Part shown: positions 1 to 64,000 of the stretch, piece by piece
Layout of the letters: every line of letters begins with the position of its first letter
Numbering within the stretch: position 1 is the stretch's first letter
Source: Pseudoalteromonas sp. UG3-2
GTDB taxonomy: Bacteria > Pseudomonadota > Gammaproteobacteria > Enterobacterales > Alteromonadaceae
Assembly (NCBI RefSeq): GCF_037120705.1
Contig: NZ_JAWLJU010000001.1
Coordinates: 372,001 to 436,000, forward strand
DNA: 64,000 nt
Reading direction: 5' to 3'
The notes under the pieces: model-generated
What the model was told of the DNA's origin: nothing
Database searches by the model: none
Seen by the model: the letters and a program-made list of their open reading frames with translations, nothing else
Made by a program: the position numbers and the translations under genes

Positions 1-289
1 AGAGCTTCTATTTCGTGCTTTTCTAATAGGTGTTTTGAGTGAGCAACTTGGTACATTACCCAGCCTGTTGCTCAGCAGTGCGGCCTTCGGCATATGTCAC
101 TGTTATCAAGGCTGGAAAAATATTATAAGAACTGCATTAATCGGGTTATTGCTTGGTGTCGTATTTATTTTTACTGAGCTGTTATGGGTGGTAGTGATCA
201 TACATACTGCGGTTGATGCTTATGGTGGCTTAGTGGGATATATGATCAACAAGACAGAGATTGACAAACCATTTAAGACAACAGTGTGA
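1..289 (+). CDS. CPBP family intramembrane metalloprotease, C-terminal part
   Basis: This gene enters from the left edge. The reading frame is open from base 2 and gives ELLFRAFLIG, the tail of the EExxxR motif of CPBP (CAAX protease/bacteriocin-processing) membrane proteases. FGICH (FxxxH) and HTAVD (HxxxD) follow at the expected spacing, so all three motifs of the family active site are visible. The remaining sequence forms two or three hydrophobic helices. A TTG at 35 lies inside the EExxxR motif and cannot be the real start. The family cleaves substrates within or near the membrane; this member's substrate is unknown. It points toward the 3' end of the giant surface-protein gene and is not co-transcribed with it. 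Confidence 0.85.
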   Translation, partial: ELLFRAFLIGVLSEQLGTLPSLLLSSAAFGICHCYQGWKNIIRTALIGLLLGVVFIFTELLWVVVIIHTAVDAYGGLVGYMINKTEIDKPFKTTV

Positions 290-531
290 GAACTGGTAGC
301 CTAATTGGAAGCTTAAATGTTGGCTTGTGTTCGTATTACGACCAAAAATCGAAGTCATATTACATATTCTTAAATGTATAACAAATTGTTTATTAAGGTT
401 TATTTTAATCTAAACGTTCATTCCTTCAGGCTTTCTCAATATAGCGTTGCAACTAAACCATAGCTTACAGCAATAAAGTTGTTTTAAATTGTAAAACACC
501 ATTTTAGCAACACAGATTCAGTAGTAGACTG

Positions 532-560
532 TGAATTATTGTTTAGTCTATTGATATAAT
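532..560 (+). promoter_or_regulatory. Possible sigma-70 promoter
   Basis: A perfect -10 hexamer TATAAT (555-560) is preceded at 17 bp by TGAATT (532-537), a weak -35. It could drive a transcript ending at the terminator at 814-838. Position is the only support. Confidence 0.3.
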
Positions 561-813
561 TGAAAAATAAATTTTATCTCAATACAGCCTAGCGCTTATT
601 CAATGCCACGTTAGCATCAATGGCAGCGCTCGTGCATCAGCCCTTTTAATAGGAAACATAGGTAAGGTTATCGGTCACCATTGCCTTAACGGAGTCCGAA
701 GTAACTCTTGAGACAACTGTAACTGCTAGTAGTCTTTACACTAAACTGTGACCACCTCCCCTCGGCACGTTGCAGTGTAAAACGGTTCAGTTAATCAAGG
801 ATTACCATAGCCC

Positions 814-838
814 AAAGCCCTCTTGCGAGGGCTTTTTA
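814..838 (+). terminator. Intrinsic terminator
   Basis: A 9-bp perfect stem, AAAGCCCTC / GAGGGCTTT with a TTGC loop, runs into a T-rich tail on the plus strand. On the minus strand it lies just after the stop of the giant gene, so it may also end that transcript, although the T-tract is better placed for plus-strand termination. Confidence 0.75.
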
Positions 839-857
839 TTACAACATATAGGCTAGG

Positions 858-3800
858 TTAGAATTGCACACTCAAGCTCAACGAAACGTCATCAACGTCA
901 TTGGCAGAAATAAAATACTTGCTGTATTCCACCCCGAGTGACAATGAACTCGTTACTTGATACGCAAGCCCAGCCCCAACATAACCACTGGTGCCGCTGT
1001 CTTCATAACGCGTAGAAAAACGCCCGTCACGAACACTGTTTACCCGGTAATCCCAATTAAAGGCACCCAAAAAGGCTTTGCCACTGAGCTTACCCGTTAA
1101 GGTGTTAATGTAGTTGAACTGTAATGCAGGTCCTTCTGGCAGCACTGGAGCCACCCTTGAAAGCTGCTGCTGGGTTTGCTCTGGGTTCTCGCTTAGCCCG
1201 CTAAACTCAACACTGCCTTGACCTAAGTCGATGTAACGTAAACCCACTTGCCAACTTGGCAACAGCTCATAAAACGCGCCAATTGACCAGCTGTTACTTT
1301 TGTCGTCTACCGCCGTGATATCAAGCCCAGCACTGGCAATCTGGCTATCCGCCTCAGACTGACCTGCCGTTGCCGTCAGTTGCCAATCAGCCGCATTGGC
1401 TTGAGAGCTTAATAAACAACTCGTGGTTACCAAGGCAAAGGCCGGCAACACTGCTTTGCGGCGACGAATAACCAGCGCACTCATTAATAACAACACCATA
1501 CCTCCCATGCTCCCCGAGGAGCTATTTTCAACCTGGGTTACCTGCTTGAGGGTCACCGTCACAGATACAAGTCCCTCAGAAGTGGCACCAAATTCATCTT
1601 TGACGGTATACACTATGGTATCAACACCCTCAAAGCCTGAGTTTGGTTTATAGCTTAAGGTGCCATCCATATTCACTTTCGCTGTACCTTGCTCTGCCGT
1701 CGCAGCCACCAAGCTCAATGCGCCACCCTCTGGGTCGCTATCATTGGCTAAGACATCAATAACCAGCTCAGAGCCATTGCTAGAAGCCGTATCATTCACC
1801 GTTTGCGGCGGCTGATTGACCACGATACTCACTACAGCGGTGCTATTTGCTGAGCCGCCTTGGCTATCGGTGACACTGTATTGAATCGTCGCATCACCAA
1901 TAAAGTTTGCGGGTGGAAGATAACGGAGCTGATTGTTTTCAATGGTAACGTCACCAAAGTCAACCGTGGCCCCCGTTATGGTGAGGGTGTCATTATCAGC
2001 ATCGCTGTCGTTTTCAAGGACATCAATCACCACTTCTTGACCCGATACTATGGTGACGGAATCTGGGCTGGCTTCAGGCTGCGTATTGTCACTCACCGCA
2101 ACCGCAATGCCACCGGGGTCGACAATACTGCCATTGGCTACACCATCATCGTCGTTCGGGCCACCATCTACAATTCGTAGTTGCACACACCAATCCCCTT
2201 CAGCTAACCCTGCCGTCCATTGATTGCTGCCTGGAGGTGGACAGAAGCCAGGCTCACCTGTGGTAGACAGCAACTCATTACCATCTCCAGTGACAAAGTC
2301 ACGCCATTCCCCAGAGATTAACTTACGATACACGGCATTAAGCGGAATTGGCTGACGCTGTGGCAGCACAATACTGTAAACGTCACCCGGCTGTGGTAGG
2401 CCAGTTGCTATAAAGTCAAATATACCACCGGCGTTACTCGCACTAGGATCTGACGGTAACTCTTCTTCAAGTAACTGCAACCCACCAGTATTGTTTTGTG
2501 GAACGGTTGCCCCTTTGCGTAGACAAACACCAGGATCCCCCTCAACTAAGAACTGATTGGATTCGAGCGCTTGCTCCTGAATGACATTACAATCAGTGAT
2601 AGCATCCATAAAATCAGGAATACCATCTTCATCGTCATCAGAGTACCCTTCTTGATCATCTGGAATTAAATCTCCATCGCTGTCTTCACCTGTGAGGGGG
2701 GCTAGTGACGGCACGACTTCAACAAACACATTACGAGATGTCGACAAGCTAGGCTGAGCATTATCTGTGGCAGTTACTCTTACCTTATAGATCCCAGCTG
2801 GGATATTGGCAGGATTAAACTCAAATACAAATGGATCGTTTGACACATTAACCAACTCGGCATCGGGCTGCCAAGTCACGCTTACTAAATCATTTGGATT
2901 AGGGTCACTAACCTGCGCTTCTATTGTTACTTGCTCATCTGAGGCAGTAATTAAGCTACGCTCCTCGTTATTCTGTAAAATGGCTGTTGTCAGGTTCGGT
3001 GCCACATTTTCTTCAACAATCGTGATAGTAGAAGAAAATGTGGCGCCCCTGTTCAGCGTGTCATCTAAGCTAACAACTATGGTTTCATTGCCTTCTGAAA
3101 CGCCATCAGCAAATATATTGAAACTGATAGTCGCACTGGTTCCAGAGTTTATGATGACCTCACCTGACTGCAAGTCGTGATCTGTACTATCAGCAGTACC
3201 TGATACCGTATATGGTACAGTCACCGGATAGCTTGGCGCAGGTCCATTGAGGTATACCTGAATGGAGTGGCTGCGATCTTCAGCTACTCGACTATCCTTT
3301 TGCAACGATACCAACGGATTGACATTAAGATTTTGGCTCGCTGTTGCTTGCAGTCCTTCGTTGTCAGACGTTTGCCAGTAAACAATGTGGCTTCCTGGCG
3401 CGAAAATAGGAGTTCCCCTTACTAGTGAAACCGGTAATGAATTACCAGAGCTATCAACGGCGACGGCCGTGCCTAAGTTAACCTTAGTGAATAGTCCGGT
3501 GGCATCAACGGTTAAGTCACTCGGTGCTGTTATCGTTGGCGCGCTACCTGCCCCCGTCTCATTAATTGTAATATTGGCATTCGCTTTAGCTCTGGCTTTG
3601 CCCTCATCCTCAATTAAATAAGTAACAACAATAGGCCCTTGAGTATTCTGCACCGCTTCGTAAGTTAACGTATTGTTTGCTATGAATGCGGAACCAATAG
3701 AGGCTTTAGCGCCAATAATTCTAAGCTCTGTGCCATCAGGGTCAACATCATTATCTAACACAGGAAGTATGTATTGATTCGAAGGCACCGCATCAAAGGT

Positions 3801-6800
3801 AAAGCTGTCGTCTACGGCAGTTGGAACATCATTTACAGACGTCACCGTCATCGTCACAGAAGCAGTGTTTGACTTAAACTCATTGTCTGACACCGTATAC
3901 GTAAACACGTCTGTGCCATTGAAGTTCGGCAATGGGGTATAAGTAAACACCGTACCTTGAATTTGCACCACACCACTTTGCGGCTGCGACACTAGCTCCA
4001 TTGTCAATGTGTCGCCATCAGCATCACGAACATCAGCAGTAAAGCTCGTTGTACCATCTTCGAGTACGCTTCTTTGCATGTTGTTGGCAATAGGTGCCGC
4101 GTTAACGGGCGCCACGACAATTTCAAATGCCGGTAAGCTTGCTTCGAGTTCACCGTCACTCACACTGATTATAATGTTGCTATAGGTGCCAACGTCTTCT
4201 CTCACTGGTGTACCTGAAAGGCTACCCGTTGTGCTGTCAAAACTTGCCCAAACTGGGGCATTTTCGATAGCAAAGACTAAGTTTTCGGAGTCCACATCAG
4301 ATGCTGTAGGCGTGAAACTGTAATCTTCATCTTGATTGACGTTTGCTGATGGAGTTCCCGAAATCGAAGGTGCGTCATTAACAGGACTCACTGTTATAGC
4401 AAACGCTGGCAACGAAGCATCAACTTGCCCGTCAGAGACTGTAATAACAATATCTGAGTAGGTGCCATCCTGACCTTCAATAGGCGTTCCTGAGATTGTT
4501 CCAGTTATATCATCAAAAGTGGCCCAAATAGGCAGGCTCGATACACTGAAGATGAGTGGATCATTATCAGTATCTGTAGCGGTAGGCGTGAAACTATATG
4601 CTTCATCTTCACTTGCACTGGTTAATGGTGTTCCAGAAATAACCGGCGCATCATTCACCGAGGTCACCGTGATATTTACTGTGGCAAGGTTAGAAACTAA
4701 TCCTTCAGCATCTTGCACTGTATAAGTAAAGGCATCATTACCGAAGAAGTTTGCAATTGGTGTATAAACAATATTACCTGATGCCAGTAACTGTAACGTG
4801 CCTCCTTGTGGTTGACTCACAATAGCCACACTTGATGCATTTAATTGGCTATCAACATCAGAGTCGTTACCCAACACGTTAATTTCAATATTGCCATCTT
4901 CAAGTAATTGCGCAGTATTATCTTCTGCAACAGGGGCATCGTTAACAGCTGTAATATTCACCGTGACCATTGCAGGTTCAGAACGTAACCCTTCGCTATC
5001 ATCAACTGTATAGGTAAAGGTTAACATACCGTTTTGGTCTTGCTTTGGTGTGATATTCAATAAGCCATCGGCACCAACAGTAACATCAGCCAGTTCATAA
5101 TTACCCGCACCATCTCCTTTATCTTCGAGTACAATCGCGGAGCTTTCGAAGCCTTGATCCTCAACATCCGAGTCATTCGCCAGAATGGCAAGGGTAGTTT
5201 CGGTATCTTCTTCTGTCGTCACCTCATCATTAGCTGCGATAGGTCTATCGTTTACTGCACCTATGTTTACGGAAATGGTCGCAATATTCGACTTTCCACC
5301 TTCACTATCTAGAATCGAATAAGTAAAGCTGTCACTACCGGTTTCGTTCGCATTTGGCGTGTAAGTAATGGTGCCATTGTCAAGGTCAACTTCTGCCTGA
5401 CCAATTGTAGGTTGTGACTCTAGAGTTATGGTACCTGTAGGGTTTATATCCTCTACATCTGTTGCACTTGCTCGTACTGCCAACGCTGATTTTGCGGTAT
5501 CTTCATCAATATTTGGCGTAAAGTTTGCCGCTACTGGTAAGTCATTTACCGGTGTAATATTGATGCTGACTGTTGCCTCATTCGACTCAGCCTGCGTTGA
5601 ATCCTTCACCGTATAAGTGAATGAATCTTCACCATTGGCATTTGCAGTTGGAGTAAAGGTAACCACACCGTTAGTTACACTCAATTGCCCTTTCGTTGGC
5701 TGAGTTTTGATTGTGACAGACGATGCAACCATGTTGTTTTCAGGGTCACTGTCATTTAATAGCACATTGACTGAATTAGACGCATCTTCCAACGTTGTTA
5801 GCGTATCATTTACCGCGGTTGGGGCGTCTTCAATCGCAGTGGTGTTGATAGTCACGGTGTAGATTGGTGAGCTTGCATTCTCACTGTCTTCAACACGATA
5901 CGTGAAACTATCTGTACTATCCTCACCGCCACTATGAATGTATTCAAAGCTACCATCAGCATTGAGCGTCAATGTACCGTATTGCGGGTCTGTATCTTTT
6001 ACAACAGTGAGACTGTCGTTAGAGTCGAGATCATCATCACTTGCAAGAGAGAGTAATCCATTTTCAGAATCTTTGGATAAGGATCCCCCTTCATCAATAG
6101 TAAAGCTGACATCTTGTCCTATTGGCGCATCATTAGTATTGATTACCTCAATACTAAATGCTGCTAGGGTGTCACTATCCGTTCCATCAGTAACTGATAT
6201 CTCAATATCAGAAGTCGTTCCGACATCCGAGTCTTCAGGCGTACCTGTCAGTTGACCTGTTTGTGTATCAAATTCAGCCCAGTCAGGTTTGTTCACGATA
6301 CTATAAGTGTGAGTATCATCGCTATCCGGATCGGTTAATGTTGGCGTGAAGTCATAAACACTATCTTCATCTACACTCGTATCAGGAGAGCCAGACAATA
6401 CCGGAGCGACATTATATTGCTTAGTCACTGTATCAGTTACCGTGTCGCTATTATTACCAACATCGTCACTAACTATAACCGAAAGTGTAAGTGTTCCTTC
6501 GCCTAAAGAGGTAACATCAATATCCGTTTCTTGCTGTGTTGTGCTCGTGATTTCAATGGCACTTGAATTCGTTACTGAAGTATTTCCGTCAGATATCTCG
6601 TAAGTGAAACTCCCTGTTGACTCTAATCCAGTTAATGTGAAACTAAATGACGTTTCATTGTCTGCGTTAATCAACTCTTGATCGATTGAGGCTGTTATAC
6701 CCTCTGGTGCTGAATTATCTAGTGTGACAGTCGTATTGGCTGAACTAGATGTATTACCGGATGCGTCACTTTGTGACGCAGTGACCGTTAAGGTGCCATT

Positions 6801-9800
6801 AGTAAAGGTGCTAACATCAAACTCGCTGCCACTAATGGTCCACGCACCGTTGTTATCCGCAGTGACCGTTCGACTTAAGCTATTCACACCATCATCAATT
6901 GTGACTGTTACACTGTTTTGCGCTTCTGCACCGCTTCCTTCAATCAATACATCGCTATCTTCAGTTTCATTTATTAAGTCGTCGCCTTCAATTGGAGTCG
7001 TGATACTTAATGCACTTGGAGCTGAATTGTCTAGGGTGATGGTGGTTGAGCCTGCGCTAGAGGTGTTCCCCGCACTATCGGTTTGAGTTGCAGACACCGT
7101 CAACGTGCCGTTGTTAAAGGCGCTAACATCAAACTCACTGCCGCTGATGCTCCACTCACCGGTGTTATCCGCGGTAACCGTGCGGCTTAGGCTATTGGCA
7201 CCATCATCAATGGTGACCGTGACGCTATTCCCCGCCTCTGCGCCGATGCCGGTGATCAACACATCCGCGTCTTCCGCAGCGTTAACCAGTCCATCGCCTG
7301 CAATCGGGGTGGTGATAGACGGCGCACTTGGCGCGGCATTATCTAGCGTAATGGTGGTGTTGGCGGCACTGGAGGTGTTCCCCGCACTATCGGTTTGAGT
7401 AGCAGTGACCGTCAAGGTGCCGTTATTAAAGGTGCTAACATCAAACTCATTGCCGCTGATGGTCCAGGCGCCCGTATTATCTGCGGTAACCGTGCGGCTT
7501 AGGCTATTGGCGCCATCGTGGATGGTTACCGTGACCCTCGCATCCGCTTCCGCGCCAGTTCCGGCGATCAACACATCCGCGTCTTCTGCAGCATTAATCA
7601 GTCCATCGCCCTCAATCGGGGTGGTAATAGACGGCGCACTTGGTGCGGCGTTATCTAATGTGATGGAAGTGCTGGCTGCACTGGAGGTGTTACCTGCCGA
7701 ATCACTTTGGCTAGCAGACACCGTCAATGTGCCGTTATTAAAGGTACTAACATCAAACTCGCTGCCGCTGATGGTCCACGCACCGGTGTTATCCGCGGTA
7801 ACCGTGCGGCTTACGCTATTGGCACCATCATCAATAGTTACCGTGACGCTCGCACCCGCTTCCGCACTGGTTCCGGCGATCAACACATCCGCGTCTTCTG
7901 CGGCATTAACAACATCGTCACCTTCAATTGGCGTGGTGATGGACGGTGCACTTGGCGCGGCGTTATCTAATGTGATGGTAGTGCTGGCTGCACTGGAGGT
8001 GTTATCCGCGCTATCGCTCTGGCTAACAGACACCGTCAAGGTGCCGTTATTGAAGGTACTAACATCAAATTCGCTGCCACTGATGGTCCAGACGCCCGTA
8101 TTATCCGCGGTGACCGTACGGCTTAAGCTATTGGCGCCATCATCAATGGTCACGGTGACGCTTGCGTCCGCTTCAGCGCCAGTTCCGGCGATCAAGACAT
8201 CGGCGTCTTCTGCGGCATTAACAACATCGTCATCTTCAATTGGCGTGGTGATGGACGGTGCACTTGGCGCGGCGTTATCTAATGTGATGGTAGTGCTGGC
8301 TGCACTGGAGGTGTTACCCGCGCTATCGCTCTGGCTAACAGACACCGTCAAGGTGCCGTTATTAAAGGTGCTAACATCAAACTCACTGCCACTGATGGTC
8401 CACGCACCGGTATTATCTGCAGTAACCGTGCGGCTTAAGCTATTGGCGCCATCATCAATGGTTACCGTGACGCTTGCGTCCGCTTCCGCGGCAGTCCCGG
8501 CGATCAAGACATCGGCGTCTTCTGCAGCATTAACAACATCGTCACCTTCAATCGGGGTGGTAATAGACGGCGCACTTGGCGCGGCATTATCTAACGTAAT
8601 CGTAGTGCTGGCTGCACTGGAAGTGTTCCCTGCCGAATCACTTTGGCTAGCAGACACCGTCAAGGTGCCGTTATTAAAGGTACTAACATCAAACTCGCTG
8701 CCGCTGATGGTCCACGCACCGGTGTTATCCGCGGTGACGGTGCGGCTTAAGCTATTGGCACCATCGTGGATGGTTACCGTGACGCTGTTCCCCGCTTCCG
8801 CGCCAGTTCCAGCGATCAACACATCCGCGTCTTCCGCAGCATTTACCAGTCCATCTCCCTCAATCGGGGTGGTAATAGATGGTGCACTTGGCGCGGCATT
8901 ATCTAACGTAATCGTGGTGCTGGCTGCACTGGAGGTGTTACCCGCGCTATCGCTTTGGCTAGCAGACACCGTCAAGGTGCCGTTATTAAAGGTGCTTACA
9001 TCAAACTCGCTGCCGCTGATGGTCCACGCACCGGTATTATCCGCGGTAACCGTGCGGCTTGAGCTATTGGCACCATCATCAACAGTTACCGTGACGCTGT
9101 TACCCGCCTCTGCGCCAGTTCCGGCGATCAACACATCCGCGTCTTCCGCAGCATTTACCAGTCCATCTCCCTCAATCGGGGTGGTGATAGACGGTGCACT
9201 TGGCGCGGTGTTATCTAGTGTGATGGTGGTGCTAGCAGCACTGGAGGTGTTACCTGCCGAATCACTTTGGCTAGTAGAGACCGTTAACGTGCCGTTATTA
9301 AAGGTGCTAACATCAAACTCGCTGCCACTGATGGTCCACGCACCGGTGTTGTCGGCTGTGACGGTGCGGTTTACGCTATTGGCGCCATCATCAATGGTTA
9401 CCGTGACGCTGTTACCCGCTTCCGCGCCAGTTCCGGCGATCAACACATCCGCGTCTTCTGCGGCGTTCACCAGTCCATCTCCCTCAATCGGAGTGGTGAT
9501 AGACGGTGCACTTGGCGCGGTGTTATCTAGTGTGATGGTGGTGCTAGCAGCACTGGAGGTGTTACCCGCGCTATCGCTTTGGCTAGCAGACACCGTCAAG
9601 GTGCCGTTATTAAAGGTACTAACATCAAACTCGCTGCCGCTGATGGTCCACGCACCGGTGTTATCCGCGGTAACCGTGCGGCTTACGCTATTGGCACCAT
9701 CATCAATAATTACCGTGACGCTCGCACCCGCTTCCGCACTGGTTCCAGCGATCAACACATCCGCGTCTTCTGCGGCATTAACAACATCGTCACCTTCAAT

Positions 9801-12800
9801 TGGCGTGGTGATGGACGGTGCACTTGGCACGGCGTTATCTAACGTAATCGTAGTGCTGGCTGCACTGGAGGTGTTACCCGCGCTATCGCTCTGGCTAACA
9901 GACACCGTCAAGGTGCCGTTATTGAAGGTGCTAACATCAAATTCGCTGCCACTGATGGTCCATGCACCGGTGTTATCCGCAGTAATGGTACGACTCAAGC
10001 TATTAGCGCCATCGTGGATGGTGACCGTGACGTTATTACCTGCTTCGGCGCCCGTGCCAGCGATCAACACATCCGCGTCTTCTGCAGCATTAATCAGTCC
10101 ATCGCCCTCAATCGGGGTGGTAATAGACGGCGCACTTGGCGCAGCGTTATCTAACGTAACCGTGGTGCTGGCAGCATTGGAGGTGTTCCCCACACTATCA
10201 CTTTGGCTAGCAGACACCGTCAAGGTGCCGTTATTAAAGGTACTAACATCAAACTCACTGCCAATGATGGTCCACGCACCGGTGTTATCCGCGGTAACCG
10301 TGCGGCTTAAGCTATTGGCGCCATCGTGGATGGTGACCGTGACGTTATTACCTGCTTCGGCGCCCGTGCCAGCGATCAACACATCCGCGTCTTCTGCAGC
10401 ATTAACAACACCATCGCCTTCAATCGGGGTGGTAATAGACGGTGCACTTGGCGCAGCGTTATCTAACGTGATGGTGGTGCTGGCAGCACTGGAGGTGTTA
10501 CCTGCCGAATCACTTTGGCTAACAGAGACCGTCAAGGTGCCGTTATTAAAGGTGCTAACATCAAACTCGCTGCCACTGATGGTCCACGCACCGGTATTAT
10601 CTGCAGTAACCGTGCGGCTTAAGCTATTGGCGCCATCATGAATGGTTACCGTGACGCTGTTCCCCGCTTCCGCGCCGGTTCCAGCGATCAACACATCCGC
10701 GTCTTCTGCTGCATTAACCAGTCCATCGCCTTCAATCGGGGTGGTGATAGACGGTGCACTTGGCGCGGCATTATCTAACGTGATGGTGGTGCTGGCTGCA
10801 CTGGAGGTGTTCCCAGCATTGTCGGTTTGGCTAGCAGAGATCGTTAAATCACCATTTGTAAAACCACTGACATTAAATTCACTGCCACTGATAGTCCAGT
10901 TGCCACTACCATCAGAAGTTACATTTTGGCTCAGTGTTGCTGACCCATCAGTTATACTGACACTGACAGTAACATTAGCATCAGCACCAGATCCGGTGAT
11001 TAATACATCATTGTCTTCCGCAGCATTAACTTTGCCATCACCTTCGATTGGTGTGGTTATAGTTGGAGCACTGACATTAGTATCAATAGTGACCGATAAC
11101 CCAGCACTGTCTACTGTGTTACCAGCGGTATCCATCGCCCGAGCAGAAATTGTTTGAGCACCTGAGGTTAGCTCTGAGCTAGTAATTGTCCATGTTCCAC
11201 CGCTTACCACTGCACTACCTACAGTGCCATCTACATTTGAAATAAGTGTTACCGTGTCACCGGTAGTACCAGTACCTGTAAATGTAGGGGTCGTATCGTT
11301 GGTGATATTATCAGTGTTTGATGAACCGGTATCACTACTTGCACTAAGGTCTGGAGTAGAAGGTGCACTCGGTGCTGTTGTGTCAATAGTGACACTTAGG
11401 CTACCTGAAGACGTACTTTCATTGCTATCCGCATCGGTCGCCTTAGCAGAAATCCCATGTACCAGACCTGCGGTCAATGCACTGGTTGTGATCTGCCAGT
11501 TACCGCCAGTAGCAGTTCCAGTGCCAATGACTGTGGCTCCACCACCAACCTGATCACTGTAAAGTGTAACTGTTGCGCCGCTTTCGGCCGTACCACTAAG
11601 GGTCGGTGTTGTGTCGTTGGTAATATTATCAGAGTTAGAAGGCCCAGTATCAGAACCAGCGTCTAAATTAGGAGTCGATGGTGCATCTGGTGCAACATCA
11701 TCATTCACTGTTATTGTAAAAGCTTTTTGGAATGTCGTGGTGGCATCATTTGTCTGCAAACATACCACATAAGTTCCGCCATTCAGAGCCGCCTGAGTTT
11801 CTAAAATAGAGCCATTGATTTGGAAACTGGCATTATCGGTATCAGCACTACACGTACCACTTGCACTTGAACCAGCGCTTACCAAAGAATACGTATGACT
11901 ATCACTGGTATCAACATCACTAGTTGATAATATGCCAATATTTGCACCGGCCCCTGTTGCCGATTGATTCACTGTAGTATTGGATAAACTGATGTCTGTT
12001 GGCGCATCGTTTTGCGCTGTGATATTGATAGTTGCCTGATTAGTGCCTGTGCTGTTGGCAGTACCGTCATTGAAGGTGAAATCTAACGTGACAGAGGCAG
12101 GAGGAGCTTCCGAGCTATTTTGATAAGTGATATTCTGTAACACAGAGTCTACAATTGCAGACGTTGCACTAGAATTGAAAGTCAGTACTAAAGTGCCCGA
12201 CGAATTCGTTGTTACCGTACCAACTGTTGCTGCATTGTAGGTAAATGTATTTCCTTCTGTTAATGTGCCGAGCGAACCATTATTGCCAAACACATCTTGG
12301 CTATTTGCACCGCCATTTCTCGTGATGGTTAAAGAGGCACCATCATAATTACCCGCACCGGTATTTAACGCGTCTAATTCTGTATCAGCGACAAGTACGT
12401 TAGAATCAATAACTACAGCCGAGCCATTTTCTACAAATGTCCCACCACCATTGAGATTGCTAAATACAGGGACATCATTAGGAGTGATGAAAGTAATTTC
12501 GGTGTTGCCATTATTATCTGCTACCGAAAAACCTAAGTTATTGCCCGGTGCATTAGTCAGGCTAAGTGAAATTTCAACCGCGCTGAAATCGGTGGCATTA
12601 GTGTCTATTTGAAGTACACTCGTGCCATTAAAGCGTACATTACTTGTTGTCAGCCCAGTTACACCAGTTACGGTAACTATATCGCCAATACTTAGGTCGG
12701 CAATGGTATCTCCGTTAAGATCTGTGGCACTACCAACAAAATTATCGTTGCCTGCATTACCTGTCATCGAGTCGGTACCGCCACCAGGGCGAATAGTATC

Positions 12801-15800
12801 GGCACCACTACCACCGCTGATGGTGTCGTTGCCATTAAAATCGGTGGCGGTCATATTAATGGTATCACCGCTTAGTGCGCTGGCATTGAGTGTAATAGCA
12901 TTAGTAATTGCACTACCGAATGCATTAGAAATCGTAACCGCGTTACCATTGGAATCAAAGTTATCGGTCAATGAAATATTGAAGATACTGTTGGTTCCAA
13001 TCGCCAAGTTTTCGACTTCAGAGACACTGGTGTTGGCGAAGTTAAATGTGCCGCCATCCACTAGTTTTAGCGTTTCAGATCCCGCAGCACCGGTGATCGC
13101 CGAGGTGAAGTTATTTGCAACATTAGCAGCATCAATCGTCACAGTTGCCCCGCTGACCAGCGATAACGTGCCGATATTAGTAAAGCCACCACCGCTTACA
13201 TCCGCGCCATCTGATGCACTCACAGTATCGCCCGTTATAGGATCGCCTACCAACGAGCCATTAAAAGCACTGCCAGCAATATCAAACGTAATTGCATCAG
13301 TTCCAGAGGTTGCAGCTATGGTAGCCGATGCATTAGTGACCGTGATGGTTCTAGTATTGGTATTGTCATCACCTACTGAATAATTTTCTATGCCATTGAG
13401 CGTTGTAAAGTCGCCATCACCACTGATGTTTATGGTCTCTGATCCAGTTGCAGTAATAGTGCCGGTAAATGCAGCGTTCTGTACTGGCGTCATTGTGACC
13501 GAAGCACCACTGACTACTGTCAAATTAACGATATTCGCTATTGACCCGCCAGATATATTTGCTCCAGAAGACATTGATAGCGTATCAGCTGTTGTACCAT
13601 CACCAGTAAGTGTACCAGTGTATGTAAGCGTCCCAACGTTAAATGTGACGGCATCTGTTGAAGACGCAGCTGTTACTGAGGTGCCCGCATCCCCAACTGT
13701 AACCGTTCTGCTGTTAGTCGATGAGTTTCCAACCGAGAAGCTCTCGACATTAGCAAGCGTAGTAAAGTCACCGTTGCCGGTGATATTAATGGTTTCAGTG
13801 CCTGCTGCTACGATGGTGCCGCCAAATAGAGCAGGCTGAGAGGCCGTCATTGACACGGTTGCACCACTGGCCAATGTCAGATTCTCAAAATTAGAGACTG
13901 TAGCACCTGCGATACTGGCTCCAGAGCTCATTGACAATGTGTCTGTGCCACTCGAGCCGTTTAGCGTGCCCGCTGTGGTGAAAGCTCCAACATCTATGGT
14001 GTCATTGCCACTACTACCCACAATCGTCTGACCCGCAGCCCCCAAAGTGACCGTATTGGCCTGACCTAAGTAGTACACTTCAATCGCACTGGATGCGGTA
14101 AACCCATCGTTGGCAACGGCAATTAAAATGCTCTCAGTACCACTACCTGTGATTGAGCTAAAGGTGTCGTGTTGAACCTCCGTAATGGTAATTGTGGAAT
14201 TATTTTCAACTGTAAGTGTTTCAAACCCACTTATAGTGGCATTGGAGATATTAGAGCCGTTTGCCATTTGCAGCACATCAGTACCGCTACCACCTGAGAG
14301 TGTCCCGGTCGCGGTTATTGCCCCGGTAATAACCGTGTCATTGCCACTACTACCGGTAATGTTCTGTCCGGAGCTCCCCATAGTGATCGAAAATGCCGCG
14401 TCGAGTACGTATGTTTCAATGTCACTGTCAGCTGAAATAACCCCGTTTCCATCAGCGCTACTGAGCGTGAATTGATTGGTGCCTGCACCATTTATGGTGG
14501 TAAATGATTCGTGTTGAGACTCCGTCAATGTGATTGATGCGCCACTGTCGGGTGTAAGTGTCTCAAAGTTGGTTAATGAAGTAAGGTTTGCAAGATTAGT
14601 ACCCGTTGGTACTGACAATATATCTGTGCCGCCACCACCATCTGCCGTAGAGCCTGTGGTATGGCTGGCATCTACAATAGTAAGTGTTTCATCTTCGCTG
14701 GAAAAGGTAATAGCGGGTGTAAGATTAGTGCCATTGGTGGTATCAAATGCAGCTGCACTCGATGATGCCGCTGTGGTGTTGCTTACACTCACAGTTGCAG
14801 TTCGAGTTGCACTATTGGTCGAGCCATCATTGATCACAACCGTCACTGTACGCGTCGTTTCATTTGGCGTACTGGATGTGTTGTTATAGGTGACGGCTTG
14901 CAAGAAGGTAGCAACTTCGGCAGCCGTTGCAGTGGCTCCGGTAATAGAAATTGTATCTTGAAGTGTAATGTCCGACGCGCCAGACACACCCGTCAGTGCG
15001 TTTTGCGCTGCCGCTGTTACGTTTAGCCCTTCAGATGACCCATCTTGGTCATTGGTCAGTGTAATTGTTATGGTTTTTAGTGTATCACTGTCCGCTTCAG
15101 TGACCGATGCACTGCTGGCGATATTAACTACACCATTCCCCTCTGAAAAACTCACGCTGTTATCATTATCACCGGTGCCAGAGTTCAGATCAACTTCAGG
15201 TGCGGTATTGGACGTACTAAAGTTATAAGTGGTGTCGTCACTGATCCCTGTAAAGTCATTGGTAGCGGTAGCGGTATCTGTTACCGCGCCCGAGTCAATT
15301 CGTATTGCGTAAGTTCGATTACCTGTTAGGTCACTGGCTGGGTTTAAATAGACTTTATCACCTGTGTAACTTACCAAGCCCGGAGCCGGTGAAGTGGTTT
15401 CACCACCACTGTTTGCTGTAACACTAAATACGGCAAAATCGCTATTGTCTGTGACGTTGCGAATGGTGATATTACCGCTACCAAGTGCAATATTTTCATT
15501 GAAGTCAATAACGATGTCATTACTAACAGACACATTGGTTGCGTTATCCAGTGGTGTTGAGTTTGTGCTATCGAACGTAGGGGCGGTATTGTCGACTACA
15601 GCCGCTGTAAAAACAACATTTTGCAGACCGATTGAATGACCATCAGTCGAATTAGCAAAACTCATGGTAAAAGAGTTTATTACATCCCAGTCAGCTGGAC
15701 TTAACGTGGTTGTTTGGTCAGATAACTCTGGATCATTTGATGCGATGCTCACAGACGTACCGTCATCTGGAGTAAATATATAATTACCGTGATCTGCTGG

Positions 15801-16130
15801 AGGACTAAAGTTTCCTATGTCAAACTGTGTGATGCTTACTGGGGCACTAAAACTAACTGTCCAAGTGTCTGTATTTGTGGATGAGCCAAAATTAAGATAA
15901 TTGGAGTCCATCTGGATATTGTTACCCGTGCTTTGTGTCGCAGTTAAGGTAATATCATCAACGGTTAAGGTGACAGTCGGTGTTCCACTGCCCGAAATAT
16001 TGGAATTTGTAAATGTATAAGTTCCTGCCATGACACCTGAGCTAAACAGCGATGTTCCGATAAGTAATAATTTAGTACAATCACTTACGCTTTTAGCGCT
16101 AGTCAAAAACTGTTTATGATTAAAATACAT
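858..16130 (-). CDS. Giant Ig/cadherin-like repeat surface protein with GlyGly-CTERM-like segment and C-terminal outer-membrane beta-barrel
   Basis: The product is about 5,090 residues and probably an adhesin or matrix protein. The longest frame opens at 16136, but TAGGGA sits only at a workable distance from the second ATG at 16130, so that start is preferred. Visible in order: signal peptide (cleavage after VMA, about residue 35); Big_5-like Ig domain (about 185-310); a low-complexity beta-rich region; RTX-like glycine/aspartate repeats (about 1090-1130); a 14-copy Ig-like array of 104-residue units (about 1680-3140); cadherin/tandem-95 and He_PIG-type domains; an HYR domain; a Calx-beta domain; a thrombospondin type 3 stretch ([13 protein letters not shown]); a choice-of-anchor-like region; two more cadherin-like units. 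The C-terminus has a GlyGly-CTERM-like tail (GSMGG, hydrophobic, RRRK), then a signal-like segment ending ANA, then a 177-residue beta-barrel ending in phenylalanine. Ca2+ binding is inferred from the acidic repeats. Confidence 0.9.
6722..11085 (-). repeat. Tandem array of 14 Ig-like units of 312 bp
   Basis: The period is exactly 312 bp (104 residues), as seen from the recurring gatcaac at 7254, 7566 and 7878. Each unit carries [39 protein letters not shown] and a TLDN end. The first unit in protein order and the last are the most diverged; the central ones are nearly identical in DNA. Such an array is prone to recombination and copy-number change, and to assembly collapse. Confidence 0.95.
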
Positions 16131-16343
16131 TGCCATTCCCTACTAAAAACCAATTATTACTAATTTCTACAGCCGCTTTTATAACGTTACCCCAGAAATT
16201 CTGTTCTTTAGTCAGATATTGCTTATTTAACAAATCATTAAGCTAAGTAAGCAATATTTGTCTTGTAGTTTGCGGCCATTAGGCCAAACTACTACCAATT
16301 ATCTGATTCACAACTGTGAATAAATCTCTATCATGAGCTGACC

Positions 16344-16949
16344 TTAAGATCTGGGAGGATACGCTCCTTGCAATGCAATCAACCAGTTTACTGGTAAAAC
16401 CGGGTTCACGATATTTACTGGGGCGCTTGAACCAGCGGTTCCGACTACCACATTCCCACTAATCGTCCCCCCCTGAATATCAAGTCCTTGGATGTCCACA
16501 GTGTTAAAGCCCAACCCTTCCTTTACAAAAGCGGGACTCGGATTCGCACCAAAATAAGAGCTATCATCTGGCGTGCCTATGTTGGCCGTATTTGTAGCGA
16601 CTTTAAAAGAACCACTGGCAGGTTGGCTTGCTGTCTGTACAAACTGAGCGGGATGATCATGTGTTGGTAATTGCGAAAAGCTCAAGATGACATACTCTCT
16701 ACCCTGCTTAATGCCTTGTCGGTATTCTTGTCCGCCAATCATAGTGCCTTGCCCCACCGGGCTACGGCCGCGTAAGTCTGGTATGCCAAAAGTAGTGCGA
16801 GCGTCACCACCATATGTAGTCCCTACTAACGAAAAGAGTGCTTGATTTTGTGCAATTGAATAAAGCTGGCCTAAACACATCGCCCAGTTTTCAATAGTAA
16901 AAGTGCCGGCAAATGTAGACAAAGAGCCAATATACGGTTCAGTAGCCAT
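16344..16949 (-). CDS. Phage tail-collar domain protein (microcystin-dependent protein family)
   Basis: This 201-residue protein has the tail-collar signature: EPYIGSLSTFAGTF, NWAMCLGQLY, a stretch around ALFSLVGTTYGGD, FGIPDLRGRSPVGQG, and LPTHDH. The family is found in tail fibres and in stand-alone chromosomal proteins of unclear, probably extracellular or structural, role. AAGGA lies 7 nt before the ATG. No other phage structural gene is nearby, so this is not a prophage. It sits between the giant surface-protein gene and an unknown gene, all on the same strand, but gaps of 100-200 bp leave co-transcription open. The C-terminal third, rich in Gly, Val and Asn, is specific to this protein. 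Confidence 0.85.
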   Translation of the reverse strand: MATEPYIGSLSTFAGTFTIENWAMCLGQLYSIAQNQALFSLVGTTYGGDARTTFGIPDLRGRSPVGQGTMIGGQEYRQGIKQGREYVILSFSQLPTHDHPAQFVQTASQPASGSFKVATNTANIGTPDDSSYFGANPSPAFVKEGLGFNTVDIQGLDIQGGTISGNVVVGTAGSSAPVNIVNPVLPVNWLIALQGAYPPRS

Positions 16950-17084
16950 GTTAATTCCTTATCATTCTTTAATCGTATTGTGTTGCGGCAAACCTGACTG
17001 ATAAGCGCAAATAACGCTGTTACCGCAGCTTAGCGAACTATCGCCATTACTACTTAAAACTTCATACCACTTAGTCGTTCAATC

Positions 17085-17588
17085 TTACGAATCTATGTCT
17101 GGATCTGAAATTGCTTCCACTACCCCCTCGGGCCCATGGGGACAAAACACCGGGGGAATAAAAAATTCAGGCAATGACACTTTACGCGCTTCACCAGATA
17201 AGACTTTATCCAAACACACCGTACCTAATTCATTTATACTCAATTGCAATTCAGCGTCGTCCTCAGTGCTAGGGAAGCGCCAATACAGTTCAGTCGTCTT
17301 GTAGCGTAATAAGGCCATCTGTTCGAACGTGTCAAAATCAGTTGGCGTATCGCAATGCCTATCATGAATATTTTCCAATCGCTGTTGGCCCATAAACTGC
17401 ACCAACAAGTCGCCCATACCAGGGATCGCAATAACACCACATTCTCCGCTGGCTAAAGTAAGCTCACCACTCCCTTCCTTTTGAGCAACTCGAGTGGCTT
17501 TATCTGCTTCTGGGTAACAACCACCATTAAAAGGGTAGATAAGCAACTCATAATCATATCGATTAGTAAGTTTGATCTTTATGTTCAT
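17085..17588 (-). CDS. Hypothetical protein
   Basis: The product is not recognised (167 residues from the chosen start). The start at 17588 (MNIKIKLTN) has GAG 6 nt upstream and removes a Cys-rich leader that does not look like a signal peptide; the frame is open to another ATG at 17663. The protein is acidic and soluble, with no membrane segment, and ends in a Pro/Asp-rich tail (PHGPEGVVEAISDPDIDS). It lies between the formyltransferase and the tail-collar gene on the same strand. A link with the tail-collar protein is possible from position alone. Confidence 0.6.
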   Translation of the reverse strand: MNIKIKLTNRYDYELLIYPFNGGCYPEADKATRVAQKEGSGELTLASGECGVIAIPGMGDLLVQFMGQQRLENIHDRHCDTPTDFDTFEQMALLRYKTTELYWRFPSTEDDAELQLSINELGTVCLDKVLSGEARKVSLPEFFIPPVFCPHGPEGVVEAISDPDIDS

Positions 17589-17745
17589 ATCTGTCTCGCT
17601 TCTCCAGTTATAATCGAGCATAGTTGAACAACAGGATTGAAAAATATCTGGGTATGAATACATCGCTACCGCTATCGTATCCTTCGCACTAAGCTAGTTA
17701 AAAAATAGTTTGCATTACCATTTATTCAATTGATCTCAAACAAGC

Positions 17746-18690
17746 TTAAACAACATTGTTGTAATTGGTTAAATCCAATCCAGGGTCCAGTGCAAACAAG
17801 ATTGCTACCCTATAACCGTCAAATGCACCTTGTTGACACGCAACTAAATCCAATCGAACAGCACCATCGATTGTTTTTACTACCAGGCCCGCTTTTTGCT
17901 CCAACTCAATAATTGTGCCTGCACGAATGCCTCTCAATTGACTTTGGACTTTGGTAGCTTGCAACACTTGAAAAACATCTTGTCTAAACTCAAAATACGC
18001 ACTATATGACTCTGTATTTCCAGCTCTAGCCATATTCACAATATCGGTCGCGCTATGCTCTGCCCAGTTAATCATTAGATCAGACTGCTGCAGGTTTGGC
18101 GCCCGATTGATTCCCTTCCCTACTTGCTCTTGCCACCTTAAGTTCCCTTCCAGTATCCCTTGATAATATTGTGATACTAAGCTAGGCAGGGCCTGAGAAA
18201 CTTTTTGAAACAAACATTTGCTGGTGTCAAAGGGGTGGATATCTATCGCAATGTCGAGGCCAACATCTCCACTATCCAGCTCCTCAACTACCTTATGAAG
18301 CGTAAGTTTCGTTGTTATCTCACCATTTCGTAGTTGCCAATAAATTGGCTGAGGGCCTCGGTACTCAGGTAAGGGGCTTGGGTGGATATTAACCAAATCA
18401 CCATTGAAGTAGTTAATGAGTTGCGACTGTATTTTATGCCTGAAAAAATACACGAGCCCATGATTTATTTGGAGTTTATCAAACTCAGCAAGCATCGAGT
18501 CACTTGCCTGGTGACTATAGCTTAGCGTGGTAATATTATTTTGCTCCAACCAAAGTTGAAGTTGCTGCAAGTCTGGGTTAGGTTGAGCATCAACAAGTAC
18601 CACACAGCCAAGCGCGTCTTCTTGTTGTAAAAAGTGTATAGCAGGAAGGCTCAGACAGCTCCCCGTAAACACGGCAAACTTAGGTATCAT
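17746..18690 (-). CDS. Formyltransferase family protein (methionyl-tRNA formyltransferase-like)
   Basis: The 314-residue protein has the N10-formyl-THF transferase catalytic triad: Asn and His in NIHPSPLPEYRGPQPIYW and Asp in ELDSGD. A C-terminal domain follows. The N-terminus is less like housekeeping Fmt, and the genomic partner is a methyltransferase rather than def, so it probably formylates an amino group on a sugar or peptide rather than Met-tRNA; that is inference. Its ATG overlaps the TGA of the upstream methyltransferase by 4 nt (ATGA), so the two are translationally coupled. Confidence 0.8.
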   Translation of the reverse strand: MIPKFAVFTGSCLSLPAIHFLQQEDALGCVVLVDAQPNPDLQQLQLWLEQNNITTLSYSHQASDSMLAEFDKLQINHGLVYFFRHKIQSQLINYFNGDLVNIHPSPLPEYRGPQPIYWQLRNGEITTKLTLHKVVEELDSGDVGLDIAIDIHPFDTSKCLFQKVSQALPSLVSQYYQGILEGNLRWQEQVGKGINRAPNLQQSDLMINWAEHSATDIVNMARAGNTESYSAYFEFRQDVFQVLQATKVQSQLRGIRAGTIIELEQKAGLVVKTIDGAVRLDLVACQQGAFDGYRVAILFALDPGLDLTNYNNVV

Positions 18691-19940
18691 CGTTCTGCTC
18701 CCGCAACTTTAACGGGCACAAAACCAGGCAGGCCACTCAGTTGATAATAAAACTGTACTGTATCGCCGCTACTGGCAACAAAGTGGGTGTGTTCAATGTC
18801 TTTTGGTTTTAAATCAATATAGATACTGGTATCTGGCTTTGGATGGGTAATGCCGGAGTCATACTGGCCTACTTTTTCTTGCGCAAACGTCTCCACATCG
18901 GCATAGATGGCAAAAATACGCTGACTCATATCGGCAATGCCAGTGGGCAATACAATTTGATTTGCTGGGATCACTTTAACACCATCTTGTAATTCCAGCT
19001 CTTGCATGTTTAACAGTGTCGACTTATTGATGCTTAAGATTTCACCAAGCTCCACTCTGTCTTGCAAAGCGTCTTGCAACATATGCTCAGAATGACTGTA
19101 TTCAGCTTGTTTCCACTGTTGGTTAAACTCGGTTTCACCTAGCACCATCATTCCTTTTACAGAGACATTTTGTGGGATCAACCAACCGTCTAATGCCAAA
19201 AATTGCACTAAATGCTTGGCAATACTGAGCTGCCCTTCTTTGGTAAAGCCATGTTGCATGGCTTCTAGCACCAAAAGGTCGATGGCATCTTCAGGCTTAT
19301 ATTCTGTGGCATCGGCCTCTTCAATGTGCACCACAAATGAGTCCAGGTTGAGGTCGCTAACTAACTGGCGCAAAGACATGACAGCGCCAGGGTGGGCATC
19401 CACTAACACCACTTGGATCTGCTGCTTGGTGAACAATTGATGATGTAGGTAATAACTCAGTAACGGCAATAATAGCGGTGCAAATGGGCCACAGGCTGGA
19501 TAAACAATGTTTATTTGTTTTTTATTCTTGAGCATGCCACGAATAGCCTGATCTATCCCTCTTGCATAACCTTGAATGCGGTAAACATCTTTGATGGTGT
19601 GTTTGCAGTTATTTGGAGACATAATCAGCCCGGTGGCCGAAATATACTGTTTGGTTAGTAGCTCTTGTGATAACTCTGCAAACGCCATTGACTGCACTGC
19701 GTGATCATACATGCACTCAAAGGCCGTCACTAACTGCGAGTGAGTTGCTTTAGTCTCAGACAAAACCAACGACATTGTCGCAACAAAGCTCTTCTGTAGT
19801 AATTGTTGTCGTTGTGATACCGAAAGCTTAGCTTGAAGCATTGACTGCAGCTGAGTGCGAATTGAATGTTTAAGTAGGTCATCTACTTGCGGATCGATAA
19901 ACTCAGGCGCAAGTGCACCTGACTGCTTTTGTTGTTCCAC
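18687..19940 (-). CDS. Class I SAM-dependent methyltransferase, PRMT-like
   Basis: The 417-residue protein starts at GTG with GAGGGG 9 nt upstream. A helical N-terminal region of about 140 residues precedes a Rossmann methyltransferase core. INIVYPACGPFAPLLLPL is motif I, VVLVDAHPGA the acidic end of strand 2, and DLLVLEAMQHGFTKEGQ resembles the double-E loop of protein arginine methyltransferases. A beta-rich C-terminal part follows, as in that family. The substrate is unknown. It is first gene of a coupled pair with the formyltransferase, which suggests both modify one product. Confidence 0.7.
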   Translation of the reverse strand: MEQQKQSGALAPEFIDPQVDDLLKHSIRTQLQSMLQAKLSVSQRQQLLQKSFVATMSLVLSETKATHSQLVTAFECMYDHAVQSMAFAELSQELLTKQYISATGLIMSPNNCKHTIKDVYRIQGYARGIDQAIRGMLKNKKQINIVYPACGPFAPLLLPLLSYYLHHQLFTKQQIQVVLVDAHPGAVMSLRQLVSDLNLDSFVVHIEEADATEYKPEDAIDLLVLEAMQHGFTKEGQLSIAKHLVQFLALDGWLIPQNVSVKGMMVLGETEFNQQWKQAEYSHSEHMLQDALQDRVELGEILSINKSTLLNMQELELQDGVKVIPANQIVLPTGIADMSQRIFAIYADVETFAQEKVGQYDSGITHPKPDTSIYIDLKPKDIEHTHFVASSGDTVQFYYQLSGLPGFVPVKVAGAER

Positions 19941-20315
19941 GATGGTAAGCCCCTCAAATCCTTGACAACAAGCAAAATGTTAACTCGCTTGTTAATAACA
20001 AATAAACGCTGTAAGTACAGCTTAACCTGTAACAACATCTAGCTTATTAGTTCAGATCAATTTAAATCATAAAAAAACAAAAGATAAACAAATAAAAATC
20101 ATTTTATACAAAAATGTAAAATCTTGAATTGAACAAAAACAGAGCGCTTGCTCTCACGGTTAAACCCACTCACCTTAAAGCTTGGGCGCTAAAAAGTGCA
20201 GTATCTTACAGTGACTATAACTGGAACGCGCTAACTTGAATATTATGGTTTGTTTTCTTAAAAAAGCTATTACAGCCAATTACACTGAATGGTATCGAAA
20301 TTGAGCCTAAACCGC
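19941..20315. other. Intergenic interval upstream of the methyltransferase
   Basis: No gene is seen. The stretch is very AT-rich around 20060-20130 and includes TATAAA on the minus strand, so it probably holds the promoter of the methyltransferase-formyltransferase pair. No clear operator or terminator was found. Confidence 0.4.
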
Positions 20316-21348
20316 TTATGCAGCAGGATACATGTTTATATACTGCACGACTCTGGGCTCGTCGGCGTGATTAGGGCTACTGCCATGAGGCAAAAACTGA
20401 TGCCAAACAATTAAGCTACCAGCCTTTGCCACAGTGGGCTTTACCGGCCATTTAGACCAGTTTTGATCCTGAGGGTTGCAGCCCTCGGGCAAACCTTGAT
20501 ACTAAGATTCGAGTTGGTGATGAAACCCTGGCACACAACTGAAAGCGCCGCCATCGGCAGTAACGTCATTAAGGTAAATCAAACCCTGAGTTGCAAATCT
20601 CAACGGCTTATTAAAATTGATATCCCAGTGCAGGTGAGGCCCGGGAAAGTGCCAGGTATTGGTTTCGGGTGGGTTAAAGCCCATTCTGTCGCTACTGCAT
20701 TGGAGATTATGGTTTTGCCAAAGCGCTGCAAACACTGCACGGACTTTAAGGGATTGTTTTATCTGAGTTTGGATGGCATGTTCAAAGCTTTGCACCATTA
20801 TCCCTCGCCGTTTTTCACCACCCTGATACCAAGTTTCCGGCCGTTTAGGATCAGCGTTAATCTCTTCAAATGCCAGTTCTCTGGCGGCTTGGCAAAGAGT
20901 ACTATCAATGACATTGGAGACAACGAGATAGCCAAAGTCTTGCCAATGTTGCCATTGTGACTGCGTGAGCGTTGCTGGCAATTTTTTTTACGCTACCTTC
21001 GTTACTGCTTAGCGCTTCTTTAAAGTGTGACTCCACCGCTCGATTAATGCTTTGCTTAACCGTCGCGCTTTTTGTTGTTGGCACGCAGTGAGTAACCCAC
21101 TTCTCAAACTCACTAAAGCTTTCACACGAATACAACTTACTAATAGTCGCTTCCAGGCCAACACCAAGCAGATCAGAAACCAATACAATAAGTGACCATT
21201 CCCGATTAGACTTGACGATGTTCGCACCTTGGCCTTTGTTCAGCTGAGCGCTGACAAACATCCGCTTTAGAAAATAGATCCCTGTTTCACCCACGTCATC
21301 AAAACTGGGTAAGTTTTCCACATTTATGGGGTCAACCTCAGTATTCAA
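20316..21348 (-). pseudogene. Phytanoyl-CoA dioxygenase (PhyH) family gene, broken by a frameshift and an amber codon
   Basis: A TTG at 21348 with AAAGGAG 7 nt upstream opens a frame whose first about 122 residues (including SFSEFEKWV) look like the N-terminal extension of longer PhyH proteins. At an A8 run (20982-20989, read on the minus strand) the frame changes. Removing one A would continue directly into LPATLTQSQWQHWQDFGYLV and the PhyH domain. That domain has the first Fe ligands (HWD in HLHWDINF). An in-frame TAG at 20502-20504 then interrupts it. Beyond TAG the same frame continues with WHQFLPHGSS and DEPRVVQYINMYPA, the second Fe-ligand His and the 2-oxoglutarate Arg, to TAA at 20316. 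As it stands neither piece is a complete enzyme. The unbroken pieces are 20905-21348 and 20502-20981. Confidence 0.75.
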
Positions 21349-21736
21349 ATTAAAGCTCCTTTTAGCAGACTTTTTTACGTTTATTTTGCACGCTTAGGCA
21401 TATTCTCCGGTTGTCAAAATCGATTATTAGTGATTATTTAATTCGCAACTTGAGACCAAAAGACCACACTCATTATCAGATAAAAACCGCTAATCTACTG
21501 GGTTAGAAGATGACACAAGCCTGAAACAGCGGGTATTACACTGCATTACAAGCAGCTGTCACGAAATATTCACCAAATGAGCTTTTGTACCTTTTTCAAT
21601 AAATTAGCCGCTAATTTGTACAAATAAAAAACAGACACTGTTTATTTTTTGTTAATATTAAAAATTCTCATACTAGACAACTATTTACAATCCAATTACC
21701 CTATACTGTTAACAAAAAGTAAGAATTAGTGATCGT
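21349..21736. other. Divergent promoter region between the PhyH pseudogene and the kinase gene
   Basis: The AT-rich spacer separates divergent genes. It contains TATACT at 21702-21707, about 30 nt before the kinase ATG, but no well-spaced -35. No reading frame or terminator is seen. Confidence 0.4.
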
Positions 21737-24700
21737 ATGTCTCTGACGCATTTCTCGGACCAGTATATCCTTGAGTCTTTTCAATCTGACAAGTACCAAC
21801 TCCTTGAAAAGGTTGGTGAAGGTGGATTTGGTAAAGTATTTAAAGCGCGCCAAATAAATACCGGGCAAGCGGTGGCTCTGAAATTTTTAGCGTTAGAACC
21901 ACAGCTAGAAGCGACCAAAAAACAGCGTTATGTTGAGCGATTTAACAGAGAAACCCTACTTTGTAGCCAGCTTAATCACCCCAATATCGTACGATTATTA
22001 GATAAAGGACAATTAACCGATGAGCTAATGTATGGGGTATTTGAGTTCGTTGAAGGTCAAACTCTCAGAGACGTATTGAGTCAAGACAGTGCCATGGATG
22101 CCGTTCAAGCCACCGATATCATGCTGCAAGTGCTCGATGCCCTGATCCACGCGCATCAACGAGGGGTGATCCACCGCGACATAAAACCCACTAACATCAT
22201 GCTAAGTCGCTCAGGCGCCAAAACCTATGCCAAAATTCTCGACTTTGGTATTGGCACCTTTGCCCAAGAAAGTCGCCAACATGACTTTGAAACCCTAACG
22301 CTTACCCAAGAAACCCTAGGAACCCCCTCGTACAGTGCACCAGAGCAGTTACGCGGAGAGCCCGCTTCCGCTAAATCCGATTTATATGTCTGGGGCTTAG
22401 TGTTTTTAGAATGTTTAACAGGCGTGCCAGCGGTTACCGGCTCAAGTGTGGCGTCGATTTATCACCAGCAATTAAGCGATGTGCATATTGCGATCCCAAG
22501 CGCCCTGCTTGGCCATCCACTGGCGGGGTTACTGCGCAGGGTACTTAACAAAAGTGCTTTAGAGCGTGTTATTAGTGCACCAGAAGTGTTTGCCGAACTG
22601 GCTAAAATGAATGTCGCAAACTTAGTTGGTGTACTTAAGGATGTTAAGGCTCAGCATGGCTATGATGAAACCACAGTGATGCTGCGTGATGACGACCCTG
22701 AGCACCGAGCTATTTCGGAATACACCGCCCTCACAGAGCGCAAACAGCTCACCGTGTTGGCGTTACGACTCAGTGTAAAAACACTAGACAATAGTGACAA
22801 AGATTTCGATGTTATCGATACCATTTACAAGTCACAACGCAATCACTTTATTGATATTGCCACTCGCTATGGCGCTTATCATGTGGGTAACCTTGCCGAT
22901 AGCAGCTTATTTTACTTTGGTTATCCGCTTAGCAGCGAAAACGATGCCCGGCTGTCGGCGCGAACCGCTCTGGAAATGGTCAGCGAACTGGCCAAACGCA
23001 ACGCCCTCATGCAAGAAGCGCACGGCGTGACAATAAACGCCCACATTGGTATTCATACCGGCGTCTTTATTACCTATGCTAACGCGGTTCCGGAGGGATA
23101 CCATGCCAATATTGCCACTGCACTGGCGAGAGAAGCTGGCGAGCGGCAAATCTTATGTAGTGCAGAGTCACGCTCATTACTCGACCCCTACTCCGAGTTT
23201 AACCTCTATGGCCAACTGCAGATCCCGCCTATGTTCGCACTAACGCCAGTATATAACTTAAAAGGGGAGCGCCGCGTTGAGGCCTTTGGCTTTATGCGTG
23301 GCACCAAAAGCCACAACAAGCTCATTGGCCGCCAAAATGAGCTCGAGCGTACGCTTTCATTAGTAAATACGCAAGTGACCGACACCACAAGCATTGCGCA
23401 CATTCATGGTGAAGCCGGCATAGGAAAATCAAGGTTGTTGCAAGAAATACGGGCCCATGCTTCGCACTATCAGCATTTGGTTGCGCAGTGTTTACCTGAA
23501 CATCAAAACAACGCGCTCTACCCTATGTTGACGTTGGTAAAATACCTGTTTAATACCGAATCACTTGATGCGCACTCGTCAAGCACCTTATTTGGTGAGA
23601 TACTCCAGAGTCACGCACACTCTATCGATACTGCCAAAGTCCTCCCAGTGCTGCTGATATGGCTTAATATAGAGCTGAATGAAGACATCGAGCCGTCATC
23701 GTTGCCCCCAGAAGAGCAAAAGCAAGCCTTATTTCAGGGCCTTACTGCGTTACTCTTATCGGATCGCCACGGCTTAAGCCAGTTCAAACTCTGTATTATT
23801 GAAGACATCCACTGGGCAGACAGCACCACATTAGACTTTTTAAAGTATTTCGCAGCAGAGTTAAGCTGCGGCAATGTGCTGCTAAGCACATCGAGGCAAG
23901 CCGTACCCAGTCAGCTGCAAGACCTCACTCTAGTGGATGTCTGCTTAAAAAAACTCACAGAGCAAGCCACCGAAGAGTTTATTATTAACTTGTTTGACGG
24001 CCACCAACTATCATCGCAATTACTCCAGGTGCTGCTCAGTCGCACCGATGGCATACCGCTGTTTATCGAAGAGCTGGTCAACATGCTGAAACAAAAAGCA
24101 CTAGTGGGAGATAAAGGTGGCATCGTTGACTTTTTAACGCCAGACAAACTTGACCAAGTGCCGAGCAGCTTGCGCGAATCATTGCAACAAAAGTTAGACA
24201 ACTTAACTCACGCCAAAGAAACCGCCCAGCTTGCTGCAACCATAGGTCGCGAGTTTGAATACGACTTGCTGGTAGCCGCTTCACCGTTAAGCGAAAGCCA
24301 AATCCAAAATGATTTGCATGAGTTGATGGCCAATGACCTTATCGTTCACCAACGTCGTGTTGATAATGACAGTTATATTTTTAAGCACGCTTTAGTAAGG
24401 GATGCCGCTTACAATTCATTGGCAAAAAAAGAGCAAGTTCAGACTCACGCTCATATCGCCGAAAAGCTCATTGCTTTGTATGACACTGATGAATATATAT
24501 CTGAGCTTTACAACCATTATAGTTCATCTGAACAATATGTTCAGAGCGCTGAATATGGGTATAAAATTGCCCAGTCATATTCAAGTATCGGCTCTTACAA
24601 ACTCGCTTATGAACTATTGCTGAGGTGTAAAGTAAAAGTTTCTCAAAAAGACATTGAGGCTAACTTTTTACTGTTTATAAAAATCAACTGTCTTAAAATC

Positions 24701-25603
24701 AGTTGTCTTGTTGCACTTGAAGGTTCAGGTAGCGCCGAAATATTATCATTATCTTCTTATAATCAAGCGCTTTTATCTAATTTTAATGAGGGAGCGATAC
24801 CCAGTGAGCTAACTCATTACATCCACCACATTAACTGGTCAATAATGACTTACTACCATATGACCTCTAATCGGGAAAAAGCATTGAGCCTTGCTTTATC
24901 AGAGGGAAATAATGCAAACGTCTTAAATTATTCAGATGACCAAAAACTAGTCTCATATGTTCAGGTTGCAAACTGTTTCCTGCTTGATGGCAAAATAAAA
25001 GAGTGCGAGCAATTTATCAACAAAGCACTCTCTATTTTTCAGTACGATGGTGGTCACTTTGTCGACCAGTCACCGCTTGAGTATGGTTTTTCAAGCAAAA
25101 CCTTTCTCTATATGATAAAGGCTGCGCTAGAAGCTGCCACTATCAACCCTATGGCAAAGACATCAATAGAAATAGCAATAGCTATTAGTAAAAATGCTCA
25201 AAGCCCAATTAGTGAACTCATGTCGCTAGGTTACGGTGCAATCTGCGGATATCTATTAAATGATAAAAGCTTTATTTCAAACTGTACGGAGCAAATGTCA
25301 ACACTACTTAGTAACCACCCTGACTTGGCCCACTTTTCCATGTACCTAGATATACCGCATGCTTTTATTTCTCAAGATGAAGAAAGCCTAGAAAAGTCTA
25401 TCAATGTATTATTAGACACAGGACAAACTCAATGGTTGAGTCTTTATATGTGTATGTATGTGGATATTTTAGCTAACCGTAACAAGCGAATAAAAGCGAA
25501 AGAGATTTTAAATAAGGCATTAACTTGGTGTCATGAGTCTAATGAAAAAGTGATGCAAGGAAAGTTAAGCTGCTTTGAAAAGGAGTTAGATCATGAGGCA
25601 TAA
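21737..25603 (+). CDS. Ser/Thr kinase - degenerate class III cyclase - AAA ATPase - TPR protein (TOMM-system kinase/cyclase type)
   Basis: The 1,288-residue protein starts with a complete Hanks-type kinase: GEGGFGKV at 27-34, the ATP-binding Lys at 49, HRDIKP at 146-151, DFG at 169-171 and APE in SAPEQLRGE. A nucleotidyl-cyclase homology domain (about 336-490) follows, but the two metal-binding Asp positions are missing (ALRLSV and NLADSSLFYFG in place of the usual Asp-bearing motifs), so it is unlikely to make cyclic nucleotides. An AAA/STAND-type ATPase has Walker A GEAGIGKS (558-565) and Walker B ending IIEDIHWAD. The C-terminal 400 residues are TPR-like helices. The order matches the TOMM system kinase/cyclase fusion family (about 1,300 residues), which is associated with peptide-natural-product loci. 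It overlaps the next gene by 11 nt. The membrane is not crossed. Confidence 0.85.
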   Translation: MSLTHFSDQYILESFQSDKYQLLEKVGEGGFGKVFKARQINTGQAVALKFLALEPQLEATKKQRYVERFNRETLLCSQLNHPNIVRLLDKGQLTDELMYGVFEFVEGQTLRDVLSQDSAMDAVQATDIMLQVLDALIHAHQRGVIHRDIKPTNIMLSRSGAKTYAKILDFGIGTFAQESRQHDFETLTLTQETLGTPSYSAPEQLRGEPASAKSDLYVWGLVFLECLTGVPAVTGSSVASIYHQQLSDVHIAIPSALLGHPLAGLLRRVLNKSALERVISAPEVFAELAKMNVANLVGVLKDVKAQHGYDETTVMLRDDDPEHRAISEYTALTERKQLTVLALRLSVKTLDNSDKDFDVIDTIYKSQRNHFIDIATRYGAYHVGNLADSSLFYFGYPLSSENDARLSARTALEMVSELAKRNALMQEAHGVTINAHIGIHTGVFITYANAVPEGYHANIATALAREAGERQILCSAESRSLLDPYSEFNLYGQLQIPPMFALTPVYNLKGERRVEAFGFMRGTKSHNKLIGRQNELERTLSLVNTQVTDTTSIAHIHGEAGIGKSRLLQEIRAHASHYQHLVAQCLPEHQNNALYPMLTLVKYLFNTESLDAHSSSTLFGEILQSHAHSIDTAKVLPVLLIWLNIELNEDIEPSSLPPEEQKQALFQGLTALLLSDRHGLSQFKLCIIEDIHWADSTTLDFLKYFAAELSCGNVLLSTSRQAVPSQLQDLTLVDVCLKKLTEQATEEFIINLFDGHQLSSQLLQVLLSRTDGIPLFIEELVNMLKQKALVGDKGGIVDFLTPDKLDQVPSSLRESLQQKLDNLTHAKETAQLAATIGREFEYDLLVAASPLSESQIQNDLHELMANDLIVHQRRVDNDSYIFKHALVRDAAYNSLAKKEQVQTHAHIAEKLIALYDTDEYISELYNHYSSSEQYVQSAEYGYKIAQSYSSIGSYKLAYELLLRCKVKVSQKDIEANFLLFIKINCLKISCLVALEGSGSAEILSLSSYNQALLSNFNEGAIPSELTHYIHHINWSIMTYYHMTSNREKALSLALSEGNNANVLNYSDDQKLVSYVQVANCFLLDGKIKECEQFINKALSIFQYDGGHFVDQSPLEYGFSSKTFLYMIKAALEAATINPMAKTSIEIAIAISKNAQSPISELMSLGYGAICGYLLNDKSFISNCTEQMSTLLSNHPDLAHFSMYLDIPHAFISQDEESLEKSINVLLDTGQTQWLSLYMCMYVDILANRNKRIKAKEILNKALTWCHESNEKVMQGKLSCFEKELDHEA

Positions 25604-26249
25604 CTATGTAAAGAACGGTTATATACATATTAAAAACTTCTTTAATGACGATGAATTCGATGAATTAAAAGTAATCGCAAAAAATGTCATTAAAAAGAGT
25701 GAGGGTTTAATTTATAACATTGAAGAGTTAGCTAAACTGCATGAAGTTGATAATGCAAAATTTAACTCCTACAGCCCAAGAGGGTATAAATCCGACGACC
25801 TGTTGAACTATATAGAAGATAAAATAAAAACTAAAATAGATCATATTATTAGAGAGATCTATCGTAATGACTACATAATAGAAAAAGATGCAACCCTATT
25901 AGCTTGGTATCCAGAGCGTCTGATCAAGGGCTTTACGGGCTTTCATCAGGATGGTCCAGCACAAGAAATCCCCCATGGCTACCCTCATTGCTGGCTCCCT
26001 ATCACCGAAGATCGAGCCTGCAATTTTGAACTGATCCCTAATACTCATGAACTTGGTAATTTTCCTCATAGCCATATGGGCCACTTTATAAAAGTGAAAA
26101 CAAATATCGTTGAAAGATATATTGAAAACAAACAGTCTCTACTAGTAGAGCCAAAAGATTTATTTATTTTTAATACACGACTTATGCACTGTCTAACCAT
26201 AAACCACACAAATTCAATAGCTTGGTCTATTGAATTCATTCTCAGATAA
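25593..26249 (+). CDS. Phytanoyl-CoA dioxygenase-like Fe(II)/2-oxoglutarate oxygenase
   Basis: The protein is 218 residues. AAGGAG lies 7 nt before the ATG, inside the end of the kinase gene, so translation is probably coupled. FHQDGP gives the HxD iron ligands, and the distal His is in TRLMHCLTIN. An Arg about ten residues further, usual for 2-oxoglutarate binding, is not obvious (SIAWSIEFIL), so the cosubstrate or activity may differ. The size fits a minimal PhyH domain. It lies between the kinase/cyclase protein and a small duplicated protein and may hydroxylate a partner or product of that locus. It is distinct from the broken PhyH gene at 20316-21348. Confidence 0.75.
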   Translation: MRHNYVKNGYIHIKNFFNDDEFDELKVIAKNVIKKSEGLIYNIEELAKLHEVDNAKFNSYSPRGYKSDDLLNYIEDKIKTKIDHIIREIYRNDYIIEKDATLLAWYPERLIKGFTGFHQDGPAQEIPHGYPHCWLPITEDRACNFELIPNTHELGNFPHSHMGHFIKVKTNIVERYIENKQSLLVEPKDLFIFNTRLMHCLTINHTNSIAWSIEFILR

Positions 26250-26258
26250 GGAAAAAAG

Positions 26259-26720
26259 ATGAGTAACTTACTTAAACTGCTTAGTGAAATTACGAGCAAT
26301 AAAGCAATGTTAAATAGCTTTGTTAACAATGAAAATGTACTGTTCAAAGCGTTTAACATCAGTGAGCAAACACAGGATGCTTTTAGAAAAAGTGATGACG
26401 GCCAATCTCTTTTGGCTGCAATCAAACTTGAGCTTGATGCTCATGCAGCTCCATCAAAAGTCGTTGTGAACCCAGATCACCATAGCCCAGCTCCAGTTTT
26501 ACACCTACTAGATGCCCTAGTACAAAACGAAGCGCTGAGAAGTGTATTTGTATCAAACGAAAATGGTATTCGTGATGGCGCGGCAAAAGCTTATGGCGTA
26601 AGCGATGAGCAAGCAAATACGATTGCTTCGCTAATTGAGAAAAAAGACGGCTACGAAAATGCGCTTGAGTCGGTCCTTGCTGATATCAAAGAAGAGATCG
26701 TAAAGCTTAAGACTAAGTGA
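26259..26720 (+). CDS. Small internally duplicated protein, unknown function
   Basis: The protein is 153 residues with AAGGA 7 nt before the ATG and starts 9 nt after the dioxygenase, so the two share a transcript. It has two homologous helical halves: FVNNEN at 21-26 and FVSNEN at 97-102, each preceded by a leucine-rich helix (LLKLLSEITSN, VLHLLDALVQN) and followed by a SEQ/DEQ turn. A linker (about 60-78) is rich in Ala, Pro, His and Val. The half pattern recalls Nif11/nitrile-hydratase-like leader domains and LigA-type helical subunits, which occur in RiPP precursors. No Cys and few Ser/Thr follow either half, so a classical TOMM core is absent. It may be a carrier, scaffold or substrate. 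Confidence 0.6.
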   Translation: MSNLLKLLSEITSNKAMLNSFVNNENVLFKAFNISEQTQDAFRKSDDGQSLLAAIKLELDAHAAPSKVVVNPDHHSPAPVLHLLDALVQNEALRSVFVSNENGIRDGAAKAYGVSDEQANTIASLIEKKDGYENALESVLADIKEEIVKLKTK

Positions 26721-26935
26721 TCAGAACTCGGTATAACAACTTGCTCTCTAGCAGCTGTTATACCCTACTACTGCGTTAAATTTGCATGCTGAGGCCGGCT
26801 ATTGACGCACTAACTTGCTTTTTCTTAGGCAATAACTTCTAGCTAGATTGACAATATAATTTTGAGCTTATGGATTTTAGTTGATTGATTAACTTTTTAC
26901 CCCATGCTCAGGTTAAATAATAAAGATAGGGCCTA

Positions 26936-26961
26936 TATTAGGCCCTATTTTCACTTTAAGA
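26936..26961. terminator. Bidirectional intrinsic terminator
   Basis: ATAGGGCCTA and TAGGCCCTAT form a 10-bp stem with a 3-nt loop followed by TTTT on the plus strand. It lies between the converging 153-residue protein gene and the YcaO gene and can serve both. Confidence 0.75.
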
Positions 26962-26987
26962 CTATGCTTAATGTTTGTAGAGGCTTT

Positions 26988-29165
26988 TTAGGCTAACTTT
27001 CCTCGCGCCGCATGAAGCTTCTTATAGCTATCAATCAAGCGTAGGTGTTTATCCAACCCTTCAAGTTGCATATTGGTTGGAGTCAGGCCATAAAAACGCA
27101 CATCGCCATTAATGGAGCCAATCACGGCATCCATCACCTCTTGTCCAAACATACGCGTAAAATTATGGATATAGTCTTCTATTTCAAGCTCTTCATCCAA
27201 AGCCACTTCCAACGTGGCGTGCATGGCTTGATAGAATAGGCCACGTTCAACCGTGTTATCGTTAAACTGTAAGAAGGTTTCCACCAGTTCAATGGCCGCT
27301 TCAATGTCGCCTAGTGCCAAATAGATTAAGATCTTAAGCTCTAGAATGGTAAGCTGACCCCACACGGTGTTTTCATCAAACTCCACACCGATTAGGGTAA
27401 TAATATCGATGTAGTTATCGAGCTGACTTTCTTCCAAACGCTCCACTAAATTAAACAGCGCTTCGTCATCGAGGGAGTGAATATTGAGAATGTCTTCACG
27501 GTATTGCAATGCTTTATTGGTGTTATCCCAAATTAAGTCTTCCGCAGGGTACACTTCTGAGTAGCCCGGCACTAAAATTCTGCACGCCACCCCTAAACCG
27601 GTAAATTCGGCCACATAGGCTTCTTTTCCTAAGTCTTTTAGAATGCCAAAGAGCTTGTCACACTCTTCTTCGTTGCTGCCGCTAAAGTCCCACTCAACAA
27701 AATCATAGTCGTGTTTAGCACTGAAAAAGCGCCATGAGATCACCCCGGTTGAATCAATAAAGTGTTCAACAAAGTTCTCTGGTTCCGATACCGCCATGCT
27801 GTTAAACGTGGGCTTAGGCACATCGTTTAAGCCTTCGAAGCTGCGGCCTTGTAACAACTCGGTTAGACTGCGCTCCAGTGCTACCTCAAAGCTTGGGTGA
27901 GCACCAAATGAGGCAAACACGCCACCGGTTTTCGGGTTCATTAACGTCACACACATCACAGGGAATTGACCGCCCAATGAGGCATCTTTCACTACCACAG
28001 GAAAGCCTTGTTCTTCTAAGCCCTTAATGCCTTCAACAATGCCCGGGAATTTCGCCAACACCGACTCAGGTACATCTGGCAGCACAATTTCTTGTTCGAT
28101 AATTTGCTTTTTCACCGCCCGCTCAAAGATCTCAGATAAACACTGTACTTTCGCTTCAAACAAATTATTACCGGCACTCATACCATTACTTAGGAACAAG
28201 TTTTCAATGAGGTTGGATGGGAAATACACGGTTTCACCGTCGGAGTGGCGAGTGTAAGGAATGGAGCAAATACCACGCTCAATATTACCTGAGTTAGTAT
28301 CAATCAGGTGTGAGCCGCGTAACTCGCCTTCTGGGTCGTAAATTTCACGGGTGTACTCATCTAAAATTCCAGACGGTAAGGCATCGTCTGCGCCTGGCTT
28401 AAACCACTTTTCATTGGGGTAATGCACAAACTCTGCGTTAGCGATTTCTTCGCCAAAGAACTGATCGTTGTAAAAGAAGTTACAGTTTAAGCGCTCGATA
28501 AATTCGCCCAATGCCGAGCACAGTGCACTTTCCTTGGTTGCGCCCTTGCCATTGGTAAAGCACATTGGCGAAGCAGCATCACGAATATGTAACGACCAAA
28601 CGTGAGGCACTATGTTACGCCACGAAGCCACTTCGATTTTCATGCCTAAATCGGCCAAGATCTGGGTCATGTTGGCAATGGTTTGCTCGAGCGGTAAATC
28701 TTTACCTAAAATAAAGGTGTTATCGTTCTCGTTGGTGTCGACCATCAGCATCGCTTGAGCGTCGTCATCAATGCTCTCTACCGCTTCTACCTGAAATTCA
28801 GGGCCGGTTTGGACCACTTTTTTAACGGTACAGCGGTCGATGGAACGCAAAATTCCCTGACGGTCTTTATCAGAGATACTTTCCGGGAGCTCTACCTGAA
28901 TTTTGAAGATTTGATTGTAACGGTTTTCCGGATCAACAATGTTGTTCTGCGCCACGCGAATACCGTCGGTTGGAATATCGCGGGCATTACAGTACACCTT
29001 TACAAAGTAAGCTGCGCAAAGTGCTGAAGAAGCTAAGAAATAGTCAAACGGGCTTGGCGCTGAGCCGTCGCCTTTATAGCGAATTGGCTGATCTGCAATG
29101 ACAGAAAAGTCGTCAAATTTGGCATCAATTCTGAGATTGTCGAGGTAATTTACTTTGATTTCCAT
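26988..29165 (-). CDS. ycaO: OsmC-YcaO fusion protein, probable RimO accessory factor
   Basis: The 725-residue protein joins an N-terminal OsmC-like peroxidase domain (about 1-170) to a full YcaO domain and helical C-terminus like E. coli YcaO. OsmC-type cysteines are present in SALCAAYFV and IDRCTV. YcaO motifs include CFTNGKGATKESALCSALGE, FIERLNCNFF, GICSIPYTRHSDGETVYFP and NGMSAGNNLFEAKVQCLSEI. E. coli YcaO (586 residues) helps RimO methylthiolate ribosomal protein S12; this longer form is known in marine gammaproteobacteria. The start at 29165 (MEIKVNYLDN) is where the OsmC domain begins; an upstream GTG at 29225 adds 20 poorly structured residues. The C-terminus lacks the PxPxP motif of azoline-forming YcaOs. 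Confidence 0.9.
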   Translation of the reverse strand: MEIKVNYLDNLRIDAKFDDFSVIADQPIRYKGDGSAPSPFDYFLASSALCAAYFVKVYCNARDIPTDGIRVAQNNIVDPENRYNQIFKIQVELPESISDKDRQGILRSIDRCTVKKVVQTGPEFQVEAVESIDDDAQAMLMVDTNENDNTFILGKDLPLEQTIANMTQILADLGMKIEVASWRNIVPHVWSLHIRDAASPMCFTNGKGATKESALCSALGEFIERLNCNFFYNDQFFGEEIANAEFVHYPNEKWFKPGADDALPSGILDEYTREIYDPEGELRGSHLIDTNSGNIERGICSIPYTRHSDGETVYFPSNLIENLFLSNGMSAGNNLFEAKVQCLSEIFERAVKKQIIEQEIVLPDVPESVLAKFPGIVEGIKGLEEQGFPVVVKDASLGGQFPVMCVTLMNPKTGGVFASFGAHPSFEVALERSLTELLQGRSFEGLNDVPKPTFNSMAVSEPENFVEHFIDSTGVISWRFFSAKHDYDFVEWDFSGSNEEECDKLFGILKDLGKEAYVAEFTGLGVACRILVPGYSEVYPAEDLIWDNTNKALQYREDILNIHSLDDEALFNLVERLEESQLDNYIDIITLIGVEFDENTVWGQLTILELKILIYLALGDIEAAIELVETFLQFNDNTVERGLFYQAMHATLEVALDEELEIEDYIHNFTRMFGQEVMDAVIGSINGDVRFYGLTPTNMQLEGLDKHLRLIDSYKKLHAARGKLA

Positions 29166-29345
29166 TGGAAAAGTCCGGTGTGTTGCAATCGAAAACGCTA
29201 ATTGTACTTGAGGATGGATGGCCACGCCAATGCTAGTTTCGATAATGCTAGTTTACAGTTAAGTAATGGCGCAAGCTGGCCACAATATAAGAGCCCCTCG
29301 CGCCAAATAACATGCGCAAACACAAAAAGCCATAAAGGGAGTCAC

Positions 29346-29993
29346 TTACATCGAAGCAATCCTATCTCTGGGGTGCACTTTGCCAAGTCCTAACTGTTCG
29401 AAGCCATCGTTAATTGCTCGGCGGCTTTGCTGCATGTACTCGGTAATGTCTTCGCCTGCTAAGAGCGCTTCTTGCGCCTTTTCAAGACGCTTTTGGGCGT
29501 CTGCAATCAGTGATTCTAATTTGTCTTTGTCTGAGCGCAGTAACTTGCCATCTTCCATTATTTCTTGTTTTAGCATCCCCAATAGCTCAGAGCGCGCCTG
29601 TAAGGTTTTATATTCCTTAAAGTCTAAGCCAAGGTGGTTAAATAACACCGCTTGGTTCATTTCATCGGCTGTGATTTCAACGTCGATGGGTATTTCCATT
29701 ATGTTGCCCATCATTTCTCGATATAGTTCAATATTATACTCCCGAGTACCCACGGTCTTGCCAGAGCCCACCATAGATTGGTGAGCGAGCTTTTTTGCCT
29801 CTTCGTAATATGGCATTAAATAGGAATTGATATGACTTTCGGGCGTATCGCCTTGAGCTGCTTTTGCGGCTTTCATGTAAGCGCCTTCGCTTGATGTTAT
29901 GGCCAATGAGAAGTCTTTGTTGTTAATGCTCTTTTCAGGCGCCAAGGCGTTATCATTGATAAATGCTGAGGGGGAAGTAGGTGCTATATTCAT
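29346..29993 (-). CDS. Hypothetical helical protein
   Basis: This gene is not recognised. The ATG at 29993 has AAGGA 6 nt upstream. The longer frame to 30110 reads through two perfect hairpins and is unlikely to be translated. The 215-residue product has no signal peptide or membrane helix. It starts with a Pro/Ser/Asn-rich 60 residues, then an alpha-helical body, and a charged, probably coiled-coil region (DKDKLESLIADAQKRLEKAQ) near the end. It stands alone between the copper operon and ycaO on the same strand. Confidence 0.65.
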   Translation of the reverse strand: MNIAPTSPSAFINDNALAPEKSINNKDFSLAITSSEGAYMKAAKAAQGDTPESHINSYLMPYYEEAKKLAHQSMVGSGKTVGTREYNIELYREMMGNIMEIPIDVEITADEMNQAVLFNHLGLDFKEYKTLQARSELLGMLKQEIMEDGKLLRSDKDKLESLIADAQKRLEKAQEALLAGEDITEYMQQSRRAINDGFEQLGLGKVHPRDRIASM

Positions 29994-30035
29994 ACTGGTT
30001 CCTTGTTGTTTCACCAGTATTTTTGTAGCAATAAG

Positions 30036-30066
30036 TGGGCCAAAGGTAGAGTATACCTTTGGCCCA
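30036..30066 (-). repeat. Perfect 13-bp hairpin
   Basis: TGGGCCAAAGGTA and TACCTTTGGCCCA pair around a 5-nt loop. It lies 30 nt upstream of the helical protein's RBS and 18 nt from the second hairpin. It may be a second transcription stop after cusA or a leader structure. Confidence 0.6.
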
Positions 30067-30083
30067 TTTACAGATAAAACGCC

Positions 30084-30123
30084 AACCCTTGCCCCAATGA
30101 CTTTCGACATTGGGGCAAGGGTT
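30084..30123 (-). terminator. Terminator of the cus operon
   Basis: A perfect 16-bp stem (AACCCTTGCCCCAATG and its complement) with an 8-nt loop starts 16 nt after the cusA stop on the minus strand. It is followed by GGCGTTTTAT, a short T-run. Confidence 0.75.
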
Positions 30124-30139
30124 TACCAATATAGCTGCA

Positions 30140-33100
30140 TTAGCTTGCCGCTTTATGCCGCCAACGACTAATTAGACTATAAAGTGCAGGTAACACAATT
30201 AAGGTGAGCACGAGTGCACTGGCCATGCCACCAACCATAGGTGCGGCAATTCGGCTCATGACCTCAGAGCCGGTGCCGGTGCCGTAGAGGATGGGCAGCA
30301 AGCCAATAATAATGGTGGCAACGGTCATCATTACCGGACGAATACGTTTGCCAGCGCCAGTCAAGATAGCGCCATTCAGTGCCGCCACGGTTAGACTTTG
30401 CTGCTTTTGCTTGAGCTCATCAATGGCTTGATTTAAATACACCAACATGATCACGCCTATCTCTACCGCCACGCCGGCAAGAGCAATAAAGCCAACCCCC
30501 ACTGCAACGGAGAAGTTGAAGCCTTCTAAATACAGCAACCACAAACCACCAATCATCGCCATTGGTAAGGTCAGCATGATCACCGCCACTTCGGTAAAGC
30601 TTCTAAAGCTCATGTATAGCAGCACGATGATGATGCCAAGGGTGAGTGGTACTACGTAGCTGAGCTTGGCTTTGGCCCGCTCCATGTATTCGTACTGGCC
30701 CGCCCAAGTAATGGAGTACCCTGCTGGTAACTCCAGCTGCTCAGCCAATACTTGCTTGGCGTTATCGACGTAGCTGCCAACATCGACGCCGTCCAAATCA
30801 ATAAAGGTCCAACCGTTGATGCGGGCGTTCTCACTTTTGATCCCTGGCGGGCCATTTTCAATGTACACGGATGCCACATCACCAAGGGTAATATTCAACC
30901 CCTGCTCGGTGACAATCGGCAGCGCTTTTAAGGCTTCTGGCGAGTCACGAAGATCTTGTGGATAGCGCAAACTCACCGGATACCGCTCTTGTCCTTCAAT
31001 GGTTTGTGTGACGTCCATCCCTCCAATTGCAGTGGCAACCACCTGCTGCACGTCGGCAATGTTGAGACCAAAACGAGCCGCTTGGGCGCGATTAATGTCA
31101 ACTTTAATGTAGCGCCCCCCTGCGACTCGCTCAGAATACACCGACGCGGTGCCTTCAACGTCCGCTAAGATTTGCTCCAGTTGCTGGCCAATCTCTTGAA
31201 TGGTATCTAAGTTGGGACCCGCCACCTTAATCCCTACAGGGGTTTTTATCCCCGTCGCTAACATATCAATACGGGTTTTAATTGGCATCACCCAAGCATT
31301 GGTTAAACCGGGGAATTGCACTAGCTCATCTAGCTCGGCTTTTAATTTTGCCGTGGTCATGCCCTCACGCCACTGTGATTTTGGCTTTAACTGAATAAAG
31401 GTTTCTATCATGGTCAGCGGTGCCGGATCCGTTGCGGTTTCCGCTCGACCAATTTTACCAAAGACGTTTTTTACCTCGGGAACCGTGGCAATCAGTTTAT
31501 CGGTTTGCTGCAATAGCTCCCGCGCCTTACCGATGGAAATGCTCGGGTAAGTCGTGGGCATATACATTAAGTCGCCCTCATCTAAAGGTGGAATAAACTC
31601 ACTGCCAATTTTATCAACCGGATAAAAGCCCACCACCGTTACTACCACAGCGCCGAGCAAAGTAAATTTCGGGAAGCGCAGTACTTGCCTAAGAATAGGC
31701 GTGTATATGGCAACCAGCAGTCGATTCACTGGGTTTTTGTGTTCAGGCAGCACTTTACCGCGAATAAAATAGCCCATCAGGACTGGGATCAAGGTAATGG
31801 CCAATCCAGCCGACGCCGCCATGGCGTAGGTTTTGGTGTAGGCTAATGGCGCAAACATGCGGCCTTCTTGCGCTTCTAAAATAAACACAGGTAGAAAGCT
31901 GACGGTAATGATCAATAAACTAAAGAACAATGCCGGGCCCACTTCAGAGGCGGACTTGGCCACCAGCTGCCAGCGGTTTTCATTATTCAGCGGCGTTTTT
32001 TCCATGTGTTTGTGCATGTTTTCGATCATCACAATAGCGCCGTCAGTCATCGCGCCAATGGCAATAGCGATACCGCCTAACGACATGATATTGGCATTAA
32101 CGCCTTGAAAATACATGATAATAAAAGCGACCAAAATCCCCAGCGGCAAAGTCACCACAGCCACAATGGAAGAGCGAATATGGAATAAGAACACCACGCA
32201 TACCAGCGCGACTACGGCCAGCTCCTCTAAGAGTTTTGACCACAAATTATCGATTGCATTGCTGATCAGCTCAGAGCGGTCGTAAACGGTGACCACTTCA
32301 ACGCCATCAGGCAGTCCTTTTTCCAGCTCGTTAAGCTTTTGCTTCACACCATCAATGGTTTTTTGGGCATTTTCACCAAAGCGCATCACCACAACGCCAC
32401 CGACCACTTCGCCTTCGCCGTTTAGCTCAGCAATACCACGGCGCATTTGCGGGCCTATATTGACGCTGGCAACATCGGCGATGGTAAGTGGCGTACCTTG
32501 AATGGCTTGGCCTAATGGAATGGCTTTGATGTCAGCAACACTTTGAATGTAACCTGTGCTGGTGACCATGTATTCGGCCTCCGCCATTTCAATCACAGAG
32601 GCACCAGACTCTTGGTTACCACGCTGCAGCGCTTGTTGTACATGGGCAAGAGGAATGCCATAGGCTCGCAGCTTGTTAGGGTCGACCTGCACCTGATACT
32701 GCTTAACCATGCCACCAATGGGGGCCACTTCTGATACCCCAGGTACCGATTGCAGTTCAAACTTTAAAAACCAATCTTGTAGGCTGCGCAGCTGGCTGAT
32801 GTCGTGCTGACCGGTTTTATCCACCAGCGCATATAAATACACCCAGCCCACCCCAGTGGCATCAGGTCCAAGCTGAGGCTTAGCAGCATCAGGCAGCTGC
32901 GGTGCCACTTGGCTTAGGTACTCTAATACTCGGCTCCGTGCCCAATATAAATCGGTGTCGTCATCAAAAATCACATACACATACGAGTCACCAAAAAAGG
33001 AGTAGCCTCTCACCGTTTTCGCCCCAGGTACGGATAACATCGCCGTAGTTAGCGGAAAGGTGACTTGATCTTGCACCACTTGAGGTGCTTGTCCGGGATA

Positions 33101-33256
33101 CGGTGTTTTCACGATGACCTGCACATCCGATAGGTCGGGAATGGCATCCACTGGGGTGTTCTTTAATGTGAATAGCCCCGCTCCAACCAGCATCAAGGTC
33201 AGTAGCACCACAAAGAAGCGGTTGTATACTGACCAGCGTATAATTGCTTGGATCAT
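30140..33256 (-). CDS. cusA: Heavy-metal efflux RND transporter CusA
   Basis: The 1,038-residue inner-membrane proton antiporter is the pump of the Cus copper/silver efflux complex. It has 12 predicted helices and two large periplasmic loops. The N-terminus MIQAIIRWSVYNRFFV and the motif AIGAMTDGAIVMIENMHKHM (helix 4 relay Asp and Glu) are typical of the HME-RND (CusA/CzcA) group. GGAG lies 7 nt before the ATG, and the gene starts 10 nt after cusB. It works with CusB and CusC encoded upstream in the same operon. Metal specificity is inferred from the CusF-like domains of CusB and the DUF411 neighbour. Confidence 0.95.
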   Translation of the reverse strand: MIQAIIRWSVYNRFFVVLLTLMLVGAGLFTLKNTPVDAIPDLSDVQVIVKTPYPGQAPQVVQDQVTFPLTTAMLSVPGAKTVRGYSFFGDSYVYVIFDDDTDLYWARSRVLEYLSQVAPQLPDAAKPQLGPDATGVGWVYLYALVDKTGQHDISQLRSLQDWFLKFELQSVPGVSEVAPIGGMVKQYQVQVDPNKLRAYGIPLAHVQQALQRGNQESGASVIEMAEAEYMVTSTGYIQSVADIKAIPLGQAIQGTPLTIADVASVNIGPQMRRGIAELNGEGEVVGGVVVMRFGENAQKTIDGVKQKLNELEKGLPDGVEVVTVYDRSELISNAIDNLWSKLLEELAVVALVCVVFLFHIRSSIVAVVTLPLGILVAFIIMYFQGVNANIMSLGGIAIAIGAMTDGAIVMIENMHKHMEKTPLNNENRWQLVAKSASEVGPALFFSLLIITVSFLPVFILEAQEGRMFAPLAYTKTYAMAASAGLAITLIPVLMGYFIRGKVLPEHKNPVNRLLVAIYTPILRQVLRFPKFTLLGAVVVTVVGFYPVDKIGSEFIPPLDEGDLMYMPTTYPSISIGKARELLQQTDKLIATVPEVKNVFGKIGRAETATDPAPLTMIETFIQLKPKSQWREGMTTAKLKAELDELVQFPGLTNAWVMPIKTRIDMLATGIKTPVGIKVAGPNLDTIQEIGQQLEQILADVEGTASVYSERVAGGRYIKVDINRAQAARFGLNIADVQQVVATAIGGMDVTQTIEGQERYPVSLRYPQDLRDSPEALKALPIVTEQGLNITLGDVASVYIENGPPGIKSENARINGWTFIDLDGVDVGSYVDNAKQVLAEQLELPAGYSITWAGQYEYMERAKAKLSYVVPLTLGIIIVLLYMSFRSFTEVAVIMLTLPMAMIGGLWLLYLEGFNFSVAVGVGFIALAGVAVEIGVIMLVYLNQAIDELKQKQQSLTVAALNGAILTGAGKRIRPVMMTVATIIIGLLPILYGTGTGSEVMSRIAAPMVGGMASALVLTLIVLPALYSLISRWRHKAAS

Positions 33257-33266
33257 TACTTTACTC

Positions 33267-34997
33267 CTAGTGGCCTGAATGCATATCGTGGTTCATCTGC
33301 GCTTGTGGTGTTATTTCTGTGACGATGAATTCATCGCCAACCACAAAAGTGAAGGTGACGGCCATGTCTTTATGTAAGGCACTGAGGTCCAGCTCATCCG
33401 CCGCCACAAAGTCCATGGTTGTTGCTGGGCGATCCCACTTAGGAATGGCTTCACGCGAAATATTAAGCACACGAGTTTCGCTATCAATGGCATTAATGAC
33501 CCCACCCACAGTAGCCGAAGGAAGCTCATCAAAAGGAGTCGGCTCAGACATAATATGAATACCGGTCAACACTATGCCGCCGTCGTCTTGTTTGGTGGTT
33601 TCAAAGTGCAAGGTTTGCCCCGGTTTAAGAGCTTCAATGTCAACCTCATCGGCTACAGCAAAGTCCATTACCATCTCTGGCCATTGCCATTCAGGCACCG
33701 GTTTATGGTCAATGGTGGCAGTGCGACTGTCATAATCCATGCTGGTGATTTCCCCCTCAATCCACACTGAGTTAGGCTCTGTGTCGGCAGCCATGCGCAT
33801 AAAGTCAGACGAAATGCTCGATTGCGAATCAATTAAGAAATGCGCCGAGGTAACAATGGTATCTCCGGCATTAATACCGTTTAAGATCTCAACGCGATCT
33901 TCGCTGATCTGCCCAAGCTCCACAGCCACAGATTTAAACAACCCAGGTTCCAGTTCGACCACCACACGGTTTTGCTTGGCAGTTCGGATCACCGCTTGCG
34001 TTGGTACCTGCAGTACATTTTCGCGGGGCTGGGTTGCAATGGAAACTTGCGCAAACATATTGGGCTTAAGCTTGCCATCGCTATTGCTAAACCTAAGGCG
34101 AACACGCAACGTGCGTGTTTTTTCATTTAATGACGGATAAATGTAATCCACCTTGCCCTGCCACTTTCTACCTGGTAAAAAGTCCAGTTGCATGGTCACA
34201 GGCAAACCTTCAGTAATGGCCATGGCATCGCGCTCAAATACGTCTGCTTCAACCCAAATTTCATCGAGTTGCGCGATACTCATTAAGGTTGTGCCTGGTT
34301 TGACGTAAAAGCCCTCACGAACTTGCAAGGCATCAATGACGCCAGATTGCCGTGCATAAAAAGTAATGGTTTGATTCACCTCGCCACTTTGCTTTAATTT
34401 CTCGATAAAGCTCTCGCTCAGTTGCAATGCCACTAAGCGCTCTTTGGCTGCATTAATCAAGGCTTGGTTTTGGCGCTTGCGAGCAATTAAGTACTCTTCT
34501 TGCGCGTTGACAAGTTGCGGAGAATACAGAGTATACAGGGGTTCTCCTTGCTGAACCGGATCTCCAGCTGCTTTGACGTAGAGCTTTTCTATCCAACCTT
34601 CAACACGCGGGTGAATGTGCACTAAGCTGTCTTCGTTGTATTGCACGTAGCCCACGGTACGAATACGCTTTTCCATGTCAGCTAATTCTGCGGTGGTGGT
34701 GCGCACCCCCATGTTGTTTTCAACCGCAGGGTTTATCTCCACTACCCCTTGGCCGTAGTCATCGCCTTTACTTTGCTCTTCATAGACTGGGACTAAGTCC
34801 ATTCCCATGGGTGACTTGCCGGGCTTATCTCGACGATAATTTGGATCCATTGGGGCAACCCAGTACAGCGGTTCCTGGGCATCCGCGCTCTCGTCACTTG
34901 CAGCACCAGCAGAGCTGCTCGATAAATTCATGCCAATGATCACCCCAGCAATCAAGGTACTCACGGCAACTAACATTAATACTAAACGGTTATTCAT
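33267..34997 (-). CDS. cusB: Periplasmic adaptor CusB with two C-terminal CusF-like domains
   Basis: The 576-residue RND adaptor links CusA to CusC. An N-terminal signal anchor is followed by a heavy-metal-binding domain (APMDPNYRRDKPGKSPMG), hairpin and lipoyl (GWIEKLYVKAAGDPVQQGEP) and barrel domains. It ends with two CusF-like domains. The first (HKPVPEWQWPEMVMDF) keeps the His, Trp and two Met used by CusF to bind Cu(I). The second (SREAIPKWDRPATTMDF) has lost the His, the Trp position and one Met. The C-terminal tail NHDMHSGH can also bind metal. AAGGA precedes the ATG, which overlaps the end of cusC by 8 nt. Confidence 0.95.
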   Translation of the reverse strand: MNNRLVLMLVAVSTLIAGVIIGMNLSSSSAGAASDESADAQEPLYWVAPMDPNYRRDKPGKSPMGMDLVPVYEEQSKGDDYGQGVVEINPAVENNMGVRTTTAELADMEKRIRTVGYVQYNEDSLVHIHPRVEGWIEKLYVKAAGDPVQQGEPLYTLYSPQLVNAQEEYLIARKRQNQALINAAKERLVALQLSESFIEKLKQSGEVNQTITFYARQSGVIDALQVREGFYVKPGTTLMSIAQLDEIWVEADVFERDAMAITEGLPVTMQLDFLPGRKWQGKVDYIYPSLNEKTRTLRVRLRFSNSDGKLKPNMFAQVSIATQPRENVLQVPTQAVIRTAKQNRVVVELEPGLFKSVAVELGQISEDRVEILNGINAGDTIVTSAHFLIDSQSSISSDFMRMAADTEPNSVWIEGEITSMDYDSRTATIDHKPVPEWQWPEMVMDFAVADEVDIEALKPGQTLHFETTKQDDGGIVLTGIHIMSEPTPFDELPSATVGGVINAIDSETRVLNISREAIPKWDRPATTMDFVAADELDLSALHKDMAVTFTFVVGDEFIVTEITPQAQMNHDMHSGH

Positions 34998-36306
34998 GGT
35001 GGCTGTCCTTTTTAACTTGAGCTAGGTAATAGTTGCTGCGAGCAACGGCTTTAAGTAAGGCGATATCGATAGCCAGGGCTGATAGCTCAGCATTTAACTT
35101 GGCAATGCGCGCTCTCACCACTTCAGCAAAGTCGCCATCGTCGTTGGTGTAAGCGCTGAGGGCGGCCTCTGCTTGCTCAGCGCTTTGCGCTATAATGTTA
35201 TCGCGATATAGGGTTTGGCGTTGTTGCAATCGCTTTACCGTTTGTATTTCACTGTTTAGGCCAGAAAATAATTGCTTTAACACCAAAAAGCGCTGGGTTT
35301 TACTGGCTTCAAGCTCGGCAACGGCAGCGGCTTTTAAAGGGTCTTGCCTTTTCTCTAAGAAAAGCGGCATGTCAAAGGTGACACCCACACTAAAAAAGTC
35401 CGCTCTGGAGCCGGTTACAGGTGCATCATCACGATAGGCATAACTGGCATTAACAGCAAACTGAGGTTGGTAAGCCTGCTCTTTCATTGCCACTTCTTGC
35501 TTGGCTTTTTTGCTATCCACATCGGCTAATAACACCGCAGGGTGCTGGTTAATTTGTGCCGTGAGGGCTTGCTTATCGATAGGGTAGGTTTGCATTAATT
35601 TAGGTGCAGCTGAGCGCAGCATAGGTAATGCCATTAGGGCATTGTCATCGATGGTGGCCTGTTGCAGATTGAGGTTATCGTCCATTAACCATTGCCCAAG
35701 CTTGGCTTTTGCCGTATTCAGCTTTTGATAAGCAAGGGCTTTTTTATCATCAAGCTGCACTACCTCCAGCTGGGCACGAATAACATCTTGCTGCCGTGTT
35801 GTGCCCACCGCACTGGAGTAACTGGCATTGGCAATGTCCACCATTTGCTCGAACAACACACTGTCACGCTCTATCAGCGCTAAGGTGTTATTGGCATGCA
35901 CAATATCCAACCACAATAGCGATACTTCACGCTCAATTTGCGCCACACGTTGTTGCTGCAGCAGCGGCTGCTTGCTGGCTTCCAGTCGCAACTGCTCGCT
36001 TTTTATTGCTAAGCTGTCGCCACGAGGCAGCATTTGTGTGACACCCACTTTAAGTTGCGTCATTGGCTCTTGGTTAAGCTCCCAGCTATCTACTGGCAAG
36101 TTCATGACTGCTAATGACATTTTCGGATCTGAGTAGCTCAGCGCCGCTTTGCTTTTTGCCGTGAATGCCGATTCACGGTGCTGACTTGAACGCAACCAAG
36201 GATCGTTTGCTATTGCCGTGGCGATTGCTTGCTCTAAAGAGGTGACTTTAGCCTGCGCAGTGGCAGCCATTACAGCAGCCATAACAAATAAAGACTTTAC
36301 CTGCAT
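34990..36306 (-). CDS. cusC: Outer-membrane efflux channel of the TolC family (CusC-like)
   Basis: The 438-residue TolC-family protein has two outer-membrane-factor repeats and long coiled-coil helices, with a signal peptide ending ATAQA. No lipobox Cys is present, unlike E. coli CusC. The ATG at 36306 has GAGGAG 8 nt upstream and overlaps the DUF411 stop (TGATG); the TTG one codon earlier is not needed. It forms the outer-membrane exit of the CusCBA pump. Confidence 0.9.
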   Translation of the reverse strand: MQVKSLFVMAAVMAATAQAKVTSLEQAIATAIANDPWLRSSQHRESAFTAKSKAALSYSDPKMSLAVMNLPVDSWELNQEPMTQLKVGVTQMLPRGDSLAIKSEQLRLEASKQPLLQQQRVAQIEREVSLLWLDIVHANNTLALIERDSVLFEQMVDIANASYSSAVGTTRQQDVIRAQLEVVQLDDKKALAYQKLNTAKAKLGQWLMDDNLNLQQATIDDNALMALPMLRSAAPKLMQTYPIDKQALTAQINQHPAVLLADVDSKKAKQEVAMKEQAYQPQFAVNASYAYRDDAPVTGSRADFFSVGVTFDMPLFLEKRQDPLKAAAVAELEASKTQRFLVLKQLFSGLNSEIQTVKRLQQRQTLYRDNIIAQSAEQAEAALSAYTNDDGDFAEVVRARIAKLNAELSALAIDIALLKAVARSNYYLAQVKKDSHHE

Positions 36307-36779
36307 CAAAACTGCTCCTCGTAGCGGTTAATTTCAGCAAACACTTGGTGGCTGCCGTCTTTTTTCAGTAATAAAATTTGGTATGGCATAAAGCGATCAC
36401 CGATTTCCATACCGGGCGTACCCACTGGCATGGCAGGGACACTTAACCCCAATATGTCTTTATTGGCGGTGAGACTTTCGTTCGCTAAAAACTGTTTAAT
36501 GAATTTTGCGGGTACGTGACCTTCAAAGATAAAACCGCCTTTAGAGACGGCGGTGTGGCACGACTGATAATTATGGCGAATGCCATATTTGTTTTTTAGC
36601 GAACCCAAATAGTCGAGGTCGGTGGCTTGATACTGAATTTTCTGTGCCTGTAAATGGTTTAGCCACAGCTCACAGCAGCCACAGGTAGGAGATTTGTACA
36701 CTTGCAAAGTAATTTCTTGGTTTGCTTGCGCCATGAGGCTTACAAGCCACAACAAAGTAAATAGAACGAGTTTTTTCAC
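36306..36779 (-). CDS. DUF411 metal-binding protein
   Basis: This periplasmic protein of about 157 residues has the DUF411 signature: YKSPTCGCCELWLNHL with a CxCC cluster, then HNYQSCHTAV and VPAMPVGTPGME. DUF411 proteins are common in copper-resistance clusters and probably bind Cu(I). A GTG at 36779 has GAGG 5 nt upstream and starts directly at the signal peptide (VKKLVLFTLLWLVSLMAQA); the ATG at 36809 lacks an RBS. It is coupled to cusC. Confidence 0.85.
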   Translation of the reverse strand: MKKLVLFTLLWLVSLMAQANQEITLQVYKSPTCGCCELWLNHLQAQKIQYQATDLDYLGSLKNKYGIRHNYQSCHTAVSKGGFIFEGHVPAKFIKQFLANESLTANKDILGLSVPAMPVGTPGMEIGDRFMPYQILLLKKDGSHQVFAEINRYEEQF

Positions 36780-36825
36780 AGTAACCTCATCAGTGCTGCT
36801 CAATATCACTAAGAGCAGCTAAATC

Positions 36826-36838
36826 ATTGATTATCAAT
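36826..36838. promoter_or_regulatory. Palindrome upstream of the DUF411 gene
   Basis: ATTGAT-T-ATCAAT is a perfect 6-1-6 palindrome, about 47 nt before the DUF411 start. It could be an operator. No copper-regulator consensus is clearly matched. Confidence 0.25.
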
Positions 36839-36898
36839 AAAAACGTACACATGAAATGTGTAGTAAAACCAAATTGAATGGACGGATCTATCCTGAGA

Positions 36899-37258
36899 TT
36901 AGCTGTGTATAGGGGGTCTGAATAATGAGTCTGGACGCTGAGCTAGTTGCCCTGAAGCGAAATTTGATTGTTCGCTTTGCTGGTTTAATGCCATTATGCC
37001 GTTACCAGGTGAAAATGCCGCCACACTGGAGGAGCACATGTGAGTTGGGCAAGTGCAATCAGCACATTGGCTAGGGTTATCGGGATCGCAACAATCCATA
37101 TTCATCATCTCAGTAGTCACGGTTTCGTGCATTTGCTGACTGGATGCTTGATGAGCCTCACCATGAGTGTCACAGGCAGCCATAGACGCAGCGGCACTCG
37201 GTCCACTCATCAGCGCTACAATCAGTACTGTGATAACAAGGTGAATAATGGCTTTCAA
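36899..37258 (-). CDS. Small periplasmic Cys/His/Met-rich protein
   Basis: This 119-residue protein has a signal peptide (cleavage near GPSAAA) and a mature part dense in metal ligands: CDTHGEAH, TEMMNMDCCDPDNPSQCADC, TCPTHMCSSS. It heads the copper operon, and copper binding or a CopL-like role is likely but unproven. The C-terminus (RPDSLFRPPIHS) resembles the ends of small proteins found next to copper efflux genes. AGGAATTG lies upstream of the ATG. Confidence 0.7.
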   Translation of the reverse strand: MKAIIHLVITVLIVALMSGPSAAASMAACDTHGEAHQASSQQMHETVTTEMMNMDCCDPDNPSQCADCTCPTHMCSSSVAAFSPGNGIMALNQQSEQSNFASGQLAQRPDSLFRPPIHS

Positions 37259-37404
37259 GGTTCAATTCCTAACGATAACACTATTAATGATAAAAAGCTC
37301 ATGCCGTAAATGCAAGCACGTAAAGGTCTTTGAGGGATTATTTTCAACGTCAACCTTGTTACAATAGCCGCGTTATAGCATTTGACGACTTAAGGAAAAG
37401 ATTT

Positions 37405-38007
37405 ATGAAACGTTTCATCCTACCTGCGATAGCGGTTGCGTTGACACTCTCTCAGCCAGCATCTGCTGACGAGTATGGCCTCTCTATTTATGGTGGCACC
37501 ATGGGCAGTAGCGACATTGAAACCAGTCGCAAGCAAACCTATGCACTGGATAATGACAGTCACCTTGGACTAAGCATTGATAAATACGTGCCTGAAGGCC
37601 GTTATGGCTTGTATTACTCCAAAACTGAAACGGCGTTGAGCGACTACCCAACCCGCAAGGTGGAAATGGAATACCTGCTGTTTCAAAGCGCAGCCATGAG
37701 CCCTATCACAGAGAACCTTACTGGCTATTTTGGCGCCCAGCTGGGTATTAACCGCCTATCACCTAACTTTATTGAGTCCGATACCTTTTTCGCTTCAGGC
37801 TTATATGCTGGGCTGGAGTATAATCTTGGCGCCGGGTTCCACATAGGCACAGAGGCGCGCTGGATTGCCACCATCTTAAAAAATAATTCCAAGGTGACCT
37901 GCGATCTCGACCCCGAGACCGATAACACCTGTAGCTGGCATTTTGATAACGAAATAATGAGCCAGTACCAAGCCAGCCTAACCTTGAGTTATCAATTTTC
38001 ACTGTAA
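37405..38007 (+). CDS. Outer-membrane beta-barrel protein
   Basis: The chosen ATG at 37405 has AAGGA 8 nt upstream and opens a clear signal peptide (MKRFILPAIAVALTLSQPASA, cut before DEYG); the longer frame from 37330 is not needed. The 200-residue product has alternating beta strands and ends SLTLSYQFSL, typical of small OM barrels. A Cys pair lies in TCDLDPETDNTCSW. It is divergent from the copper operon; no substrate is evident. Confidence 0.8.
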   Translation: MKRFILPAIAVALTLSQPASADEYGLSIYGGTMGSSDIETSRKQTYALDNDSHLGLSIDKYVPEGRYGLYYSKTETALSDYPTRKVEMEYLLFQSAAMSPITENLTGYFGAQLGINRLSPNFIESDTFFASGLYAGLEYNLGAGFHIGTEARWIATILKNNSKVTCDLDPETDNTCSWHFDNEIMSQYQASLTLSYQFSL

Positions 38008-38020
38008 AGTATTAGTTATC

Positions 38021-38045
38021 AAAAGCTTGGGTTAACCAAGCTTTT
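38021..38045 (+). terminator. Intrinsic terminator
   Basis: AAAAGCTTGG / CCAAGCTTTT form a 10-bp stem with a 5-nt loop, 14 nt after the barrel gene stop. Confidence 0.75.
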
Positions 38046-38291
38046 GCTTCGCCATTTCAATTGAGTCAAACATTCACTCTGTGCAGCGAGCAGCTCAAGC
38101 GTTTTCACAGGGCTGCCTTCCATTCTAAAACGAGAAAAACCTTTAAAAACAGAACTCTATTATTAAGGTTGCCTATTAAGCGGCAGCCCGGTTAAGGGCC
38201 GATTAAGCCATGCTGTTGCTAAATAGCGACATTAGGTTAAACGCCAACAGCGCTGCGCCTCAAAGGTCGTTAAGGATAGGAAAAGAGTGCA

Positions 38292-39662
38292 ATGAACAAG
38301 ATTTTCTCACAGTCATTACAAAAACAAGCACTGATTGCCATGTTCATTGGCGTGTTGCCTATCCTGACCTTAACCCTATGGTACGCTCAAGCATTGTCGC
38401 AAAACCAACAACAAACCCAAGCAGTCTACAACCATAATCAACGGCTGATCTTGGAGTTTAATGCCATTAAAGGGGATGTTATTGCCATCGAAAAAGCCCT
38501 TCAGAACAATGAATTGTTACAAAGCGAAGCGCTTGAGCAAAGCATTGAACAAAAATGGCAAAATACCCAAACTCGCTTACGCTCTTTACAACAAAGCCTG
38601 CCAAGTTCCAGCGTTGTTGCCAAGTTACAGCAATCCATAACACAGGATCTCACCAAACCAGCAACAGCCACAAACTTGCAGCAGCTCATTTCTTTGCTCA
38701 ATCAACAAGAGCCTAATTTCCAGCAAAGTCTTAAAACGCGCTTGGCTCAGCAGGAAAGCCGCTTCTCAGAGCTGCAAACCGTGTTTGTGTTTGGCTTAGT
38801 ACTACTACTCCCCACTTTGGTGGCCATCAGTGTTTTTCTTATTCACCGTATTTGCCAACAACTTAATCAAGTCGGTGCTGCGGTGGCTGAAGTGGGAAAA
38901 GGCAATCTAGATAAAACCGTAGAGCTCAAGGGCAGTTTTGAGCTGGGGCAATTGAATGACCGACTCAATTGGTTACGCCTTGAATTGAAACGGGTGCAAC
39001 AGCAAAAAGAGACCTTTTTACGCCATGTTACCCATGAATTAAAAACCCCGCTGGCGTCCTTAAACGAAGGCAGTAGTTTGCTTGGTAGTAGCTTATTGGG
39101 GCCCGTAAATCAAAAGCAGCAGCGTATTATCACCATTATGGCCGATGCCGTGACTAAACTAGGCAGTTTAATTGACGACTTACTCAGTTACAGTGCCGCC
39201 AGTCACCCAGACAGCTTGCATCACCAGGCACAGTTAAGCGAGATTAAAGCCGAGTTACTCAGCCACCTCGAAGATAAAATCCAACAACGTCAAGTGCATC
39301 TTAATTGGCATATTGATGATCATTGCAAGCTGCCCTATCTGCCTTGCAAATTAGTGTTAACTCAGCTTATTAATAATGCGATTGAGCACGCCAACAGCAA
39401 AATTGATGTTGAAATAAAACAATCGCAGCAACAGTTTTCCATGCTAGTGCATGATGATGGTGCGGGTATCGACAGCAGTCAAGCGCAAGCCATGTTTCAG
39501 CCCTTTGTACGTGGCAGCAATAACAAAACCGTTAACGGCAGTGGCCTAGGTTTAGCCATCGTATCTGAGTGCGTAAAACAATTAAAAGGAACCGTAACTT
39601 GGCTCAACGTGCGCCATGGTGCTTGTATTCAAGTTACTTTCCCAACGAGGAAAACGTCATGA
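38292..39662 (+). CDS. glrK: Sensor histidine kinase GlrK (QseE)
   Basis: The 456-residue membrane kinase has an N-terminal helix, a periplasmic region of about 130 residues, a second helix (about 160-185), HAMP, HisKA with the phosphoacceptor in HVTHELKTPLASL, and HATPase with NNAIEHA, DDGAGID and GSGLGLAI. The three-gene order with a lipoprotein and a sigma-54 activator is that of glrK-qseG-glrR (yfhK-yfhG-yfhA), which controls envelope-linked genes in enterobacteria. The family signal is uncertain here. Confidence 0.9.
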   Translation: MNKIFSQSLQKQALIAMFIGVLPILTLTLWYAQALSQNQQQTQAVYNHNQRLILEFNAIKGDVIAIEKALQNNELLQSEALEQSIEQKWQNTQTRLRSLQQSLPSSSVVAKLQQSITQDLTKPATATNLQQLISLLNQQEPNFQQSLKTRLAQQESRFSELQTVFVFGLVLLLPTLVAISVFLIHRICQQLNQVGAAVAEVGKGNLDKTVELKGSFELGQLNDRLNWLRLELKRVQQQKETFLRHVTHELKTPLASLNEGSSLLGSSLLGPVNQKQQRIITIMADAVTKLGSLIDDLLSYSAASHPDSLHHQAQLSEIKAELLSHLEDKIQQRQVHLNWHIDDHCKLPYLPCKLVLTQLINNAIEHANSKIDVEIKQSQQQFSMLVHDDGAGIDSSQAQAMFQPFVRGSNNKTVNGSGLGLAIVSECVKQLKGTVTWLNVRHGACIQVTFPTRKTS

Positions 39663-40162
39663 AATTACTGATTTTAGGTCTATTGATAACGGCATTATTG
39701 GGTTGCCAATCCAGCCCTAAACAGGCTCACCTAAGTGGCGAGTTTGTCGGTCCCATCAAATCCCATCAAGGAACTTATTATGCCCCGCTGGCAACTGTGA
39801 TTAACGCGCAGTTAGAGCGTTGTGAGGACAGCAACGAAGCTATTATCGGCGCCCACTTTAAAGGCGCTCAACAACTGCAACAATTTATTCGTCGCTACTG
39901 CGGTACCGACTCAACCACCGCTCAGCTTAAGCTCATCGCAAACACCAAGCAACAACATACTTGGCCAGATGAGTACCTGGTGTGGTTCGATGCACTTGCT
40001 TGGCACACAGAGCAATTGCGTGCACAAAAAATCGACAACTACTATTCCAATAATGCGGCAAAGCAACATCAGCAACAGTTACTGCAAACCCAAAAACAGC
40101 TCAGTGAATTAAAACAAAAGTTGGCAAATATTGAAAAACAACGCCTAGAAAGCGATCTCTAA
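39659..40162 (+). CDS. qseG: QseG-like outer-membrane lipoprotein
   Basis: The ATG at 39659 overlaps the glrK stop by 4 nt (ATGA) and opens a lipoprotein signal (LLITALLGCQSS, lipobox LLGC). The 167-residue protein ends in a Gln-rich coiled coil. Sequence is diverged from E. coli QseG, but position and type match; QseG supports the GlrK/QseE sensor. Confidence 0.75.
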   Translation: MKLLILGLLITALLGCQSSPKQAHLSGEFVGPIKSHQGTYYAPLATVINAQLERCEDSNEAIIGAHFKGAQQLQQFIRRYCGTDSTTAQLKLIANTKQQHTWPDEYLVWFDALAWHTEQLRAQKIDNYYSNNAAKQHQQQLLQTQKQLSELKQKLANIEKQRLESDL

Positions 40163-40175
40163 GGTGGAGGAAAGA

Positions 40176-41504
40176 ATGACGCACAACAGCCCAAAAGCCC
40201 GTTTGTTATTGGTGGATGACGATACCGCATTAACCGAACTGCTTGCGATACGCTTAGAAAGTCATGATTATGAGGTTGAGGTCGCCCACCGTGGCACTCA
40301 GGCGCTCAATATATTACAACAAATGGCCATCGACTTAGTGATCACTGACTTAAAAATGGCGCACATGGATGGCTTTGAACTGAATGAAAAAATAAAACAG
40401 TCATACACCGGTATGCCTGTGATCATGATGACCGCGCACGGTTCCATTCCCGATGCTGTTGATGCCATGCAGCAAGGTTTTGTCAGCTTTTTAACCAAGC
40501 CAATCGACAGCCAAAAAATGCTCGACGTCATCAATGAAGCCTTAGCTGGCAAAAGCGCGGCGAGCCAGCAGTCCGATCCCAACAACTTCCATGGCCTGTT
40601 ATTCCAAAGTAGCGCCATGCGTCAGTTAGTACAGCAAATCCAAGCCCTGGCTAGTAGCAATGCCAATATTCTAATCCAAGGTGAAAGCGGCACGGGTAAA
40701 GAAGTTACCGCCAAGGCAATCCACTTGGCCAGTAACCAAGCGCAAGGCCCTTTCATCGCAATAAACTGCGGAGCGATGCCCGCTCAACTGCTGGAATCTG
40801 AACTATTTGGCCATAAAAAAGGGGCGTTCACAGGCGCCGTGAGCGATAAGGAGGGACTGGTAAAAGCAGCCGATGGCGGCACCTTATTCCTAGATGAAAT
40901 CGGCGATATGCCCCTTGACCTACAAGTTAAGTTATTACGCGTGCTACAAGAAAAAACCGTAAGGCCGGTAGGCAGCCAAAACGAAGAAAAAGTAAATGTT
41001 CGCTTTGTTTCTGCCAGTCATAAGGATATTCAAACGGCCGTAGCAGATAAGTTATTTCGCGAAGATTTATTTTATCGGTTAAATGTTGTCTCAGTGACCA
41101 TCCCCAGTTTACGCGAGCGAGTTGAAGACATTCCCCTATTAGCAAGCCGCTTCCTTGCTTCCCTCAGTGAAGGAGAAAAGCAGTTTAATCAACAAAGCAT
41201 TACGGCGCTGCTCAACTACCATTGGCCGGGTAATATTCGTCAACTTCATAATGTGGTAGAGCATTGTATTGCTATCACCCCCGGCAAGGTAATTACCGCC
41301 GACATTGCACAAAAAGCCCTGCCTAACGATGGCTCAAGCAATGCCTTTACCGGGCTCAATGAAGCCAAGCGGCAATTTGAGTACGATTATATTCAAAAAG
41401 TGTTAGCACTTTGTCAGGGAAATGTCTCTGAAGCAGCGAAGCTGGCGCAAAGAAATCGCTCTGATTTTTATAAATTACTTAAAAAACACGAGATTCAGTG
41501 CTAA
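40176..41504 (+). CDS. glrR: Sigma-54-dependent response regulator GlrR (QseF)
   Basis: The 442-residue NtrC-type activator has an N-terminal receiver ([10 protein letters not shown], phosphoacceptor Asp in [13 protein letters not shown]), a central AAA+ domain (GESGTGKE Walker A, GAFTGA loop contacting sigma-54, LFLDEIGDM Walker B) and a C-terminal Fis-type HTH. GGAGG lies 5 nt before the ATG at 40176. The GTG at 40164 in the same frame overlaps that RBS. It is activated by GlrK. Confidence 0.95.
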
Positions 41505-41516
41505 AACTAACAAGTG

Positions 41517-41558
41517 ACCAGTATTTGTTACAATAACTTTGTGGTGGCTAATACTGGT
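41517..41558. repeat. 9-bp inverted repeat
   Basis: ACCAGTATT at 41517-41525 and its complement AATACTGGT at 41550-41558 flank 24 nt just after glrR. It may be a weak terminator or a binding site. Confidence 0.35.
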
Positions 41559-41643
41559 TAATTTCTCTGCATTGCCGCATTGCGGCGCGCAGCAATTAAA
41601 AAATAATATCAATAATAAAAGCACTGGCTAGGGGTTTAACTAT

Positions 41644-43596
41644 ATGAAAATGCGCAAAAAGCTCATTATCAGCTTTGTTCTTACGGTCATTATTCCCATT
41701 ATTGCGATCTCCTTTGTGAGCATCTCACAGACCAAAAGCGATTCCTTAGCCAAGTTTTTAGAGGCCTCTGGGAATGAAATAAGGCAAGCTGAACGGTCTT
41801 TTGTGTTGTTTTTTGATCAAATGCAAAAAAATGCCCGCTTTTTAGCCCAAAGCCAAGCCGTGGTTAATGTCGCAGACAATACAACCACCTATTTTGGCAG
41901 CGAAAAGCCCATGACCCCACTCAGTAATGGGCCATCAGAGACCAGCATTTTCGAACTTTACAGCGCCTTTGGTAAAACCCATGAAGAGCTGTTATTTGTC
42001 TACTTGGGCACAGAAAATGGCGGGTTTATTCAGTATCCTGCAGAACCATTAGGAGGCTATGACCCAAGAAAGCGGCCTTGGTACCAAAAAGCCTCGAAGC
42101 AGCCTAATGAAGTTATTTTAACCGAACCTTATCAAGGCGTTACAGGACAAGCCATGGTCTCTGTGGCCACCGGCATCAAACGCAATGGCCAATTCATTGG
42201 CGTACAATCATTAGACGTTACCCTGTCGACACTCACCGACATCGTTAGCAGCATTAAGCTTGGCGAGTCCGGTTATCTGATCTTACTGGATGGCGATGGC
42301 ACCGTGTTGGCCGACCCTAAAAACAAAAATAATAACTTTAAAAATATAAACAAGTTAACCAGCCCTCTTTACCAAGCCATTAAGAGCTACAATAACGAGC
42401 CTTACTTAACCATAGAAACCGATGATAAAACTTATGACGCTAAAATCTATGAATCTAAAGAGCTTGGCTGGAGATTTATTGCGGTTATTGATGAAGAAGA
42501 AATATTAGCTTCAGCCTACGACATGACCATTAGCATCGTCGTTATTGCTATTGTCATGTTATTGCTGTTTGTGGTGATTGCTGTGGTACTGGCTAACAAA
42601 ATAGTCGAGCCCATAGAAATGGTATCGGAAGGCTTAAAAGAAATCGCTCAAGGGGAAGGCAATTTATCCAAGCGCTTGCAAGTGGTGACCAAAGACGAAA
42701 TTGGTGAATTAGCAACTTGGTTTAATAAATTTCTTGATTCCATCAATGTCTTGGTTAAAGATATCCAGAACAACGCCGTCACCCTCAATGGTGCCGCGTT
42801 GGATTCGCAGCGCAGCATCAGTGATATTCAAGCTCAGTGCGCAACGCAAGCGGACAACTCCAACAATGCCGCCTCCACAACCGCTACGGTAGAGCAACTC
42901 GCCGTTGAAATTAGCGACAGCTGTAAACAAACCTTAGAAGATGTGATGAGCGCCGATGATCACGCTAAACGCGGCAACAGCACCATAGAAAGTACCGTTG
43001 AGCAAGTCGCCAGGTTGAATAATTCTTTGGCGGAGTCGGCCAGTGCTATGAGTCAGCTAGAAACAGAAAGCCAAGATATCACCAATATACTCGGTGTCAT
43101 CCGTGCCATTGCAGAGCAAACCAATTTGCTCGCTTTAAATGCGGCCATTGAGGCGGCTCGAGCTGGTGAGCAAGGGCGTGGTTTCGCGGTAGTAGCCGAC
43201 GAAGTCAGAACTTTAGCCCAGCGCTCTCATGACGCCACTCAAGAAATTGAGCAAGTACTGACCAATTTAATTTCACAAACACGCAAAGTATCGGAACAAA
43301 TGACGTCCAGCGTCACGGAATCCGAATCCACCATTACAGAGTCGCAAAGTGCACAGCAAGCCTTTGCGGATATTGCCGATGCCGTGTCTCGCATTAAGTC
43401 AGCAATATCTAATATTGCTGATCAAGCTTCACTGCAAGGTGATAATGCCGGCCAAACACGAGAACTAATTGCCTCGGTAGACAGCTCGGCGCAACAAGTA
43501 GGCGATGAAACCGCTGCCTTAAACGCCGGCGCAGAGCAACTGGTGAGCTTAGCTAAAGATTTAGAAAGATTAGTTGGCCGCTTTGATATTGAATAA
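41644..43596 (+). CDS. Methyl-accepting chemotaxis protein with dCache sensor
   Basis: The 650-residue receptor has TM1 near 7-27, a periplasmic dCache-type domain (about 35-280, with [12 protein letters not shown]), TM2 near 295-318, HAMP, and a cytoplasmic signalling hairpin ([20 protein letters not shown]) for CheA/CheW. The ligand is unknown; many dCache receptors bind amino acids, and a solute-binding protein gene follows. Confidence 0.95.
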
Positions 43597-43624
43597 TCAC
43601 CTGAGCGCTCTGTAGCGGTGCTTA

Positions 43625-43657
43625 GCAAATAACAGCGAGTCATTCGCTGTTATTTGC
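43625..43657 (+). terminator. Hairpin after the MCP gene
   Basis: GCAAATAACAGCGA and its exact complement form a 14-bp stem with a 5-nt loop, 28 nt after the stop. The following T-tract is weak. Confidence 0.6.
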
Positions 43658-43732
43658 TCGATGTTGCCGCCATTAGATATTTGCCAGTAACCAGCTATAG
43701 TAAATGTAAGGTCAACTAGCGGGTTTCATTTC

Positions 43733-44527
43733 ATGCTCTTAGTGCGCTTGGTATCACTCACCATTCTGTTTGTTGCCGCAGTGGCAAACTCTAGTCCGCA
43801 TAAGCCACAATTAGAAAGCCCAACTCGCGTGACCATTTTGGTGGATGACAGCTACCCACCTTACTCCTATCAAGCCAATGGTGAACTCTATGGCATTTAC
43901 GTTGATATAGTAAGGCAAGCGGCTCGGCTATTAGAACCAGATTACGCCATTAGCTTACAAGCCGTACCTTGGAAACGCGGGCTTTCATCCTTAGAGTCCG
44001 GTGAAGCATTTGCGCTGATGCCCCCCTATATTCACATCAAAAAACGCCCTTATATCTGGCCCTACTCTGTAGCACTACAAGAGGAGGTAGTCGTGGCTTT
44101 TTGCAATCAAGGGGTAAGCTTAAAAAGCTTGCCCCATATCAAACCAGAGCGCAGCTACAATATTGGCATTAATGCTGGCTACATGATCTTAGACGAAGAA
44201 CTGATGCAGTCACAAAAACTGGGTTACATAAAAGTCTGGGAAAACAAAAGTACACGCTCAAACATAGAAAAGTTGGCTATGGGCAGAATCGATTGCTACG
44301 TTAATGATCGGCTCTCCACCTTGTTAGGTATTAATAAACCGGCGCGCTTAGCGCCAGAGCTCGACACGAGCAAATTTGTGGAGGACAAAGTCCTTATGCG
44401 GCGCACTGCTCACATTGGCTACTTAAAGGGGTATGACGAGCGCTACCCATTTAAGCATGATTTTATAAAAAAAATGGACGAGGCACTGACTCAAGTGATC
44501 AATAGAAAAGAAAACAGCACTGAGTAA
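43733..44527 (+). CDS. Periplasmic solute-binding protein, family 3
   Basis: The 264-residue secreted protein has a signal peptide and the SBP_bac_3 pattern: PPYSYQANGELYGIYVDIV, and INAGYMILDEEL. No permease or ATPase gene is adjacent, so it may act in sensing with the preceding chemoreceptor or with a transporter elsewhere. It resembles the second such gene at 49321-50076. Confidence 0.85.
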   Translation: MLLVRLVSLTILFVAAVANSSPHKPQLESPTRVTILVDDSYPPYSYQANGELYGIYVDIVRQAARLLEPDYAISLQAVPWKRGLSSLESGEAFALMPPYIHIKKRPYIWPYSVALQEEVVVAFCNQGVSLKSLPHIKPERSYNIGINAGYMILDEELMQSQKLGYIKVWENKSTRSNIEKLAMGRIDCYVNDRLSTLLGINKPARLAPELDTSKFVEDKVLMRRTAHIGYLKGYDERYPFKHDFIKKMDEALTQVINRKENSTE

Positions 44528-44560
44528 AGCTTCATAATTTTAATTAAAAAAGGCAAAAAC

Positions 44561-45430
44561 ATGCGTAAATTCATTAACAAAGTACTCCTCTTCTCAGTCA
44601 TCACTGTCGTTTCATCGGTCACGCCCTCATGGGCTGATGAGGTAGACTTCGAGCTTGTAAAGGTCGCGGATGGTCTTCATGTTTTGTATGGCCGTGGCGG
44701 TAATATTGCCATAAGCTCTGGGCAAGACGGCGTTTACTTGGTCGATGACCAGTTTGCCAAACTAAGCAAACAAATAAAAAACAAAATAAGTGAGATCCAA
44801 CCCGGTACACCTGAGTTTGTTATCAATACTCACCATCATGGCGACCACACCGGTGGCAACGAAAACTTTTCCCAAGCTGGTAGCCATGTCATAGCTCACC
44901 ACAATGTCTATCAGCGTCTTGAGCAGAAACATGGTGAGGGGTCTGATTTTCTACCAACCTTATCGTTTGGCAGCGATATGAAATTGCATTTCAACAATGA
45001 ACATGCCCACTTATGGCACTATCACCATGCCCATACTGACGGTGATGCAGTCATATTTTATAGCAACGCCAATGCCGTCCATATGGGAGACATTTATTTC
45101 AACCTTGGCAGTTTGCCGTTCATTGATGTAGACAGTGGTGGCTCTTTAGATGGCGTTATTGCTGCAGTAGAAGATGTGTTAAGCCGCATAGACGATAAAA
45201 CGATTGTGATACCAGGCCATGGTAAGGTCACTGATAAACAAGGGTTAACTCAATACTTAGCGCTGCTTAATGAGGCAAGAGCGATTATGCTAGCAGTAAT
45301 GAAGGGAGGCGTTGATTTAGAAACGGTTGTTGCCGCCAAGCCGTTAGATAAGTTGGCACTTAAGTACGCAAATTGGCTACCGCAAGAGCGTGTAACTACA
45401 CTGTTTTATCGCAGTTTAAGCCAAAAGTAA
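44561..45430 (+). CDS. Metallo-beta-lactamase-fold hydrolase, exported
   Basis: The 289-residue protein has a signal peptide (SSVTPSWA) and the MBL zinc motif NTHHHGDHTGG, HTDGDAVIF, and PGHGKVTD. It most resembles secreted MBL-fold enzymes of unknown substrate rather than true beta-lactamases. AAGG lies 8 nt before the ATG; it starts 33 nt after the solute-binding protein gene. Confidence 0.85.
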   Translation: MRKFINKVLLFSVITVVSSVTPSWADEVDFELVKVADGLHVLYGRGGNIAISSGQDGVYLVDDQFAKLSKQIKNKISEIQPGTPEFVINTHHHGDHTGGNENFSQAGSHVIAHHNVYQRLEQKHGEGSDFLPTLSFGSDMKLHFNNEHAHLWHYHHAHTDGDAVIFYSNANAVHMGDIYFNLGSLPFIDVDSGGSLDGVIAAVEDVLSRIDDKTIVIPGHGKVTDKQGLTQYLALLNEARAIMLAVMKGGVDLETVVAAKPLDKLALKYANWLPQERVTTLFYRSLSQK

Positions 45431-45753
45431 CCGTGTTTTTAGTCCGGGTAACGGCGAGGCGCTATTGCCCGGCATCATCCATGAAATACTTGAGTTCGTA
45501 GCCTGCTGATTTTAATCAACTTAAAAGCAAACTCGTAAAATAAACTAAATCATTGATAGACAAGGCACTACAACCAAGCTACTATGTACACGCTTTAGAT
45601 ATTAAAGCTCTTACTACTGCTGCACTGTTACTCTTTACACACCTTTTTTTAAAGTCGTTTATAGATATACACCTGCGTTACTAGCTAAGTTTTATCTATC
45701 GCTTTACCGGTGGTTTTCCACCTCATATATTATTTTTTAAAAAGGTTTCAATT
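45431..45753 (+). promoter_or_regulatory. Leader region of the cold-shock gene
   Basis: This 323-nt gap has no protein gene. Long structured leaders are typical of cold-shock genes. A GGTGG-TTTT-CCACC hairpin sits at 45709-45722 and AAGG lies 8 nt before the ATG. TTTACA (45634) and TATAGA (45660) are spaced 20 bp, so the promoter is unclear. Confidence 0.4.
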
Positions 45754-45966
45754 ATGTCTAATACAGTTACTGGCGTAGTAAAATGGTTTAACGAAGAAAA
45801 AGGTTTTGGTTTCATCACTCAGGAAAATGGCGGCAAAGACGTATTCGTACACTTCCGTTCAATCGTTTCTGATGGTTTCAAAACGCTTACAGAAGGTCAA
45901 ACTGTATCGTTTACCGTTGAAGAAGGTCAAAAAGGCCCTCAAGCGAGCAACGTAGTAGTTAGCTAA
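45754..45966 (+). CDS. Cold-shock protein (CspA family)
   Basis: The 70-residue single cold-shock domain has RNP1 (KGFGFIT) and RNP2 (DVFVHF). It binds single-stranded nucleic acids and melts RNA structure. Length and sequence are those of the usual CspA-type chaperone. Confidence 0.97.
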
Positions 45967-45978
45967 TAACTAATACGC

Positions 45979-46004
45979 AAGAGCTAGAGTCTTCTCTAGC
46001 TCTT
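45979..46004 (+). terminator. Terminator after the cold-shock gene
   Basis: AAGAGCTAGAG-TCTT-CTCTAGCTCTT forms an 11-bp perfect stem 12 nt after the stop. Confidence 0.7.
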
Positions 46005-46028
46005 ACAAATCCTGTTAAATACGCTTTT

Positions 46029-46490
46029 CTAAAACTCTACTTTACTGTGTTCACCCATTTCCTCGGGGCTCACATTTTTACCCATCGCTAATTTCACTAA
46101 CCCTTTTACCTCAGGGTCAACGTGCCATAATTCGATGTCTTCTAGTTCAAAGCGCAACATAATGAGCTCTGGATCGTCTTTGCCTTTTTCATACCAGCTT
46201 TCAACTTGCCGCGACCAATGTTGATCAATTAATTCTTGCCGCGTTTCTTCAACCAGTTGTCCGTGGAGACTTGCAAACACCTTATGATCCTTACTAGAAA
46301 ATTGTGCTGAGGCCTTACCACACTTAGCAATACGGTTACTTTTAGTGGTGAAAAACCAGAACTCGCCATTGGCTCCTTTATCAAGATGTGCTCGCATTGG
46401 CTCATGATGGTGATTATCTCCATGAAGACCAATCATCACGTTAGGACTATCACTCAGTGCCAACCAAAAATTTTTCTTAATGTCTGCCAT
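46029..46490 (-). CDS. Pyridoxamine 5'-phosphate oxidase-like general stress protein
   Basis: The 153-residue protein has a PNPOx-like split-barrel fold (PNVMIGLHGDNH, GEFWFFTTKSN, LHGQLVEETR) as in small flavin-binding general stress proteins. AGGAGG precedes the ATG, which lies 8 nt after the DJ-1/PfpI gene, so the two are co-transcribed. Confidence 0.85.
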   Translation of the reverse strand: MADIKKNFWLALSDSPNVMIGLHGDNHHHEPMRAHLDKGANGEFWFFTTKSNRIAKCGKASAQFSSKDHKVFASLHGQLVEETRQELIDQHWSRQVESWYEKGKDDPELIMLRFELEDIELWHVDPEVKGLVKLAMGKNVSPEEMGEHSKVEF

Positions 46491-46498
46491 GTTTCCTC

Positions 46499-47041
46499 CT
46501 ATGCACTTATTGCTTGGATTAATCTGTTGTTGAAGGCTTCTAAGTCTGCGGGCGTGCGACTGGTGATCACGTTATCGTCTTGTACCACCTGCTCATCAAC
46601 CCACTGAGCCCCTGCGTTTTTTAAGTCCGTTTGAATACTGGCAAAGGAAGTCAGACGTTTACCTTCAACAATGTTGGCTTCGGCTAATAACCAAGGGCCA
46701 TGACATATGGCAGCGATTGGACGCTTATCGCCATACTCAGAAAAGGCGCGAACAAACTCAATCGCGGCTTTATGTTGGCGCAGAGTATCTGGATTGATTA
46801 AGCCACCGGGTAACACAAGTGCTTGATATTGACTGGCGTATGCATTGTCTAGGGTCAGATCAACGCTCACCTGCTCGCCCCAGTCGTTTTTATCCCAGCC
46901 GATGATTTTACCGGCTTGCAATGAAATTACGTCAACGTTAAATCCGGCCTGCTCTAGTGCGCGTTTTGGTTCTAACAGTTCACTTTGTTCAAAACCATCA
47001 GTGGCCAAAATAGCCACCGACTTTTGATTGCTGTGTGACAT
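46499..47041 (-). CDS. DJ-1/PfpI family protein
   Basis: The 180-residue class I glutamine amidotransferase-like protein has the nucleophile elbow AAICHGPWLL. The ATG at 47041 has AGAGGAG 8 nt upstream; the ATG at 47062 has no such site. Family members act in glyoxal detoxification or protein repair; which one is unclear here. Confidence 0.85.
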   Translation of the reverse strand: MSHSNQKSVAILATDGFEQSELLEPKRALEQAGFNVDVISLQAGKIIGWDKNDWGEQVSVDLTLDNAYASQYQALVLPGGLINPDTLRQHKAAIEFVRAFSEYGDKRPIAAICHGPWLLAEANIVEGKRLTSFASIQTDLKNAGAQWVDEQVVQDDNVITSRTPADLEAFNNRLIQAISA

Positions 47042-47198
47042 AAATAGCACTCCTCTCATCAATTTCGCTGTAAGAGTTAAAGCACTATTGATGCCACCAG
47101 TAACCCATTGTTTTTATTGTGTTTAATTTTTAATCCGTGTTTACAATGTAAAGATTACATGAAGACCTGTGTAACTTTGCCAATATCACTTTTACTTA

Positions 47199-47229
47199 GC
47201 GCCTAGCTGCAAGTCATGCAGCTAGGCGC
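47199..47229 (-). terminator. Terminator of the amylase gene
   Basis: GCGCCTAGCTGCA and its exact complement form a 13-bp stem with a 5-nt loop, a few bases after the amylase stop on the minus strand. Confidence 0.7.
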
Positions 47230-47236
47230 ACAAGGC

Positions 47237-49234
47237 TTAAAGTGGCTGATGTATATAACTGTTTTCACCAAACTCAAAGACGTTCACTTTGCCACACTGA
47301 GCAAAATGGTTATTGCTGTTATAGGGTCGACCCGCTTGTGCTATGTCGCCCTCCCAGCCAACGCCATTTTCAATAAAGGCTTTCACTTCGAACCAGCCCT
47401 GATGGGTTTGGCTACAGTCCATGTCCACTTCAAGTAACCAGTAATGTGGTCCCCAAGTATTCAGCGCCATCACACCAAAGCCGTCTGTGGCATAACTTTT
47501 TACTTCCCCCCAACTACTGGGCCATTGGTCGGTTGTCCAATCTAATGCACTGCCCATAGCTTCACTCGATTGATTCGGCTCAGCTCCCAACCAGTCTAAG
47601 TAGTTATCTCCTTGCTTCCAATCACGGGTGGTCGCATTACGATGATTCAAATGTTTAATTGCAATACGACAGGCTTGCGGTTGGCTGTAACAGTCAACAC
47701 CACGTGCTAATGCCGCATCATAATCCAATCCACCACGGATAAATAGGTCTTCACCCGCTTGCGTTGCAGCCTTAATAAATACCAAGGTTCTTTGCCAGTC
47801 CGCATTGTCTGAACCACTGTCTATTTTAGCCTTATGATGAATGGCAATGGCGTCCATCGCCTCAATTTGAACAGCAGCAAAGCCATTAGCGTCCACTTCA
47901 ACGATGCGTCCAGTGCAGTGCGCATTCCTTAACTCGCCAGTTAAGACATCGCAATAGCGTCCAGAAGCAAGACCGGTTTGTAGTGTGTTATCCATTGCTG
48001 TGTTTTCACGGTTTATCGCCACAAAGCCTAACTCACCTCGCGAAAATGCAATTTGGTTATTGCCGTTATCCCACCAATGGCGCACGCTCCAATCTCCATT
48101 GGTGTGATTGCGAAACTGCATCGCGCCTGCGATCATCGCTCTGCGATGCTCACATTGCCATAAAGCCGCAGTACAATTTACGTTATTGCCATCGTGTACA
48201 GCAACGCCAGGGCCTCCGGCATCAGTATCGCTATTAAACTCATAGCTCGACATCACCTTAGGATAGCCATAGGGGTATGCCAGCATAAACACATTGGCTA
48301 AGTCATAGAGTTTACCATCATGAAAAGTAACGATATTTCCAGCGCCACCGTGACCGCGCTGGTTGTCATGGTTATCGGTGAACACCACGGCCTTATAGCT
48401 TGGCATCATGCCCCAAGCTTCACCAAAATTACGTAACCATGCCAACTTTCCTTGTTTGAATGTTTCTCCTAATTTCACACTGTATTTGAACTCTGTCACC
48501 AAACCATTACCTTGATATTCTGCTGCAGATACGGCTTCGCCACCTTGATCTATCACTTCCTGAAACACCAAGGGTGTGTACTGTAACTTAGCTAAGATAT
48601 CGCCAATATCACTGGCCGGCATATGTTTACTGGCATCAAGACGAAAACCTGCCACGCCCAGACTTAATAAATCATTGAGGTAGTTTGCCAAGGTTGTTTG
48701 GACATAGTGGGCGTCGGTATCGAGGTCGTGTAGGCCCACCAACTCACAATGCTGAACCCGCCACGGATCGTTGCCATAGTCTTCAGGGTTAATGGCACAG
48801 CTTGGATGGAAATCTTGCGCGGAGTAATTCGGGTACTCTTTGTTGCCATAGCTGTTACCTGCCACACCTTGACCACTGCCATGAGCCATATGGTTAATCA
48901 CCGCATAGACATCGACACCGGCGGCGTTGCAGCGGCTGACCATATCAGCAAATTCAGCGCGACTACCGCCGCGACTCACCAGTTCATAGCTCACGGGCTG
49001 ATATCGTGTCCACCAAGTGTCTCCTGTAATATGCTCATTCGGCGGCGATACTTGCACCGCGGCATAGCCCTTAGGCCCCAGAAAGGTTTCACATTCAGTG
49101 GCAACATCAGACCAAGACCATTCGAATAAATGGACGAATGTGGTTGCCTCCCCTTGAGGTTGAGCAGCAGCAGGCAAGAAACAACTGGCTAGTAACAGCC
49201 CAGCGACAGTGTGGTTAAATCTGTGTTTTATCAT
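47237..49234 (-). CDS. Secreted chloride-dependent alpha-amylase (GH13) with C-terminal extension
   Basis: The 665-residue enzyme has a signal peptide (FLPAAAQ) and a GH13 catalytic domain close to the Pseudoalteromonas haloplanktis amylase ([30 protein letters not shown]). The nucleophile Asp is in [10 protein letters not shown], the acid/base Glu in VFQEVID, and the third Asp in [16 protein letters not shown]. Region I reads [10 protein letters not shown], two residues shorter than VDxYVDxxINHM in relatives, losing the conserved Asp. The C-terminal 200 residues ([24 protein letters not shown] onward, Trp-rich) may be a carbohydrate-binding or secretion domain. Confidence 0.9.
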
Positions 49235-49320
49235 TATTGCGTCTCTTATTCATACAGATTTCACAATATAGACACAATAATTAAACAATCTATTGAATAC
49301 GTATGCACAAGTGGTAAAAC

Positions 49321-50076
49321 TTAAGGGTGCACTGGTGCGGCCAAGCCTTCAAGGAGGTACTTTTGTAAAACTAACTCAAATTCACCGTTGCTTTTAATCT
49401 TTGCAAACCCTTGATTAAAGGCAGTTAAAATCGTTTCAGCATGAGGGTGAGATTTGTTCACGCCTATATGAAGCGGCCACTTGGCAATGGTTACGTCGCG
49501 CATTTGCAGTTTAGCAAAATGACCATATTGATTTTGCAGATATAAAAACACTAACTCGTCGATCACCACAGCATCCACTCGGCCTCGGTACAGCTGCGAT
49601 AAACAGGCTTTTGGGGTGGTTAATTTCTCGATGTGCAAATGCGCTACAGCACTCAAGACTTGCTCTGAGCGATAGCCACGAATAACACAGGTTCGCGACC
49701 CGCTTAATTCACTAATTTGTTTTAAGTGCAAAAAACGGTTGTTTTTGGTTACCAAAATTAAGCGGTTTATATAGTAGGGTTCGCTGAACAAGAATTGCTC
49801 AGCACGGGATTCAGACCACCATAACGCCGGTATAATATCCACTTTGCCAGCCAGAGCTAAGCGCATTGCCCGACTAAATGGTGTCGCTAAAAAGCGAAAC
49901 GAGTGTCCTTGCTGCTTTAACGCTAGGCTCACCACCTCATTAGCAAACCCCCTTTGCTTATCAATAAGATATGGCGGCCATAAATTATGCGCCCCAGTTA
50001 CCTCAGGCTTAGCATTCAGTCCAAAGCTTGCTGCAAACAAGATGACATAAGCCGTTAATGCTTTAGTTGACCACAC
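49321..50076 (-). CDS. Periplasmic solute-binding protein, family 3
   Basis: The 251-residue exported protein starts at GTG with GAGGGG upstream. A signal peptide (ILFAASFGLNA) precedes an SBP_bac_3-type domain (LWPPYLIDKQRGFANEVVSL, GKVDIIPALWWSESRAEQFL). It stands alone downstream of a divergent nuclease gene; no transport partners are adjacent. Confidence 0.8.
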   Translation of the reverse strand: MWSTKALTAYVILFAASFGLNAKPEVTGAHNLWPPYLIDKQRGFANEVVSLALKQQGHSFRFLATPFSRAMRLALAGKVDIIPALWWSESRAEQFLFSEPYYINRLILVTKNNRFLHLKQISELSGSRTCVIRGYRSEQVLSAVAHLHIEKLTTPKACLSQLYRGRVDAVVIDELVFLYLQNQYGHFAKLQMRDVTIAKWPLHIGVNKSHPHAETILTAFNQGFAKIKSNGEFELVLQKYLLEGLAAPVHP

Positions 50077-50300
50077 CTTTGTCCCCTCTGCCTCACCTTG
50101 TAATAACTATAGCCGGCTTTTCGCGCCTTTCCCGAGAAAATAATCATGGCAGAAATTTCAACGATATTTGTCCCCTCTCCCCAATGAACTGTAAACCAAT
50201 GTAAATAGAAAGTAACCTTTAATTGAATTGTCATCAACAAAGTCTAAAATACCGCGACCGAGCAAAGACTCGGGCATTTTAAATACACGGGAATAAAAAA

Positions 50301-52907
50301 ATGATTAAAAAATCTATATTATCTTCAGCAATTGCATTGGTGTGCCTAAATGCCAGCGCTGAAGTAATAATCTCAGAGTACGTTGAGGGCAGTAGCTATA
50401 ACAAAGCCATTGAGCTTTATAATGGCTCTGACTCAGCCATTAACCTTGATGGCTATGCCCTAAACTTATTTTTCAATGGCGAAACACAAGCAGGTCGCAA
50501 CATTGCACTCAGTGGTGAACTGGCTGCAAAGTCAACGTATGTGATCGCTCATGGTCGTGCAGCAGCCGAACTGCAAGAAAAAGCACAGCTCATCAGTAAC
50601 AGTACTTCATTTAATGGTAACGATGCCATTACCCTGACCCTGAACGACACCATTGTTGACAGCTTTGGACAGCTTGGTGTTGAAGTAGACTCAGAGTGGA
50701 TTGATGGTGAAATCAGAACAAAAGACAGAACCCTTGTTAGAGATCCCGCAATTACTACTGGTCGAGTTGATGCAACAGCCCCTTTTGTTGGCGAAGGGCA
50801 GTGGCAAGTATTTGCGAGGGACGATTTCAGCAATCTAGGTAGTCATATGAATGGCGCTGATGTGCCCGAGCCAGAGCCGCTTGTTTGTGGTCAAAACAAC
50901 ACCTTAATTAGTGCCATTCAAGGTGCAGCTCAAGCCAGCCCACTGACAGGAGAAGTCGTAGAGGTCGAAGCGGTTGTCACCGCCAGTATGCAACAAAGCG
51001 GTGGCCTAAAAGGTTTCTTTATTCAAGAAGAGTTAAGCGATAAAGATAACAATAATGCCACCTCTGAAGGCCTCTTTGTTTATTATACCGATACTCAGGT
51101 ACGCCCAGGTGATGTGGTAAAAGTGCGTGGTACAGTTGAAGAGAAGTATGGCCAAACACAGTTAAACCGCATCGACGACCTAACCCTGTGCGGCACTGCA
51201 AGCGTTGCGGCCATCAACGTAAGCCTGCCTGCTGATAATGGCTTGGAAGCGTACGAAGGCATGTATATTGCCATTAATAATGATCTGGTTGTTAACGACA
51301 CCTACGGCCTAAAACGCTATGGTGAAGTGCGCCTTGCAACAGAACGTTTATATCAAGCCACGCAAATTGCACAACCTGGTGATGCCGCTAACGCACTGGA
51401 AGCTGCAAACAAAGACAAAGAAATACTACTCGATGATGGCTCTTCGGCACAAAACCCTGAGGTGATCCCATACCCGGCGCCCACTTTGGATGCCTACAAC
51501 ACCTTACGATTGGGCGATACCGTCACTGGTGTAGAAGGCGTGCTGGCTTATGGCTACGGCCAATACCGCGTGCACCCTAGCACTAAACCAAACTTTATCA
51601 ACACCAACATGCGTACTGACGCGCCTCAATTAGAGCAGCGTGGCGACTTACGTATTGCCAGCTTTAACGTCTTAAACTACTTTAATGGCGACGGTCAAGG
51701 TAGCGGTTTCCCAACCCCTCGTGGTGCCGATAATCTAGAAGAGTTTGCGCGTCAAAAAGCCAAAACACTGGCGGCGATCACAGCCCTAGATGCCGATATT
51801 ATTGGCTTATTAGAAGTTGAAAATGATGGATTTGGTGAATTCAGTGCCATTGCCGACTTGGTAAACGCCCTTAATGCCCAAGACAGTAATAATACCTATG
51901 CTTTTGTTAACCTCAATACTGAGCAAGTGGGCGGCGATGCCATTACTTCTGGCATTATTTATCGCAGCAATAAAGTCAGTGAAATCGGCACAGCGGCATT
52001 CACTGAGCAAGTACCATTTGATTACGGCAACCGTCCACCTGTGGTGCAAACATTCAAAGACCTTCACAGTGAAGAGACTTTCACCGTAGTAATGGCGCAC
52101 CTTCGTTCAAAAGGCAGCTGCAGTCGCGCTGAAGGCTTAGATCAAGATCAAAACGATGGCCAAGGCTGTTGGAACCAAACTCGAGTTACTGCGGTAAATA
52201 CATTATCCCAATGGTTAGGTAGTAACCCAACTGGCGTCGCCGATGAGGATGTTATTATTCTTGGTGATATGAATGCCTATGCCCAAGAAGATCCCATCAA
52301 GACTTTCGTCAGCAACGGTTTTGACAATATCAAACAAACCCTTAATGGCAATAGCTTCGATTACTCCTATGTCTACAAAGGCCGCATTGGTAGCCTAGAT
52401 CATGCCTTTGCCTCAAGCAGCATGATGGCAAAAATACAGTCAGTAACAGACTGGCACATTAATGCCGATGAACCTGTAGCGCTTGACTACAATACCGAGT
52501 ATAAATCAGACACCCACCAAGCGAGCTTGTACGCCGAGCATGCGTACCGTGCTTCCGATCACGACCCGGTGGTCATTGATTTAACACTGGCTAGAGAGCC
52601 AACTGTTATCGAAGGTGAGTTTAGCGGTCTTGCTGGTTGGTTCTGGTGGCAACAACGTGCAATTACGCTACCTGAAGGCTTTGATACCCTTGAAGTGTCT
52701 ATTTCTGGCCAAGGTGAAGCTGACTTATATGTGCGCCATAAAAAGATGCCTAACTTCTTCAGGTACGATTGTCGCCCATACCTTTGGGGCAGTGAAGAAA
52801 GCTGTACTTTTACGCAGCCTGCCGCCGGTAAATGGAACTTCCGCCTACGCGGAATTTTGCCTTACTACAACGTCACGTTGAAGTATAAAGCAACTAAAGC
52901 AAACTAA
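50301..52907 (+). CDS. ExeM/NucH-type extracellular nuclease with PPC domain
   Basis: The 868-residue secreted DNase has a signal peptide, an N-terminal lamin-tail domain (ISEYVEGSSYNKAIELYN), an OB-like domain, and an EEP nuclease domain (IASFNVLNYF, IIGLLEVENDG, VIILGDMNAY, SDHDPVVIDL). A PPC tail (GEADLYVRHKKMPNFFRYDC) ends the protein. ExeM-type nucleases degrade extracellular DNA and affect biofilm. The PPC tail matches those of the subtilase at 61741, suggesting a shared secretion route. Confidence 0.9.
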   Translation: MIKKSILSSAIALVCLNASAEVIISEYVEGSSYNKAIELYNGSDSAINLDGYALNLFFNGETQAGRNIALSGELAAKSTYVIAHGRAAAELQEKAQLISNSTSFNGNDAITLTLNDTIVDSFGQLGVEVDSEWIDGEIRTKDRTLVRDPAITTGRVDATAPFVGEGQWQVFARDDFSNLGSHMNGADVPEPEPLVCGQNNTLISAIQGAAQASPLTGEVVEVEAVVTASMQQSGGLKGFFIQEELSDKDNNNATSEGLFVYYTDTQVRPGDVVKVRGTVEEKYGQTQLNRIDDLTLCGTASVAAINVSLPADNGLEAYEGMYIAINNDLVVNDTYGLKRYGEVRLATERLYQATQIAQPGDAANALEAANKDKEILLDDGSSAQNPEVIPYPAPTLDAYNTLRLGDTVTGVEGVLAYGYGQYRVHPSTKPNFINTNMRTDAPQLEQRGDLRIASFNVLNYFNGDGQGSGFPTPRGADNLEEFARQKAKTLAAITALDADIIGLLEVENDGFGEFSAIADLVNALNAQDSNNTYAFVNLNTEQVGGDAITSGIIYRSNKVSEIGTAAFTEQVPFDYGNRPPVVQTFKDLHSEETFTVVMAHLRSKGSCSRAEGLDQDQNDGQGCWNQTRVTAVNTLSQWLGSNPTGVADEDVIILGDMNAYAQEDPIKTFVSNGFDNIKQTLNGNSFDYSYVYKGRIGSLDHAFASSSMMAKIQSVTDWHINADEPVALDYNTEYKSDTHQASLYAEHAYRASDHDPVVIDLTLAREPTVIEGEFSGLAGWFWWQQRAITLPEGFDTLEVSISGQGEADLYVRHKKMPNFFRYDCRPYLWGSEESCTFTQPAAGKWNFRLRGILPYYNVTLKYKATKAN

Positions 52908-53458
52908 GCTGATGCTGGGGAGGCATTGTTCGCCTCCCCTCTTTTTAGGTTATAAACCAAAGCATCATGAAGCTTGCCATTTAATGACAACTTGCTTCTT
53001 TGCAAGTCATGACAAACCATTCCAAGTCGACACATTAACTGCTGAGACTTTACGTTCTCTTTGGCACATACGGCACTGATCACCTGGATCGGGGTGTGGT
53101 TAAACAGCCATTGGATAAGCGCATCGGCAGCCTCAAACCCATAACCCTTACCAATCTGCTCTGCGGCTAAGCGAAAGCCAATTTCTCCACATTTCTTATC
53201 TTCACTTGTATACTTAAACACCAACTCACCAATTAGCAGCTGACTGTGCTTTAGCTCGATGGCCAGAATACGCTTTTCATCTACTCTGCCTTGCCAGTTT
53301 TGACAGGCCTGCTCTAACCGAGCCTTGGCCGTTGCCCTGGTGGCGGGAGGGCCGATATATTTTGCGGTATCAGGGTTTTTGCGATGCTGATAGACCGCCT
53401 CAAGATCCGTCATCTTCATAGGACGAATACGTAGCCGAGGGGTTTCAAATAGCATCAT
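52904..53458 (-). CDS. GNAT family N-acetyltransferase (RimJ/RimL type)
   Basis: The 184-residue protein has the acetyl-CoA-binding pattern (AAEQIGKGYGFEAADALIQW) and C-terminal VISAVCAKENVKSQQLMCRLG. The substrate is unknown. GGAG fits the second ATG (53455) better than the first. The stop overlaps that of the converging nuclease gene; the nuclease terminator lies inside this gene's last codons. Confidence 0.85.
   Translation of the reverse strand: MMLFETPRLRIRPMKMTDLEAVYQHRKNPDTAKYIGPPATRATAKARLEQACQNWQGRVDEKRILAIELKHSQLLIGELVFKYTSEDKKCGEIGFRLAAEQIGKGYGFEAADALIQWLFNHTPIQVISAVCAKENVKSQQLMCRLGMVCHDLQRSKLSLNGKLHDALVYNLKRGEANNASPASA
52917..52946 (+). terminator. Terminator of the nuclease gene, inside the GNAT gene
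   Basis: GGGGAGGC / GCCTCCCC form an 8-bp GC-rich stem followed by TCTTTTT on the plus strand. It overlaps the C-terminal codons of the minus-strand acetyltransferase. Confidence 0.75.
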
Positions 53459-53463
53459 GACTC

Positions 53464-54633
53464 CTATTCACAGGTCGCGCCAAAGGCGGTTACGCGCAGA
53501 TGTCGCCAAGTCATAAACAACAGCGCTGCACAAATGAGCACTAACAATGCCAACGACTCAGTGCCACTTAGTAACCACTTGTTCATAAGCCATGCCAATG
53601 CTGAGAAAAATAATAATTCAATGGCGCCAACCAGGGCATTGGCAGTGCCGGCTTTTTCTGGGTGCATAATACCTATTAAGTGCATGTAACTGGGAAAGTA
53701 AGCACCAAACACCAACATAATTGCAGCATAAGCCATTAGCACAGCATAGGCACTGTCACTGCCACTAAATAGCAGAACCACACTGACAGCCAGCGCCGGC
53801 CAAGTCCAAATCACGATATCCAAGTAGCTATGACGTTTTTGTAGTAGCTTGGTTAGGCTGGAGCCGAACAGTAATCCCAGCATGGGTAGCATCATCGCTT
53901 GGCCTATTTCTTTGGCATTAAAACCAAACTGTTGTGATAACAAAAAAGGCAGATAAAGCTGTATGGTTAAATACAAAAACGTTGGTAACCATTTCAGCGC
54001 AGCCAAAGAAATAAATGAGCGATTGCACAGCAAAGTTTGATATTGGAAAAATAATGCACTGGGCCTTAAGGATACGCTCGCCGTGCTACTTTGCGGCAAT
54101 ACTTTGAGGCCATAAATAACAATCACAACATAGTAGGCAGCCGCAAACCAAGACATGCCGTGCCACCCCACCCAGCTGGATAACAACCCTGCCAAGAATG
54201 GACTGCAAATGGCCGTCACACTTACTGACATGGCTAAGGTTGCCATGGCACTTTTCAATTGTGCTCCAGATAAATTTGCCGCCAGCATAGTACGGCCAAT
54301 TAACACCGGTGCTGCCGCCCCCATCCCTTGCAATACCCGACCAATAAAAAAGGTCTGGGCATTATAGGCCAATGAGCACAACACCGTACCCATAGCCAAA
54401 GTGCCCAGGCCGACCAGAAACAGCGGTCTATCGCCGTATTTATCTCGTAATGGCCCAACCAACAGTTGTGTCGCACCCAACGTGGTAAAGTAACTGATCA
54501 CTGCAGCTTGTGCGAGGCTTGGTGAAAGCGATAAGGAGTGAGTAATGTCAGGCAATACTGGCACGTATATTTGACTCGCCAGTTGCGAGCACGACATTAA
54601 CAATACCGCTAAAAATACAACCTGAAACACCAT
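53464..54633 (-). CDS. MFS drug exporter, Bcr/CflA type
   Basis: The protein of about 389 residues has 12 predicted helices and MFS motifs PLRDKYGDRPLFLVG and GRVLQGMGAAAPVLIGR. AGGAGGTGAT, fully complementary to the 16S 3' end, precedes the start; ATG at 54633 or GTG at 54630 are both possible, while GTG at 54636 is less likely. It faces the LysR gene, which probably controls it, and is followed 5 nt later by the acetyltransferase. Confidence 0.85.
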   Translation of the reverse strand: MVFQVVFLAVLLMSCSQLASQIYVPVLPDITHSLSLSPSLAQAAVISYFTTLGATQLLVGPLRDKYGDRPLFLVGLGTLAMGTVLCSLAYNAQTFFIGRVLQGMGAAAPVLIGRTMLAANLSGAQLKSAMATLAMSVSVTAICSPFLAGLLSSWVGWHGMSWFAAAYYVVIVIYGLKVLPQSSTASVSLRPSALFFQYQTLLCNRSFISLAALKWLPTFLYLTIQLYLPFLLSQQFGFNAKEIGQAMMLPMLGLLFGSSLTKLLQKRHSYLDIVIWTWPALAVSVVLLFSGSDSAYAVLMAYAAIMLVFGAYFPSYMHLIGIMHPEKAGTANALVGAIELLFFSALAWLMNKWLLSGTESLALLVLICAALLFMTWRHLRVTAFGATCE

Positions 54634-54731
54634 CACCTCCTAAGCATCAACAATAAGTTGATCATACTGCCCTTTTAATGTCTGAAAAACAGGGTAATAT
54701 TTAAAACACTTATTCCTTTTAGGAAACAATA
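54634..54731. promoter_or_regulatory. Divergent promoter/operator region of the MFS and LysR genes
   Basis: This 98-bp spacer between divergent genes is where a LysR regulator normally binds. No single T-N11-A site could be chosen with certainty. Confidence 0.4.
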
Positions 54732-55613
54732 ATGGACTGGCTAACGGCAGTAAGAAGTTTTAATACCCTAGTAGAACAAGGGAGCTTTACTAGAGCAGCA
54801 GAGGTTGAATCAGTCTCGGCTTCGGCAATGAGCAAACGCATTGACTGGTTGGAAAAGCAATTAGGGCTGAGCTTATTTATTCGTACCACACGTCAGCTAA
54901 GTCTTACTGAGGCCGGACAGGCCTTTTTACCCAAAGCGGCATTGTGGTTACAGCAGTTTGATAGTTTGCAAGATCAAGCACAAACATTAAACCAAACGCC
55001 AACAGGTAACTTGCGCATTGCCTCTACGCTTGCTGTTGGGAGTACGTTATTAATGCCAATCATTAAAACGTTTTTACAGCAATATCAGCAACTTAATATC
55101 CATCTAAATGTGTTAGCTCCTGGCGAGCACCCCGATCTTAACCATGACTTAGTGATCACCCGTTATTATGAGGCGTTTGATTCTGCAGCACATAAAGGCA
55201 GTCGGCTCATTGATTATCAAATGCAAGTTTTTGGCGCCCCCCATTATCTTCGCCAACACCCTGCCATTACCACCGTTGCCGACTTAAAACAGCATAAGAT
55301 GTTGTTAAGTAGTTATTACCATAAATTGGGAGGCATTATTTTGGAAAATAGCGAGGTATTTCAATTTGATAATTACAACTTTGTCTCCGATCAGCTCGAT
55401 GCCATGCTGAGCGCCGCAGTTCAGGGGTTAGGGCTTATTTTTATTTCACCAGCCTATATTCAAAAAGAGTTGCAACAAGCACTGCTGGTACCTGTACTGC
55501 CTCAGTTAAAGTCTGAAACCAAGCAACTCTGGGCCTACTACCCCAAAGCAACTTATACCCCTTATAAAACACAGTTATTTATCGACCACTTAAAGGCCTC
55601 ATTAAGAGAGTAA
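54732..55613 (+). CDS. LysR family transcription regulator
   Basis: The 293-residue protein has a LysR HTH (FNTLVEQGSFTRAAEVESVS) and a periplasmic-binding-protein-like effector domain. AGGA lies 7 nt before the ATG. It probably controls the divergent exporter, judging from the arrangement. Confidence 0.9.
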   Translation: MDWLTAVRSFNTLVEQGSFTRAAEVESVSASAMSKRIDWLEKQLGLSLFIRTTRQLSLTEAGQAFLPKAALWLQQFDSLQDQAQTLNQTPTGNLRIASTLAVGSTLLMPIIKTFLQQYQQLNIHLNVLAPGEHPDLNHDLVITRYYEAFDSAAHKGSRLIDYQMQVFGAPHYLRQHPAITTVADLKQHKMLLSSYYHKLGGIILENSEVFQFDNYNFVSDQLDAMLSAAVQGLGLIFISPAYIQKELQQALLVPVLPQLKSETKQLWAYYPKATYTPYKTQLFIDHLKASLRE

Positions 55614-56030
55614 TAAGCAGTTAAGATGCTGTGGTATTTATTTACTGTTGATGGCGTCTGTTTGGGTAAGACTCACTTGGTGCAAACAGTACATTGATTG
55701 ACTCCTCCCTTGGCTCATTTACGCTTGGGCACATCGACTTCCAGAGCTCCAAAACAAACAAAAATGAAACACTTAATAAACAAAAACACCAAACACTACC
55801 CTCGCGAAAAAAGCTCAATCTAGCCACCTTAAAAATCACTTAAGCAAATAATAAATAAAGAAATAAATCTAAAAAATTGGGCTGTTCCTCGTACTGATTT
55901 ATGCACCTAAAATGGAAAACCCAGATCTTTTTTCTATTATAACTTTGAGAATTGTTAACTATTGGCCAATTTTGTTTCAAAACCGTTTACAAGGTTAATT
56001 ATTAACTATAAATATAATAGGAACAACAAG
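55614..56030. other. Intergenic interval before the first subtilase
   Basis: An AT-rich stretch, especially after 55840, which probably holds the subtilase promoter. A 65-residue minus-strand frame (55642-55839) has no family signal and is not called. Confidence 0.4.
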
Positions 56031-57173
56031 ATGAAAAAATCGATTCTAACTTTATCTGTCCTTACAGCATTGAGTATGTCTAACGCTTTTGCACAAGATG
56101 CAACGTATCAAGGGGCAGCAGTTGATGCAGAAATCGCAAACACCTGTATTGTTCGATTTAATGATGACATTTCAAAGTTTGATGTCACCGGTAAAGCCAG
56201 AGGCATGGTTGCCAGAGCCAATGCCCAAGCTAAACACATTTATAAAAATACCATCAAAGGCATGGCTGTGAACATGAGTTGTGATAAAGCCAAACAAGCA
56301 TTTGCAGGCGATGATGGCATTATGCGCTTTACCCCAGATGGTAAGGTTTACGCTAACCCAGCCGCCAAAAAAGGCAAGCCTGGTGGCGGCGGCAGTGGAC
56401 CTCAAGAAACGCCATGGAGTGTAACCCGCGTGGGTGGTCCAGTGGATGGCAGCGGCTACACAGCTTGGGTATTAGACACGGGTATTGATGTCGATCATGC
56501 TGATCTGAACGTCGATAGCGGCCGTGGCTTTTCAGCATTTACTAAGGGCAAAGACGCAGGTGTTGATGATGGCAATGGCCATGGCACACACGTTGCCGGT
56601 ACCATCGGTGCGCTAAATAATGGCATTGACGTAGTAGGTGTCGCCGCAGGTGCCACAGTTGTCCCAGTAAAAGTATTAGACTCGCGCGGTTCTGGCAGCT
56701 GGTCAGGGGTGATTGCAGGTATCGATCATGTTGCTGTCAATGCCAACCCGGGTGACTGCGCCAACATGAGTTTGGGTGGTGGGTTTAACCAAGAACTCAA
56801 TGATGCAGTTGAAAGTGCCGCGCAACAATCAGGTGCATTTTTTGTCGTAGCAGCAGGTAATGAGAGTCAGCATGCGTCGAATGTGTCGCCTGCAAGTGCG
56901 TCGCATAATAACGTATATACGATTTCAGCAACTGACTCGAATGATACTTTTGCCAGCTTTTCTAACTATGGCAATCCACCAGTGGACTATGCAGCTCCTG
57001 GCGTAAGCATTTTATCTACCCGTAACGGCGGTGGCACCACAACGATGTCGGGTACTTCAATGCCATCACCAGCGGCCTGTGCCGTTATCATGATGCGTAA
57101 TGGCAACCCGGGCACGGACGGTAAAGCCATCAATGACCCAGATGGCAACGCCGACAGTATTGTTCATCTATAA
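56031..57173 (+). CDS. Secreted subtilisin-like serine protease (S8)
   Basis: The ATG at 56031 (AGGA 8 nt upstream) gives a 380-residue preproenzyme with signal peptide (SMSNAFA) and an I9-like propeptide (about 25-110). The triad is Asp in VLDTGIDVDH, His in GNGHGTHVAGTIG, and Ser in SGTSMPSP, with the oxyanion Asn in VAAGNES. No PPC domain follows; it ends soon after the catalytic Ser. A second start at 55962 is ignored. Confidence 0.92.
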   Translation: MKKSILTLSVLTALSMSNAFAQDATYQGAAVDAEIANTCIVRFNDDISKFDVTGKARGMVARANAQAKHIYKNTIKGMAVNMSCDKAKQAFAGDDGIMRFTPDGKVYANPAAKKGKPGGGGSGPQETPWSVTRVGGPVDGSGYTAWVLDTGIDVDHADLNVDSGRGFSAFTKGKDAGVDDGNGHGTHVAGTIGALNNGIDVVGVAAGATVVPVKVLDSRGSGSWSGVIAGIDHVAVNANPGDCANMSLGGGFNQELNDAVESAAQQSGAFFVVAAGNESQHASNVSPASASHNNVYTISATDSNDTFASFSNYGNPPVDYAAPGVSILSTRNGGGTTTMSGTSMPSPAACAVIMMRNGNPGTDGKAINDPDGNADSIVHL

Positions 57174-57191
57174 CTTTCGTCCCCCCAAGTG

Positions 57192-57216
57192 AGGCACCGT
57201 TTTGGTGCCTTTTTTC
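57192..57216 (+). terminator. Intrinsic terminator
   Basis: AGGCACC-GTTTT-GGTGCCT followed by six T, 18 nt after the subtilase stop. Confidence 0.85.
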
Positions 57217-57462
57217 ATACTCAAAGACTTAAACACTTCTTTATCGCTAAGAGTCGTTGCTTACAAACAGCATGTTATTGTTCACTATTTATAAAAGGTA
57301 TTAGGCAACCTAGCGCTTGCCAACTTAACACTGCACTTTACATGTCACATTGTTACTCACTGACAACTTTGGTTACAAATAGCGCTAAAAATCGCTAGGG
57401 CTTTTAAGTGGTTATGCTAAGGTAATGGCCAAATAGTAGACACTTCTAAGAAAACCATTACC

Positions 57463-58137
57463 ATGAAGATACAAAGCTATGGCGGCGTCGCTGCTGTTAC
57501 TCTGGCAATAACCTATTTATTTGGGTTTGTGTTATTTTTTGCGGTATTAGACAGCAGTCAATACGATACACCTGAAGGCTACTTAAGCTACTTTATCGCG
57601 CAACGTGACACCTTTTTTATGGGTTATATCGTTATTGGCATTATTTTCAGCTTTGCTTTACTGCTGCTAGTTCAAGCAATATATCGAAGGTTTCAAAGTT
57701 TAACCCCAAATTTAAGTCATTACACTGCTGCGGTAGGTTATATATGGGCTGCAATAGTATTATCCAGCACCATGATTTTCCTTAGCAGCATTAGCGCTAT
57801 TGCCAAATTTCATGGCAGCGATCCGGAACAGGCTCTGGTTATCAACCGCACCATATCGATTGTGGTAGACGCCCTTGGTGGTGGAATTGAGTTGGTTGGG
57901 GCGGTGTGGGTTCTGGCAATTAGCTATGCCGGGATCAAGCACCGGGTTTGGCCTAAACTGCTGCATTTTTGGGGTGTATTAGTTGGCGTCGCAGGCGTAC
58001 TAACCTTGTTTTCTGGATTATCCTTTCTCACCGATAACCCTTTCTTTGGCGTCACCACGGCCATTTTTGGCCTTGGCCAAATTGTTTGGTTTATTGCTCT
58101 TGGGATCGCGATGCTAAAAGAGCAAAAGCAAGCTTAA
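57463..58137 (+). CDS. Six-helix membrane protein (DUF4386-like)
   Basis: The 224-residue protein has about six hydrophobic helices with short loops (GGVAAVTLAITYLFGFVLFF, YIVIGIIFSFALLLLV, FWGVLVGVAGVLTLFSG). This pattern is that of DUF4386-type membrane proteins of unknown function. It stands alone. Confidence 0.7.
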   Translation: MKIQSYGGVAAVTLAITYLFGFVLFFAVLDSSQYDTPEGYLSYFIAQRDTFFMGYIVIGIIFSFALLLLVQAIYRRFQSLTPNLSHYTAAVGYIWAAIVLSSTMIFLSSISAIAKFHGSDPEQALVINRTISIVVDALGGGIELVGAVWVLAISYAGIKHRVWPKLLHFWGVLVGVAGVLTLFSGLSFLTDNPFFGVTTAIFGLGQIVWFIALGIAMLKEQKQA

Positions 58138-58148
58138 AATAACCCGTT

Positions 58149-58484
58149 TCAGGCCTTAACCCGCTTGCTGTTAAGCGGGCTAAGTGGCCAACAGTTCGAG
58201 CATTTTAGCAACAGAATCTGCATCAACTCCTCATTATTAAGTGCATATATGTAGTCTTCTACTGCTGAGCAATCGATTTCATCTCTCATATCCACAAAAC
58301 TCGCCCACAAGGTTAACTCATCGGCATCAATCACACCTTGTTGATACTTTTGCAGCACCTGAGCCAAGTCTACTTTAGTCAATGTCAGAGCCACAAGCTC
58401 TGGGTCACTCAATAAAACAGTTAATGCTTGCTCTTTGTGAGAACCAAAAGTGACATACTCAACTAGCGCCCGTTGTTTATTCAT
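58149..58484 (-). CDS. Hypothetical protein downstream of copA
   Basis: This 111-residue acidic protein starts 5 nt after the copA stop, so it is co-transcribed. It contains VIDADELTLWASFVDMRDEIDC and EDYIYALNNEELM, resembling a family of small helical proteins of unknown role. No signal peptide or metal motif is evident. Confidence 0.65.
   Translation of the reverse strand: MNKQRALVEYVTFGSHKEQALTVLLSDPELVALTLTKVDLAQVLQKYQQGVIDADELTLWASFVDMRDEIDCSAVEDYIYALNNEELMQILLLKCSNCWPLSPLNSKRVKA
58156..58183. terminator. Hairpin at the end of the copA operon
   Basis: CCCGCTT-GCTGTT-AAGCGGG forms a 7-bp GC-rich core extended by TTA/TAA, between converging genes and overlapping the last codons of the 111-residue protein. 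No clear T-tract. Confidence 0.4.
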
Positions 58485-58489
58485 AGTGC

Positions 58490-60877
58490 TTAGCCCACAT
58501 TACCATCTTTAGTTGGTGTAAATCGCTGCAACAATAGCGCGTTACTGATCACCAGTAAACTACTGGCAGCCATGGCGGCGCCGGCAAAAATTGGGTTTAA
58601 ATACCCCATTGCCGCTAGTGGTAAGCCAATAATATTAAAAATAAACGCCCAAAATAGATTTTGTTTAATTTTGCGATAGGTTAGCTTTGCCATATTTAAA
58701 GCGGCAGGAACTAGGCTTGGCTCTCCTCGCATTAATGTCAGGGCAGCGGCATTAACTGCCACTTCCGTTCCTGTCGCCATCGCGATACCGAGATCCGCTT
58801 GCGCTAGTGCCGGCGCATCATTAATACCATCCCCCACCATGGCAACACGAAAGCCTTGGCGCTGGGCCTGTGAAATGTAATCTGACTTATCTTTAGGTAA
58901 TACCTGAGCTTGAAAATCATCTAATGCTAATTGTTCAGCGCAATACTCAGCACTGTCTTGGCTATCGCCGGTTAACATGGCGACTTTAATGTTTTGTTGT
59001 TGCAGTCTCTTAACTGCACTCTTGGCATTAGGCTTTAACGCATCAGTAAAACAAAATAACGCCAACAATTGGTAATCGTCCTCGGTTTCGCTTAAGAGCC
59101 AAGACACTGAAGCGCCACGATGAGACGATTTATACTCCGGCAGTGTTTGACCCAAAGACTGCATCCAATGACTACTGCCAAGGTAATATCTAACCCCGGC
59201 ATAGTCTGCAGTCACTCCCTTACCTGCAACCACCTTGAAGTTGTCAACCGTTAGGGTATCTAAACCTTGTTGCTGTGCTTTTTCCATCACCGCTTTAGCC
59301 AAGGGGTGCTCACTGTCTTTTTGAATAGCAGCAGCAAGCTGCAAAACGCGATCTTGCGAAGTCGCATAAGTCTGGATATCTGTGAGCTTGGGCTTTCCTT
59401 CAGTTAGGGTGCCGGTTTTATCAAAAATCACCATATCAATGTGGGTTGCTTGTTCAAGTGCTTCGGCATCTTTGACCAAAATTCCAAAGCGAGCTGCAGT
59501 GCCGGTTCCTGCCATAATAGCAGCCGGTGTTGCTAATCCAAGCGCACAAGGACAGGCGATCACCAACACAGCGACAGCATTAAGCACCCCTTGCGTCCAA
59601 TCTTGGTAACCTAGCCCCCAAGCAAGTAGGGTTAAAAGTGCAATCACCAGTACCGCTGGTACAAATATCGCACTGACCTTATCAACCAGCGCTTGCACCG
59701 GTGCTTTTGCCCCTTGCGCTTGCTCTACTAAGCGAATGATTTTTGCAAGTGTGGACTCTGCCCCTATCCCCGTAGCTTCGATTTCAATCACCCCATCTAG
59801 ATTCACTGAACCACCAGTGACTGTGTCTGCCGCGCTTTTTTCAACCGGAATGCTTTCTCCGCTGATCAAGGCCTCATCGACATGGGACTGGCCACTGGTT
59901 ATTTTGCCATCAACCGCTATTCTGTCGCCAGGTTTAACTCTTAAGCGCTCACCTTGCTTGACCGAAGCTGCTGATACACTTTGCCACTGCTCATTTCGCC
60001 ACACGGTTGCCGTGGTAGGTCTTAGGCTTTCTAATGCTTTGAGTGCACTGGTGGTTCGTTTTTTTGCGCGCTGCTCAAGGTACTTGCCCAATAACACTAA
60101 GCTCAATACTGCGGCACTGCTTTCAAAATAAAGGTGCGGCGTAGCTTGGCTGCTAGAAGCCGCCCACCAAGCATAAAGCGATAGACCATACGCAGCAGTG
60201 GTACCAATAGCAACCAACAAATCCATGTTACCCGTTCTCGCTTTTACAGCACCCCAAGCACCACGATAAAAACGCGCACCAAAGTAAAATTGCACAGGAG
60301 TTGCTAAGGCCCATTGCAACCAAGGTGGTAACATCCACTGGTATCCCAATACCATTGCCAACATCGGCACCACCATAGGCAGTGTTAACAGTAACGAGGC
60401 AGCAGCCGGGAAAGCGTTGTGCTGATAAAAAGCCCTGTTTACTGGAGTAGAATTATTTTCAGTAGGGTCTGGCTGGTTGCCTAGCTGGTAGCCGGCTTGC
60501 TTGAGTACCTCGGCCACTTGCTGCTCACTGATATCACTTACTTGAGTGATAAATAACATTTCGGTGGCTAGGTTTACTTGTGCATTTAGTACTTCTGGCA
60601 AGGTAATTACCACCGCTTCGATACGATCAACGCACGAACTGCAGCTTAACCCTCGTAGTTGATAACTGACTTGTTGCGTCCTAATTTGGTAGCCGGCATC
60701 GGCCATTGCATCTACTACACTTGCCGTGTCCACATCGCCGCACACCATGACCGATTCGAGGGCTAAATTCGCACTGACAGAGTCAACGCCTGCTACCTGC
60801 GTTAACGCTGTTTCTATCCGTCCTACGCAAGAGGCACAGGACATCCCCTCCACACTCAAAGTTAACCTACTGGTCAT
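58490..60877 (-). CDS. copA: Copper-exporting P-type ATPase CopA
   Basis: The 795-residue Cu(I) exporter has two N-terminal HMA domains (GMSCASC near 11-17; GLSCSSC in the second), the transmembrane CPC (ACPCALGLA), DKTGTLTEG, SEHPLAKA and GDGINDAPALAQADLG. The ATG at 60877 has AAGGA 8 nt upstream; the ATG at 60895 has none. It moves copper from cytoplasm to periplasm, complementing the Cus pump. No CueR gene is adjacent. Confidence 0.95.
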   Translation of the reverse strand: MTSRLTLSVEGMSCASCVGRIETALTQVAGVDSVSANLALESVMVCGDVDTASVVDAMADAGYQIRTQQVSYQLRGLSCSSCVDRIEAVVITLPEVLNAQVNLATEMLFITQVSDISEQQVAEVLKQAGYQLGNQPDPTENNSTPVNRAFYQHNAFPAAASLLLTLPMVVPMLAMVLGYQWMLPPWLQWALATPVQFYFGARFYRGAWGAVKARTGNMDLLVAIGTTAAYGLSLYAWWAASSSQATPHLYFESSAAVLSLVLLGKYLEQRAKKRTTSALKALESLRPTTATVWRNEQWQSVSAASVKQGERLRVKPGDRIAVDGKITSGQSHVDEALISGESIPVEKSAADTVTGGSVNLDGVIEIEATGIGAESTLAKIIRLVEQAQGAKAPVQALVDKVSAIFVPAVLVIALLTLLAWGLGYQDWTQGVLNAVAVLVIACPCALGLATPAAIMAGTGTAARFGILVKDAEALEQATHIDMVIFDKTGTLTEGKPKLTDIQTYATSQDRVLQLAAAIQKDSEHPLAKAVMEKAQQQGLDTLTVDNFKVVAGKGVTADYAGVRYYLGSSHWMQSLGQTLPEYKSSHRGASVSWLLSETEDDYQLLALFCFTDALKPNAKSAVKRLQQQNIKVAMLTGDSQDSAEYCAEQLALDDFQAQVLPKDKSDYISQAQRQGFRVAMVGDGINDAPALAQADLGIAMATGTEVAVNAAALTLMRGEPSLVPAALNMAKLTYRKIKQNLFWAFIFNIIGLPLAAMGYLNPIFAGAAMAASSLLVISNALLLQRFTPTKDGNVG

Positions 60878-61740
60878 GATTATTATCCTTCGCACTTGCT
60901 CTTGATATCACTTTAGTACTTAACAGCATGAAAAAGCTACCTAAAAAGCTAGCCTTCGCCCCTTTCATAAGGAGCGAATAATATACTCTTCGCGTTTGGG
61001 TTGTAGTTTTTCAGCACACGAATAAAGGGCTCAAACCAAGCATACAATTAATGGAAATATGTGAATAAATAGGTTAAAGCAGCTATGGCAATAACCCCAA
61101 CTAGGGTTACTAAACCCAAATATCATTGAGTAAGTACTCAAGGCTAATCCCCACTGCAATGAAAATTACGGATACCTCAATGTATTGTGCCACCATTAAT
61201 CCAGTCAAGAAATCGGTGCGTTTGCAATATGGGCCATGATTGCAAGCATAGTTTAGTGCTTACCAATCAGTATAAATAGTGCAAAAATCAACTAACCGAT
61301 TCTTAATATGCCCTGATATTTACCACCGTTCAAAGTTTGAACCATATTTTCTTGAACAGGGCTTTTAACAAGGTAAAAAAACACTAAAAATTTACATACA
61401 AGAAACAAAGAACACAATTACTTAAGCAGTTTAAAAATTATCTTGCCTGAAGATCACACCACAAAAAATACAAGCAACTGTTTTATATTGATAAAAAAAA
61501 TATCACAACCAACATCCATAGAATAAACACACTTTTTGTAAATTTTTTTTGTATTTTTTGTTTATTTTTTACACTTTCGTTCTATGCTATTTGTTACCAA
61601 CTGCAATTATGCACCATGCTCTCAGTCTGCTTTCACCAATAACAGTAAACAAACTCGGTGAAGCATCTACTACAGTGACTGAGGTGCAAATTAACGTTGG
61701 TGGATGCAACTAAATAACACAACATGTAAAGGAAACTAAC
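60878..61740. other. Long intergenic interval before the second subtilase
   Basis: A decayed membrane-protein remnant occupies about 61048-61259 on the minus strand. The rest, especially 61340-61610, is extremely AT-rich with long T-runs and probably holds the protease promoter. No complete gene is seen. Confidence 0.45.
61048..61259 (-). pseudogene. Remnant of a small membrane-protein gene
   Basis: On the minus strand one frame (61259 to TAG at 61110) reads TDFLTGLMVAQYIEVSVIFI and AVGISLEYLLN, and another frame beginning at 61113 reads LVTLVGVIAIAALTYLFTYF, then TAA at 61048. Both are strongly hydrophobic and join across TTTGGGTTTAG if one or two bases are lost or gained. A third frame just upstream (MLAIMAHIANAPIS) may be an earlier piece. 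The parent family is not recognised. Confidence 0.4.
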
Positions 61741-63609
61741 ATGCGAAAACTAAGTGCAATTAGCTTTGCTGTAATGGCGGGCATAGGCGCAACTAACGTA
61801 AGTGCTGCCGAAGTTTTAATGGCAAATGATCAAAGTAAAGCAATTAAAGACCAATATATTGTCGTTTTTGATACTCCTGCAGTATTGAACGCAGGAGATG
61901 GTAATGCCATTGCAAACTACGCTTCAACTCAAGCTAGAACACTGCAGTCGCAATATAATATAGCAGTTACCAAAGGGTTTAACGGCGTACTTAATGGCGT
62001 TGTAATCAAGGCAGATGCGACACAATTAAAGCAGTTAAGTAAGAACTCAAACATCAAATACATTGAGCAAGACCAAGTAGTAACGGTTACGCCACCAATG
62101 ACAACTGCAGGCGATCAAGCCAGTCCTACCTGGGGCATCGACCGCGTCGATCAGCGTAGTTTACCACTGGACTCAAATTACCATTATGACTTCGATGGCT
62201 CAGGTGTCACCGCTTATGTTATTGATACCGGTGTACGTATTACCCACAGTGAGTTTGGTAACCGTGCTAGTCATGGCTATGACTTTGTCGACAACGACAA
62301 TGATGCCACTGACTGTAATGGTCATGGCACACACGTAGCAGGTACTATCGGTGGCAGCGCCTATGGTGTAGCTAAAAACGTTAACATTGTTGGTGTCAGA
62401 GTATTGGGTTGCAATGGCTCTGGTTCATTTTCCGGCGTTATCTCTGGTATAGACTGGGTGAAAAACAACGCTTCAGGCCCATCGGTTGCCAATATGAGCT
62501 TAGGTGGTGGTGCTTCACAGTCTGTGGATGATGCTGTAAATAATGCAGTTGCTGCCGGTGTGAGCTTTGTTGTGGCTGCTGGTAATGATAATAGCAATGC
62601 CTGTAACTATTCACCTGCGCGTGCAGCCGATGCCATTACGGTAGGCTCAACCACCAGCAGCGACTCTCGCTCAAGCTTCTCTAACTATGGTAGTTGTCTT
62701 GATATCTATGCACCAGGCTCAAGCATTACCTCTGCATGGTACAATTCTGACAGTTCAACCAATACCATCAGTGGCACATCGATGGCGGCACCACACGTTG
62801 CAGGCGCTGTAGCACTGTACCTTGATGAAGATCCAAGCTTAAGTCCTGCACAAGTTGACGTTCTTTTAGGCAACCGTGCATCGAGCGGTAAAGTGTCGGA
62901 TGCTAAAAGTGGCTCACCGAACGAGTTACTCTTTACTCTTGCCGACGGCAGCGATCCAGGCCCAGATCCTGATCCAGTAGAGGAGCTAACTAATGGTCAG
63001 GGCGTGAGTGCATCAGGCGCTAATGGCGAGCAGTCTTTTTACAAACTTGCCGTTCCTCAAGGCGCGGCGTCACTGAACTTCTCTATTGCCGGCGGAACGG
63101 GTGATGCAGACCTGTATGTTAAGCAAGGAAGCCAACCTACGCTAAACAGCTATGACTGTAGACCATTCGTTAGCGGCAATAATGAGTCTTGTGACTTTAG
63201 CAACCCTGCAGCAGGAGACTGGTATGTGATGCTCAATGGCTATTCAGCCTACTCAGGCACTACCTTAACAGGCACTTACAGCACCGATCCTGGCGGCTGT
63301 GGTAGTAACTGTTTAGAAAATGGTGTACCGGTAGATAACCTAGCTGGTAACACTGGCGATGAGCTGGTTTATACCATTGATGTGCCAGCGAACAGTAATC
63401 TGAGTGTGTCTATTTCTGGCGGTTCGGGTGATGCTGATTTATACGTGAGAGCAGGTGCAGAGCCAACCACTTCAACCTATGATTGCCGTCCGTTCCTTAA
63501 CGGTAATAATGAAAGCTGTAGTTTAAGCGTGAGCCAAAATGCAACTTATTACATCAAGCTACGCGGATATTCTAGCTTCTCAGGTGTTAGCTTGGTAGCA
63601 AGTTATTAA
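61741..63609 (+). CDS. Secreted subtilisin-like serine protease with two PPC domains
   Basis: The 622-residue preproenzyme has a signal peptide (MRKLSAISFAVMAGIGATNV), an I9 propeptide (DQYIVVFDTPA to YIEQDQVV), and the S8 triad: Asp in VIDTGVRITHSE, His in NGHGTHVAGTIG, Ser in SGTSMAAPHVAG. A linker (DPGPDPDPVEE) precedes two PPC domains (about 425-515 and 530-622), each with a DADLYV-type strand and a Cys pair. This is the aqualysin/proteinase K-like secreted type of Pseudoalteromonas and Vibrio, probably exported by type II secretion and later trimmed. Confidence 0.95.
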   Translation: MRKLSAISFAVMAGIGATNVSAAEVLMANDQSKAIKDQYIVVFDTPAVLNAGDGNAIANYASTQARTLQSQYNIAVTKGFNGVLNGVVIKADATQLKQLSKNSNIKYIEQDQVVTVTPPMTTAGDQASPTWGIDRVDQRSLPLDSNYHYDFDGSGVTAYVIDTGVRITHSEFGNRASHGYDFVDNDNDATDCNGHGTHVAGTIGGSAYGVAKNVNIVGVRVLGCNGSGSFSGVISGIDWVKNNASGPSVANMSLGGGASQSVDDAVNNAVAAGVSFVVAAGNDNSNACNYSPARAADAITVGSTTSSDSRSSFSNYGSCLDIYAPGSSITSAWYNSDSSTNTISGTSMAAPHVAGAVALYLDEDPSLSPAQVDVLLGNRASSGKVSDAKSGSPNELLFTLADGSDPGPDPDPVEELTNGQGVSASGANGEQSFYKLAVPQGAASLNFSIAGGTGDADLYVKQGSQPTLNSYDCRPFVSGNNESCDFSNPAAGDWYVMLNGYSAYSGTTLTGTYSTDPGGCGSNCLENGVPVDNLAGNTGDELVYTIDVPANSNLSVSISGGSGDADLYVRAGAEPTTSTYDCRPFLNGNNESCSLSVSQNATYYIKLRGYSSFSGVSLVASY

Positions 63610-63664
63610 TCGCACACAATTACAAATAAATCTCATTTAGCTTGGGGTTTGTTGCAAAACACAG

Positions 63665-63700
63665 TAAAGTGGTGGCCAGTTATTGGCAACCACTTTTTTT
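63665..63700 (+). terminator. Terminator of the second subtilase
   Basis: AAAGTGGTGGCCA and TTGGCAACCACTTT pair with one mismatch and run into seven T. The T-tract directly abuts the ATG of the next frame at 63701. Confidence 0.8.
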
Positions 63701-64000
63701 ATGAGCATTGTCTTAGACCTACACAGTCAGTTACTACGTCAGGACTTTTACAACCACACAGGGGCAGATGAGCAACATACAGAAATACCTTTGGTGGCTA
63801 CCAGTGTATCTATGGTGCAGCTTAACGGCATTATTTACCATAGAGATCAACAAGGTGCAAAGCAGCTGCCTGATGATTATGGCAGTCTTATTTTACTCAA
63901 CCAAGGCAGTGGTTGGTGGCTCACGGAACAAACAACGGTCCCCGCATCAAACGCCCAACTGGTTTTTATTGCCGCAGGTAAGCCTCATGTGTTTCACCAT
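63701..64000 (+). CDS. Cupin-type N-terminal part of a probable AraC-family regulator, incomplete
   Basis: The open frame runs to the right edge (100 residues so far). It includes LILLNQGSGWWL and NAQLVFIAAGKPHVFHH, the pattern of an AraC-type cupin sensor domain; the HTH would lie beyond the edge. No RBS precedes the ATG, because a terminator T-tract lies immediately upstream. The true start may be a later ATG (residue 35) or initiation may be leaderless. Confidence 0.55.
   Translation, partial: MSIVLDLHSQLLRQDFYNHTGADEQHTEIPLVATSVSMVQLNGIIYHRDQQGAKQLPDDYGSLILLNQGSGWWLTEQTTVPASNAQLVFIAAGKPHVFHH

Follow-up and report, generated by a model that had tools for sequence, protein, structure and literature searches.

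The locus analysed here raises the question of which of its genes belong together, and what they may do, when a kinase of a TOMM-associated family stands beside an oxygenase and a small protein. In the window, which is the whole 64,000-nucleotide stretch of Pseudoalteromonas sp. UG3-2 DNA that was analysed, the initial annotation had described a three-gene unit, and we recovered exactly this layout: the end of a gene for a 1,288-aa kinase is overlapped over 11 nt by the start of a gene for a 218-aa PhyH-type protein, and a gap of 9 nt separates the latter from a gene for a 153-aa protein. The genes are as described, but the exchanged unit begins within the kinase gene, at about codon 895. The features referred to below are as follows.

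21737..24421, + strand: constant part of the kinase (codons 1 to ~895), with Ser/Thr kinase, degenerate cyclase domain and AAA_16 ATPase
24422..25603, + strand: C-terminal third of the kinase (codons ~896-1288), exchangeable, with TPR-like matches below cut-off
24412..26991, no strand assigned: whole exchangeable block of 2.6 kb (kinase C-terminal third, oxygenase and small protein), from blastn boundaries
25593..26249, + strand: PhyH-type mononuclear iron oxygenase, 218 aa (PF05721, alignment of nine, AF2 model)
25944-25946, 25950-25952 and 26187-26189, + strand: codons of the iron ligands H118, D120 and H199, respectively (alignment of nine)
26259..26720, + strand: 153-aa small protein with two helical domains in tandem, the proposed substrate
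26259..26441, + strand: domain 1 (residues 1-61), borosin-binding-domain-like
26442..26492, + strand: flexible linker (residues 62-78), the proposed modification segment, with invariant Pro65 at 26451-26453
26493..26717, + strand: domain 2 (residues 79-153), a homologue of domain 1

The kinase ORF (21737-25603, + strand; 1,288 aa) scored 787 bits against the TIGR03903 (TOMM_kin_cyc) model, whose curated cut-off is 705.75, and 30 of 66 Pseudoalteromonas kinases of this family adjoin YcaO/TOMM cassettes; the TOMM-type kinase/cyclase family proposed initially is thus the right one. In Pfam, Pkinase (167 bits) and AAA_16 (61 bits) both exceeded GA, and AVALK, HRD, DFG and Walker A/B-like motifs were found in the protein. 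The family layout of kinase, degenerate cyclase, AAA and C-terminal repeats was recovered, with two parts below GA: Guanylate_cyc reached 14.9 bits on the whole protein or 19.9 bits on a fragment (GA 21.9), and the C-terminus gave sub-threshold TPR matches only (TPR_8, E 0.0046). Read by eye, the cyclase region lacked the metal-binding Asp at what we take to be its position in active class III cyclases. For the large kinases found alongside some TOMM clusters, searches of the open-licence PMC literature turned up no function.

No SagD-kind YcaO cyclodehydratase is present in the unit, as had been stated from the outset. The sole YcaO gene nearby (26988-29225, - strand) was considered as a partner and rejected, being of the OsmC-YcaO ribosomal S12 housekeeping type (TIGR03549, 1495.7 bits) and on the opposite strand; by DNA homology it also adjoins a CxxCH cassette, and it follows the YcaO-type locus L051/L109. 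Promoter and terminator scans gave numbers near chance (16 found versus 12.8 expected, and 3 versus 4.4). Elsewhere in the window, a 5,092-aa ORF with bacterial Ig-like and cadherin-like domains occupies 858-16136 (- strand), and on the opposite strand a long frame is open at 7405-10641. It is followed at 16344-19940 (- strand) by genes for a protein with a Phage tail collar domain, a 192-aa protein of unknown kind, and formyltransferase-like and methyltransferase-like proteins; where strains have a different cassette, relatives of some of these sit upstream of their kinase. A second PhyH-like ORF at 20502-20981 (- strand), with an in-frame stop behind which the frame is open again, is probably a pseudogene in this strain.

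Among 108 Pseudoalteromonas genomes, the TIGR03903 kinase (E <= 1e-100) was detected in 50, at 67 places including the window. The oxygenase was present in 10 of the 108 and the duplicated small protein in 8, all of which fall within the 10, with intergenic gaps of 9-31 nt; in the other two oxygenase genomes (L097 and L104), a single-domain protein of 98 or 90 aa is found instead, 14 nt away. All 10 oxygenase genomes also have the kinase, versus 50 of 108 overall (p 2.7e-4, uncorrected for kinship). It lies directly upstream in 7 of the 10 oxygenase pairs, and conversely 7 of 66 kinases have the pair directly downstream. In L051/L109 the pair closes a long kinase/YcaO locus, and for the pairs of L078 and L079 no kinase was found within the 16 and 20 kb examined, the kinases of both genomes being on other contigs. 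These kinase-less pairs occupy 6450-7639 in L078 and 9393-10593 in L079, the latter between genes that, judged by eye, we take to be glyS/glyQ and gyrB. Because oxygenase and small protein are paired in 10 of 10 cases, whereas only 7 of 66 kinases adjoin the pair, the stable unit is the oxygenase with the small protein, and the kinase joins it through its exchangeable C-terminal third. The co-occurrence of three families that had been considered holds for the oxygenase and the small protein (8 duplicated, 2 single-domain), and only in part for an adjoining kinase. A spread beyond the genus was considered and rejected: the oxygenase was found in 4 of 390 sampled genomes of the family, all 4 Pseudoalteromonas, and a scan of genome contigs with two short peptide patterns gave 4 loci, likewise all Pseudoalteromonas. 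Protein searches returned 9 matches for the small protein, of which the 6 named ones are Pseudoalteromonas (the rest being P0001, P0004 and P0008), and 5 for the oxygenase, all Pseudoalteromonas.

Clustering of the kinase neighbour genes divided the cassettes 3' of 66 kinases into 30 of YcaO type, 29 of CxxCH type and 7 consisting of oxygenase and small protein. Nine kinases occupy the same site as that of the window and have the OsmC-YcaO neighbour (L056, L058, L059, L063, L094, L100, L103, L106 and L107), and all nine carry CxxCH cassettes instead of the oxygenase pair. When the window was compared by blastn with four of these loci (L059, L063, L106 and L094), homology stopped at 24409-24411 and restarted at 26986-26992, where the conserved OsmC-YcaO gene ends; against L053, which has the same cassette as the window, homology was unbroken from 21640 to 29239. 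Since DNA homology to the four loci breaks and resumes at these points, we regard 24412-26991 as one exchangeable block. The window kinase is 83-84% identical to the nine same-site kinases up to the change point (70-73% in residues 500-700 and 80-89% elsewhere to residue 850) and only 11-19% beyond residue 950, and its C-terminal third shares 92-94% identity with that of L053. For L052 and L061, which carry the same cassette at other sites, identity was 52-62% in the C-part and 52-69% in the upstream part. Given as one value per strain, identity in the exchangeable third was 93% for L053 and 59-61% for L052 and L061. In 167 kinase pairs with an N-part identity of >=80% and a C-part identity of <40%, the median change point was residue 895, with 154 pairs at 890-899 and five below residue 700. 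At the level of sequence, then, the kinase/pseudocyclase/AAA part is a constant module, and a sharp boundary near codon 895 separates it from the exchangeable block. Searches of the open-licence PMC literature brought up no paper that describes this block or a kinase whose C-terminus is exchanged.

The relation between kinase and cassette was quantified over 2145 pairs formed by 66 of the 67 kinases, the fragment L077 (500 aa) being left out. Cassette identity correlated with C-part identity at r 0.78 (partial Mantel, 0 of 2000 permutations) and with N-part identity at r 0.22, or 0.07 as a partial correlation given the C-part. All 39 pairs with a cassette identity of >=60% had a C-part identity of >=40%, as did 32 of the 47 pairs at 40-60%. 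Two exceptions showed a cassette identity of >=50%: for L104-L055 the genes in common are the neighbouring pair C50/C51, and L084-L051 is a true counter-example, having similar YcaO cassettes, N-parts that are 99% identical and C-parts without a match. C-parts were homologous (E < 1e-4) for 20 of the 21 pairs of two dioxygenase loci, for 45 of the 210 dioxygenase-YcaO pairs and for 0 of the 203 dioxygenase-CxxCH pairs. As judged from these comparisons, the C-terminal third of the kinase tracks the cassette and the N-terminus hardly does so. Adjacent DNA travels jointly in any case, and the co-variation therefore indicates matching and not yet function.

Could the kinase then be functionally unlinked, its C-terminal third and the cassette merely co-travelling as neighbours in a recombining island between conserved flanks? 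Homology restarts at the conserved OsmC-YcaO gene, and homologous exchange between the flanks would therefore suffice to move the block; the two pairs without a nearby kinase, the L051 pair, which closes a locus of YcaO type, and the unrelated C-parts beside the similar cassettes of L084 and L051 are also consistent with linkage only. Linkage accounts for joint transfer, however, and not for a kinase third that diverges alongside the cassette and as much as it does, nor does it fit the clustering of change points (154 of 167) within codons 890-899 or the finding that, of 81 pairs with a C-part identity of >=40%, none has a cassette identity of <20%. We consider this explanation rather unlikely.

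The second gene gave 22.4 bits against PF05721 (PhyH; GA 22.0), in agreement with its initial description as a PhyH-type oxygenase. H118, D120 and H199 were invariant in an alignment of nine oxygenases, and the AF2 model (pLDDT 80) matched PDB structures of proline hydroxylase H11, ColD, EctD, GriE and PtlH, with H11 structures on top; alignment, model and PDB matches together revealed the HxD...H triad and the double-stranded beta-helix of PhyH / 2OG-Fe(II) enzymes. The canonical 2OG-binding Arg is presumably to be expected ~11 residues past the distal His, and at this position 0 of the 9 aligned oxygenases have Arg or Lys. Because this Arg is absent in 9 of 9, we do not claim 2OG dependence for the oxygenase, and its absence is the main chemical doubt about the oxidation proposed below. 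Position 167 is basic (Lys/Arg) in 8 of the 9, L097 having Gln there with Lys one residue earlier, and this residue might substitute for the absent Arg. The sole NCBIfam oxygenase family matched was TIGR04324 (sporadic carbohydrate cluster oxygenase), at 29.5 bits with a cut-off of 150.

The small protein might have belonged to a known and unrelated family, and a scan with Pfam and NCBIfam gave zero matches at E 1. Its duplication, also claimed initially, was confirmed: the two halves aligned locally with a score of 65 versus a shuffled mean of 25.5, which 0 of 2000 shuffles equalled (in relatives, 0 of 2000 for L053, 5 for L061 and 19 for L052 reached the score), and the profile-profile probability of half versus half was 96-97%, with reversed decoys at 0.3-0.7%. 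The predicted model consists of two five-helix bundles with a flexible linker between them (pLDDT <50 at residues 63-73), and P65 and P79 are among the 7 invariant columns of 10 small-protein sequences. In three subgroups, linker identity was 72% versus 80/72% for domain 1/domain 2, 70% versus 57/52%, and 82% versus 63/60%, a conservation roughly matching or exceeding that of the domains, which is suggestive only. The protein has no Cys and ends in ...KLKTK, and a Cys/Ser/Thr-rich TOMM precursor core is absent from its sequence as read.

As for the likeness of the halves to RiPP leaders, it stood for one half. Domain 1 resembles the folded leader of SonA, the borosin binding domain (BBD), and is modelled as a five-helix bundle like the leader of SonA-type borosin precursors, but the domain 2 profile reached only 13% against the SonA fragment. 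An NHLP/Nif11 identity was rejected, as no family HMM matched and profiles of the NHLP-type precursor clusters of Pseudoalteromonas itself (C14, C15 and C28) gave <=0.8%. The single-domain proteins of L097 and L104 reached only 52% against the joint domain profile. In contrast to decoys at 0.1-0.7%, the C11 family of small proteins from CxxCH cassettes (12 proteins) matched domain 1 and the joint profile at 94-96%, and domain 2 alone at 48-82%.

The counts for the sister cassettes are not independent, because many of these loci are close relatives. Gene-by-gene scanning of one YcaO cassette, that of L101, identified proteins of the Amidohydro_2 and PhyH kinds together with a YcaO protein (SagD model, 194 bits versus a cut-off of 219). 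Of two YcaO-cassette precursors scanned with NCBIfam, that of L102 exceeded the TIGR03795 cut-off, and among those scanned with Pfam the precursor of L084 exceeded the GA for NHase_alpha; 26 of 31 YcaO-cassette precursors (clusters C14, C15 and C28) have Cys, Ser or Thr as their last residue. An asparagine-synthetase-like protein (cluster C41) occurs in the YcaO cassettes of L050, L051, L064 and L082, with Pfam confirmation for L051. The CxxCH cassettes, found downstream of TIGR03903 kinases at L059, L106, L094, L041 and other loci, contain a CxxCH-motif protein of 440-570 aa (the motif is present in all 33 genes >400 aa, at 29 loci); the one such protein scanned had no Pfam match. A Trp-ending neighbour protein of 60-280 aa accompanies 32 of the 33 CxxCH genes, compared with 34 Trp-ending ORFs among the 665 of these loci overall; these proteins form several families, of which only C11 is related to the helical domain of the window's small protein. 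The CxxCH cassettes may encode a system that modifies C-terminal Trp. Beyond Pseudoalteromonas, related kinases adjoin YcaO or CxxCH genes. Relatives of an FHA-domain protein lie near the kinase at 9 of 12 loci examined outside the genus (L150, L151, L152, L154, L155, L157, L158, L160 and L161), FHA being confirmed for L152.

Two other roles for the small protein have to be weighed against that of a substrate. The small protein could instead serve the oxygenase as a helical cap, much as LigA reportedly caps the LigB dioxygenase, or as a regulatory subunit, the true substrate being a small molecule or another protein. This alternative is a real one, because structural homologs of the BBD cover dioxygenase active sites, according to the available text of PMC8429565. 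The constant pairing with the oxygenase is in keeping with it, as are the low divergence of the small protein (dN among the window, L061 and L052 of 0.128-0.183 versus 0.227-0.275 for the oxygenase, with dS mostly saturated), the lack of a variable core and the absent Arg, given which the active site may be unusual and open to completion by a partner. Two domains and a conserved flexible linker are, however, unnecessary for capping, and the related C11 family accompanies different genes in CxxCH cassettes, where Trp ends at 32 of 33 genes fit a substrate better. On balance a cap appears unlikely, though it deserves serious consideration. A further reading, in which a secreted, oxidised RiPP-like peptide is made from the small protein, with the linker as a core excised between two leader domains, is quite improbable. 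Leader-like domains do lie on either side of a short Pro-containing segment and the kinase has TOMM relatives, but the block holds its three genes only, with no protease or exporter gene, and the linker is conserved and not variable within subgroups.

We favor the reading that the locus is a modular, kinase-linked protein-modification locus, in which leader-guided oxidation of the linker is read or controlled by a cassette-matched kinase, and assign it a probability of roughly 0.43. In such a system, the helical domains of the small protein would dock the oxygenase, which would oxidise a residue of the flexible linker, with Pro65, which is invariant, and the residues around it as the best candidates. 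Recognition of the small protein, whether modified or unmodified, would fall to the kinase's cassette-matched C-terminal domain, and its AAA and kinase domains would convert the state of the small protein into a phosphorylation signal; alternatively, the kinase may phosphorylate the small protein itself. We infer the substrate, the chemistry and the role of the kinase. The docking and oxidation steps are suggested by the invariable pairing, by the likeness of the fold to a leader and by how the sister cassettes are laid out, and reading by the kinase is suggested by co-divergence only. The lower dN of the small protein compared with the oxygenase and the H11 structures at the top of the fold matches also count in favor of this reading. 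As the C-terminal third changes with the cassette, it is likely the recognition part, so that binding is directly testable, and this provides a handle on TOMM-associated kinases. A broader claim, which is doubtful when all its parts are taken together, would be that of a polymorphic kinase-scaffolded system, in which C-terminal third, enzyme and substrate are swapped as a block, BBD-like docking extends beyond borosins and to at least two kinds of cassette, and at least three chemistries are served: YcaO-type modification, action of the CxxCH protein on Trp-ending proteins, and PhyH-type oxidation. The Trp-ending proteins point to further unexplored chemistry.

Among known systems, the large Ser/Thr kinase described with the NHLP-Burk TOMM clusters is, we presume, TIGR03903, although their description does not mention this accession. 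These clusters, from Burkholderia, Delftia and Acidovorax (Haft et al. 2010, PMC2887384), would share with our locus a kinase family, here represented above the cut-off, and Pseudoalteromonas paralogues adjoin YcaO. They differ in that the block here lacks a cyclodehydratase and a Cys-containing core and has an oxygenase and a helical protein instead, and in that the kinase C-terminus here swaps with the block, which is not described in the available text of PMC2887384; the word "kinase" does not occur in that of the TOMM survey PMC4603692. PhyH-type hydroxylases (trans-3/4-proline hydroxylase H11, PtlH, EctD and human PhyH) share the fold and the HxD...H ligands, but our oxygenase lacks the canonical 2OG Arg (9 of 9), is only ~218 aa long and has a dedicated protein partner adjacent to it. 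It also scores far below the cut-off for TIGR04324 oxygenases, and the block contains no carbohydrate gene. The split borosins SonM/SonA of Shewanella, as far as described in the available text of PMC8429565, resemble the pair in having a five-helix-bundle leader-like domain, a flexible segment and an adjacent presumed enzyme. A borosin-type alpha-N-methyltransferase is not the partner here, as the methyltransferase at 18687-19940 matches general methyltransferase models only, and below GA. In SonA, the BBD supplies most of the binding to its enzyme, with linker and core coming next. Our segment lies between two helical domains without a C-terminal core; the enzyme is a PhyH-fold oxygenase in place of an alpha-N-methyltransferase. 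The same text of PMC8429565 states that the BBD leader has not been seen in other RiPP classes, and a BBD-like domain beside another class of enzyme would thus extend the docking principle of the BBD.
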